The notes beneath the pieces were generated by a model. That model was not told where the DNA came from. It ran no database searches and saw only the letters and a list, made by a program, of their open reading frames with translations. Both the position numbers and the translations under genes were made by a program. A DNA stretch of 39,181 nucleotides from a bacterium (lineage in GTDB: Bacteria > Patescibacteriota > Minisyncoccia > Minisyncoccales > JANBVM01), in assembly GCA_030665965.1 (NCBI GenBank), contig DAOUYT010000003.1, positions 1 through 39,181 of the forward strand, in the 5' to 3' direction. Positions within the stretch are counted from its first letter, which is position 1, and every line of letters starts with the position of its first letter. This document shows, piece after piece, positions 1 through 39,181 of the stretch.

Positions 1-531
1 GATTATTATGGGATAGATTGCCAGGGAAAGATTAAAGATTCCCAAAATCATTGCCAGACAAATCATAATCATTCTTTCTGCTCTGCCAAAAAAACCTTTT
101 TTTAACTCATTGATTACCAGTCCTTTTTCTTTAGCCGCTGCCTTTGCATAGGTGGTCATTAAAGAACCGAAAAAAGCAATGAAAATCCATGTCTTAGAAG
201 GAAAAACAACGTAGGGTAAGGGTAAAAAAAAGAAGCCAAATAAGATAATCCCCTCAACATAACGGTCACAGATAGTATCAAGATAAGCTCCTTTTTTTGT
301 TGCCCTGTTGGTTATCCTTGCTACTGCTCCATCAACCAAGTCTAAAAAAACAGCGAAAAGGAAAAAAATTAAAGCTAAGATTAAGTTTATCCTGGTTAAA
401 AAATAGAAAGAGAAAATGACGAAAAAAAGAGAAAGTAAAGAATAATGGTCTGGGTTCCAATCCAGTTTTGAAAAAAACCTTCCTATTTTGATCTCAATCC
501 TCTTAAATTTCTCTTTTTTTTCAGCTAACAT
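1..531 (-). CDS. CDP-alcohol phosphatidyltransferase, partial (3' end off the window)
   Basis: Integral membrane enzyme that swaps CMP of a CDP-lipid for an alcohol headgroup. I translated the minus strand from the ATG at 529-531; 177 codons run to the window edge with no stop, so the C-terminus is missing. The family signature is complete: Asp64, Asp67-Gly68, Ala71-Arg72, Gly81, Asp85 and Asp89 in the spacing D-x2-DG-x2-AR-x8-G-x3-D-x3-D. Hydrophobic segments lie at about 31-45, 49-65, 95-107 and 114-125, and a later one includes a GRAER motif just upstream of it. The headgroup cannot be read from sequence; GRAER resembles archaeal inositol-phosphate transferases, but PgsA-like activity is equally possible. 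It starts 8 nt after the PHP gene stop, so the two are probably cotranscribed. The CDP-lipid synthase at 1231 is divergent and could supply its substrate. Confidence 0.85.
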   Translation of the reverse strand, partial: MLAEKKEKFKRIEIKIGRFFSKLDWNPDHYSLLSLFFVIFSFYFLTRINLILALIFFLFAVFLDLVDGAVARITNRATKKGAYLDTICDRYVEGIILFGFFFLPLPYVVFPSKTWIFIAFFGSLMTTYAKAAAKEKGLVINELKKGFFGRAERMIMICLAMILGIFNLSLAIYPIII

Positions 532-539
532 AGAAATGT

Positions 540-1208
540 TTAAATTCTTGGTTTAAGCATTCTTAATTTGGCAATATTCCTTTTTGTGTGGTCAATTACT
601 TTTTCAAAAAAACTTGTTTCTTTACCTCCAAGTTTAGCATTTTTGTTTTTTATTGCCTCCAAGACCTGTTCAACAGATAGATTTTCTCCAGGAATCTCGA
701 GATAAGTCCTCCCGATGAAATCAGGGAAATGAGCATCTGAACCTGCTGTAAAACAAAGATTGTTTTTTATGGCAAAATCCAGGGCTTTTTTGTTCTCTGA
801 AGGGGAAATGGAAGCATTCAACACTTCAATACCATCAATATCATCTAAAAAATCTTCCAAGTTTCCTTTAAAAGCATAGAATGTGGCAAAGGGATGAGGA
901 ATAATTGCCATCCCTCCTTGCTTCTTAATTCTTTTTATGGTTTCTCTTGCTGATAATCTGTCTGGGATTACTTCCTTGACATTTAAACCTAAAATATCTC
1001 CTTCCCTGCTTTTAACTTCAATTCCTGGTATAATTAAGATTGATTTATCCAAAGCATACCTTGCTGTCTCAATAGCTCCCTTTATCTCATTATGGTCGGT
1101 AATGGCCAGACAATCAACGCCTTTTTGAATTGCCCTTTCAACTATTTGTTCAGGTAAAGAGGTGCTATCATAAGAATAACAAGTATGAATATGGAGGTCA
1201 CATATCAT
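540..1208 (-). CDS. PHP-domain phosphoesterase-like protein
   Basis: A 222-residue stand-alone PHP (polymerase and histidinol phosphatase) domain. Metal-binding motifs are all visible: His6-x-His8 near the N-terminus, Asp38-His39 (ITDHN), Glu64, His105 (PHPFA), and Asp158/His160 (GSDAH). Families of this size include 3',5'-nucleoside bisphosphate phosphatases (RNase AM type) and other trinuclear-metal phosphoesterases; the substrate is not readable. No signal peptide, so cytoplasmic. It is transcribed with the downstream CDP-alcohol phosphatidyltransferase (8 nt gap), which could hint at a lipid-phosphate substrate, but that is inference from context only. The start at 1208 is 22 nt from the divergent gene at 1231. 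Confidence 0.85.
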   Translation of the reverse strand: MICDLHIHTCYSYDSTSLPEQIVERAIQKGVDCLAITDHNEIKGAIETARYALDKSILIIPGIEVKSREGDILGLNVKEVIPDRLSARETIKRIKKQGGMAIIPHPFATFYAFKGNLEDFLDDIDGIEVLNASISPSENKKALDFAIKNNLCFTAGSDAHFPDFIGRTYLEIPGENLSVEQVLEAIKNKNAKLGGKETSFFEKVIDHTKRNIAKLRMLKPRI

Positions 1209-1230
1209 TTTACTATTCTAACATAATATT

Positions 1231-1785
1231 ATGAGCTTTCAATTCATTATCTCCTGTCTTTATTTCTTTCTTCCAGCTTACTTTACCAATATGGTTCCTC
1301 CTCTGGCTAAAAAGATGGGGCTTTTTCTTTTTCTAGACAAACCCATTGACTCTAATAAAAAGCTTGGAGGAAAACCTATCTTAGGCTCCCATAAAACATG
1401 GAGGGGAGCTGTCTTGGGAATAGTAATGGGAATCTTAATCTGTTATTTCCAGGCCTGGCTTTATCAATTTTCTTTAATTCAAGGAATCTCTTTGTTTAAT
1501 TATGAAAAAAACAATATTTTATTCTTTGGATTTTTGATTTCCGGGGGAGCTGTCTTTGGCGATCTTTTCTTTGCTTTTTTAAAAAGAAGGTTGAGATTGA
1601 AACCAGGAGCCAGATTCTTGCCTTTTGACCAGATTAACTATGTCATAGGAAGTTTAGTCTTCTTGACACCCTTTTTTCAAATTGATATTCTGGTATGGTT
1701 AACCATCTTTGCTTTAACCTTTTTTTTACATATATTAATTAATCGTCTCGGCTATCACTTGAATCTCCATCAGGCAAGATGGTAG
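1231..1785 (+). CDS. CarS-like CDP-lipid synthase (CTP:phosphatidate/archaetidate cytidylyltransferase family)
   Basis: Predicted membrane enzyme that activates a phosphatidic-acid-like lipid with CTP to give a CDP-lipid. The 184-residue protein carries the family's conserved LGSHKTWRG at 51-59, a GD pair near residue 110 followed by a basic KRR stretch, and a PFDQ motif in the second half, all typical of the CarS branch of the CdsA superfamily. About four to five hydrophobic segments are present. Characterised CarS enzymes are archaeal and make CDP-archaeol. Because PlsC and PlsY homologues are encoded nearby, an ester-lipid phosphatidate substrate is more likely here. No Shine-Dalgarno is seen; AT-rich -10-like sequences (TATTCT at 1214, CATAAT at 1222) sit within 17 nt of the ATG. 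The next gene starts 11 nt after the stop. Confidence 0.82.
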   Translation: MSFQFIISCLYFFLPAYFTNMVPPLAKKMGLFLFLDKPIDSNKKLGGKPILGSHKTWRGAVLGIVMGILICYFQAWLYQFSLIQGISLFNYEKNNILFFGFLISGGAVFGDLFFAFLKRRLRLKPGARFLPFDQINYVIGSLVFLTPFFQIDILVWLTIFALTFFLHILINRLGYHLNLHQARW

Positions 1786-1796
1786 AATAATAGAAT

Positions 1797-2450
1797 ATGT
1801 TTCAAGAAACCATTAACCTTGTTTGGACAAATTTAACCCAAATATCGCCTTCAATTTTCTGGGCAAGCCTGTTTTTCCTTTTGGGCATCATTGTCTCAAA
1901 ATCAGCAGAAGGTCTTTCTGTTGCTTTCTTGAATAAGATTAGATTAAATCAGTTATTAAGAAGAATAGGTCTGACAGAAGCTTTGTTAAAAACCAACATC
2001 AAGCTTAATGCCTCCAGATTCTTTGGTAAAATAGTTAAATGGTTTGTGATTACTATTTTTCTGATGACATGTTCAGATATACTGGGTTTAAACCAGCTCA
2101 GTCAGTTCTTACGAGAGGTGATTGTTTACTTTCCCAATATCTTTATTTCTGCTTTAATCTTTGTGGTTTCTGCGTTCTTAGCTGATTTTTCCAAAAAGCT
2201 TGTGGTGGGAACATTGGAAGAGGAAAAGATAACTTATTCCAGGTTTCTAGGAAGGTCAATCTACTGGATAATCTGGTTTTTTGCCATCTTAGCTATCTTG
2301 TATCAGCTGAGAATTACTCCTCCTTTGATATTAGCTATATTCTTTGGTATGGTAGCTACTATTTCCATTGCTCTGGGCATTGCTTTCGGTCTGGGAGGAA
2401 AAGACCTGGCATCTAGAATCTTGAAGGAGTTGGAAGAAAAATTTAAATAA
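1797..2450 (+). CDS. Small MscS-type membrane protein (mechanosensitive-channel TM-helix family)
   Basis: A 217-residue membrane protein with hydrophobic segments at about 17-35, 62-80, 100-128, 150-168 and 172-198. The last segment ends in a glycine-rich GLGGKDLA stretch, the hallmark of the conserved TM-helix repeat related to MscS channels. It lacks the large cytoplasmic beta domain of true MscS, so channel activity is not assured. It lies 11 nt after the CarS-like gene and 3 nt before the Dak2 gene, so all three are probably one operon. A role in membrane tension or lipid homeostasis would fit the context, but this is inference. Confidence 0.7.
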   Translation: MFQETINLVWTNLTQISPSIFWASLFFLLGIIVSKSAEGLSVAFLNKIRLNQLLRRIGLTEALLKTNIKLNASRFFGKIVKWFVITIFLMTCSDILGLNQLSQFLREVIVYFPNIFISALIFVVSAFLADFSKKLVVGTLEEEKITYSRFLGRSIYWIIWFFAILAILYQLRITPPLILAIFFGMVATISIALGIAFGLGGKDLASRILKELEEKFK

Positions 2451-2453
2451 TTC

Positions 2454-3107
2454 ATGCAATATCTAACTCAAAAAGAGTTGAAGGAAATGATGCTCCTTTC
2501 CCATGAAAGAATAGAAAGAGAAAAAGAAGAAATCAACAAAATCAATATTTTTCCAGTACCAGACCAGGACACAGGAGACAATCTTACAAAAACCTTACTG
2601 GGAATAAAAGAGGCGATTCAAGGAAAAGAGTTTAAAGATTTAAAAGAGATTTCAGAAGTTATTTTAGATGGAGCCTTAACCTGTGCCCAGGGAAATGCCG
2701 GTGTAATATATACCGGTTTTTTAGCTGGTTTTTTGCCTGAACTGGATAAAGAACCGGTTGATATCAAAAAAATAGCCTTGGCTTTTGAAAAAGGAGCAGA
2801 AAGAGCCAGGGAAAGCATCCAAGACCCCAAAGAAGGAACAATATTAGATGTAATTGAAGCTGCAGCCTCGGTATTCAAACAAGAGGCAGAAAAGGAAAAG
2901 GATATTATTGAGGTTTTCAAAAAAGCTGAAAAAAAGGCCAGCGAGGCTCTGCTGGAAACCAGGGAGAAAATGGAAATCTTTAAAAAAGCCAATGTTGTTG
3001 ATGCCGGAGGATTGGGTTTTTTAATTATTTTAGAAAGTTATCTGGATTCATTAAAGGGCAGGAAACAGGCTAAAGCGAAAAAAGAAGAAAAAGCTTCAAA
3101 AAGATAA
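2454..3107 (+). CDS. fakA: Dak2-domain ATP-binding part of a fatty acid kinase (FakA-like), frameshifted C-terminally
   Basis: The 217-residue product is a DhaL/Dak2 kinase domain. It shows the metal-binding PVPDQDTGDN segment (about 34-43), the CAQGNAG nucleotide loop (about 76-82) and a VVDAGGLGF helix end near 180-188, as in the N-terminus of YloV/FakA. FakA phosphorylates a FakB-bound fatty acid to acyl-phosphate. After a Lys-rich linker the frame stops at 3105-3107. The usual FakA middle domain continues without a break in the -1 frame from 3074, leading into a DegV domain. One additional A in the A-run at 3098-3102 would join both parts into one protein of about 590 residues. Whether this is a mutation, assembly error or recoding cannot be told here. 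Confidence 0.82.
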   Translation: MQYLTQKELKEMMLLSHERIEREKEEINKINIFPVPDQDTGDNLTKTLLGIKEAIQGKEFKDLKEISEVILDGALTCAQGNAGVIYTGFLAGFLPELDKEPVDIKKIALAFEKGAERARESIQDPKEGTILDVIEAAASVFKQEAEKEKDIIEVFKKAEKKASEALLETREKMEIFKKANVVDAGGLGFLIILESYLDSLKGRKQAKAKKEEKASKR

Positions 3108-3244
3108 AAAGATTTGTTCAGCTACTTTCAAACCGCTATGAAGTTGTTTCATTAATAGAAAATCCCAAGATTGAGGCACGAGCACTTCAAGAAAAATTAA
3201 GAAAACTGGGAAACTCCATAGATATTGTCCAGGGCGGAAATAAA

Positions 3245-4234
3245 ATGAAAATTCACATCCATACTGATTATCCAGACGAAGTAAAGAATGTTCTCAAACA
3301 GACAGGTCAAATTCAAAGTTTAAGAATTGAAGATATGGCAAAAGAAGTAGCGGGAGAGGAATCTGTTAGAAAGGTTTCCATAGGAATTGTTACTGAGGAT
3401 ATATCAACCCTCTTGCCAAAAATCATTGAGAGATACCAAATTGAATTGGTTTTTGCTAAATTAGACTGGCCGCCTGAAAAAGATTTGCCAGGAAAGAATA
3501 TTTATGAAAAGTTAAGAGAAGCAGACAAAAGAGGAATGAAAATCTTTCCAAAGACTTCTCAGGCAATGCCAGGGTCCTATCTCAATGCTTTTAAAAAACA
3601 ATTAAAAAAATTTGACAAGGTTTTGTGCATTACCATGTCTTCTAAGGTTTCAGGATGCTATGACTCAGCCAAACAAGCCCAAACAATGATTCAGAAACCA
3701 AAAAGCATATTTATCCTTGATTCTTTAAGCGGGGCTGCCGGTGAGGCACTTTTAGTCTTGAGGGCAATTGAATTAATTCAAGAACAAAGAGAAATTAATG
3801 AGATTATTAAAGAGCTTAAAAAAGAAATATCTAAAACTCATCTTTATCTTGTTTTTGAAGATCCCAAATGGATAGAGGCTTCTGGTAGAATCACTGAGAG
3901 TCAGGCCAACTGGATAAGGAGAATGAAAAAATTAAAATTTCATCCCATAATGGAATTAAAAAATGGAGTAATTGGAAAGGGGGGGGTAGTCTTTGCTCAG
4001 GATACGGCCGAAGCCTTATTAAAGAAAATTTTAAAAGAAAGTAAAAGAGCAAGAAAACAGGGTAAAAAAATCAGGGTCATAATTAACCATTCCGATAATT
4101 TACAAACAGCCAACAAATTAAAGAAAATGTTGAAAGGGAAAATAAAGGTTGAAGTTCCTTTTATCTCTTTAAACCCTCCTCTATTTTCTGCTGCAGGCCC
4201 TGGGACCTTGATTGTCGGATGGGCAGCAATTTAG
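3245..4234 (+). CDS. FakA middle-domain remnant plus DegV (FakB-like) fatty-acid-binding domain
   Basis: The first possible ATG is 3245, but conserved coding extends upstream in the same frame to 3074, with no ATG, GTG or TTG between. The true start is therefore probably that of the Dak2 gene at 2454, read through a -1 frameshift. The N-terminus holds KIHIHTDYP and a following segment typical of the FakA domain after Dak2. From about residue 44 a DegV fold follows, with a TSQAMPGS motif (about 99-106), an iSS-x-SG motif (MSSKVSG, about 127-133), a DSLSGAAG segment and a C-terminal GPGTLIVGW. DegV proteins are FakB: they hold the acyl chain for the kinase. Kinase and fatty-acid carrier would thus be one chain here, whereas FakA and FakB are usually separate. 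Confidence 0.8.
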   Translation: MKIHIHTDYPDEVKNVLKQTGQIQSLRIEDMAKEVAGEESVRKVSIGIVTEDISTLLPKIIERYQIELVFAKLDWPPEKDLPGKNIYEKLREADKRGMKIFPKTSQAMPGSYLNAFKKQLKKFDKVLCITMSSKVSGCYDSAKQAQTMIQKPKSIFILDSLSGAAGEALLVLRAIELIQEQREINEIIKELKKEISKTHLYLVFEDPKWIEASGRITESQANWIRRMKKLKFHPIMELKNGVIGKGGVVFAQDTAEALLKKILKESKRARKQGKKIRVIINHSDNLQTANKLKKMLKGKIKVEVPFISLNPPLFSAAGPGTLIVGWAAI

Positions 4235-4254
4235 TAAAATAAATTACCTATATT

Positions 4255-5379
4255 ATGTATATAAAAGGGGTGGGATTGACAAAATTTGATTATTCTCAAA
4301 AAGCCTGGTGGCAGCAGGCTTTTGAAGCTGCCATGGAAGCCCTGGAAGATGCCAGAATGAAAATTTCTGATATTGATGCTATTGTCTTGTCAGCTATTTC
4401 CAGTGCTGCTGGCGGCGAACACCAGACCCATAAAGTCTCTCTGATTTCTGATCTGTTTAAGACCAATGTTCCTATTATTGAAACCCCTTCTGTTTGTTCA
4501 GGCGGAGGGGTAGCAGTATGGACAGCCAATCGCCTTGGCTTTAATAATGTCCTGGTGGTGAGCGGAGAAAAATTGGTAGATAATCGCAGCGAGATTACAG
4601 TAGACTGGATACTGTCTGCAGCAGAAAGGGTAATTGAACAACCAGAAGGATTGCTCTTTCCGGTCCAGAATGCCTTGGTGTGGCAACAATATATGAAAAG
4701 ATACAAGGCCACCATGGATGATTTAGCTTTAATTGCTTTCAAGAATCATAAGAATGCTGTCTTAAACCCCAAAGCCTATTATTATAAACGTCCTGTTTCT
4801 CTAGAAAAGATTAAGAATTCTCCTGTTGTTACCTCGCCCCTGCGGCTGCTGGATTGCTCTCTGTCTGTTAATGGAGGGGGAGCTGTCATTCTTTCAAAAG
4901 AAAAAACCGACATTGAGATTATCGGTTCTGGTTTTGCCACTGATTATCTCTTAACCTTTGGAAGAAAACAAACCCATCATTTTAAAGCCACAAGGATAGC
5001 GGCAAAACAGGCTTTTGAACAAGCAGGGCTAAGACCAGAAGACATTGAGGTTGCCGAGGTTCATGATGCCTTTACTTCAGTAGAATTATTCTCTTATGAG
5101 GATTTGGGATTTGCTCAGATAGGAAAGGGAGCAGAATTAATAAGGTCAGGTAAGGTGAATTTAGAAGGTAAATTACCCATCAATACCTCAGGAGGCTTGA
5201 AAGCCAAAGGCCATCCCATCTCTGTTTCTGGTCTGGCCCAGATATACGAGATTGTTAGTCAGATGCGGGGGAGATGCGGTGAAAGACAGATAAATCCTGC
5301 TCCTGAGATTGGATTGTGTCATAATATTGGCGGAACAGGGGGCAGCGTTACCGTTCACATTCTTAAAAAAACTATTTAG
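4255..5379 (+). CDS. Archaeal/SCP2-type thiolase (acetyl-CoA C-acyltransferase-like)
   Basis: Cytoplasmic condensing or cleaving enzyme acting on acyl-CoA thioesters. The 374-residue protein is shorter than classical FadA/AtoB thiolases (about 390) and matches the archaeal class. The nucleophile is Cys81 in SVCSGGG; the catalytic His is in EVHDAF (about 270-275); GGLKAKGHP (about 305-313) gives the second His; the C-terminus has CHNIGGTGG. It uses no decarboxylation and no ACP, so it differs from FabB/F/H. In archaea this class works in a complex with a DUF35 protein and HMG-CoA synthase. Here a DUF35 fusion is encoded just beyond the convergent gene, but no HMG-CoA synthase is. Proposed role: chain-elongating Claisen condensation in the adjacent fatty-acid cycle (inference). 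Its 3' end overlaps the convergent gene by 8 nt. No Shine-Dalgarno is present; TAAAAT at 4235 may be a -10 box. Confidence 0.9.
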   Translation: MYIKGVGLTKFDYSQKAWWQQAFEAAMEALEDARMKISDIDAIVLSAISSAAGGEHQTHKVSLISDLFKTNVPIIETPSVCSGGGVAVWTANRLGFNNVLVVSGEKLVDNRSEITVDWILSAAERVIEQPEGLLFPVQNALVWQQYMKRYKATMDDLALIAFKNHKNAVLNPKAYYYKRPVSLEKIKNSPVVTSPLRLLDCSLSVNGGGAVILSKEKTDIEIIGSGFATDYLLTFGRKQTHHFKATRIAAKQAFEQAGLRPEDIEVAEVHDAFTSVELFSYEDLGFAQIGKGAELIRSGKVNLEGKLPINTSGGLKAKGHPISVSGLAQIYEIVSQMRGRCGERQINPAPEIGLCHNIGGTGGSVTVHILKKTI

Positions 5380-5860
5380 TTTGAAATCTTTTTAAAAGTT
5401 CTTTTAAGCTTTTTTTTATTCCTCTAGAAACCTCGATTAAACAAATTCCTTTGTCTAAAAAACCATAGACCACAGCATTGTTTTCTTCTGAAAGCAAGAC
5501 AGCTGGTATCACCAGGAGATCTTCCTCACCGTCAATAAAAACATTCTTGTTTTCTTTAATTGCTTTTTCAATTACTGTCCAGACCTCTTTTTGAATGGTT
5601 CCCGGCGGATTTGAACACCTGAGGGAAAAAGGTGGAAATTTCTTTATTCTCTTCCTATTGATTTTTCCGTCAAAAATCTTAACATCAGAAGAAAGACTTA
5701 AAGAACAGCGGTCCCCAACAGTAATTATTTTTTTAAATTTTTTATTCTTAACAATCCTTTCATATTCTTTAATGACTTTCTTTTCATCTCCAAATATGGG
5801 TATTCCCCAAATCTTTCTTAATTCTAGTCTAAGTTTTTCTGGCAAAAGAAGAGTTTCCAT
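5372..5860 (-). CDS. GTP-dependent dephospho-CoA kinase (DUF359 family, archaeal type)
   Basis: Last step of CoA synthesis: transfers phosphate from GTP to dephospho-CoA. The 162-residue protein has the diagnostic DUF359 pattern: TVGD at 47-50, FDGK at 63-66, NPPGTI at 84-89, DGEEDL at 110-115 followed by VIPAVLL, and VYGF near 131-134. The characterised family members are archaeal, and the fold is unrelated to bacterial CoaE. It is the only minus-strand gene inside the lipid island. It is convergent with the thiolase (8 nt overlap) and divergent from the DUF35-DUF362 gene (20 nt apart). Supplying CoA next to a thiolase fits a CoA-based acyl pathway. Confidence 0.85.
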   Translation of the reverse strand: METLLLPEKLRLELRKIWGIPIFGDEKKVIKEYERIVKNKKFKKIITVGDRCSLSLSSDVKIFDGKINRKRIKKFPPFSLRCSNPPGTIQKEVWTVIEKAIKENKNVFIDGEEDLLVIPAVLLSEENNAVVYGFLDKGICLIEVSRGIKKSLKELLKRFQTK

Positions 5861-5880
5861 AGAATCATCTTAAATCAATT

Positions 5881-6939
5881 ATGGCTTTTTATCAATGTTC
5901 AAAATGTAAAAATACCTGGCAGTATCCAATCAAGAAATGTCCTGATTGTTTTTTAAAGTTGAAAAGGGTTAAAAGTAAAAAGATGACGGTAATCGGTGTT
6001 TCCAAGGTTAACATTCCTACAATCTCCCACCCCACAGTGCCTTATTTTGTCCTGCTATTGGAAGATGAAAAAGGCAACAAATGGAGCCATAAATCAGTTA
6101 AAGAACACAAAGAGGGCGAGGAATTGAGATTAGAACCTGTTCAAAAAAAAGAAGCTGTTTCAATCTGGCGGGTAAAATATGACATATTGGAAGCAATGGA
6201 AAAAGTCATTGATTTAATAGGGAAACCTGCAATTAATCAAAATTCCAGGATTCTGATTTTGCCCACCCTTATTGTTCCCAAACATCCCCATTTTGCCCAA
6301 AATACCAGTCCTCAGTTCTTAGAAGGCATGATTAAGTATTTAATTGAGAGAGGAGTCAGTCCTAAAAACATTAAGGTAGCTTCCCAGAGTTTTAATGATT
6401 TTCCCATTGAAGCTTCTGCCCAAAAATCTCAGCTATTGGCTGTTTGTCTTAAAAATACAATCACTCCTTTGGATCTGGCTAAAACGAATTTTATAAAAAA
6501 AGAAAAAGACGGTATTGTATTTGAGATTTCCCAAGAACTCTTTAACAATGATTTGATAATTAATCTACCTATATTAAAGATTGATCCAAAATTAAAAATA
6601 AAGGGAGCCGGGCAAAATGTTTTTAAGTTTCTCAAAAAAGAATCCTATCTTTCTCTAACATATCTTCATGAATATCAAGATTTGCTAAGAAAAATCCAAG
6701 ATATTCTGCCTGATTATTTAACCGTGGCTGAAGCAATATCAATTCAGAGATCAACCGGCTATACCACTCTTCTGGGCTTGATATTAGCTGGCTTTAATTC
6801 TTTTAATATAGACAGGGTTTTTGCTGAAATCACAATGATAAAAGATTTGCCAAGATACCTTAAAAGTATTAAAATCGAAGATATTCCGGTGATAGGAAGA
6901 CAGGTTGAGGAACTGCAATATGATGTTGAAAAATTCTAA
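5881..6939 (+). CDS. DUF35 zinc-ribbon/OB-fold protein fused to a DUF362-like domain
   Basis: A 352-residue two-domain protein. Residues 1-100 are a DUF35 domain: a zinc ribbon with Cys6, Cys9, Cys20 and Cys23, then a beta-rich OB-like part. DUF35 proteins bind beside archaeal thiolases and bridge acyl-CoA between condensing enzymes. Residues 115-350 look like a DUF362 domain: an ILILPTLI strand (canonical KPN replaced), a TSPQFLEGMIKYLIERG helix, a LIINLPILK segment (canonical INLPK.K), a GQNVFKFL stretch and a late GYTTLLGLILAG segment. DUF362 has no established function and no iron-sulfur cysteines are seen here. I know of no described fusion of this kind. It is followed by bioY with a 20 nt overlap. 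The divergent start is 20 nt from the kinase gene. Confidence 0.75.
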   Translation: MAFYQCSKCKNTWQYPIKKCPDCFLKLKRVKSKKMTVIGVSKVNIPTISHPTVPYFVLLLEDEKGNKWSHKSVKEHKEGEELRLEPVQKKEAVSIWRVKYDILEAMEKVIDLIGKPAINQNSRILILPTLIVPKHPHFAQNTSPQFLEGMIKYLIERGVSPKNIKVASQSFNDFPIEASAQKSQLLAVCLKNTITPLDLAKTNFIKKEKDGIVFEISQELFNNDLIINLPILKIDPKLKIKGAGQNVFKFLKKESYLSLTYLHEYQDLLRKIQDILPDYLTVAEAISIQRSTGYTTLLGLILAGFNSFNIDRVFAEITMIKDLPRYLKSIKIEDIPVIGRQVEELQYDVEKF

Positions 6940-7528
6940 TGCTAAAAATCCAATATTGATTGAAACAGTCTTGCCAGAGATTAAAGACAAGGTTTTGGTA
7001 TTGGCAAAAGATATTGTGTTGGTTCTGGGTTTTGCCATTTTAACGGGCATCTCTGCTAAATTAAAGATTGAAATAGGTCTGGTTCCTCTAACCATGCAGA
7101 CAGTGGTGGTTCTCTTGAGCGGAGCTTTATTAGGGCAGAAAAAAGGAGCAGCTTGCCAACTCACTTATCTGATGGCAGGATTAATCGGCCTTCCCTGGTT
7201 TTCCCGGGGAGGGGGATTAATATATATCCTGAGTCCCACCTTCGGCTATATCCTGGGGTTTGTATTGGCTGCCTATTTAACCGGAGGTTTGGTTGAAAAA
7301 GGATGGAACAGAAATACTGCTACAGCTGTCCTGATAATGCTGGCTGGAAACATTGTTATTTATATTCCCGGGCTTTTGTGGTTAGCAAGATTTGTCGGAA
7401 TTTCAAAAATATTAACTGTCGGTCTCTATCCTTTTATTTTAGGAGATACATTAAAGATATTTTTAGCAGGTTTAATCTTATCTTTTAACAGAATGGTTTT
7501 TGAAAAAACAAAGGCCAAAACATTATAA
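6920..7528 (+). CDS. bioY: BioY-family biotin transporter (S component)
   Basis: Membrane substrate-binding component for biotin uptake, alone or with an ECF module. The roughly 200-residue protein has six hydrophobic segments and the family's PLTMQTVVVLLSGALLG stretch, GLPWF followed by a glycine run, and PTFGYILGF. I place the start at ATG 6920 (or 6923), inside the 3' end of the previous gene; upstream codons in this frame would add only a non-conserved TTG start. No EcfA/EcfT genes are in the window. Context is telling: biotin carboxylase, carrier protein and biotin ligase lie downstream and no biotin synthesis genes are seen, so the cell probably imports biotin for this carboxylase. Confidence 0.9.
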   Translation: MMLKNSNAKNPILIETVLPEIKDKVLVLAKDIVLVLGFAILTGISAKLKIEIGLVPLTMQTVVVLLSGALLGQKKGAACQLTYLMAGLIGLPWFSRGGGLIYILSPTFGYILGFVLAAYLTGGLVEKGWNRNTATAVLIMLAGNIVIYIPGLLWLARFVGISKILTVGLYPFILGDTLKIFLAGLILSFNRMVFEKTKAKTL

Positions 7529-7570
7529 CTTTAAGGTCGTAGAAACCAAGCTACATTATATATATTCATT

Positions 7571-8311
7571 ATGTTTAAAAATAAAGTTGTTTTAATCACT
7601 GGTTCTTCCCAAGGAATTGGCAGGGCTATTGCTTTAAAATTTGCTTCTCTGGAAGCTGAAGTGGCTTTAAATGACATATCCAGCCAGGAAGACAATTTAA
7701 AAGCACTAAAACAAGAGGTTGAGAAAAAAGGAGGGAAAGCCCGGTATTTTTTAGCTGATGTTTCAAAACTAGAAGAAGTGGAAAGAATGGTCCAGCAGAT
7801 ACAAAAAGACTTCGGTAGATTGAATGTCCTGGTCAATAATGCAGGAATCTGTAAAGATAAAACCCTGGCAAAAATGACAAAAGAAGACTGGCAAAAGGTA
7901 ATTGACATTGATTTAACAGGCGTATTCAACTGTGCCAAGGCCAGCCTGCCTTTAATTATTCAAAACCAGGGAAAAATTATTAATATGTCTTCTCTGGTCG
8001 GCCAGGTGGGAAATTTCGGTCAAACAAACTATGCTGCAGCCAAAGCAGGCATTATTGGTTTTACCAAATCTCTAGCCAAGGAATTGGGAAGATTCAAGGT
8101 AACGGTAAATGCTATAGCCCCAGGTTTTATTGAAACCAGGCTTACCGAAAACCTACCAGAAGGATTTAAGATGCAGGTAAAAAAAATAACTCCCCTGGCT
8201 AGATTTGGCAAACCAGAAGAAATAGCTGAATTGGTTGCTTTTTTGGCTTCAGAAAAAGCAGATTTCATAACAGGGACTGTCATTAATATTAATGGAGGAT
8301 TGACAATATGA
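7571..8311 (+). CDS. fabG: 3-oxoacyl-ACP/CoA reductase FabG
   Basis: NADPH-dependent reduction of 3-oxoacyl thioester, first reductive step of fatty acid elongation. The 246-residue short-chain dehydrogenase has a TGSSQGIG cofactor loop at 10-17, NNAG near 89-92, the catalytic serine in NMSS (about 138-140), Tyr154 and Lys158 in YAAAKAG, and the C-terminal TGTVININGG typical of FabG. Whether it uses ACP or CoA substrates is unknown; no ACP is encoded here. The ATG lies 4 nt after an AT-rich -10-like run (TATATATT) and no Shine-Dalgarno is seen, so a transcript may start here. The stop overlaps the next start (ATGA). Confidence 0.92.
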   Translation: MFKNKVVLITGSSQGIGRAIALKFASLEAEVALNDISSQEDNLKALKQEVEKKGGKARYFLADVSKLEEVERMVQQIQKDFGRLNVLVNNAGICKDKTLAKMTKEDWQKVIDIDLTGVFNCAKASLPLIIQNQGKIINMSSLVGQVGNFGQTNYAAAKAGIIGFTKSLAKELGRFKVTVNAIAPGFIETRLTENLPEGFKMQVKKITPLARFGKPEEIAELVAFLASEKADFITGTVININGGLTI

Positions 8312-9804
8312 TGATGAATAAAGACCAAATTAAAAAAATCATTCCTTATGACGATCCTTTTTTATGGGTGGATGAGGTAGAGGATATCAAAGGAAATACC
8401 ATTGTTGCTTATAAATACACTTCTGTTAAAGACCCTTACTTTAAAGGTCATTTCACTGATTTTCCAATTATGCCAGGTGTCTTGCTTGTAGAAGGAATGG
8501 CCCAGACAGGAAGCATACTCTTAAGAAAGGAAATGGGAGAGGGTCATAAACAAAAACATCTCCTGGCTTATCGAGTGAGAAGTGCCCAGTTTGACAAACC
8601 CATTTTTCCTGGAGACAAAATAAAATATGAGGTTAAACTTCTGGGATTTTATGGTTATAAAATTGCTAATTTTAAAGGAAAGGCATTTGTGAAAGACGAG
8701 AAAAAATGTGAAGTAAGGTTTACGGTTGCTGTTGTGGACAAACATGAGTTTAAAGAAAAACACCTGAGGGAAAGACAGGGAAAACCCCTGACCCAAACAA
8801 AACTGCCTCCTTTAAGGATTGGAAACATTTTTGCCAAGATTCCCATTATCCAGGGAGGAATGGCAGTAAGGGTCTCATTGCATAATTTAGCTGGAAACGT
8901 GGCTAAACAAGGGGCAGTGGGTATTGTTGCTGTTTCTGGAATGCAAGACCCAAATGAGGTTAAATCAGAAATAAGACAGGCTAGAAAGATTGCCGGACCC
9001 AAAGGAATTATTGGAATAAATATCATGGGTGTAGCAAGCCACTTTATTAAATTGGTGAAAGCAGCCATGGAAGAAAGGGTTGATTTAATTATTCAGGGGG
9101 CAGGATTTAGAGAAGATATTTTTGATTTAGGGAGAAAATACAATGTTCCCATATTCTCAATGGCTTCATCTGTCAAGGTTGCCAAAAAAGGAGAAGCTAT
9201 GGGGGCAGCAGCCATAGTTGTTGAGGGAATGGACGCCGGAGGCCACCTCGGATTTCCAAAGGGCCATCCTTTCAGAAAAACCATTGATATTGTCAAAGAG
9301 GTGGTAAAAGAAGTCAAGACCCCTGTAATTGCTGCTGGAGGCATATATGATGGAAAAGACATTGTAGAAATGTTAAGGGCAGGAGCCAAAGGGGTTCAGA
9401 TGGCAACCAGATTTGTGGCAACCAAGGAATGCGATGTCCATCAAAAATTTAAAGAGGCCTACCTGAGAGCTAAGAAAGAAGATGTTGTGATTATTCATTC
9501 TCCTGTTGGATTACCGGGCAGGGCGATTAAAACTCCTTTGGTTAAAAAGATTTTAGAAGGGAAAGCGCCAAAACCAGACCCCAAAAAATGCGAGGGGTGT
9601 ATAGGAATAGTTTGTGATAAAAGCTATTGTATCCTGGAAGTTTTAGAAAATGCCCGGAAAGGCGACCTGGAAAATGGATTGGTTTTTGCAGGTTCCAATG
9701 TCTGGAGGGTTAATAAAATAGTCTCAGTAAAAGAACTAATTCAGGAATTGGTAACAGAGACAAATGAAATCTTAAAACATCAACCCTTGCTCATTATCTC
9801 TTAA
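8308..9804 (+). CDS. FabZ-FabK fusion: 3-hydroxyacyl dehydratase plus flavin enoyl reductase
   Basis: A 498-residue fusion of two successive steps of the fatty acid cycle. Residues 1-145 are a FabZ hot-dog domain with catalytic His48 in FKGHF, PIMPGV and Glu62 in LVEGMAQ. Residues 165-490 form a TIM-barrel nitronate-monooxygenase/FabK domain with PIIQGGMA, DAGGHLG (His313), AAGGIYDG and GVQMATRF, the FMN-binding pattern. A Cys cluster (KKCEGCIG, then VCDKSYC, about 430-445) follows and is unusual. A separate, more canonical FabK is encoded immediately downstream, so this domain could reduce a different chain length or be regulatory. Three ATG codons in a row start the gene, with GGAGG 9 nt upstream of the first, which overlaps the fabG stop by 4 nt. 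Confidence 0.88.
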   Translation: MMMNKDQIKKIIPYDDPFLWVDEVEDIKGNTIVAYKYTSVKDPYFKGHFTDFPIMPGVLLVEGMAQTGSILLRKEMGEGHKQKHLLAYRVRSAQFDKPIFPGDKIKYEVKLLGFYGYKIANFKGKAFVKDEKKCEVRFTVAVVDKHEFKEKHLRERQGKPLTQTKLPPLRIGNIFAKIPIIQGGMAVRVSLHNLAGNVAKQGAVGIVAVSGMQDPNEVKSEIRQARKIAGPKGIIGINIMGVASHFIKLVKAAMEERVDLIIQGAGFREDIFDLGRKYNVPIFSMASSVKVAKKGEAMGAAAIVVEGMDAGGHLGFPKGHPFRKTIDIVKEVVKEVKTPVIAAGGIYDGKDIVEMLRAGAKGVQMATRFVATKECDVHQKFKEAYLRAKKEDVVIIHSPVGLPGRAIKTPLVKKILEGKAPKPDPKKCEGCIGIVCDKSYCILEVLENARKGDLENGLVFAGSNVWRVNKIVSVKELIQELVTETNEILKHQPLLIIS

Positions 9805-9863
9805 AGATTGTATTGTTTTTAAACCACATAAAAAATTTAACCTGAATCAAATCTATAAATAAC

Positions 9864-10802
9864 ATGTTCAGTACTAAACTCACCCAACTCTTAAACATTA
9901 AATATCCCATCATCCAGGGGGGGATGGCCGGGGTTTCAGATTCAGCCCTGGTTTCAGCTGTCTCCAATGCCGGGGGACTGGGGGTCATTGGTTCTGGGTT
10001 CCTTCCTCCTGACTGGCTTGAACAAGAGATTAAAAAGACAAAGAGTCTGACCGATAAACCATTTGGGGTTAATCTCTTAATGCAAAATCCAAAGGTGGCT
10101 GAATTAATAAAAGTGGTGATTAAACAAAAGATTCCTGTTGTTTTCACTGGAGGAGGCAATCCCCTTGCCTTATTCCCCTATTTGAAGAAAGTGGGAATTA
10201 AAATTATCCCTGTGGTTTCTTTAGTAAGATTGGCTAAAAAGATGGAGCAAAACGGAGCTGATGCCGTGGTAATGGAAGGACTTGAGTCTGGAGGCCACAT
10301 TGGCAAAATCACCACAATGGTTCTCATTCCTCAGGCAAAAAAAGCAATACAAAAGATTCCTTTGATTGCTGCTGGAGGTATTTATGACGGAAAAACCACT
10401 GCTGCTGTCTTTTTGTTGGGGGCTGATGGAGTCCAGATGGGAACAAGGTTTTTAGCCAGCAAGGAATGCCAGATTCATGAGAATTATAAAAAGGCTGTTT
10501 TAGAGGCAAGCGATGAAAATATTGTTGTGGTGGCAAGGTTTACCGGTCATCCGGTAAGGGCAATAGAAAACGAACTGACCAAAAGGGTTCAAAAACTGGA
10601 GGAGAAAAATCCCTTTCCCGAGGAACTAAGTGCAGATAAATTTTCCAGTTCAAAGATAGCAAACGGAAACATATCCCAGGCCCCACTGCTCTGCGGGCTT
10701 TGTGCTGGAGGAATCTCTGAAATTAAAAGCTGTAAGGAAATAATAGAGGGTATCATAAAAGATTCCACAAAAATCATGAAAGAAACAGCAGAGAAATTAT
10801 GA
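9864..10802 (+). CDS. fabK: Enoyl-ACP/CoA reductase II FabK
   Basis: FMN-dependent NAD(P)H enoyl thioester reductase. The 312-residue protein has the full-length FabK layout: YPIIQGGMAGVSD near the N-terminus, NLLM, VVFTGGGNP, ESGGHIG with His145 (equivalent to the active-site His of Streptococcus pneumoniae FabK), AAGGIYDGKT, GVQMGTRF, and a C-terminal LCGLCAGG segment. Nitronate monooxygenase is the alternative, but operon context favours FabK. The fabG-fabZK-fabK order gives ketoreduction, dehydration and enoyl reduction in series. TATAAA lies 4 nt before the ATG and there is no Shine-Dalgarno. The stop overlaps the next gene by 4 nt (ATGA). Confidence 0.9.
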   Translation: MFSTKLTQLLNIKYPIIQGGMAGVSDSALVSAVSNAGGLGVIGSGFLPPDWLEQEIKKTKSLTDKPFGVNLLMQNPKVAELIKVVIKQKIPVVFTGGGNPLALFPYLKKVGIKIIPVVSLVRLAKKMEQNGADAVVMEGLESGGHIGKITTMVLIPQAKKAIQKIPLIAAGGIYDGKTTAAVFLLGADGVQMGTRFLASKECQIHENYKKAVLEASDENIVVVARFTGHPVRAIENELTKRVQKLEEKNPFPEELSADKFSSSKIANGNISQAPLLCGLCAGGISEIKSCKEIIEGIIKDSTKIMKETAEKL

Positions 10803-11461
10803 ACAGGGCAGTCTCTTGGTTTTGTAAAATCTTTCTTGCTCCTATTGTTAAAAGATTATTCATAAAAGAAGTGAGGGGATGGAAGAATATTCCCAGGGGA
10901 AATTTTATCCTGGCCACAAACCATCAGAGTCATTTAGATGAGTTGGTCACAGCTTATATCTGTGTTCCCAGGAGATATCACTTTATTGGCCAGACCGATA
11001 CCTATAAGGGCTTTACCAAACTGTCTTTATATATCCTGTATTTCATTGCCGGGGTCATCCGTTTAAACAGGAAAAAGGAGGAATCAAAGAAAAAAGTAGT
11101 AACAGAAGCCATTGAGGTTTTAAAAAAAGGAGACAGTCTTATAATCTATCCTGAAGGCACGAGGACCAGAACAGGTGAAATGAGCAAGGGTAAATGGGGA
11201 ATAGCCAAGATTTTTCTGGAAACAGGCGTTCCTATTTTGCCCATGGCAATTAAAGGAACCTTCGAGCTTATGCCTCCTGGAGGAAAACTAAAAATAGAAA
11301 GGTTGATTAAAATCAATATTGGCAAACCCCTTTATTTTACAAAAGAGCTTGAAAGAATAAAAAAGATTAGTCAGGATTCCGAAGAAAACAAAGAGATTCT
11401 TGTTAAGATTACAGACAAGGTGATGGAAAAAATTGCTTCTTTGAAATCAGAACTAGACTAA
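10799..11461 (+). CDS. plsC: 1-acylglycerol-3-phosphate acyltransferase PlsC
   Basis: Adds the second acyl chain to lysophosphatidate, giving phosphatidate. The 220-residue protein has the HX4D motif at His42-Asp47 (NHQSHLDE), a conserved arginine/asparagine block near 88-92 (RLNRK), and the phosphate-binding PEGTR at 118-122. One hydrophobic stretch sits near 75-88. Canonical length and motifs suggest full activity; acyl donor (CoA or ACP) cannot be assigned. Translationally coupled to fabK through a 4 nt overlap. A paralogue follows 31 nt downstream. Confidence 0.9.
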   Translation: MNRAVSWFCKIFLAPIVKRLFIKEVRGWKNIPRGNFILATNHQSHLDELVTAYICVPRRYHFIGQTDTYKGFTKLSLYILYFIAGVIRLNRKKEESKKKVVTEAIEVLKKGDSLIIYPEGTRTRTGEMSKGKWGIAKIFLETGVPILPMAIKGTFELMPPGGKLKIERLIKINIGKPLYFTKELERIKKISQDSEENKEILVKITDKVMEKIASLKSELD

Positions 11462-11492
11462 TAAGGTTTAATTTAACGATTTAATACTAATC

Positions 11493-12134
11493 ATGAAAAC
11501 TTTTTTTGTTTATCTTTGTAAATTATTTCTTTTTCCTGTTGCAGGTCTTTTTACCCGGGAAATAAAAGGAAAGGAAAATATTCCCAAAGGGAACAGTTTT
11601 ATTATTGCCTCAAACCACATCAATAGTCTGGATTATTGGTTTATAGGAGATATCTTAAAAGAAAGAACAAGAGACCTGCGTTTTGTTGCTGCCATGGATA
11701 ATCTTAAGACCTTGCTGCAGTCAGGGCTTCTTTATTATTCTTCTGGTGCTATTGTGATAAACAGGAAAAGGGGAGAAAGGGAAGGTATTATTAAAAAAAT
11801 AATCAAAAACCTGGAAAATAAAAAGATTGTCGTTCTTTTTCCAGAAGGGAATACTAATTCCAGAAAAAAGCTCTTGAAGGGAAAGACCGGCGTTGCAGAA
11901 TTAGCTCTCAAATCAGGGGTCCCTGTAATTCCTTTTGGAATAAGGAAGGCAGAAAATTCACTTAAAAGAATAATTGAAATAGGGAAACCTCTGTGTTTTT
12001 CAGAAGAAAGAAAACTGTTAAACCAGACAGAAAATAATCAAGAAAAATACCACATGTTTTTAAGAGACATTACCAATAAAATAATGCAGGAAATATCCAA
12101 GCTGTCTCAAAAATCTTATATCTATGACAATTAA
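11493..12134 (+). CDS. Second PlsC-like acyltransferase (divergent motif III)
   Basis: A 213-residue paralogue of the previous protein. It keeps HX4D at His42-Asp47 (NHINSLDY) and a VINRKRG block near 88-94. The phosphate-site motif reads FPEGNTN at about 117-123 instead of PEGTR, so the conserved arginine position is changed. This suggests a different acceptor or acyl preference, for example the first acylation or a lipid other than lysophosphatidate. No Shine-Dalgarno; TAATAC lies 7 nt before the ATG. The 3' end overlaps accC by 11 nt. Confidence 0.8.
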   Translation: MKTFFVYLCKLFLFPVAGLFTREIKGKENIPKGNSFIIASNHINSLDYWFIGDILKERTRDLRFVAAMDNLKTLLQSGLLYYSSGAIVINRKRGEREGIIKKIIKNLENKKIVVLFPEGNTNSRKKLLKGKTGVAELALKSGVPVIPFGIRKAENSLKRIIEIGKPLCFSEERKLLNQTENNQEKYHMFLRDITNKIMQEISKLSQKSYIYDN

Positions 12135-13668
12135 AAAAATTCTCATTGCCAATCGGGGCGAGATTGCCCTGCGGATAATCCGGACCTGCCAGGAAATGGA
12201 TATTAAAACAGTTGCTCTCTGTCCCTTGCCAGGCCAAGAACAAAACTTCCTTGAAACAAGGCTGGCTGACGAATATTATTTTTTGGAAAAAGAAGGGGCA
12301 GCAGGTTATCTCGACAAGAAAAAGATTATTGAAATTGCCAAAAAAGCCAGGGCTGATGCCATTCATCCAGGTTACGGATTTTTGGCTGAAAACTGGAGGT
12401 TTGCCAAGCTCTGCCAGAAGAAGAAAATCTGGTTTATTGGACCTCATTTTAAGACTTTAAAAAAACTGGAAGATAAAATTGAAGCAAAAAAGATAGCCCG
12501 AAAAATGGGTATTCCCACCCTGCCGGCCAGCAAGGGCCCGATTAAAACAAAAAAGGATTTGGTGAAATGGGTGAAAGAGATTAAACCTCCTTTTATTTTA
12601 AAAGCCCAGAAAGGAGGAGGAGGAATTGGCATTCGGGTAATCAATGGTAAGATTGATTTTGGAGACCTTTTCACCATATCAGCTGGAATCCAAAGACAGA
12701 TAGCTACAGCTTTTTCTGAAACAGATTTCTTTCTTGAAAAACACCTTCCTAATGCAAGACATATCGAGGTTCAGATATTGGGAGACAGAAATAAGGTCGT
12801 TCATTTAGGAGAAAGGGAATGCACCATTCAAAGAAGGTTCCAAAAACTGTTTGAAGAAGCACCCTCTCCTTTTCTTGATGAACAAGAAAGAAAAAAAATA
12901 AGAATGTTGGCAGTAAATTTGGGTAAATACTTAAGATATCAAGGGGCAGGTACGGTTGAATTCCTGGCAGATGAGAATAAAAATCTTTATTTCTTAGAAG
13001 TCAATCCTAGGCTCCAGGTAGAACATCCTGTGACTGAAGCTGTAACCGGCATTGACATAGTAGAACAGCAGATAAGGATTGCCCAGGGCCAGGGTATTCC
13101 TTTTTCTCAAGATGATATCTTCTTTAATGGATGGGCAATGGAAGCAAGAATTAATGCCGAAGATCCCAAAAAGAATTTCCGGCCCAACCCGGGAATAATC
13201 CAAAAATATATTCCCCCTGGAGGTCAAAGAATCTTCTTGCATACTTTTTTACATGAAGGACAGGAGATTTATCCTTATTTTGATTCCCTTTTGGCAAAAG
13301 TTATTGCTCATGGAAAAACAAGAAAGGAAGCTATTTCTCGATTAAAAAGGGCTTTAGATGAAATAGTTATTGAGGGCGTTCCAACCACCATTCCCTTATT
13401 CAAGCTTCTTTTAAAGAATGAAGATTTTCTAAAAGGAAACTTTACCACCAATTTTATTGAAAAAAGCAATATCCTGGAAAAATTGTCACCCCAGCCCTGC
13501 ATCAGAATGCCTGTTAAAATAAAGGATATGGAGAAAAAAGAAATTGCCCAAATAGTCTTTCAGATTTATAAAAGCCTGAGGTTGGACAAAACCCTGCCTG
13601 AAAAAAGGAGTCTTGTCTCAAACTGGGTAATGGCAGAAAGATTAAAAATGTTCAAAGAAGAATTATGA
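12124..13668 (+). CDS. accC: Biotin carboxylase subunit of acyl-CoA carboxylase
   Basis: ATP-dependent carboxylation of the biotin on the carrier protein. The 514-residue protein has the N-terminal ANRGEIALRIIR, HPGYGFLAEN, an ATP-grasp glycine loop (KGGGGIGIRV, about 159-168), HIEVQILGD, GERECTIQRR, and EVNPRLQVEHPVTE with the carboxylation-site arginine. It is longer than E. coli AccC (449) by a C-terminal extension of about 60 residues that I do not recognise; this extension may be linked to holoenzyme assembly as in acyl-CoA carboxylase alpha chains, but it lacks a biotinyl domain. The start overlaps the upstream acyltransferase by 11 nt and the stop overlaps the carrier gene by 4 nt. Confidence 0.93.
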   Translation: MTIKKILIANRGEIALRIIRTCQEMDIKTVALCPLPGQEQNFLETRLADEYYFLEKEGAAGYLDKKKIIEIAKKARADAIHPGYGFLAENWRFAKLCQKKKIWFIGPHFKTLKKLEDKIEAKKIARKMGIPTLPASKGPIKTKKDLVKWVKEIKPPFILKAQKGGGGIGIRVINGKIDFGDLFTISAGIQRQIATAFSETDFFLEKHLPNARHIEVQILGDRNKVVHLGERECTIQRRFQKLFEEAPSPFLDEQERKKIRMLAVNLGKYLRYQGAGTVEFLADENKNLYFLEVNPRLQVEHPVTEAVTGIDIVEQQIRIAQGQGIPFSQDDIFFNGWAMEARINAEDPKKNFRPNPGIIQKYIPPGGQRIFLHTFLHEGQEIYPYFDSLLAKVIAHGKTRKEAISRLKRALDEIVIEGVPTTIPLFKLLLKNEDFLKGNFTTNFIEKSNILEKLSPQPCIRMPVKIKDMEKKEIAQIVFQIYKSLRLDKTLPEKRSLVSNWVMAERLKMFKEEL

Positions 13669-14048
13669 AGCTGAAGTTAAACATAAAGGGGAAGGAATAT
13701 ACTGTTGAAATCCAAGAAACAGACAGAGACACGGTAAAAATAAGAGTACAAGGAGAGGAATTTGTTTTTAAACAAAAAAAAGAAGAAGAAAAGGTTTTGG
13801 TTGCTAAATCCTCTCTTCCTAAAAGAGATTTTAAGGAAAAGAGGATTAAAGCTCCCATTGCCGGAATAATCTCAGAGGTTTTTGTCAAAGAAAAGGATGT
13901 TATTAAAAAAGGTAAAAAAGTTATTTTATTGTCAGCAATGAAAATGGAAAATGAAATAATCTCTGACTTTGAAGGAAGGGTAAAAAAGGTCTCTGTCAAA
14001 AAAGACCAAAAGGTCAAAGAAGGGGATATTTTAATTGTTTTGGAATAA
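13665..14048 (+). CDS. Biotin carboxyl carrier protein
   Basis: A 127-residue biotinyl protein that carries carboxyl-biotin between the carboxylase and carboxyltransferase. The biotinylation site is Lys93 in SAMKMENE; KAPIAGIISEV marks the start of the barrel domain. The N-terminal 45 residues form a short beta-rich segment and a Lys/Glu linker, like the small gamma-type carriers of acyl-CoA carboxylases or decarboxylases rather than the long AccB with a Pro/Ala linker. The 4 nt overlap with accC and 1 nt overlap with the ligase gene give a tightly coupled set: carboxylase, carrier, ligase, transferase. Confidence 0.93.
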   Translation: MKLKLNIKGKEYTVEIQETDRDTVKIRVQGEEFVFKQKKEEEKVLVAKSSLPKRDFKEKRIKAPIAGIISEVFVKEKDVIKKGKKVILLSAMKMENEIISDFEGRVKKVSVKKDQKVKEGDILIVLE

Positions 14049-14566
14049 TGAAAATAAAAAGATATAAACGTGTTTCTTCAACAAACACCTTGGTAAAAAA
14101 ACTAAAACCTGAACCCTGGCTGGTTGTCTTGGCTCAAGAACAAACTGCTGGATACGGCAGAAAGAAAAATTACTGGTTTTCTCCAAAGGGCGGCCTTTAT
14201 TTTTCAATCATTCTGCCCAAAAGCACTATTGATGATTTGCAGACCCTTACCCTCCTGGCTGCCTTTGTGGTGGCAAAGGTAATAAAAGAAAGGTTTAAGG
14301 TGGAACCCTTTATAAAACTGCCAAACGATGTTTATCTTAACCAAAAAAAGATAGCTGGCATCTTAACTGAAACAGTAGTGGGTTCAGATGTTAAATTCTC
14401 AATAATGGGCATTGGTTTAAACACCAATATTGATACATTTCCAAAAGAACTGGAAAATATTGCCACATCCCTTAAAATAGAATTAGGTAAAAGAATAGAT
14501 AATGAAAAGGTCTTGAAGGAAATTGTAAAATATATTAAAAAACAACTGAAAACAATCAGTGAATAA
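14048..14566 (+). CDS. birA: Biotin-protein ligase (catalytic domain only)
   Basis: Joins biotin to the carrier lysine using ATP. The 172-residue protein is a minimal ligase without the N-terminal DNA-binding domain of E. coli BirA and with a shortened C-terminus. Seen motifs: a STNTL segment (about 10-14), the GYGRKK adenylate loop (about 35-40), KLPNDVYLNQKKIAGIL (about 90-106) with the catalytic lysine, and GIGLNTN. With no HTH domain it cannot be a direct biotin repressor. It starts at the last base of the carrier stop (TAATG). Position between carrier and transferase fits dedicated modification of this enzyme. Confidence 0.9.
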   Translation: MKIKRYKRVSSTNTLVKKLKPEPWLVVLAQEQTAGYGRKKNYWFSPKGGLYFSIILPKSTIDDLQTLTLLAAFVVAKVIKERFKVEPFIKLPNDVYLNQKKIAGILTETVVGSDVKFSIMGIGLNTNIDTFPKELENIATSLKIELGKRIDNEKVLKEIVKYIKKQLKTISE

Positions 14567-14570
14567 AAAT

Positions 14571-16121
14571 ATGGCTTTTGAAAAAGAAAGGGAGAAATTA
14601 AACAAAAAAATAAAAGACCTGGAAAATCCCGAGCTGATTGAAAAGCAGCGCCAGAAAGGAAAACTGACTGCCAGGGAAAGAATCAACCTGCTCTTGGATC
14701 CAGGCAGTTTTGTTGAACTGGATCCTTTTGTTGAAACCAGGTTTAATAATTTTGGATTGGATAAGAAAAAGTTTCCAGGGGATGCAGTAATTACTGGTTT
14801 TGGAAAAGTGAATAACAACCAGATTTATGTTTATAGCCAGGATTTTTCAAAGATAGGAGGGTCTCTGGGCGAAATGCATGCTAAAAAGATTGTAAAGATC
14901 ATTAATCTGGCTAGAAAAAATGGATGTCCTGTAACAGGTATCATTGATTCAGGTGGAGCCAGGATACAGGAAGGCATATCCAGTCTTGATGGTTATGCTG
15001 CCATCTTTAGGGCAATGATTAAGGCTTCCGGGGTTATTCCTCAAATCTCTGTAATTGTGGGACCCTCAGCTGGAGGGGCCTGTTATACTCCTGGCCTGTC
15101 AGACTTTATCTTCATGGTCCAGGGAATCTCCCAGATGTATATCACAGGACCTGAGGTCATTAAAGGAGTAACCGGAGAAAAGATTTCTTTTGAAGATTTA
15201 GGAGGTGCCAATGTCCACAATTCAAAAAGTGGTTGCGCTCATTTTTCTTTTGACTCTGAAAAAGAGTGTTTTTTTGCAGTAAAAAAGATTCTTTCTTATC
15301 TGCCTCAAAATAATCTGGAAGATCCTCCAAAAGAAAGAAGCATATTAGCTGAGTTCTTTGAAAGAGAAGAAAACTACAGATTACAGGAAATAGTGCCGGA
15401 AAAAGAAGAAAAAAGCTATGACATGAAAGAATTAATTGAAGAGGTTTTTGATAAGAAGTCTTTCTTTGAAATCCAATCCCGGTTTGCCTTAAACGCAATA
15501 ATAGGTTTTGCCAGACTGGGAGGATCTGTGGTTGGTATTGTGGCAAACCAAACAAAATTTATGGCCGGCACCCTTGATATTAATTCCTCTGATAAGATTG
15601 CTCGTTTTGTCAGGTTCTGTGATTCATTCAACATTCCTTTAATCAATCTGGTGGATACACCTGGTTATCTTCCTGGCACCAACCAGGAAAAGAAAGGAAT
15701 CATCCGCCATGGTGCCAAGGTCTTGTATGCTTTTGCTGAAGCTACTGTTCCTAAAATCAGCTTAATTTTAAGAAAGGCTTTTGGGGGAGCATATATTGCT
15801 TTGGCTTCAAGACACCTGGGATATGACATTGTTATTGCCTGGCCATCAGCTCAGATTGCAGTAATGGGTCCAGAACAAGCAGCAAGAATCATTTACAAGA
15901 AAGAATTATTAAAAAGCAAAGATCCAAAAAAACTGGAGAAAGAAAAAATTCAAGAACTAAAAGAATACTTTCTCAATCCTTACCAGGCAGCCAAACTCGG
16001 CCAAGTGGATATGATTATTCATCCCAAAGACACCAGGATTGTTTTAATCAAGTGTCTGGAATCCCTTGTCAATAAAAGAGAAAGTAAGATTGCCAGAAAA
16101 CACGGAAACATACCCCTTTAA
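14571..16121 (+). CDS. Acyl-CoA carboxylase carboxyltransferase (PccB/MmdA type)
   Basis: Transfers carboxyl from biotin to acetyl-CoA, propionyl-CoA or another acyl-CoA. From ATG 14571 it is 516 residues; a GTG at 14559 inside birA would add four unconserved residues. Visible motifs: KGKLTARERINLLLDPGSF near the N-terminus, DSGGARIQEG, GPSAGGACY (N-terminal oxyanion site), LVDTPGYLPG, and a C-terminal GGAY followed by AWPSAQIAVMGPEQA. This is the fused beta chain typical of PccB and archaeal acyl-CoA carboxylases, not the split AccA/AccD of most bacteria. Malonyl-CoA is a plausible product, but substrate choice cannot be read here. With its three upstream neighbours it makes a complete enzyme. 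Confidence 0.92.
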   Translation: MAFEKEREKLNKKIKDLENPELIEKQRQKGKLTARERINLLLDPGSFVELDPFVETRFNNFGLDKKKFPGDAVITGFGKVNNNQIYVYSQDFSKIGGSLGEMHAKKIVKIINLARKNGCPVTGIIDSGGARIQEGISSLDGYAAIFRAMIKASGVIPQISVIVGPSAGGACYTPGLSDFIFMVQGISQMYITGPEVIKGVTGEKISFEDLGGANVHNSKSGCAHFSFDSEKECFFAVKKILSYLPQNNLEDPPKERSILAEFFEREENYRLQEIVPEKEEKSYDMKELIEEVFDKKSFFEIQSRFALNAIIGFARLGGSVVGIVANQTKFMAGTLDINSSDKIARFVRFCDSFNIPLINLVDTPGYLPGTNQEKKGIIRHGAKVLYAFAEATVPKISLILRKAFGGAYIALASRHLGYDIVIAWPSAQIAVMGPEQAARIIYKKELLKSKDPKKLEKEKIQELKEYFLNPYQAAKLGQVDMIIHPKDTRIVLIKCLESLVNKRESKIARKHGNIPL

Positions 16122-16175
16122 AATTCGAGACCAGGTATTTAAACAATATTTTTAACCTTTTCATTTTTTTAGTTT

Positions 16176-16847
16176 ATGGAAAATTATTTCAATCTTTTCT
16201 GGATTATCTTCTCATATGTCTTAGGTTCCATTCCTTTTGGATATATAATCACCAGGCTTTCAACCAAAAAGAATATCCTGGAGGTGGGCTGGAGAAAGAC
16301 CTCTGGTTCCAATGTGTTCAAGAACATCGGTAAGTGGCAGGGAGTATTGACCGGATTCCTTGATGTAGGTAAGGGATTCTTAGCTGTAATGGCAGCCCAG
16401 TGTCTTGGCTTGCCTGTCTTGATTCAGGTTCTGTCAGGGGTAGCTGCTGTAACCGGTCACAACTGGTCCTGCTTTTTAAGGTTTGCAGGCGGCAGGGGAA
16501 TCGGAACCTTTGTAGGGGCTGCCTTATCTCTTTCAACCAGGATACTGGGGCTTTCTTTAATTGTCCCTATTATACTAGCTTTGGTCTGGAATGCTTCCAT
16601 TGGCACCATCTTATTTTTAATAACCTTCATAGTCTTGTCAATCTGTCAAAACCAGCTTGAGACAGGAGGACTGCTGGGTTTAATATCATTAATACCTATT
16701 TTCATTAAAAGATTAAGTCCCATAGAAGAAATTAAAAAGGCTCAAAACAAAGGTGTTTTATTAAGAAACCGTTTAATCTTTGATGATGACAAATCTTATC
16801 TGGAATTAAGAATAAAAAGAATAATCAGAAAATTGACAAAAAGATAA
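16176..16847 (+). CDS. plsY: Acyl-phosphate:glycerol-3-phosphate acyltransferase PlsY
   Basis: Membrane enzyme for the first acylation of glycerol-3-phosphate. The 223-residue protein has the GSIPFGY motif (about 17-23), the TSGSNVFKNIGK segment with glycine/asparagine substrate loop (about 47-58), DVGKG, GHNWS and the FAGGRGIGTF loop, with five to six hydrophobic segments. PlsY needs acyl-phosphate, normally made by PlsX, which is absent here; the FakA/DegV gene upstream offers an alternative source. The protein has a basic C-terminal tail of about 40 residues beyond the usual end. It is the last gene of the lipid operon, followed by a terminator. Confidence 0.92.
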   Translation: MENYFNLFWIIFSYVLGSIPFGYIITRLSTKKNILEVGWRKTSGSNVFKNIGKWQGVLTGFLDVGKGFLAVMAAQCLGLPVLIQVLSGVAAVTGHNWSCFLRFAGGRGIGTFVGAALSLSTRILGLSLIVPIILALVWNASIGTILFLITFIVLSICQNQLETGGLLGLISLIPIFIKRLSPIEEIKKAQNKGVLLRNRLIFDDDKSYLELRIKRIIRKLTKR

Positions 16848-16867
16848 ACTTTGATAAACTGAAAACA

Positions 16868-16891
16868 GTCCGTTAAACACGGACATTTTTT
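16868..16891 (+). terminator. Rho-independent terminator after plsY
   Basis: Perfect 6-bp stem GTCCGT/ACGGAC (16868-16873 and 16879-16884), loop TAAAC, then a run of six T from 16886. It closes the lipid operon and separates it from nusA. Confidence 0.8.
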
Positions 16892-16910
16892 AAAAATAAA
16901 GCAGTAAAAA

Positions 16911-16916
16911 TATAAT
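16911..16916 (+). promoter_or_regulatory. Putative nusA -10 box
   Basis: A consensus TATAAT lies 15 nt upstream of the nusA ATG and directly after the plsY terminator. No good -35 element is seen at normal spacing. The leader would be about 8 nt, too short for a usual Shine-Dalgarno. Confidence 0.45.
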
Positions 16917-16930
16917 TTAAATAAAAAGCT

Positions 16931-18124
16931 ATGGATATTAAAATGTTTACATCTGCCATTGCCCAGATTGCAGAGGAAAAAGGTCTTTCTTCGGAAAAGA
17001 TTATTGAAACCATTGAACAGGCCTTAGCTGCTGCCTATAAAAAAGATTATGGGAAAAAGGGGCAGGTCATTAAAGCAAAGCTTAATCCAGAATCAGGAGA
17101 GGTTAAATTCTGGCAGGTAAAATTAGTGGCAGACAAAGACATGATTTATTCTGAAAAAGAATTAGTTGAACTAAAAGAGAAAAAAGAAGGTGAAAAAAAG
17201 ATTCGCTTCAATCCAGAAAAACATATCATGCTCCAGGAGGCTAAAAAAATAAAGTCAAAAATTAAATCAGGGGAAGAATTAATCATCCCCCTTAAAACCC
17301 AGAAAGATTACGGCCGGATTGCAGCTCAAACAGCAAAACAGGTAATAATGCAAAGAATCAGAGAAGCAGAAAAAAAGAGCATTTTTGATGAATATAAATC
17401 AAAAGAAGAACAGATTATTTCTGGAATCGTTCAAAGAATAGAAGGAAGAAATATTATTTTAGACATTGGTAAAACACTGGGAGTGCTTTCAAGAGAAGAA
17501 CAGATTCCAGGAGAGTTTTACAGGCCAGGCCAAAGATTAAAGGTTTATGTCTTAGGGGTTGAAGAAACGCCCAGGGGTCCTAAGATTTTCCTGTCCAGGG
17601 CTTATCCCAAATTAGTTTCCAGGCTATTTGAACTAGAGGTTCCAGAAATCTCTTCAGGGGCAGTAATCATTAAATCAATAGCCAGAGAAGCAGGCTCAAG
17701 AACAAAGATTGCTGTTGCCTCAACCGAAGAAAGCATTGATCCCATAGGAGCTGCTGTGGGTCAAAGAGGAACCAGGGTTCAGGTGGTGATTAATGAATTA
17801 GGAGGAGAAAAAATCGATATTATTGAGTATTCAGAGGATCCCAAACAATATATCACCAATTCTTTAAGCCCGGCAAAGGTTTTGGAGGTCAAGATTCTAC
17901 CTAAAAACAAAGCCTTGGCTGTTGTCCCTGAAGACCAATTGTCTCTAGCTATTGGTAAAAATGGTCAAAATGTCAGATTGGCAGCAAAACTTACTGGATG
18001 GAAAATAGATGTCAGGAGTCCTGATACCCAGGAAGAGAAAGAAGAAAAAGAGGAAGTTAAAAAAGAAGAAAAAACTAAAAAGAAAAGAAAAACCAAGAAA
18101 AAACAAAAAAAAGCAAAAAAATAA
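16931..18124 (+). CDS. nusA: Transcription termination/antitermination factor NusA
   Basis: RNA-polymerase-binding elongation factor. The 397-residue protein has the N-terminal NusA domain (about 1-125, with ALAAAYKKDYG near 31-41), an S1 domain (about 130-205), and two KH domains (about 210-345) with GAAVGQRGTRVQ and LAIGKNGQNVRLAAKLTGWKID. The C-terminal 40 residues are almost only Lys and Glu, a low-complexity basic tail instead of the acidic repeats of E. coli NusA. It stands alone rather than in the usual rimP-nusA-infB order. No Shine-Dalgarno is seen; a TATAAT lies 15 nt upstream of the ATG. Confidence 0.95.
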   Translation: MDIKMFTSAIAQIAEEKGLSSEKIIETIEQALAAAYKKDYGKKGQVIKAKLNPESGEVKFWQVKLVADKDMIYSEKELVELKEKKEGEKKIRFNPEKHIMLQEAKKIKSKIKSGEELIIPLKTQKDYGRIAAQTAKQVIMQRIREAEKKSIFDEYKSKEEQIISGIVQRIEGRNIILDIGKTLGVLSREEQIPGEFYRPGQRLKVYVLGVEETPRGPKIFLSRAYPKLVSRLFELEVPEISSGAVIIKSIAREAGSRTKIAVASTEESIDPIGAAVGQRGTRVQVVINELGGEKIDIIEYSEDPKQYITNSLSPAKVLEVKILPKNKALAVVPEDQLSLAIGKNGQNVRLAAKLTGWKIDVRSPDTQEEKEEKEEVKKEEKTKKKRKTKKKQKKAKK

Positions 18125-18157
18125 CTTTATTAATTTTTAAATTTTTGCTAAAATCTC

Positions 18158-18163
18158 TATAAT
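18158..18163 (+). promoter_or_regulatory. Putative clpP -10 box
   Basis: Consensus TATAAT 18 nt before the clpP ATG, in the 57 nt gap after nusA. No clear -35. A nearby upstream ATG at 18165 is followed by a stop after six codons and is not the start. Confidence 0.45.
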
Positions 18164-18181
18164 AATGCCTTATCACCACAT

Positions 18182-18769
18182 ATGAGCTTAATTCCCACTA
18201 TTATTGAAAAAACAAAATACGGAGAAAGAGCCTATGATATCTATTCAAGACTTTTAAAAGAAAGGATTATTTTCCTGGGGGGTCCTATTATTGATCCAGT
18301 AGCCAACTCTGTTATTGCCCAAATGCTTTTTTTAGCATCAAAAGACCCTAAAAAAGACATCCAGTTATACATAAATTCACCAGGCGGAGTCCTTACCTCA
18401 GCTTTAGCTATTTACGATACCATGCAGTATATAAAATGTTCTGTTTCCACGGTCTGCGTGGGATCTGCAGCTTCAGGGGCAGCCGTCTTGCTGGCAGCTG
18501 GAACAAAAGGAAAGAGATTTGCTCTGCCCAATGCCCAGATATTGCTCCACCAGGTAGCTGTAAGCGGGTTAGGAGGAGCTGCAGTAGAAATTGAAATTAC
18601 AGCCAAACACATCATTAAACTCAAAGAAAGGGTAAATAAGATATTGGCTAAACACACAGGTCAAAAGCTGGGAAGAATTGAAAAAGATACTGACCGTGAT
18701 TTCTATCTTTCGGTTGAGGAAGCCAAAGAATACGGTCTTATTGACGAGATAATTAAAACAAAAAAGTAA
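18182..18769 (+). CDS. clpP: ATP-dependent Clp protease proteolytic subunit
   Basis: Serine protease that forms the double-heptamer chamber fed by ClpX/ClpA. The 195-residue protein has the usual length. Ser98 in GSAASGA, His123 in LLHQ and an aspartate in the DTDRD segment (169-173) make the triad. The FLGGPI motif, the YINSPGG oxyanion strand and YGLIDEI near the C-terminus are typical. The usual SMGA after the nucleophile reads SGAA here, and the following HQP is HQV, small departures in conserved spots. No Clp ATPase is in the window. The next gene begins 7 nt downstream. Confidence 0.93.
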
Positions 18770-18776
18770 AAATTTA

Positions 18777-19841
18777 ATGAAAAAGTTCTGGACTTCTAAA
18801 AAATTCTGGTTGATATTTTTAGCCCTTGTTATAATAGGGCTTTTTGTTTATTTTATATTCTTTGTAAAATCCCCTGACCGCATTGATGGGGATGAATTGC
18901 CAGAAGAGGTTAAAAAAGATAGGATTCCGCCTTCCACTGCCATTGTTTCACCAGAAAATAAATCCTGGTGGAATAAGGATTTTCAGGTGACTATTGATGA
19001 TTCTGATATAGGGTCTGGATTGGTAGATTTTATAGCCAGAAAAAAGGGCTGCCAGTACCTTATTGTGGATCTGGGAACCGACCAGGCTAGGCTGGGTTTC
19101 AGAAAGTGTGATCCTGTTGATATAACCATACCTGTTGGTCTGGAAAAAACCTGTTCTTCTTCTTATTCAAAAGACAATGTATCTCTGGGAAAATGCAAGG
19201 TTTCAACTAGGGCTTTTGATCAGGCTGGCAATGATTCAGGATGGAAGAGCAAGGTCTTTAATATTGATTTAATAAAGCCTGAGGTTCAAAAAATTGTTGT
19301 CAATCAAAACCTTGAACTGAATCAAGAGCATGTTTTTAATACCACTGTATCTGACAACAGCAAGATTACAGGTTGCTGGTTTTATATTAATGGAAAACCC
19401 CTTGATACCCCTGTCACAATTTCACCCATACCCTGTGAAAATGAAGAGCAATGTAATATTTCTTTAAATCACAGTTTTGACAAAGAAGGAGATTTTTTTG
19501 TTAGATTTGTTTGTTCTGATATTGCTAAGAACATAGGTTCTGGAGAACTGGTTAAAATAAAGGTTGCAACCAATCACCCTCCTCAAATCTCTTCTTGCAG
19601 AGTTAATCCCACCCAAGGAACCAGCCAAACCGGGTTTCAGTTTAATGTGATAGCTATTGATTTAGAAGAAGATCAAATTTTTTATCTCTGGGATTTTGGT
19701 GACAATAAAACTTCAATTGAACAAAATCCTGTCCATTTTTATGAAAAAACAGGTATTTTTGAGCCAAACGTTTCTGTTTCTGATAATCAAATCAGGGGAA
19801 ATGACTGCTCAACCGCCTGGGTAACTATTGTTGAAGATTAA
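18777..19841 (+). CDS. Membrane-anchored extracellular protein with PKD/Ig-like domains
   Basis: A 354-residue protein with a basic N-terminus and one hydrophobic helix at about 11-30, predicted as an uncleaved anchor with the rest outside the cell. The outside part is beta-rich: two Ig-like segments (about 45-165 and 165-265) with several cysteines (likely disulfides), and a C-terminal PKD domain (about 268-350) marked by YLWDFGDNKTS and an ENPVH-like turn (EQNPVHFYEKTG). Similar chains in CPR genomes are cell-surface proteins of unknown role, perhaps adhesive. It is 11 nt upstream of the pilin-like gene, so both may build one surface structure. Function not assigned. Confidence 0.7.
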   Translation: MKKFWTSKKFWLIFLALVIIGLFVYFIFFVKSPDRIDGDELPEEVKKDRIPPSTAIVSPENKSWWNKDFQVTIDDSDIGSGLVDFIARKKGCQYLIVDLGTDQARLGFRKCDPVDITIPVGLEKTCSSSYSKDNVSLGKCKVSTRAFDQAGNDSGWKSKVFNIDLIKPEVQKIVVNQNLELNQEHVFNTTVSDNSKITGCWFYINGKPLDTPVTISPIPCENEEQCNISLNHSFDKEGDFFVRFVCSDIAKNIGSGELVKIKVATNHPPQISSCRVNPTQGTSQTGFQFNVIAIDLEEDQIFYLWDFGDNKTSIEQNPVHFYEKTGIFEPNVSVSDNQIRGNDCSTAWVTIVED

Positions 19842-19852
19842 AAAATGTTATT

Positions 19853-20533
19853 ATGACAATAATGCCAAATAAGGTATATAAAAAGGTTTTAGTGGTAGTT
19901 TTAGGTTTAATCTTTGCTGAGATTTGTCTGGCTCTTCCTTTAGGTTTGATAAATCCCCCTAATGGGGCAGCTAATGTTCCGGTTGATGGTTATTTTAAAT
20001 GGGAGCATGCAGGGGGAGCAACAAAGTATATCTTGGACATTGATCAATTTACCCAATCAGAAGATAATATCCAGGCTTACAATGTCTGTCCCGGCGACGG
20101 ATTCTGTTATTTTTATTTTCTGAATTTAACTGCCGGGGACATAGACTACCTAACACCATATCAGTGGAATATTACTGCCTACGATGCAAACGGGAATCTC
20201 ATTGATTCCTCTCCGGTCTATTCTTTCAGTTCTGAAATGCCGCCTGCTCCTCCTATAGACAATGGAGGGGGTCCCATAGACCTTTTCAATCCTTTAAAAG
20301 CTGGGAGTCTCTGGGAGGCAATAGATGCTCTAATAAACTTCCTTTTTGTTCTGGCCTTTGCCATTGCCCCTATCTTGTTTATTTATGCTGCTTTTTTAAT
20401 GATATTCAATCGGGGTGATGCCGGGGCAATAGCTAAAGCTAAAACAATAATTCTCTGGACAGTCATTGCCCTAGCTATTATCTTATTTGCTAAAGGACTG
20501 CCTGCTGTAATAAAAGGCGCTCTGGGCAGTTAA
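19853..20533 (+). CDS. TrbC/VirB2-like pilin with extracellular Ig-like head
   Basis: A 226-residue secreted or membrane protein. A signal peptide covers about residues 8-28 (start could also be the ATG at 19862). Residues 30-125 form a fibronectin/Ig-like region with PPNGAANVPVDGYFKW, then a Pro-rich linker. The C-terminal 65 residues hold two hydrophobic helices with a short polar turn (FNRGDAGAIAKAK between them), the layout of TrbC/VirB2 pilins and of many small CPR pilin-like proteins. The head-plus-pilin arrangement is larger than plain VirB2. Terminator-like hairpin follows 33 nt after the stop. Role in a pilus or secretion channel is inference. Confidence 0.65.
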   Translation: MTIMPNKVYKKVLVVVLGLIFAEICLALPLGLINPPNGAANVPVDGYFKWEHAGGATKYILDIDQFTQSEDNIQAYNVCPGDGFCYFYFLNLTAGDIDYLTPYQWNITAYDANGNLIDSSPVYSFSSEMPPAPPIDNGGGPIDLFNPLKAGSLWEAIDALINFLFVLAFAIAPILFIYAAFLMIFNRGDAGAIAKAKTIILWTVIALAIILFAKGLPAVIKGALGS

Positions 20534-20566
20534 ATTACTGTCTCGGTTAAACATCCATATATCCTG

Positions 20567-20592
20567 ACCCTGTCAAACAGGGTTGATTTTTT
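20567..20592 (+). terminator. Rho-independent terminator after the pilin-like gene
   Basis: Perfect 7-bp stem ACCCTGT/ACAGGGT (20567-20573 and 20577-20583), loop CAA, followed by TGA and six T. Ends the nusA-clpP-surface protein run. Confidence 0.8.
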
Positions 20593-20603
20593 GAAAGACA
20601 TTT

Positions 20604-20676
20604 GATATATTTATATATCGTAGAAAATAACTTTGGACTTTGGATTTATTTAGATAATTTTTCCAAAATTGCAAAA
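20604..20676. repeat. Two inverted repeats in the gap before rny
   Basis: The 197 nt gap 20534-20730 has no gene. Besides the terminator it holds a perfect 7-bp palindrome GATATAT/ATATATC (20604-20619) and an inverted repeat TCCAAAA/TTTTGGA (about 20652-20676) with an 11 nt loop. They may be part of the rny promoter/operator or its 5' leader; no factor can be named. Confidence 0.4.
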
Positions 20677-20730
20677 CAGTTTTGGAGACCAGTTAAATTA
20701 TGCGAAATAGCCAATTTCTTACTTTAAATT

Positions 20731-22260
20731 ATGAGTCAGTTAACCCAATTAATTCTGGGAATATTTTCCCTTTCAATAGGTTCAATTTTAGGGTATTATG
20801 CCCGTCAATCAATTGCCAAAAAAGACTGGAAAACAATCGAGTCAAAGATTCAAAAGAGAATCGAGAAAGCAACAAGGGAGTCTGAAGGAGTCTTGTCTCG
20901 ATCAAAAGAAAAAGCTTCTCTAATCCTCAGGCAAATAAAAAAAGAAGAGGAAGTCAGAAGAAAAAGGCTTTTTAAAGCCGAGCAGCTGTTGTCAAAAAGA
21001 GAAAGTATCTTGGATAGAAAACTTTCTGATTTTGAAGTAAAACGAAAAGATTTCCAAGAAAAGATTGAGAAATTAAAAAAGATTAAATCATCCTTAGAAG
21101 AATTAAAAGATACAGCCGTTAAAGAATTAGAAAAAGTTTCTGGTTTGAGCAGGAAAGAAGCTAAAGCTGAATTATTTAAAACCCTGGAAAAAGAATATCA
21201 AACAGATATGCTGGAAAGGATAAGTAAGATGGAAAACGAAGGATATGAAAGGTTTGAAAGAAAGGCCAAGGGTATCCTGGCCACGGCCATTCAAAAATAT
21301 GCCCTTCCCCAGGCTCAAGAAATTACCACCAGTACTGTTTCTTTACCAAATGAAGACATAAAAGGAAGAATAATTGGTAAAGAAGGGAGGAACATCAGAG
21401 CCTTTGAGAGATTAACCGGAGTAGAATTAATTATTGATGAAACCCCGGAAGCAATAGTAATCTCAGGTTTTGACCCTATCAGAAGACAGGTGGCTAAGAC
21501 AGCTCTAGAAAAACTGATTTTAGACGGAAGAATCCAGCCAGCCAGGATTGAAGAAAAAGTGAAGGAAGCAAAAAAAGAAATAAACAGTCAAATTAAAAAA
21601 GCTGGAGAAGCCTCTGTGTATGAATTGGGTCTGGTGGGATTAAACCCCAGACTCATTCAATTACTGGGAAGATTGAGATTCAGGACCAGTTACGGTCAAA
21701 ATGTCTTGCTCCATTCAATCGAGGTAGCTTATCTATCTTCTTTTCTGGCTGAAGAAATGGGGGCTGATCCTTTAATCTGTAAAAAAGCAGGTTTGTTCCA
21801 TGACATTGGAAAAGCGGTTGACCATCAGATTGAGGGCTCCCACGTTGACATTGGAATTAAGATATTGGAAAAATTTAAGATAGACAAGGAAATAATCGAT
21901 GCCATGAAATCTCATCATGGAGAATACCCGTCTAAAAGCATTGAATCTGTTCTCGTCCAGGTGGCTGACCAGATATCTGGTACCAGACCTGGAGCAAGAA
22001 AGGATACCTTAGAGAATTATCTAAAGAGATTATCAGACCTGGAAAACGTAGCTACTTCTTTTTCCGGGGTGGAAAGGGCCTGGGCCCTGCAGGCAGGAAG
22101 AGAAATCAGGGTTTTTGTGAGACCGGAAGAGATAGATGATTGGAAAGCAAAGAATCTGGCAAAAGAAATTGCTAGAAAAATCCAGGAGGAATTAAGATAT
22201 CCTGGAGAAATTAAGGTCACGGTAATCAGGGAAAAAAGGATGATAGAGTACGCAAAATAA
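20731..22260 (+). CDS. rny: Ribonuclease Y
   Basis: Membrane-anchored endoribonuclease starting mRNA decay. The 509-residue protein has an N-terminal hydrophobic helix (about 5-23), a long charged coiled coil to about 190, a KH domain (about 200-265) with GRIIGKEGRNIRAFE, and an HD domain with HDIGKA (His357-Asp358) and SHHGEY. Length and order match the family. I chose the ATG at 20731; another ATG at 20700 is in a different frame. No Shine-Dalgarno is evident. The terminator lies directly after the stop. Confidence 0.95.
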   Translation: MSQLTQLILGIFSLSIGSILGYYARQSIAKKDWKTIESKIQKRIEKATRESEGVLSRSKEKASLILRQIKKEEEVRRKRLFKAEQLLSKRESILDRKLSDFEVKRKDFQEKIEKLKKIKSSLEELKDTAVKELEKVSGLSRKEAKAELFKTLEKEYQTDMLERISKMENEGYERFERKAKGILATAIQKYALPQAQEITTSTVSLPNEDIKGRIIGKEGRNIRAFERLTGVELIIDETPEAIVISGFDPIRRQVAKTALEKLILDGRIQPARIEEKVKEAKKEINSQIKKAGEASVYELGLVGLNPRLIQLLGRLRFRTSYGQNVLLHSIEVAYLSSFLAEEMGADPLICKKAGLFHDIGKAVDHQIEGSHVDIGIKILEKFKIDKEIIDAMKSHHGEYPSKSIESVLVQVADQISGTRPGARKDTLENYLKRLSDLENVATSFSGVERAWALQAGREIRVFVRPEEIDDWKAKNLAKEIARKIQEELRYPGEIKVTVIREKRMIEYAK

Positions 22261-22268
22261 ACAAACAG

Positions 22269-22296
22269 CCCCTACCAAATCTGGCAGGGGTTTTTT
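22269..22296 (+). terminator. Rho-independent terminator after rny
   Basis: Stem CCCCT-A-CC / GG-C-AGGGG with one mismatch (22269-22276 and 22283-22290), six-base loop AAATCT, then six T (22291-22296). It also shields rny from the minus-strand tRNA genes. Confidence 0.85.
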
Positions 22297-22301
22297 GTTT
22301 G

Positions 22302-22373
22302 AGCGGGCGAAGGGAATCGAACCCTCATCATAGCCTTGGAAGGGCTAGATAATAACCATTATACGACGCCCGC
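22302..22373 (-). tRNA. tRNA-Gly (anticodon TCC)
   Basis: On the minus strand a full cloverleaf folds: acceptor GCGGGCG/CGCCCGC, anticodon stem TAGCC/GGCTA with loop CTTCCAA (anticodon TCC), T arm AGGGTTCGATTCCCT, discriminator U as usual for bacterial glycine tRNA. No encoded CCA. Confidence 0.95.
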
Positions 22374-22388
22374 ATTTAATATTCATTA

Positions 22389-22459
22389 TCGGGGTGCTGG
22401 GAATTGAACCCAGTCTTCATCCTCCCAAAGGACGCGTATTACCGGTATACTACACCCCG
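22389..22459 (-). tRNA. tRNA-Pro (anticodon TGG)
   Basis: Minus-strand cloverleaf: acceptor CGGGGTG/CACCCCG, anticodon stem CGTCC/GGATG with loop TTTGGGA (anticodon TGG), T arm CTGGGTTCAATTCCCAG, discriminator A. The acceptor stem begins with C, as is typical of bacterial proline tRNA. No encoded CCA. It lies upstream of tRNA-Gly with a 15 nt spacer, so the two are probably cotranscribed. Confidence 0.95.
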
Positions 22460-22716
22460 ATATACAATCTTATTACCATCTAACTTTCCTTTGGAAACTT
22501 AATTAGTGGCTGCAGGTAAAAATTTACTGGGCCAAACCTGTTTTTTTTGGCCTGGCAAAGGAAACGTCATTATAAAATCAGTTCTGGAAAAATTATGGCT
22601 CATTTTATCAATTTATTTTCCTTTCGTCAATCAATAAAAACAAAAAACAGGTTGTATAATCTCTGTAAAATGTATTTGTTTTCTTCGGTTAATTCGTGTG
22701 TTATACTAAAATAATA
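22460..22716. other. Gene-free stretch between tRNA-Pro and the histidine kinase
   Basis: No gene seen in these 257 bases. It must hold the minus-strand tRNA promoter and the plus-strand kinase promoter. An inverted repeat GGCCAAA/TTTGGCC (22530-22552) with a T-rich loop is present without a T tail. TATACT at 22702-22707 with TTGTTT at 22676-22681 (20 nt apart, wider than ideal) is the likely kinase promoter. Confidence 0.45.
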
Positions 22717-23667
22717 ATGTTGTTCAAAGAAGTTTTAGATCAATTAAATATTTCTGCCCAGTGCAAAAAATACAATCTTTCTCTTTGGCAGTGTCCTCAG
22801 TTTCTTTTTTTAATAATGGGAATAGTTATTATTGTTTCAGCTCTAACAGCCTATAACATTGGTACCCGTCATATCGAAGATCCTCTGATGGTTAGTTTAA
22901 TTGTTCTCGTGCTTGTGGCAGTCTTATTTGTTCTTACCTTTGTGATAACCCAGGGTTATGAAAGATTGGCTGAAGCAAACAGAATGAAATCAGAATTCAT
23001 TAGTGTGGCAACCCATCAATTAAGGTCCCCTCTCTCAAATCTAAGATGGGTAATTGAATTATTAATGTCTGAAAAGTCAGGACAAACAAAAAAAGAGCAG
23101 ACAGACTATTTTGGGATATTGAAAGAAAATATCAATAGAATGCAGGATTTGATTTCCGAACTGTTAACTGTTTCCAGGATTGAAGCTGCTAAACTGCCTG
23201 TAAGGAAAAAGGATTTTTCCATAAAGGAATTGATTGAAGATTTAATCTCTGAATACAGACCGTTTATTGAAGCCTCCAACGTAAAAATATCTTTTAATGC
23301 CCGTGGAAATTTACCACAGGTCTTTTCTGATCCCCTCCATCTCAGACTGGTAATAGAGAATCTCCTGGATAATGCCATTAGATATATAAAAGACAGGGGA
23401 GGGGTTGAGATAGAACTTTTTAAAAAAGGTAAAAACATCTGTTTTTCAATAAAAGATACTGGTGTTGGTATTCCGGAAATGGACAAAAAATATATCTTTA
23501 GAAAATTTTTCCGTTCAAGAAATGTCTTAAAGTATCAAACCCAGGGTGCTGGTTTGGGCCTGTATATTTCAAAAGCCATCATTAAAAGATTGGGAGGAAA
23601 AATATTTTTTAAATCTAAAGAAGGTGTGGGGTCGACATTTTGGTTTACCTTACCAATAAAAAAATAA
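22717..23667 (+). CDS. Membrane sensor histidine kinase
   Basis: Two-component sensor that autophosphorylates on His100. From ATG 22717 it has 316 residues: two membrane helices (about 29-47 and 58-78) with almost no external loop, then a HisKA domain with VATHQLRSPL and a HATPase domain with N box ENLLDNAIRY, DTGVGIP (G1) and GAGLGLYISKAI (G2). A GTG at 22696 is also in frame but overlaps the TATACT -10 box, so I prefer the ATG. The minimal sensor suggests it reads membrane or intramembrane signals. Partner regulator follows 4 nt downstream, and pilB is next, so pilus control is plausible. Confidence 0.92.
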   Translation: MLFKEVLDQLNISAQCKKYNLSLWQCPQFLFLIMGIVIIVSALTAYNIGTRHIEDPLMVSLIVLVLVAVLFVLTFVITQGYERLAEANRMKSEFISVATHQLRSPLSNLRWVIELLMSEKSGQTKKEQTDYFGILKENINRMQDLISELLTVSRIEAAKLPVRKKDFSIKELIEDLISEYRPFIEASNVKISFNARGNLPQVFSDPLHLRLVIENLLDNAIRYIKDRGGVEIELFKKGKNICFSIKDTGVGIPEMDKKYIFRKFFRSRNVLKYQTQGAGLGLYISKAIIKRLGGKIFFKSKEGVGSTFWFTLPIKK

Positions 23668-23671
23668 TAAT

Positions 23672-24040
23672 ATGAAAACAATTCTCTTTATTGAAGACGA
23701 ATCTGCCCTCCAAAAAACCCTTGGCGATATTTTAAAGACAGAGGGGTACGAGACAATTCCAGCTCTTGACGGAGAGACTGGTTTAAAGATGGCCAGGACC
23801 AAAAAACCTGATTTAATTCTACTTGACCTCATCTTACCCAAGATGCATGGCTTTGACGTTTTAAAAAAGTTAAAACAAGACGAGGAAACAAAAGATATCC
23901 CGGTAATTGTTTTAACCAACCTGGAATCAATAGAGGAAGTGGATAGGGCGATTGAACTCGGGGCTACAACCTATCTGATAAAAGCCTATTACGGTTTAAA
24001 AGAAGTGGTAAAAAAAATCAAAAAAGCCCTGGGGGAATAA
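23672..24040 (+). CDS. Single-domain response regulator (CheY-like)
   Basis: A 122-residue receiver domain: acidic pair Asp9/Glu10, phosphoacceptor Asp52 in LLDLILPKMHG, Thr in VLTNLE, Lys in YLIKAYY. There is no DNA-binding output domain, so it must act by protein contact, possibly on the pilus ATPase encoded next. It lies 4 nt after the kinase; 56 nt separate it from pilB. Confidence 0.92.
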   Translation: MKTILFIEDESALQKTLGDILKTEGYETIPALDGETGLKMARTKKPDLILLDLILPKMHGFDVLKKLKQDEETKDIPVIVLTNLESIEEVDRAIELGATTYLIKAYYGLKEVVKKIKKALGE

Positions 24041-24096
24041 AGTCCAGGATTCTGGTTTTAAGGCTATTATTCAAATAATTATCCAGAAGATATATT

Positions 24097-25833
24097 ATGC
24101 GGGTTGAACCCCAACAATTAAAAGCATTCTTACTGGGTGCCGGCCTGGTTGCTGAAAAGCAATTTGATGAAGCTCAAAAAAAAGCTGCCAAAACCAAACA
24201 AAAGGTTGGTGATATTTTGGTGTCAGATGGCTTAATAACCAGAGAAGAATTAATCAAATTAGAGGCATATATCTTAGGAATTCCCTTTGTTGATCTGGAA
24301 AAAGAAATGGTTCCTCTCAATGTTTTAAAAATTATTCCTGAACCCATTGCCCGTTCCCACAATATAGTGGCTTTCAGGATATCAGGGAACAATCTGGAGG
24401 TGGCCATGCTTGATCCAGAAGACCTGAGAACCATTGAATTTATTAAAAAAACAACCAGCTTGAGAATCCTGCCCAGGCTTACCACCCCTGGTTCAATTAA
24501 AAATGTGCTACGTCAATATCAAAAAACCTTAAAAGCTGAATTCGGAGAGATAATCAAGGAAGAAATCAAGCTAATAAAACCGGTTAAAGAAGAAGAAAAA
24601 GCCGAGCTCCAGAAAATGGCTGAAGAACTGCCTATTATCAGGATCGTTGATACCTTGTTAAAGCACGCTGTTTTACAGAGAGCCTCTGATATTCATATTG
24701 AACCAACAGAAAAAGAAGTGTTGGTAAGATATCGAATCGATGGGGTTTTAAGGGATGCCATGACCCTGCCCAGGATCACTGCTTCTGGAATTGTGGCCAG
24801 GATAAAGGTTCTTTCTAATTTAAAATTAGACGAACATCGATTGCCCCAGGACGGTCGTTTCAAAGTAAAAGCTAAAGACTATAAATATTCCATTAGGGTG
24901 TCAATCATGCCTGTGTTTGACGGAGAAAAAGTGGTCATGCGTCTTTTACCAGAAACTGCCAAGGCTTTTGGCCTGGAACAGTTGGGTTTAACAGGAAACA
25001 ACCTGGAGCATCTCCAGGCCAACTTAAGAAAACCTGTGGGAATGATTCTGGTCACAGGCCCTACTGGTTGCGGAAAAACCACTACCCTGTATTCAATGGT
25101 AGAAATTCTAAATGACCCGGGAATAAACATCTCTACTATTGAAGACCCGATTGAATACCGGATAGCAAGGATTAATCAAACCCAGGTTAATCCAAAGATT
25201 GGTTTTACCTTTGCCACTGGTCTCAGATCCCTGCTGAGGCAAGACCCCAACATTATTATGGTGGGAGAAATCAGGGATAATGAAACTGCCAACCTGGCCA
25301 TTAATGCTGCCTTAACCGGGCATCTGGTTTTATCAACCCTGCATACAAACACTGCTGCTGGAAGCCTGCCCAGATTAATCGACATGGAATGTGAACCATT
25401 TTTGATCTCCTCTACCTTAAATTGTATTGTGGCCCAAAGGCTCGTCAGGAGATTGTGCCCTGAAAGAGAAAAGTATACCTTGAAAGAATCAGAGTTAAAA
25501 GAAATGGCTAAATACTGTGATTTAGATAAAATCTTGAAGATTTTAAAAGCAGAGAAGATCGTGAGACCAAAAGCAAACTGGAAAAATATTCCTTTTTATC
25601 GACCAAAGACTACTGAAAAGTGTCCTGATGGGTATAAAGAACGGATTGGAATCTTTGAGGTCCTGCCTGTTACAGAAACCATAAAGGAAATGATTGTTAA
25701 ACAGGCTACCTCAGATCAAATCCAGAAACAGGCGGTGAAAGAAGGAATGAGAACAATGGTTGAAGATGGATTTATTAAGGCAGCCCAAGGCATAACATCA
25801 ATCGAAGAGGTGCTCAGGGTTATTATTGAATAA
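24097..25833 (+). CDS. pilB: Type IV pilus assembly ATPase PilB (GspE family)
   Basis: Hexameric ATPase driving pilus extension. The 578-residue protein has an N-terminal GspE_N/MshEN region (about 1-150), a linker, then the ATPase with SDIHIEP (Asp box), Walker A GPTGCGKTT near 320-328, LLRQDPNIIMVGEIRD (Walker B and catalytic Glu) and HLVLSTLHTN. A shortened cysteine region (RLCPERE then KCPDGYKER) stands where the PilB/GspE zinc motif lies; only about half the usual cysteines are obvious. The first gene of the pilus block; a TATATT run directly precedes the ATG and no Shine-Dalgarno is seen. Confidence 0.95.
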   Translation: MRVEPQQLKAFLLGAGLVAEKQFDEAQKKAAKTKQKVGDILVSDGLITREELIKLEAYILGIPFVDLEKEMVPLNVLKIIPEPIARSHNIVAFRISGNNLEVAMLDPEDLRTIEFIKKTTSLRILPRLTTPGSIKNVLRQYQKTLKAEFGEIIKEEIKLIKPVKEEEKAELQKMAEELPIIRIVDTLLKHAVLQRASDIHIEPTEKEVLVRYRIDGVLRDAMTLPRITASGIVARIKVLSNLKLDEHRLPQDGRFKVKAKDYKYSIRVSIMPVFDGEKVVMRLLPETAKAFGLEQLGLTGNNLEHLQANLRKPVGMILVTGPTGCGKTTTLYSMVEILNDPGINISTIEDPIEYRIARINQTQVNPKIGFTFATGLRSLLRQDPNIIMVGEIRDNETANLAINAALTGHLVLSTLHTNTAAGSLPRLIDMECEPFLISSTLNCIVAQRLVRRLCPEREKYTLKESELKEMAKYCDLDKILKILKAEKIVRPKANWKNIPFYRPKTTEKCPDGYKERIGIFEVLPVTETIKEMIVKQATSDQIQKQAVKEGMRTMVEDGFIKAAQGITSIEEVLRVIIE

Positions 25834-25866
25834 GCTGTAAGGTTAATATATTTAATACCTATCTAC

Positions 25867-27081
25867 ATGCCTCGTTATTTCTACACAGCTAAATCCTTTA
25901 AAGGGGAAGAAAAACAAGGGGTTTTGGAAGCAAAAGATATTCATCAATTGTCCCAGAAACTGCGTGAAAAAGGATTTGTTTTAATTAAGGCCAAAACAGG
26001 AAGATTAAAAAAACAGGGGTTTGAAATCTCTCTTCCTTTTGGTAAGGTTACTTTAACCGAAAAGATGTTTTTTCTAAGGAATCTCAGGGTAATGACCTCA
26101 GCCGGGCTTCCTTTACCTGAAGCGATTGGATCCTTAGCCAACCAAACGAAAAACCACAAATTAAGAACAGCCCTGCTAGACATTAGACAAGAAATCACAA
26201 GGGGAAAAAGCCTCTCTGAATCTTTGGCCCGCCATCCAATTATCTTTCCTGAACTTTTCCAGAACATGATAAAGGTGGGAGAAGAATCAGGAACCCTGGA
26301 AAAGGTTTTGGAAGCCCTGAATCTGCAGATGGAAAAAGAACATTCTTTGAAGTCTAAACTAACAGGCGCCTTGATTTATCCAGCTGTAATCATTTGTACC
26401 ATGATCGGGATTGGAATCTTGATGCTGGTTACGGTTATTCCCAGTCTTGCCATCACCTTTAAAGAATTAAATATTGAACTTCCCGCCACCACTAAAATGA
26501 TTATTGAACTGGGAAACTTCTTAAACCAGAAGTGGTATTTAGTGATTGTTATATTTTTTCTCTCCATTATTGCTTTCAGACAGGCCCTTAAGGTAAAAGA
26601 AATTAAAAAACTGGTAGATAAGGCTCTTTTGAGCATTCCCATTATCTCTCCCATTATCAGAGATACCAATTCAGCTTATGCGCTCAGAACCTTAAGCTCT
26701 TTGATTGCTGCTGGCACTCCCCTTCCCAGGTCCCTGGAAATTACTTCTGGAACCCTGGGAAATTTTTATTTCAAAACAGCCCTGGTTGAAGCTGCAAAAA
26801 GGGTCAGAAAAGGAGAAAAATTGTCTGAGGCCTTAAAAGATTATGAGGGCGTTTATCCTTCCATAGTAATTCAAATGATTGCCGTAGGGGAACAAACAGG
26901 TAAGACCTCCGATGTGTTGGTAAATCTGGCTGACTTTTTTGAGGAAGAAGTCTCTAATGTCACAAAGAACTTAACCTCGGTTGTAGAACCTATTTTAATG
27001 CTGATTATTGGAGCATCAGTGGGTTTCTTTGCTATATCCATGATTCAACCAATGTATTCAATGTTGGAAGGAATAGAATGA
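25867..27081 (+). CDS. pilC: Type IV pilus inner-membrane platform protein PilC (GspF family)
   Basis: Polytopic platform on which pilins are assembled. The 404-residue protein has a short N-terminal part with YTAKSFKGEEKQGVLEA, then two GspF repeats (about 65-190 and 270-395), each with the LR.L..M...G.PL/PL.RSLE pattern and a GEESGTLE / GEQTGKTSDVL motif; hydrophobic helices at about 168-192, 220-240 and 375-398. Family-typical length. The stop overlaps the next gene by 4 nt. Confidence 0.95.
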   Translation: MPRYFYTAKSFKGEEKQGVLEAKDIHQLSQKLREKGFVLIKAKTGRLKKQGFEISLPFGKVTLTEKMFFLRNLRVMTSAGLPLPEAIGSLANQTKNHKLRTALLDIRQEITRGKSLSESLARHPIIFPELFQNMIKVGEESGTLEKVLEALNLQMEKEHSLKSKLTGALIYPAVIICTMIGIGILMLVTVIPSLAITFKELNIELPATTKMIIELGNFLNQKWYLVIVIFFLSIIAFRQALKVKEIKKLVDKALLSIPIISPIIRDTNSAYALRTLSSLIAAGTPLPRSLEITSGTLGNFYFKTALVEAAKRVRKGEKLSEALKDYEGVYPSIVIQMIAVGEQTGKTSDVLVNLADFFEEEVSNVTKNLTSVVEPILMLIIGASVGFFAISMIQPMYSMLEGIE

Positions 27082-27980
27082 AGAAAGATATGCAATGTCA
27101 AATCCAAAATAACTTAGGTTTTTCCCTGGTTGAATTATTGATTATTATGGGAATTGTAATTATTGCAGCCTCCCTGGTCATTCCATCTTTCAGTGTTTTC
27201 CGTAAAAAGTCAGACTTAATAAACAATACTGAAGAAATCATCAATATCTTAAGGCTTGCCCAAAATAAAACCCTGGCTTCAGAAAAAGACAGTCAGTGGG
27301 GAGTTTATTTTTCTACCTCTACCTTACTCCATCAATATACCTTTTTTAAAGGAAGCAGTTATGAATCCCGGGATGTTTCTGCTGACAAGGTCTATGCTCT
27401 TTCCCAGGGGGTTGAGTTTTATGAGATTGATCTTTTAGGAGAAACAGAACTGGTTTTTGACCGAATAGTGGGAACCACCAGTCAGTCTGGTAAAATATCC
27501 CTAAGATTAAAAGAAGATGTCTCAAAAGATAAACAAATCTTTGTTCAATCCTCTGGTCAAATAACCTCTACACAAGGAATCACTCCTGCTGACATCAATA
27601 GGATTAAAGATTCCCGTCATGTCCATTTTGATTATAATCGTCACATTGAAACCTCAACCGAGACCCTGAAACTCATTTTTAGCCATAACAGCTCTACTAT
27701 TACCAGAGACATTATAATTATAGACAATATGAAAGAGGGGCAGATTTATTGGGAGGGTCAGGTTGATGTTGGAGGAGAATCTCAGAAACTAAAAATTCAC
27801 ACCCATAGATTAAACAGTCCTGATACCCAATTCTGCATCCATCGGGATAGAAGATACAATACAAAGGCTTTAAAAGTTGAAATCAGCGGAGATACAACCG
27901 GTGATTTAATTAGTTATGATGTTGAGGGTCAAACCACTAAAGGTACTTCAATTTATGTTTCAGAACCCATACAGCAGTAA
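27078..27980 (+). CDS. Prepilin/pseudopilin, GspH/FimT-like
   Basis: A 300-residue prepilin-type protein. Class III signal: cleavage after Gly14 (LG|FSLVE), Glu19 as the +5 glutamate, then a hydrophobic helix to about 40. The remainder is a long beta-rich head with a polar repeat-poor sequence; the helix region that follows (LRLAQNKTLASEKDSQWGVYF) resembles FimT/GspH minor pseudopilins. AAGGA stands 5 nt before the ATG, a good Shine-Dalgarno. Overlaps pilC by 4 nt. Probably an initiating minor pilin rather than the major subunit. Confidence 0.8.
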   Translation: MKKDMQCQIQNNLGFSLVELLIIMGIVIIAASLVIPSFSVFRKKSDLINNTEEIINILRLAQNKTLASEKDSQWGVYFSTSTLLHQYTFFKGSSYESRDVSADKVYALSQGVEFYEIDLLGETELVFDRIVGTTSQSGKISLRLKEDVSKDKQIFVQSSGQITSTQGITPADINRIKDSRHVHFDYNRHIETSTETLKLIFSHNSSTITRDIIIIDNMKEGQIYWEGQVDVGGESQKLKIHTHRLNSPDTQFCIHRDRRYNTKALKVEISGDTTGDLISYDVEGQTTKGTSIYVSEPIQQ

Positions 27981-28452
27981 AAAAGCAGCTTCAGTAATGG
28001 AGATATTGGTGGTGATTACCATTATCACCATTGCCCTAACCAGTATTTTGAAGTTGGTTTCTTTTTCTTTAAGAGCTTCTACATTAATAAAACAGACCCA
28101 TCAAGCCAATAACATTACTCAAGAAACAATAGAGCAGGTCAGGAATTTCCGGGATGGAACAAATTGGAATACAGATGGTCTGGGAGCATTAAACGTCAGC
28201 ACTGATTATTATATTCAAAAGTCTGGCTCTCCCTTACAGTGGCAATTGTCTGAGGGGACCGAAACAACAGAGGGTTTTACTCAAAGGGTTGTTTTTGAAA
28301 ATGTAATGAGAGACGGGAACGACAACATTGTTCTTGCAGGAGGAATCAATGATCCTGATACAAGAAGGGTAATAGCTGCTGTTTCCTGGCAGGAAAGGGG
28401 TAAAAACCATCAGATAGAATTATCCACTTATTTAACTAATTGGAAACAATGA
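27955..28452 (+). CDS. Minor prepilin (PulI/PilV-like position)
   Basis: From ATG 27955 (MFQNP) it has 165 residues; an upstream ATG at 27916 would give a longer start inside the previous gene. The leader ends KKA|ASVME: cleavage after Ala11, with Glu16 at +5, so alanine replaces the usual glycine at -1. A hydrophobic helix follows (about 17-38), then a small polar head with EQVRNFRDGTNW, which is common in CPR PilV-like pseudopilins. Overlaps its neighbour upstream by 26 nt and downstream by 4 nt. Confidence 0.75.
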   Translation: MFQNPYSSKKAASVMEILVVITIITIALTSILKLVSFSLRASTLIKQTHQANNITQETIEQVRNFRDGTNWNTDGLGALNVSTDYYIQKSGSPLQWQLSEGTETTEGFTQRVVFENVMRDGNDNIVLAGGINDPDTRRVIAAVSWQERGKNHQIELSTYLTNWKQ

Positions 28453-28970
28453 AAAAAGGGTTTACTTTAATTGAAATCCTGGTGTATGTGGGAGTGATGG
28501 TAATCATTCTTATGACTGTTTCCTCTTTTTTTCTCTGGACAAACCGTTTAAACACCAAAACCAAGGTAATGAATGAAACCATTTACAATGTCAGGAGGGC
28601 CATGGAAATAATGACTTATGAAATAAAAAGCGCAGAAGGTGTTTATACGCCTACCTCTGTATTTTCCAGCAACGAGGGCCAACTTTCTCTACAAACAACA
28701 AGATACCTTCCTGAAGGAGAGAATAAAACATACATTGATTTCTATGTGTGTGAATATCGTCTTTGTTTGAAAAAAGAAGACCAGGATCCCATTGTCCTGA
28801 CTTCTGACAATGTACAGGTGAATGTTTTGGCATTTCATTATATTGCCACTACTTCCACTGCTCCCTCCATCCAAATTAATTTAAAGGTTGATTATAATGC
28901 TCCAACAAACAAACCAGAGCACCAAGCCTCTGTTAACACCACGTCCACTGCCTCATTAAGATCATATTAA
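28449..28970 (+). CDS. Minor prepilin (PulJ/PilW-like position)
   Basis: 173 residues from the ATG at 28449, which overlaps the previous stop as ATGA. Clear class III leader MKKG|FTLIE with cleavage after Gly4 and Glu9 at +5; hydrophobic helix to about 28. Then MNETIYNVRRAMEIMTYEIKSA, the helix seen in PulJ/PilW-like pseudopilins, and a beta-rich head with two cysteines. Likely part of a tip complex with the two preceding proteins. Confidence 0.8.
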   Translation: MKKGFTLIEILVYVGVMVIILMTVSSFFLWTNRLNTKTKVMNETIYNVRRAMEIMTYEIKSAEGVYTPTSVFSSNEGQLSLQTTRYLPEGENKTYIDFYVCEYRLCLKKEDQDPIVLTSDNVQVNVLAFHYIATTSTAPSIQINLKVDYNAPTNKPEHQASVNTTSTASLRSY

Positions 28971-28971
28971 A

Positions 28972-30252
28972 ATGCCTATTATAAAGAATTATCAAGATGG
29001 GTTTGCCGCATTTTATATTACTGTTTTAATCCTGACAGTAATCTTTGCCATGGCCGTCAGCATCTATATCTTAATTTATGGTGAGCAAAAAATCTCTGGG
29101 AATATTATAAAATCAAGCCAGGCTTATTACACGGCTGAAGCTGGAATAGAAGATGCCTTGTTGCGACTGGCAAAGGGAATGGCTTGGTCCAGCCCCTATA
29201 CCTTAAATAATGGTAATGGAAGCGCCCAAATAGAAATCTTAGATATTTCTGGTGGCTCCAGAACAATCACCTCAAGGGGAGATTTTTCAAACCGGATAAG
29301 AAAGATTCAGACTGTTTACAAGATTTCCACCCAAGAAATTGCCTTTTTTTATGGAGCCCAGATAGGAGAAGGAGGATTGTTAATGGGAAACAATTCAAGG
29401 GTTCAGGGCAATATTTATTCCAACGGAAGTGTTCTTCCAGCTAAAGGAGGAGACAAAGGTATTATTGATGACAGTGTTACTGTTGCCATAAACAACAATC
29501 TGATTGAAGGATTACAAATAGGTAAAGATGCCCAGGCCTATAGCTGCAAGAACTCAACAATAGAAGGCACCTTAACCTATGTTTCTGGAGGAATCATCCA
29601 GAATTGTACTGCTGGTGAAACCATAATAGAGCAACCAGATGAAATCTCACCCCAGGACCTACCCATTACCCAGGGCCAAATTGACAGCTGGAAACAAGGA
29701 GCTGAAGGAGGTGGAGTAATCTTTGGAGACTATACCATTTCTGGAAAGATTACCCAAAATTTTGGACCCAGGAAGATTACCGGAAACCTGCTGGTGGACA
29801 ATAACGCTACCTTAAACATGACAGGAACCATCTGGGTGGTGGGGAATTTAACAATTAAAAATGGAGCCACAATTAAACTGGATTCAAACTCTTATGGATC
29901 AATGAGCGGGGTCTTGCTTGCAGATGGTAAGATTAAAGTAAAACCCAACACCTATCTGCAGGGAAGCGGACAAGAAGGGAGTTATCTTCTGCTTTTATCA
30001 ACGAATCCAGAGGTTTTAGATACTGCCAATCCTGCCATTGATGTTGATAATAATACTGATGCTGCCATCTTTTATACCACCCAGGGTTTGATTGTATTGA
30101 GAAACAACATCCAGGTATGGGAGGTTACTGGTTATAAAGTCTTTCTTGATAATAATGCCGAGATCTTATATGAATCAGGTCTTGAAAGCGCTTCTTTCTC
30201 CAGTGGTCCTGGTGGCAGTTGGGAGGTAGCAAGCTGGCAAGAAATAGAGTGA
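28972..30252 (+). CDS. PilX-like large pilus-associated protein
   Basis: A 426-residue protein with a prepilin-like N-terminus: Gly10 followed by FAAFYIT and a hydrophobic helix to about 35, but Tyr where Glu normally sits at +5. SSQAYYTAEAGIEDALLRL (about 47-65) is the PilX/GspK-like signature. The C-terminal 250 residues are a right-handed repeat-like beta structure with many Asn/Gly (GNLLVDNNATLNMTGTIWVVGNLTIKNGATI), reminiscent of polymeric beta-helix caps. The missing +5 Glu is typical of GspK-type tip pseudopilins. Ends with TGA at 30250-30252; the IS element begins at once. Confidence 0.75.
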   Translation: MPIIKNYQDGFAAFYITVLILTVIFAMAVSIYILIYGEQKISGNIIKSSQAYYTAEAGIEDALLRLAKGMAWSSPYTLNNGNGSAQIEILDISGGSRTITSRGDFSNRIRKIQTVYKISTQEIAFFYGAQIGEGGLLMGNNSRVQGNIYSNGSVLPAKGGDKGIIDDSVTVAINNNLIEGLQIGKDAQAYSCKNSTIEGTLTYVSGGIIQNCTAGETIIEQPDEISPQDLPITQGQIDSWKQGAEGGGVIFGDYTISGKITQNFGPRKITGNLLVDNNATLNMTGTIWVVGNLTIKNGATIKLDSNSYGSMSGVLLADGKIKVKPNTYLQGSGQEGSYLLLLSTNPEVLDTANPAIDVDNNTDAAIFYTTQGLIVLRNNIQVWEVTGYKVFLDNNAEILYESGLESASFSSGPGGSWEVASWQEIE

Positions 30253-30253
30253 A

Positions 30254-30400
30254 CTACCACCGTTTAAAAACGGTGACTTCCTGTTTCATAGTCGGGAGTA
30301 TTCTCTCAACTCCACAGGCGTTGATTCCCGTAGTTCCTACGGTAGTTAATGCTAATTTAAGTATGTTTCTGGCTGCATTAATGTCTCTATCTATTGTTAA
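30254..30400 (-). ncRNA. Probable omega/reRNA of TnpB
   Basis: In this family the guide RNA is made from the 3' end of tnpB and the right end, with the guide being the first about 16-20 bases beyond the element. Here that would be the minus-strand sequence of roughly 30234-30253, matching the 3' end of the PilX-like gene. The limits are estimates from family knowledge; only the terminal hairpin is seen. Confidence 0.4.
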
Positions 30401-31459
30401 TCCACATTTGGGACATTTATGGGTTCTAATAGCTAATGATTTTGGAACAATGTTTCCGCAACCACTACATAATTGAGTTGTATTCTCGGGACTAACTTCT
30501 ACTGCCCACACACCAGCCTCTTCCGCTTTGTAGGTGAGCTGTTGGAGAAATCTATTCCAAGAAGCATCGACAATTGATTTAGCTAAATACTTGTTCTTTG
30601 TCATTCCTTTAATGTTAAGTTTCTCAAAGGCAATGAGTTGGAAGCTCTTGACTAATTGATGACTTAATTTGTGAAGAAAATCTAATCTTTGATTGGTTAT
30701 TTTTTCGTGTAGTTGAGCTATTTTTAATCTTGATTTCTTACGATTAGAGCTTTTTAGCTTTTTCTTGGAGTGTTTTCTCTGGATTTTAGATAGCTTTTCT
30801 TCTGATTTTCTCAAGTATCTCGGATTGTCTATCTTCTCTCCTTGATTAGTAGTTAAAAAAGTTGTTAGTCCCACATCTAAACCAACTATCTGTCTAATTT
30901 TCTTTTTATTCTGTCCTGTTTTTGCTGCTTCTATTGAGAAACAGGCGTACCACTTGTTAGTGTTTGTTCTCCTGATGGTTAATGTCTTAATACTTCCTTC
31001 AAGTTCTCGGTGGAGCTTGATTTTAAGGGAGCCTATCTTAGAAAGATTGAGCTTGTTGTCTTTCAGTTGAAACCCTGATTGAGGATAGACAAAACTGTCA
31101 TATCTCCAATGTCCTTTAAACCTGGGGTAGCCTGGTTTCTGCTTCCTGCCATTTTTATTCTTTTTAACCCTTCTGAAAAAGCCTTGAAATGCCTTATCTA
31201 ATCTCCTAACTACATCTTGAAGGGTCTGAGAATAGACATTCTGTAATTCTGGTTTTTCTTTTTTAAGTTTTGGGATTTGCTTGATTTGGTCATAGCAGGT
31301 AATCTTTCTTTTGTTGTTTTCATAAAGAGTTTTTCTTTCTTCTAAGAAATGGTTGTAGATCCAACGACAAAGAGAAAGGTGTTTCTCAAGAAGAGCTTGC
31401 TGGATCTCGGTTGGATATAGTCTGTATTTGTAGGTTTTCTTCAGAATTTGCCTAGTCAT
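30254..31459 (-). CDS. tnpB: RNA-guided nuclease TnpB (IS605 OrfB)
   Basis: A 401-residue TnpB. Its RuvC catalytic residues are all present: Asp195 (GLDVG), Glu279 (AFEKLNIKG) and Asp359 (DRDINAARN). A zinc ribbon uses Cys331, Cys334, Cys349 and Cys352. N-terminal helix-turn region KYRLYPTEIQ and a typical basic arginine-lysine stretch follow. TnpB proteins cut DNA guided by an RNA from the element's right end, which helps the element persist at its site. No truncation. Stop at 30254-30256 lies within the right-end hairpin region; the start is 24 nt from tnpA. Confidence 0.93.
   Translation of the reverse strand: MTRQILKKTYKYRLYPTEIQQALLEKHLSLCRWIYNHFLEERKTLYENNKRKITCYDQIKQIPKLKKEKPELQNVYSQTLQDVVRRLDKAFQGFFRRVKKNKNGRKQKPGYPRFKGHWRYDSFVYPQSGFQLKDNKLNLSKIGSLKIKLHRELEGSIKTLTIRRTNTNKWYACFSIEAAKTGQNKKKIRQIVGLDVGLTTFLTTNQGEKIDNPRYLRKSEEKLSKIQRKHSKKKLKSSNRKKSRLKIAQLHEKITNQRLDFLHKLSHQLVKSFQLIAFEKLNIKGMTKNKYLAKSIVDASWNRFLQQLTYKAEEAGVWAVEVSPENTTQLCSGCGNIVPKSLAIRTHKCPKCGLTIDRDINAARNILKLALTTVGTTGINACGVERILPTMKQEVTVFKRW
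30258..30275. repeat. Right-end hairpin of the IS200/IS605 element
   Basis: Perfect 8-bp inverted repeat CACCGTTT/AAACGGTG with a two-base spacer, subterminal and overlapping the last codons of tnpB. Such hairpins are bound by TnpA as single-stranded DNA. Confidence 0.7.
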
Positions 31460-31483
31460 TACTATTATGATACCATATGGTTA
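31460..31483. promoter_or_regulatory. Divergent tnpA/tnpB spacer
   Basis: Only 24 nt separate the two start codons. It includes TATGAT (plus strand -10-like) and the palindrome CCATATGG, so both transcripts would have very short leaders. Confidence 0.4.
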
Positions 31484-31888
31484 ATGAAGAAATCAAGCTC
31501 AGCCGTTTACAATATCAACTATCATATAGTCTGGTGTCCCAAGTATCGCCACAATGTTTTAGTTAGAGAGATTAAAGATTTTCTTGTAGAATGTATTGAA
31601 ACCATATCTGCTACAAAAACATGGAAAGTGCTCGAACTTAAAGTGCAGTCTGATCATATTCACCTTTTTATCTCTGCTCCACCATCTGACTCCCCCACGG
31701 CCATAGTCAAGATTCTTAAAGGCACAACAGCTCTTAGATTATTTAAGAAGTTTCCTAAACTTCGTAACCGATTTGGCAAAGGAAACCTTTGGTCTCCAAG
31801 TTACTATGTGGGAACAGCTGGACATGTTTCAGCTAAAACCATTCAGAGATATATTAAAAACCAGCGGGGCAATTCATCCACCCATTAA
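31484..31888 (+). CDS. tnpA: Y1-transposase TnpA (IS200-like, HUH)
   Basis: A 134-residue HUH endonuclease that moves the single-stranded element. The HUH pair is His58/His60 in SDHIHLF. The catalytic Tyr is probably Tyr123 in RYIKNQ, preceded by the WSPSYYVGTAGHVS segment. N-terminus YNINYHIVWCPKYR is characteristic. Start chosen at ATG 31484; upstream codons only give a TTG within the tnpB start region. Length is complete for the family. Confidence 0.93.
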   Translation: MKKSSSAVYNINYHIVWCPKYRHNVLVREIKDFLVECIETISATKTWKVLELKVQSDHIHLFISAPPSDSPTAIVKILKGTTALRLFKKFPKLRNRFGKGNLWSPSYYVGTAGHVSAKTIQRYIKNQRGNSSTH

Positions 31889-31908
31889 AATAAGTGATCT
31901 TCTTGCCC
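31867..31908. repeat. Left-end nested inverted repeat of the element
   Basis: Symmetric layout: GGGCAA (31867-31872), six bases, CAC (31879-31881), 12-base loop, GTG (31894-31896), six bases, TTGCCC (31903-31908). It overlaps the end of tnpA and is the probable TnpA-bound left end. Confidence 0.5.
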
Positions 31909-31949
31909 ATTTTCTATAAAAATTTAAAATAATAATAGAGGTAAATAAT

Positions 31950-33131
31950 ATGTTAGAACTCTTTAAATTAAAACCAGAAACCTTTGGATTAGATATTTCT
32001 GATTTATCTTTAAAGATTATAAAACTCAAAAAAAGAAAAAAAGAATTGGGTTTAGCTTGCTTTGGAGAAAGGAAAATAAAGCCAGGAATAATCAAACAGG
32101 GACAGATAATAAAACAAGACGAGCTGACTGAAAATATCCTGGAGGCAATCAAGGAGGTGAAAGGAGAAAAACTGGGAACAAGGTATGTTGTTAGTTCCTT
32201 GCCAGAGGAAAAGGCTTTTTTTCAAGTCATTAAAATGCCCAAGATATCTGCTGGGGACTTAAGGTCAGCTATAATCTACGAGGCTGAAAATTACATCCCC
32301 ATACCCTTAGAAAAGGTTTATTTGGATTTTCAGGTTATTTCACCTGCTGACAACCATTTAGACCATCTTGATGTCTTGATTGCTGCTATCCCCAAAAACA
32401 CTGTTGATGTTTATTTTTCTTGTCTGAAATCAGCAGGACTGGAACCCCATGCCCTGGAGGTTGAATCCTTAGCCATTGCCCGGTCTTTAATAAAAGATGG
32501 AATCACCACTTCCCCTGTTCTCTTAATTGATTTTGGAGCTACCAAAACCAGTTTTATTATTTTTTCTGGACGCTCTTTAAGATTTACCTCTTCAATCAGC
32601 GTTTCTTCAATAAATTTTACTGAAATTATCTCTAAAAGCTTGGGAATAGATATGGCAAAAGCTGAAAAACTCAAGATAAAATATGGATTAGAAGAAAAGA
32701 TTAAACCAAAAACAAAAAAAGAAAAATCCAGCGTTCAAAAAGAAAGAAGTAAAATCTTTGAAGCCCTTGTGCCGGCCCTGGTTGATTTGACCCAACAAAT
32801 CAAAAAACACCTCCATTATTATCAAACCCATAGCCATGAGGAACATTTATCGTCTGGTCAAAAAGGTAAATCCAAGCCCCTTGGTGAAAAATCCATTCCC
32901 AGGGGTGTTTCAAGGATCCTGCTTTGCGGGGGAGGCTCAAACCTAAAGGGTTTGGGAGAATTGCTTTCCCTGGAATTAAAATTACCGGTTGAAGTCGGGA
33001 ATCCATGGGTAAATATTCTTCCTGGAGATAAAAGAGGAACACCCGGGCTTAGCTTTGAAAAATCATTGGGATACGCCACAGTTCTGGGACTGGGTTTAAG
33101 GGGTATGCTGGAAAATAACAAAGACTTATGA
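31950..33131 (+). CDS. pilM: Type IV pilus actin-like protein PilM
   Basis: Cytoplasmic actin-fold ATP-binding protein that links PilN to the assembly ATPase. The 393-residue protein has FGLDISDLSLKIIKL at the N-terminus (phosphate 1), SSLPEEKAFFQVIKMP, LLIDFGATKTSFIIF (phosphate 2, about 189-203) and LLCGGGSNLKGLGELL (adenosine motif, about 329-344). A Lys-rich insert lies near 250-275. GAGG stands 8 nt before the ATG, one of the few clear Shine-Dalgarno sites here. First gene after the IS element, which may supply or block its promoter. Overlaps pilN by 4 nt. Confidence 0.93.
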   Translation: MLELFKLKPETFGLDISDLSLKIIKLKKRKKELGLACFGERKIKPGIIKQGQIIKQDELTENILEAIKEVKGEKLGTRYVVSSLPEEKAFFQVIKMPKISAGDLRSAIIYEAENYIPIPLEKVYLDFQVISPADNHLDHLDVLIAAIPKNTVDVYFSCLKSAGLEPHALEVESLAIARSLIKDGITTSPVLLIDFGATKTSFIIFSGRSLRFTSSISVSSINFTEIISKSLGIDMAKAEKLKIKYGLEEKIKPKTKKEKSSVQKERSKIFEALVPALVDLTQQIKKHLHYYQTHSHEEHLSSGQKGKSKPLGEKSIPRGVSRILLCGGGSNLKGLGELLSLELKLPVEVGNPWVNILPGDKRGTPGLSFEKSLGYATVLGLGLRGMLENNKDL

Positions 33132-33664
33132 TTAATCTATTACCGCCACAACAAAAAGAAAAGCTTTTATACCAGGGGTACTTAAGATTAATTTTAATTC
33201 TAGGAATTTTATTTTTATCTTTTTTGTTTTCTTTGTTTTTGGTTTTGTTATTGGTAAGGGGCTATGTTGGCGCTGACCTGGAAACCCAAAGAATAATTTT
33301 AGAAGAGAAAAAAAGGATAATCTTCCTGAATCAAGAAATAGAAAAAGAAATAATACAGTCTAATGTTTTTCTTTCTGATTTAAACTCTTTTTACCAAGAA
33401 AATCTTGATTTAACCCAAACCCTGAAAAAGCTTTATGAAACCCTTCCTTCTAAAACCTATCTGACTGATTTCAGCTTTGGTTTTATTTCAAGAGAGGGGA
33501 AGAAGAAACCAAGGATTTCTCTATCCGGATATTGTCCAGACAGAGATACATTACTGGAATTTAAACAAGAGCTTGAAAAATGGTTCTATGAAGTTTCTTT
33601 TTCGCCGGAGAGCTGGATTAAGCCAACCGGGATTAATTTCACCCTTACCCTGGAGCTAAATTAA
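33128..33664 (+). CDS. pilN: Type IV pilus assembly protein PilN-like
   Basis: A 178-residue bitopic protein starting with the PilN signature MINLLPPQQKEKL, by which it would bind PilM, then a membrane helix (about 20-46), a coiled coil (about 55-90) and a small alpha/beta domain. The INLLP motif and order after pilM make the call firm although the rest diverges. Confidence 0.85.
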   Translation: MINLLPPQQKEKLLYQGYLRLILILGILFLSFLFSLFLVLLLVRGYVGADLETQRIILEEKKRIIFLNQEIEKEIIQSNVFLSDLNSFYQENLDLTQTLKKLYETLPSKTYLTDFSFGFISREGKKKPRISLSGYCPDRDTLLEFKQELEKWFYEVSFSPESWIKPTGINFTLTLELN

Positions 33665-33710
33665 TAATAATCCTGCCAGGATAAAAACCCCTATCTTTTA
33701 AGAATTAAAA

Positions 33711-34271
33711 ATGACACTGAAAAATAAAATCAATTTGCTTTTAGCCACCTTCCTTTTATTGGGCGTTTTTTTGCTCATGTTTTTAATCCGCCCTGTCTAC
33801 AAAGACATACAGGAAGGCTCCCGGGAATTAATCTCCAAAAAACAAGAATTGGTTTCTCTAGAAAATAAAATCAAGAATATCGAAGAATTTAGAAAAAACT
33901 ACCGGGAAATAAAAGAAAACCTGGAAAAAGCAAAAACCCTGTTTATCAAACCAGAAGCACCGGTAGACTTTATTTCTTTTTTGGAAGAAAGTTCTCAGGA
34001 CACCCAGATAACCATAGATATTTCTCCCTCTTCAGCGAGAAAGGAAAAAGGGGATATCTGGCCTTCCATGGCATTTCAAATAAGGTCTGTCTGTTCCTTT
34101 CCCAGGTGTTTCAGGTTCCTGGAAAAACTTGAATTAAGCCCCTATCTGATTAAAATCAGAAACCTGAATATTACCCGCCTGACAGAACAAGAGTTGATGT
34201 CAAAAGGGTTTGAAGGGTTTTCTCTGGGAGCTACCAAAATCAACCTTTCCTTAAAAGTCTTTGCCAAGTAA
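33711..34271 (+). CDS. pilO: Type IV pilus assembly protein PilO-like
   Basis: A 186-residue bitopic protein: membrane helix at about 8-26, a Glu/Lys-rich coiled coil to about 80 (KKQELVSLENKIKNIEEF), then a ferredoxin-like head with FISFLEESSQDTQITI, the usual PilO location. Identified mainly by architecture and position after pilN. A 46 nt gap precedes it. Confidence 0.75.
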   Translation: MTLKNKINLLLATFLLLGVFLLMFLIRPVYKDIQEGSRELISKKQELVSLENKIKNIEEFRKNYREIKENLEKAKTLFIKPEAPVDFISFLEESSQDTQITIDISPSSARKEKGDIWPSMAFQIRSVCSFPRCFRFLEKLELSPYLIKIRNLNITRLTEQELMSKGFEGFSLGATKINLSLKVFAK

Positions 34272-34282
34272 TCTGCTGAATT

Positions 34283-34585
34283 ATGCCAAGATTAAAAAAA
34301 ATTAAATTAAAGAATATCAAGGTCTTTCTTAAAAAAATACCATTGGTTTTGGGAAAAAATGCCTTTTTATCTTTCTTGGGACTATTTATCCTGTCTTTAA
34401 TCTTGGGCCTCCTTGTCTTTTACAGATATCGTATTTTTACAAAAGAACCTGAGCTCAAGATCACAGAAAAACAGCTCCAGTTTAAGACAAAAACCTATCA
34501 GGAAATCCTGAGAATCTGGCAGGAAAAAGAGGAAAGATTTAGACAAACAGATACTAAGAAATATCTTAATCCCTTTATTCCTTAA
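34283..34585 (+). CDS. Small membrane protein in the pilMNO operon
   Basis: A 100-residue protein not recognised at family level. Basic N-terminus, one strong membrane helix (about 28-48), then a charged helical tail rich in Glu/Lys/Gln. It lies 11 nt after pilO where other bacteria encode PilP, but no lipoprotein signal is present, so it is not PilP. It may be an accessory alignment protein. Last gene of the pilus block. Confidence 0.65.
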   Translation: MPRLKKIKLKNIKVFLKKIPLVLGKNAFLSFLGLFILSLILGLLVFYRYRIFTKEPELKITEKQLQFKTKTYQEILRIWQEKEERFRQTDTKKYLNPFIP

Positions 34586-34647
34586 TATTTGATTTTTTCT
34601 AAATTTTCGGTTAAAGTAAGTTTATCCTGATTTTATATATTTAAAAG

Positions 34648-34671
34648 TTCCCGCAGCTCAATAGATAAAAC
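34648..34671 (+). repeat. Partial tRNA 5'-half copy directly before tRNA-Arg
   Basis: The segment CCGCAGCTCAATAGATAAAA followed by CG matches the D-arm part of the adjoining tRNA-Arg at about 16 of 20 positions, and ends where the intact gene begins. It has no anticodon or T arm. It looks like a remnant of a tandem tRNA duplication or an old integration scar. Confidence 0.5.
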
Positions 34672-34748
34672 GCCCTCGTAGCTTAATTGGATAAAGCAAT
34701 TCCCTTCTAAGGAAGAGATTGGAGGTCCGAGTCCTCCCGAGGGCACCA
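34672..34748 (+). tRNA. tRNA-Arg (anticodon TCT)
   Basis: Cloverleaf: acceptor GCCCTCG/CGAGGGC, D arm TAGCTTAATTGGATAAAGCA, anticodon stem around loop CTTCTAA (anticodon TCT, one mismatch at the outer pair), T arm GGAGGTCCGAGTCCTCC, discriminator A and genome-encoded CCA (34746-34748). The two other tRNAs in the window do not encode CCA. Confidence 0.93.
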
Positions 34749-34768
34749 GAAATTAAAATACTAAATAC

Positions 34769-34793
34769 AAGAAAGTTATCAGCTTTCTTTTTT
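34769..34793 (+). terminator. Terminator after tRNA-Arg
   Basis: Perfect 7-bp stem AAGAAAG/CTTTCTT (34769-34775 and 34783-34789), seven-base loop, T tail to 34793. Separates the tRNA from rpsO. Confidence 0.7.
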
Positions 34794-34807
34794 AATTAAA
34801 ATGAAAA

Positions 34808-34816
34808 TGGTATAAT
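34808..34816 (+). promoter_or_regulatory. Extended -10 promoter of rpsO
   Basis: TGGTATAAT: a consensus -10 with the TG extension, 18 nt before the rpsO ATG and just after the tRNA terminator. The strongest promoter-like site in the window; no clear -35, as expected for extended -10. Confidence 0.6.
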
Positions 34817-34834
34817 TAAATAAATTGTAAAACC

Positions 34835-35101
34835 ATGTTAAAGAAGAAAAACAAAGAAGCAATTATAAAAACATATAAAATACATGATGTGGATACAGGG
34901 TCTCCAGGGGTCCAGGTGGCTTTATTGTCAAAGGAAATCAAAAACCTCTTGCTGCACCTGAAAAAGCATCCCAAAGATCTTCATTCAAAAAGAGGATTGT
35001 TAAAAATGGTTGCAAAAAGAAGGAAGCTCTTAGGGTATTTGAAAGAAAAAAACATAAAAAGATACAAAGCCGTTGTTAAAAAAATAGGCTTGAAAAAGTA
35101 A
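34835..35101 (+). CDS. rpsO: 30S ribosomal protein S15
   Basis: Primary 16S rRNA central-domain binder. The 88 residues match the bacterial family: [50 protein letters not shown] is recognisable from about residue 18 on (given here by its key blocks [25 protein letters not shown]). Length is canonical. It is 1 nt upstream of the NYN gene and close to pnp; rpsO-pnp linkage is widespread in bacteria. Confidence 0.96.
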
Positions 35102-35102
35102 T

Positions 35103-35606
35103 ATGGTAATAAAACATCTCGGTCAAAGGGTGGCTCTCTTAATCGACGTCCAAAACCTCTATCATTCTGCCAAGAATTTGTACGGGGCCCGGGTCAATTT
35201 TGGAGCAATCTTAAAATTGGCGGTCAGCCAGAGAGTCTTAATCAGGGCCTTTGCCTATGTGGTAAGAACAAAAACCGGGGAGGAAAAAGCTTTTTTCGGA
35301 GCCCTGAAAACCCTGGGGTTTGAAACCAGGGTAAGAGATTTACAGGAATTTTACGGTGGTTTGAAAAAAGCTGACTGGGACGTAGGCATTGCCGTTGATG
35401 CCATCAGAATCTCTTCCAGCGTGGACACCATTGTTTTGGCTTCAGGGGACGGTGATTTTCTCCAGGTGGTTGAATATCTGAAGAATCAGGGAAAAAGGGT
35501 AGAGGTTATTGCTTTTGGCAAATCAGCTTCTTCAAAATTGATAAAGTCAGCTGATGAATTCACTGATATAGGAAAAGACCCGAAAAAATACCTCTTAAAA
35601 AAATAA
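35103..35606 (+). CDS. NYN-domain (LabA/DUF88) PIN-like protein
   Basis: A 167-residue predicted RNase of the NYN/PIN fold. Acidic metal-site residues are visible: Asp16 in LLIDVQNLYHS, DWDVGIAVDAIR (about 91-102), ASGDGDF (about 112-118). NYN proteins are proposed RNA-processing nucleases; direct substrates are mostly unknown. It sits 1 nt after rpsO and 52 nt before pnp, so it is embedded in an RNA-metabolism unit, which supports an RNA role. No membrane segment. Confidence 0.85.
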   Translation: MVIKHLGQRVALLIDVQNLYHSAKNLYGARVNFGAILKLAVSQRVLIRAFAYVVRTKTGEEKAFFGALKTLGFETRVRDLQEFYGGLKKADWDVGIAVDAIRISSSVDTIVLASGDGDFLQVVEYLKNQGKRVEVIAFGKSASSKLIKSADEFTDIGKDPKKYLLKK

Positions 35607-35658
35607 TTGGTGATGAGGTCACTGATTTTCATTAATTGTTATTTAATCATAATTATCC

Positions 35659-37779
35659 ATGACTAAAAAATTCAAATTAGAAATTGGGGGAAGAGAATTA
35701 ACAGTAAATATCAAGAATTTAGCAGAACAAAGCAATGGTTCTGTTCTTGTTCAATATGGAGATACCCTGGTTCTGGCTACGGCCGTAATGTCGAATTATG
35801 AAAAAGAGGGTCTCAGTTTCTTTCCTTTAACAGTAAATTATGAAGAAAGATTCTATGCTTCAGGTAAAATCAGGGGTTCAAGATACATAAAAAGAGAGGC
35901 CAGGCCTTCTGATGAGGCTGTCTGTAACGCCAGATTAATTGATAGAACCATTCGTCCTCTTTTTCCGGAAAACCTGAGCAGGGAAATCCAGGTGGTAGCC
36001 ACCATTCTTTCCTGGGATGGTCAAAACGAACCTGACATCATAGCCCTGCTGGCATGTTCCCTGGCTCTTTCCATCTCTGACATCCCCTGGAAGGGACCCG
36101 TAGCTGCTGTCAGAATCGGCAGGATTGATAATAAATTCATCTTAAACCCGACCTACGAAGAAATGGAAAAGAGCAGCATGAATCTTGTCTTTGCCGGCAC
36201 CAAAAAAGGGGATGTCTTGATTAATATGATTGAGGGAAACCTTAATGAAGTTGAAGAAAAATTAATCGTGGAAGCTTATCAATTCTCAAAGACATATTTA
36301 AAAAAAATAATTGATCTTGAAAAAGAAATTACTGAAAAGATCGGCAAAAAAAAGATTGCCCTAAAGACCGATGTAATAGACCCTGAGTTAGAAAGAGAAA
36401 TCAAGGGATTCTTAAACAATGGATTAAAAGAATCCCTGTATCAAAAAGAAAAAGGAGAGAGAACAAACAAGACAGAACAATTAAAACAAGAGTTAATCAG
36501 TTTTCTCCAGGAAAATTATCCTGAACAAATAGATCAGGCTGAAAGATTTTTTGAAAAGGAAATCAAAAGCATAATGCACAAAAACATCCTTGATAATGAA
36601 AAAAGGCCTGATGGAAGAAGATTAGACGAGATAAGAGGGCTTGTCTGTGAAACAGGTCTTATACCCAGAACCCATGGCTCAGGCCTTTTCTGCCGGGGGC
36701 AAACAAAATCCCTTTCCATCCTGACCCTGGGCGCTCCAGGAGACGTCCAATTAGTGGAAGGCATGGAAATCGTGGGGAAAAAACGCTTTATGCATCATTA
36801 TAATTTCCCTCCTTATTCGGTCGGAGAGGTAAGACCCATGAGATCACCAGGGAGAAGAGAAATCGGTCATGGATTGCTGGCAGAAAAAGCTCTCTTGCCT
36901 GTTATTCCTCCCTTTGATAAATTTCCTTATACAACCCGCATTGTCTCTGAAATATTATCCTCAAACGGTTCCACCAGCATGGCTTCTATTTCCAGCTCTT
37001 CCTTGGCTTTAATGGATGCTGGAGTGCCCATAAGGTCTCCTGTGGCTGGAATTGCCTTAGGCATGGTTATTGACCCTAAAGGTAATTACAAGCTCTTAAC
37101 CGACATCCAGGGACCTGAAGATCATTATGGAGACATGGATTTGAAGGTGGCAGGGACAAACAAAGGGGTAACCGTAATTCAGATGGATGTTAAGATTGAC
37201 GGCATATCAGAACAGATTTTAAAGCAATCATTAAAAAAAGGAAGGGAGGCCAGGCTCCAGATTCTGAAAAAGATGAAACAGGTGTTGGAAAAACCCAGAC
37301 CAACACTATCTCCATTTGCCCCAAGAATTCTAATTATCCAGATTAATCCTGAAAAGATCAGAAAGGTAATCGGGCCCGGAGGAAAGGTAATCAATGAAAT
37401 AATTGAAGAATGCGGGGTATCAATTGACATTGAAGATTCAGGCAGGGTCTTTATTACTGCTGAAAAAGAAGATGCTGCCAAAAAAGCTCTTGCCTGGATA
37501 AAAAACATTACAAGAGAAATAAGGATAGGAGAGGTGTTTCAGGGTAAGGTAAAAAGGATTTTAAATTTCGGTGCTTTTGTGGAGATTCTACCTGGCCAGG
37601 AAGGCATGGTACGCATTTCTCAATTCCCCCCTTATAAAGTAAAAAAGGCTCTTAAGGTGGGGGATATCATTTCTGTTAAGGTAATCTCTATTGATGAACA
37701 GGGAAGAATAAATCTATCAATAAATCAATATAAAAAACCTTATGATAGAGGAAAAAAACCTTATACCAGAAGAAAGTAA
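35659..37779 (+). CDS. pnp: Polyribonucleotide nucleotidyltransferase (PNPase)
   Basis: Phosphorolytic 3'-5' exoribonuclease. The 706-residue protein has two RNase PH domains (about 10-230 with YGDTLVLATAV and ERFYASGKIRGSRYIKREARPSD; about 315-545 with GRRLDEIR, SNGSTSMAS and DHYGDMDLKVAGT), an alpha linker, a KH domain (about 555-615, KVIGPGGKVINEI) and an S1 domain (about 620-695, GKVKRILNFGAFVEI). All core parts are there, so activity is expected. Weak start context (no Shine-Dalgarno; CATAAT 9 nt upstream). Its last 38 nt overlap the next gene. Confidence 0.96.
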   Translation: MTKKFKLEIGGRELTVNIKNLAEQSNGSVLVQYGDTLVLATAVMSNYEKEGLSFFPLTVNYEERFYASGKIRGSRYIKREARPSDEAVCNARLIDRTIRPLFPENLSREIQVVATILSWDGQNEPDIIALLACSLALSISDIPWKGPVAAVRIGRIDNKFILNPTYEEMEKSSMNLVFAGTKKGDVLINMIEGNLNEVEEKLIVEAYQFSKTYLKKIIDLEKEITEKIGKKKIALKTDVIDPELEREIKGFLNNGLKESLYQKEKGERTNKTEQLKQELISFLQENYPEQIDQAERFFEKEIKSIMHKNILDNEKRPDGRRLDEIRGLVCETGLIPRTHGSGLFCRGQTKSLSILTLGAPGDVQLVEGMEIVGKKRFMHHYNFPPYSVGEVRPMRSPGRREIGHGLLAEKALLPVIPPFDKFPYTTRIVSEILSSNGSTSMASISSSSLALMDAGVPIRSPVAGIALGMVIDPKGNYKLLTDIQGPEDHYGDMDLKVAGTNKGVTVIQMDVKIDGISEQILKQSLKKGREARLQILKKMKQVLEKPRPTLSPFAPRILIIQINPEKIRKVIGPGGKVINEIIEECGVSIDIEDSGRVFITAEKEDAAKKALAWIKNITREIRIGEVFQGKVKRILNFGAFVEILPGQEGMVRISQFPPYKVKKALKVGDIISVKVISIDEQGRINLSINQYKKPYDRGKKPYTRRK

Positions 37780-38740
37780 AAAAGAGGTAAAACAGGCTAA
37801 ACCAGAAGAAAAAGAAGAGAAACTGGAGTTTTTAAAAAGAGCAGAGGTAAGGACAATGCAAAAAGACATTAAAAGACTCCGGGAGACTGAGGTTGAAAAA
37901 GAAAGAGAAAGAATCATTGGTTTGGAAACCGAGAAGAAGAAAACCAAAGCCCAGCCAGAACAAGAAAGAGAAAAAGTAGCCAGGGAAACCCTTATTCCCA
38001 AACCCCCAAAAAGACCTGCTTCTTCCAGGAAATTCTTGGTCAGGATAGGTTTCATTTTACTTTCTGTTCTCATTATTGGGTTTTTTTATTGGTTTTTTGT
38101 TTATGAAAGAGCAATCTTTAAAGATATATTTCCTTCAAAACAAGAAAGCCCTCCTTTAAAAGAAGAACTTGTTCTTCCAGAAGAAGAGTTACCATCAGAA
38201 AGAGAAGAAGAAATGGAAGAAGAAATTGCTGAGGAACCAGAAATTATAATTCCCTTGATTAATGAGAGAATTCTTGATTGGGGCTATTATATTCCCACTG
38301 CTACCCGGACAATTGACACGATTATTATTCATTCTACTTATAATGCTATCGGAGGAGATGTTTATGATATGGAAAGGGTTATTGAACAATTCAGAACGTA
38401 TAAAGTAACTTCTCATTATCTTATTACTCGAGATGGAACCATCTATCAACTATCTCCCAATGAAGCTGTTGCTTACCATGCTGGGGCTGGCAAAATGCCA
38501 GATGGTAGTAGAATAGATATTATTAATAACTTCTCACTTGGCATTGAACTTATTTACACAAAAACTGAATCTCCAAATGAAACCCAGTACCAATCTCTAT
38601 CTCAGTTAGTAAATTATCTTCGGCAGCAATACAATATTCCCCTTGAGAATATTCTCGGTCAAAATGAGATTGCACCAGAACGGAAAACCGATCCTTGGAA
38701 TTTTGATTGGGAATATTTCTATCCTCTAATTGAAGAATAA
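37742..38740 (+). CDS. Membrane-anchored amidase_2 (N-acetylmuramoyl-L-alanine amidase-like) with altered zinc site
   Basis: 332 residues: a highly charged Lys/Glu N-terminus (about 1-95), one membrane helix (about 101-120), an acidic linker to about 175, then an Amidase_2/PGRP domain outside the cell. Zinc-site comparison with AmpD: first ligand His197 (IIHST) present, third ligand Asp317 (RKTDP) present, but the second, His in GHSDIAP, is Gln307 (GQNEIAP). His246 (YHAG) is conserved. The substitution may abolish zinc binding or amidase activity, leaving a peptidoglycan-binding role. The start at 37742 lies in pnp (38 nt overlap); a later ATG at 37856 would keep the helix and domain. Confidence 0.8.
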   Translation: MIEEKNLIPEESKKEVKQAKPEEKEEKLEFLKRAEVRTMQKDIKRLRETEVEKERERIIGLETEKKKTKAQPEQEREKVARETLIPKPPKRPASSRKFLVRIGFILLSVLIIGFFYWFFVYERAIFKDIFPSKQESPPLKEELVLPEEELPSEREEEMEEEIAEEPEIIIPLINERILDWGYYIPTATRTIDTIIIHSTYNAIGGDVYDMERVIEQFRTYKVTSHYLITRDGTIYQLSPNEAVAYHAGAGKMPDGSRIDIINNFSLGIELIYTKTESPNETQYQSLSQLVNYLRQQYNIPLENILGQNEIAPERKTDPWNFDWEYFYPLIEE

Positions 38741-38766
38741 GTTCTTATCATTAATAATCTGAAATC

Positions 38767-39129
38767 ATGGATAAAAAAACACTCAAAGAATTAAGAAAAA
38801 AATTAGAAAAGGAAAAAGCCCAGATTGAAAAGAATCTGGAGGGTTTTGCTGAAAAGGACAAAAAATTAAAAGGAGACTGGGATACCCGTTTTCCCAACTG
38901 GAACGGAGAATCAACAGCTGACATGGAAATTGCTGCTGATGAAGTTGAAGAATACACCAGGCTTTTACCTCTGGAACACATCCTGGAGATACGTCTCAAA
39001 AACATTAATTCAGCCTTGGATAAAATTAAAAAAGGGAAATATGGGATTTGCGAAAAATGCGGCAGAGAAATTCCTCTTGAACGGCTGAAAATATATCCTG
39101 AAGCAAGGTTTTGTTTAAAATGCAAATGA
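38767..39129 (+). CDS. DksA/TraR-like C4 zinc-finger protein
   Basis: A 120-residue protein with an N-terminal coiled coil (about 1-35), a DksA-like middle with LLPLEHILEIRLKNINSALDKIKKGKYG, and a C-terminal C4 zinc finger: Cys98-x2-Cys101 (GICEKCG) and Cys117-x2-Cys120 (FCLKCK). The acidic coiled-coil tip residues of E. coli DksA cannot be assigned confidently. It may bind RNA polymerase through the secondary channel, as DksA does. In CPR genomes a TraR/DksA gene often sits beside lspA; the window ends before that can be checked. Confidence 0.85.
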   Translation: MDKKTLKELRKKLEKEKAQIEKNLEGFAEKDKKLKGDWDTRFPNWNGESTADMEIAADEVEEYTRLLPLEHILEIRLKNINSALDKIKKGKYGICEKCGREIPLERLKIYPEARFCLKCK

Positions 39130-39133
39130 TTCG

Positions 39134-39139
39134 TATAAT
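39134..39139 (+). promoter_or_regulatory. Possible promoter for the next gene off the window
   Basis: TATAAT at 39134-39139, right after the DksA/TraR-like gene stop. The last 52 bases hold no gene. Confidence 0.3.
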
Positions 39140-39181
39140 TATTTTAAGTCTAAGTTAGGAGTTGAGCTCTTACAAAAAAAA

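Follow-up and report, generated by a model that had tools for sequence, protein, structure and literature searches.

The window, that is, the whole 39,181-nucleotide stretch of DNA that was analysed, comes from a small draft genome (0.47 Mb in 33 contigs, 91% complete) whose relatives are Parcubacteria/Paceibacterota, and carries a thiolase gene, a gene joining a DUF35-type domain to a DUF362 domain (P0001) and a series of lipid-synthesis genes downstream (Table 1). The frame of the fusion gene is open over exactly 5881-6939 of the forward strand and is complete, and the opposite strand is rich in stops. A convergent DUF359 gene sits alone between the thiolase and the fusion, a position that recurs in many relatives, and the start codon of the BioY gene is uncertain, its listed frame overlapping the 3' end of the fusion gene. 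The FabK-like gene at 9864-10802 is a second, separate copy after the FabZ-NMO/FabK fusion at 8308-9804. Scans for promoters and terminators gave signals at chance level. Relatives of the fusion were also sought among plasmids and viral contigs and none were found, so at that search sensitivity it is not a mobile-element gene.

Table 1. Features of the thiolase and DUF35-DUF362 locus (positions in the window; residue numbers refer to the encoded protein).
Feature	Position	Strand	Basis or detail
SCP2-type thiolase, 374 aa	4255..5379	+	Cys81 nucleophile, HDAF 270-273, GHP His320
HDAF codons of thiolase, Ala in place of HDCF Cys	5062..5073	+	thiolase alignment
DUF359 archaeal-type GTP-dependent dephospho-CoA kinase	5372..5860	-	PF04019 E 1.3e-26; NF041125 E 3.8e-19
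DUF35-DUF362 fusion gene P0001	5881..6939	+	352 aa
DUF35-type domain, residues 1-100, zinc ribbon and OB fold (predicted)	5881..6180	+	fold and profile matches
Zinc ribbon C6-x2-C9-x10-C20-x2-C23	5896..5949	+	sequence; 4 Cys invariant in alignment A5
DUF362 domain, residues 115-352, Pfam core 124-315, LarA-clan fold (predicted)	6223..6936	+	PF04015, Foldseek
BioY biotin transporter	6905..7528	+	PF02632 E 2.3e-39
FabG-like ketoreductase	7571..8311	+	PF13561 E 9.5e-69
FabZ dehydratase fused to NMO/FabK-like flavoprotein	8308..9804	+	PF07977, PF03060; FabZ and FabK NCBIfam models
FabK-like enoyl reductase	9864..10802	+	TIGR03151 E 9.5e-111
Two PlsC-type acyltransferases	10799..12134 (10799-11461, 11493-12134)	+	PF01553
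Acyl-CoA carboxylase set: biotin carboxylase, BCCP, biotin ligase, carboxyltransferase	12124..16121	+	

Elsewhere in the window, a CarS-like CDP-archaeol synthase gene (1231-1785, +; PF01864, E 9.3e-30) lies close to this bacterial lipid operon. Parts of a fatty acid kinase at 2454-4234 (+), a DAK2 (FakA) frame and then a frame in which the last part of the middle domain of FakA is joined to DegV (FakB), look like a split or rearranged FakA-FakB. By inspection, 30254-31888 holds an IS200/IS605-like pair, consisting of a TnpB-like frame (-) with a zinc finger at its C-terminal end and a small Y1-transposase-like frame (+).

A preliminary description of this DNA had proposed that the N-terminal half of P0001 is a DUF35 domain, and the ribbon pattern, the fold match of the AlphaFold2 model and weak profile matches agree on this. 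The cysteines C6, C9, C20 and C23 are an exact fit to CX2CX10CX2C, the pattern of the DUF35 C4 ribbon (PMC12329534). A profile of the N-terminal half searched against the PDB gave two weak best matches, both DUF35 proteins (6esq_E, E 0.022, then 6htj, E 0.04), and a profile of the whole chain found no sequence there. In the single-chain AlphaFold2 model (pLDDT 93.2, pTM 0.91) the N-terminal half was matched by Foldseek, with probability 1.00, to the DUF35 chains 7pyt, 7pxp, 6ok1, 5m3k and 6esq; the nearest is a subunit of benzoylsuccinyl-CoA thiolase (7pxp/7pyt), and the matches also include ChsH2-Ltp2, PhlABC and the archaeal thiolase/HMG-CoA synthase complex. Pfam DUF35 models found no match in P0001 at E<=1 or in the 32 members of the family alignment at E<=0.01, and a PF01796 search over the whole source genome found no DUF35. 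Because the fold and the motif agree with DUF35 while the Pfam DUF35 cut-off is not reached, we call this half DUF35-type: it is so by motif and modelled fold, not as a Pfam member.

The C-terminal half is, by Pfam, a member of DUF362, as had been proposed. PF04015 aligns residues 124-315 to positions 1-199 of the 200 in the model (E 1.5e-13) and scores 51.7 bits against a curated cut-off of 24, no other family matches, and the landmarks on which the proposal drew were located at residues 142-149 (TSPQFLEG), 226-233 (IINLPILK) and 299-304 (GLILAG). A chance match is excluded because every one of the 32 aligned family members is hit by PF04015. Foldseek placed this half with the LarA-fold structures 7s91, 9q3j and 6d6z (probability 1.00, TM-score about 0.43-0.45), and Pfam clan CL0471 holds both DUF362 and DUF2088/LarA (PMC11770544). 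The model of an archaeal member of the fusion family (pLDDT 88, pTM 0.89) folded in the same way, and its halves again matched DUF35 and the LarA fold. In the P0001 model the high pTM speaks for a fixed placement of the two predicted domains relative to each other.

The thiolase upstream is of SCP2 type, as judged from Cys81 and His320 in its sequence, and is without the acid/base cysteine that in SCP2-type thiolases comes from the HDCF loop (PMC7682436). Ala occupies that position in all 26 Parcubacterial and all 22 DPANN partner thiolases, and Gly (HDGF) in the two others, giving 48 Ala, 2 Gly and no Cys among the 50 partner thiolases compared, and Cys81, the HDxF His and the GHP His are invariant across all thiolases compared. 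The cysteine is kept in 6esq, in the SCP2-thiolase 6hsj and in three distinct thiolases encoded beside fusions of DUF35 to 3-hydroxyacyl-CoA dehydrogenase (3HCDH). A GLC cysteine near the C-terminus of the thiolase was weighed as a candidate for the acid/base residue and discarded: in the alignment it falls next to the CxG position, not on it, and many relatives have Thr or Ala instead. Acetyl-CoA acetyltransferases and benzoylsuccinyl-CoA thiolase are among the top PDB matches of the thiolase. Ketoacyl synthases decarboxylate a malonyl donor, and a thiolase with Cys-His-His and no acid/base cysteine resembles these enzymes in its catalytic residues. The loss of this cysteine, together with the carboxylase genes in the operon, suggests a condensation that uses malonyl-CoA, although HDAF is also found in benzoylsuccinyl-CoA thiolase (7pxp) and in 7yvy, so that the loss is no proof of decarboxylative chemistry. 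CtSal, a related DUF35-bound enzyme whose equivalent motif retains a Cys, showed no decarboxylation of malonyl-CoA (PMC12329534).

The gene order around the fusion is a conserved one. In Parcubacteria it runs thiolase, DUF359 kinase (in reverse), fusion, BioY, FabG, FabZ-NMO and FabK, followed by PlsC, biotin carboxylase, BCCP, biotin ligase and carboxyltransferase, and from thiolase to carboxyltransferase it is kept, with variations, across some 34 genomes of many genera. Patescibacteria have been described as being without fatty acid biosynthesis (PMC12455944). The source genome (G000) does not have the gene content of type II (ACP-dependent) fatty acid synthesis, ACP (PF00550) and ketoacyl-ACP synthase (PF00109) both being absent from an assembly whose 91% completeness limits all such calls of absence. 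A ketoacyl synthase was found in 4 of the 147 genomes of an order-level sample that includes G000, none of them with the fusion, which leaves the thiolase as the one condensing enzyme detected in the fusion genomes. ACP turned up in just two of the fusion genomes, as a single domain within an 837-aa frame in G002 and as a weak hit in G038.

Matches to the fusion occurred in 41 of the 147 genomes and a true fusion in 39 of them (33 with near-full-length and 6 with partial members); G027 and G140 were left out of the count as only the DUF362 part matches and their proteins look standalone. Close orthologues of the partner thiolase were found in 36 genomes, 35 of which also have the fusion, and this bears out the proposed link to the thiolase. 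The four genomes with the fusion only are two in which it is cut by a contig edge (G004, G056), one with a fragment (G019) and one in which it lies on a 4.5-kb contig (G131). Outside the order, two genomes of one family among 380 Patescibacteria encode a thiolase and then DUF35-DUF362, with FabG next in one of them (L106). The fusion is also present in three DPANN MAGs (two Woesearchaeota and one Nanoarchaeota) and in 15 of the 327 genomes of the DPANN phylum to which G520 belongs, and the archaeal fusions adjoin thiolase genes or fragments, sometimes on both sides. The expectation that the pair would recur was thus upheld, and the DUF35-DUF362 pair is no accident. In a tree of the DUF362 halves the standalone proteins all fall on one side of a supported branch (97/88), and a single fusion event may for this reason underlie all of these chains. 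Our literature search, which left subscription papers mostly outside, found no paper describing a DUF35-DUF362 fusion.

Several further features were noted in DPANN members. Three fusions of about 490 aa (L096, L097 and L119) have lost the four zinc-ribbon cysteines. In L096, L097, L119, L122, L124 and L128 a thiolase gene flanks the fusion on both sides, which suggests that a single DUF35-DUF362 subunit may serve two thiolases there. The fusions L096, L097, L115-L121 and L123 (about 456-491 aa) have some 110 extra residues at the C-terminus, which are absent in Parcubacteria and gave no Pfam match in L096 and L097.

Fused DUF362 domains were compared with 15 standalone DUF362 proteins, and nine positions (K127, P128, N129, T142, K233, H235, K245, N246 and H260 in P0001 numbering) were invariant in all 15; the motif K127/N129/K233/H235/K245/N246/H260 was found in this comparison and lies outside the Pfam definition. 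Parcubacterial fusions have K127L and N129T, H235 is Asp or missing, K245 is Gln or (mostly) Glu and H260 is lost. The K233-H235 segment is variable among them; P0001 keeps both K233 and N246, and N246 only is kept throughout. The DPANN fusions are intermediate (K127, K233 and an (N/Q)GP motif kept, K245 changed to Glu, H235 often Asn or Asp) and the two Patescibacterial fusions from outside the order are more degenerate still. The DUF362 half is also the fastest-evolving among the operon proteins compared, with a mean pairwise identity of 47% against 56% for the DUF35 half, 65% for FabK, 69% for FabG and 73% for the thiolase. LarC (PF01969) was absent from all fusion genomes sampled, only G013 and G136, both without the fusion, having it. 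Motif loss, fast evolution and the absence of LarC together make a role in structure or binding more likely than the chemistry that DUF362 originally carried out. The fused domain may still retain an altered activity, since N141, P144, Q169, N228, N246 and K253 remain invariant in Parcubacteria, and K127, K233 and the (N/Q)GP motif persist in the DPANN chains. The preliminary description had held that DUF362 acts on, or shields, the acyl-CoA intermediate; the first of these is weakened in this lineage by the replaced motif residues and fast evolution, and the second is compatible with what was found.

We consider it about an even bet (a probability of roughly 0.5) that a condensing 'thiolase' uses malonyl-CoA to build fatty acids without ACP, that the fusion is its obligate partner, and that the DUF362 half serves as a rigid cap. 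The fusion would be a dedicated subunit of the adjoining thiolase, and the two together would form the condensing enzyme of a CoA-based, ACP-free operon. Its DUF35 half would dock on the thiolase and shape the CoA/acyl cleft, as judged from solved complexes in which DUF35 is docked on a thiolase-fold enzyme (PMC12329534). The carbanion would arise by decarboxylation of malonyl-CoA rather than by deprotonation of acetyl-CoA, with Cys-His-His chemistry as in ketoacyl-ACP synthases, a step that we infer because there is no acid/base cysteine and there is an acetyl-CoA carboxylase in the operon. The DUF362 half, held rigidly beside the thiolase as a cap or scaffold, is probably non-catalytic and may bind the acyl-CoA, or dock the next enzyme, in place of ACP. 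More tentatively, and with the balance somewhat against it, CPR bacteria and DPANN archaea may have in common a distinct kind of fatty acid synthase, in which an SCP2-type thiolase has become a decarboxylative ketoacyl-CoA synthase and an obligate partner, the DUF35-DUF362 subunit, takes the place of ACP in holding the growing acyl-CoA.

The DUF362 half might instead be an active enzyme on the substrate or product of the thiolase, for example a malonyl-CoA decarboxylase or an acyl-transfer enzyme, and supply the thiolase by way of a shared CoA site, in the manner of the hydratase or dehydrogenase domains fused to DUF35 elsewhere. Other DUF35 domains are indeed fused to enzymes, namely to MaoC hydratases (PMC12329534) and to 3-hydroxyacyl-CoA dehydrogenase in one member of the Micrarchaeota, one other archaeon and one Nitrospirae MAG, and the DPANN fusions retain part of the DUF362 motifs; however, five residues invariant in the 15 standalone proteins (K127, N129, H235, K245 and H260) are lost in the Parcubacterial half, this half evolves faster than anything else compared, and FabG, FabZ and FabK already cover the remaining steps of the cycle, so we consider an active enzyme unlikely. 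A nickel-pincer-nucleotide racemase of LarA type, acting on a 2-hydroxyacyl group, is far less probable again. The shared Pfam clan and the probability of 1.00 for the LarA-fold matches speak for it, but the folds agree in part (TM-score about 0.4), the fused domain has lost both of the histidines that never vary in standalone DUF362, and LarC, which inserts nickel for the cofactor, is missing from the sampled fusion genomes. With LarC absent from these genomes a nickel-pincer function was rejected, and the DUF362 half of the fusion is not a LarA enzyme.

It is also conceivable, though a little less so than an active DUF362 enzyme, that the pair serves a catabolic or ketogenic route (thiolysis or formation of acetoacetyl-CoA) and lies among lipid genes incidentally. 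The PDB matches of the thiolase to acetyl-CoA acetyltransferases and benzoylsuccinyl-CoA thiolase would suit such a route; against it, the thiolase is the sole condensing enzyme detected in the fusion genomes, it lies within a conserved biosynthetic block with ACC, FabZ, FabK and PlsC, and its acid/base cysteine is gone. Since the window belongs to a draft assembly, one might suspect that the two domains were joined by chance or by an error of assembly, but the same chain in 39/147 Parcubacterial genomes, two other Patescibacteria and 15/327 DPANN-phylum genomes, from separate assemblies, makes this the least credible explanation and a negligible one.

The operon, found in many genera, points to a complete CoA-based and ACP-free route to fatty acids in one branch of Patescibacteria. 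The same thiolase/DUF35-DUF362 core occurs in DPANN archaea. The DUF362 domain gains a defined molecular context, and fatty acid synthesis without ACP becomes open to experiment with a few soluble proteins of small size.

The closest known systems share parts of this arrangement. The archaeal acetoacetyl-CoA thiolase/DUF35/HMG-CoA synthase complex (6ESQ, 6ET9) also pairs an SCP2-type thiolase with a DUF35 partner, and its DUF35 chain in 6ESQ is both the best profile match to the N-terminal half of P0001 and a fold match, but there DUF35 is free-standing and not fused to DUF362, HMG-CoA synthase is a third partner and the thiolase keeps HDCF. Benzoylsuccinyl-CoA thiolase BbsAB (7PXP, 7PYT) provides the nearest DUF35 fold match and has a thiolase with HDAF, yet it is without DUF362 and belongs to a degradative pathway. 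Among standalone DUF362 proteins (PF04015), including the ferredoxin-carrying L129, which are homologous to the C-terminal domain of P0001 over the Pfam cut-off, the KPN, KTH, GAVKN and GNGP-type motifs are kept and most have C-terminal 4Fe-4S motifs, whereas the fused domain lacks the Fe-S part and has most motif residues replaced. The LarA/DUF2088 racemases are in the same Pfam clan and match the fold in part, but LarC was not found in the fusion genomes sampled, and nothing there points to the nickel-pincer cofactor. The DUF35-3HCDH fusions L099, L100 and L103, whose hosts are a member of the Micrarchaeota, an archaeon and a Nitrospirae MAG, have a homologous N-terminal domain encoded directly 3' of a thiolase, but with 3HCDH as the fused partner and with HDCF kept in the thiolase. 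In Shy-Sal and ChsH1-ChsH2-Ltp2 (6OK1) a fused DUF35 docking domain anchors a partner on an enzyme of thiolase fold, as proposed here, although that partner is a MaoC hydratase and the pathway is steroid side-chain degradation. By analogy, the fusion would work like the DUF35-tethered thiolase partners of Shy-Sal, ChsH2-Ltp2 and the archaeal thiolase complex.
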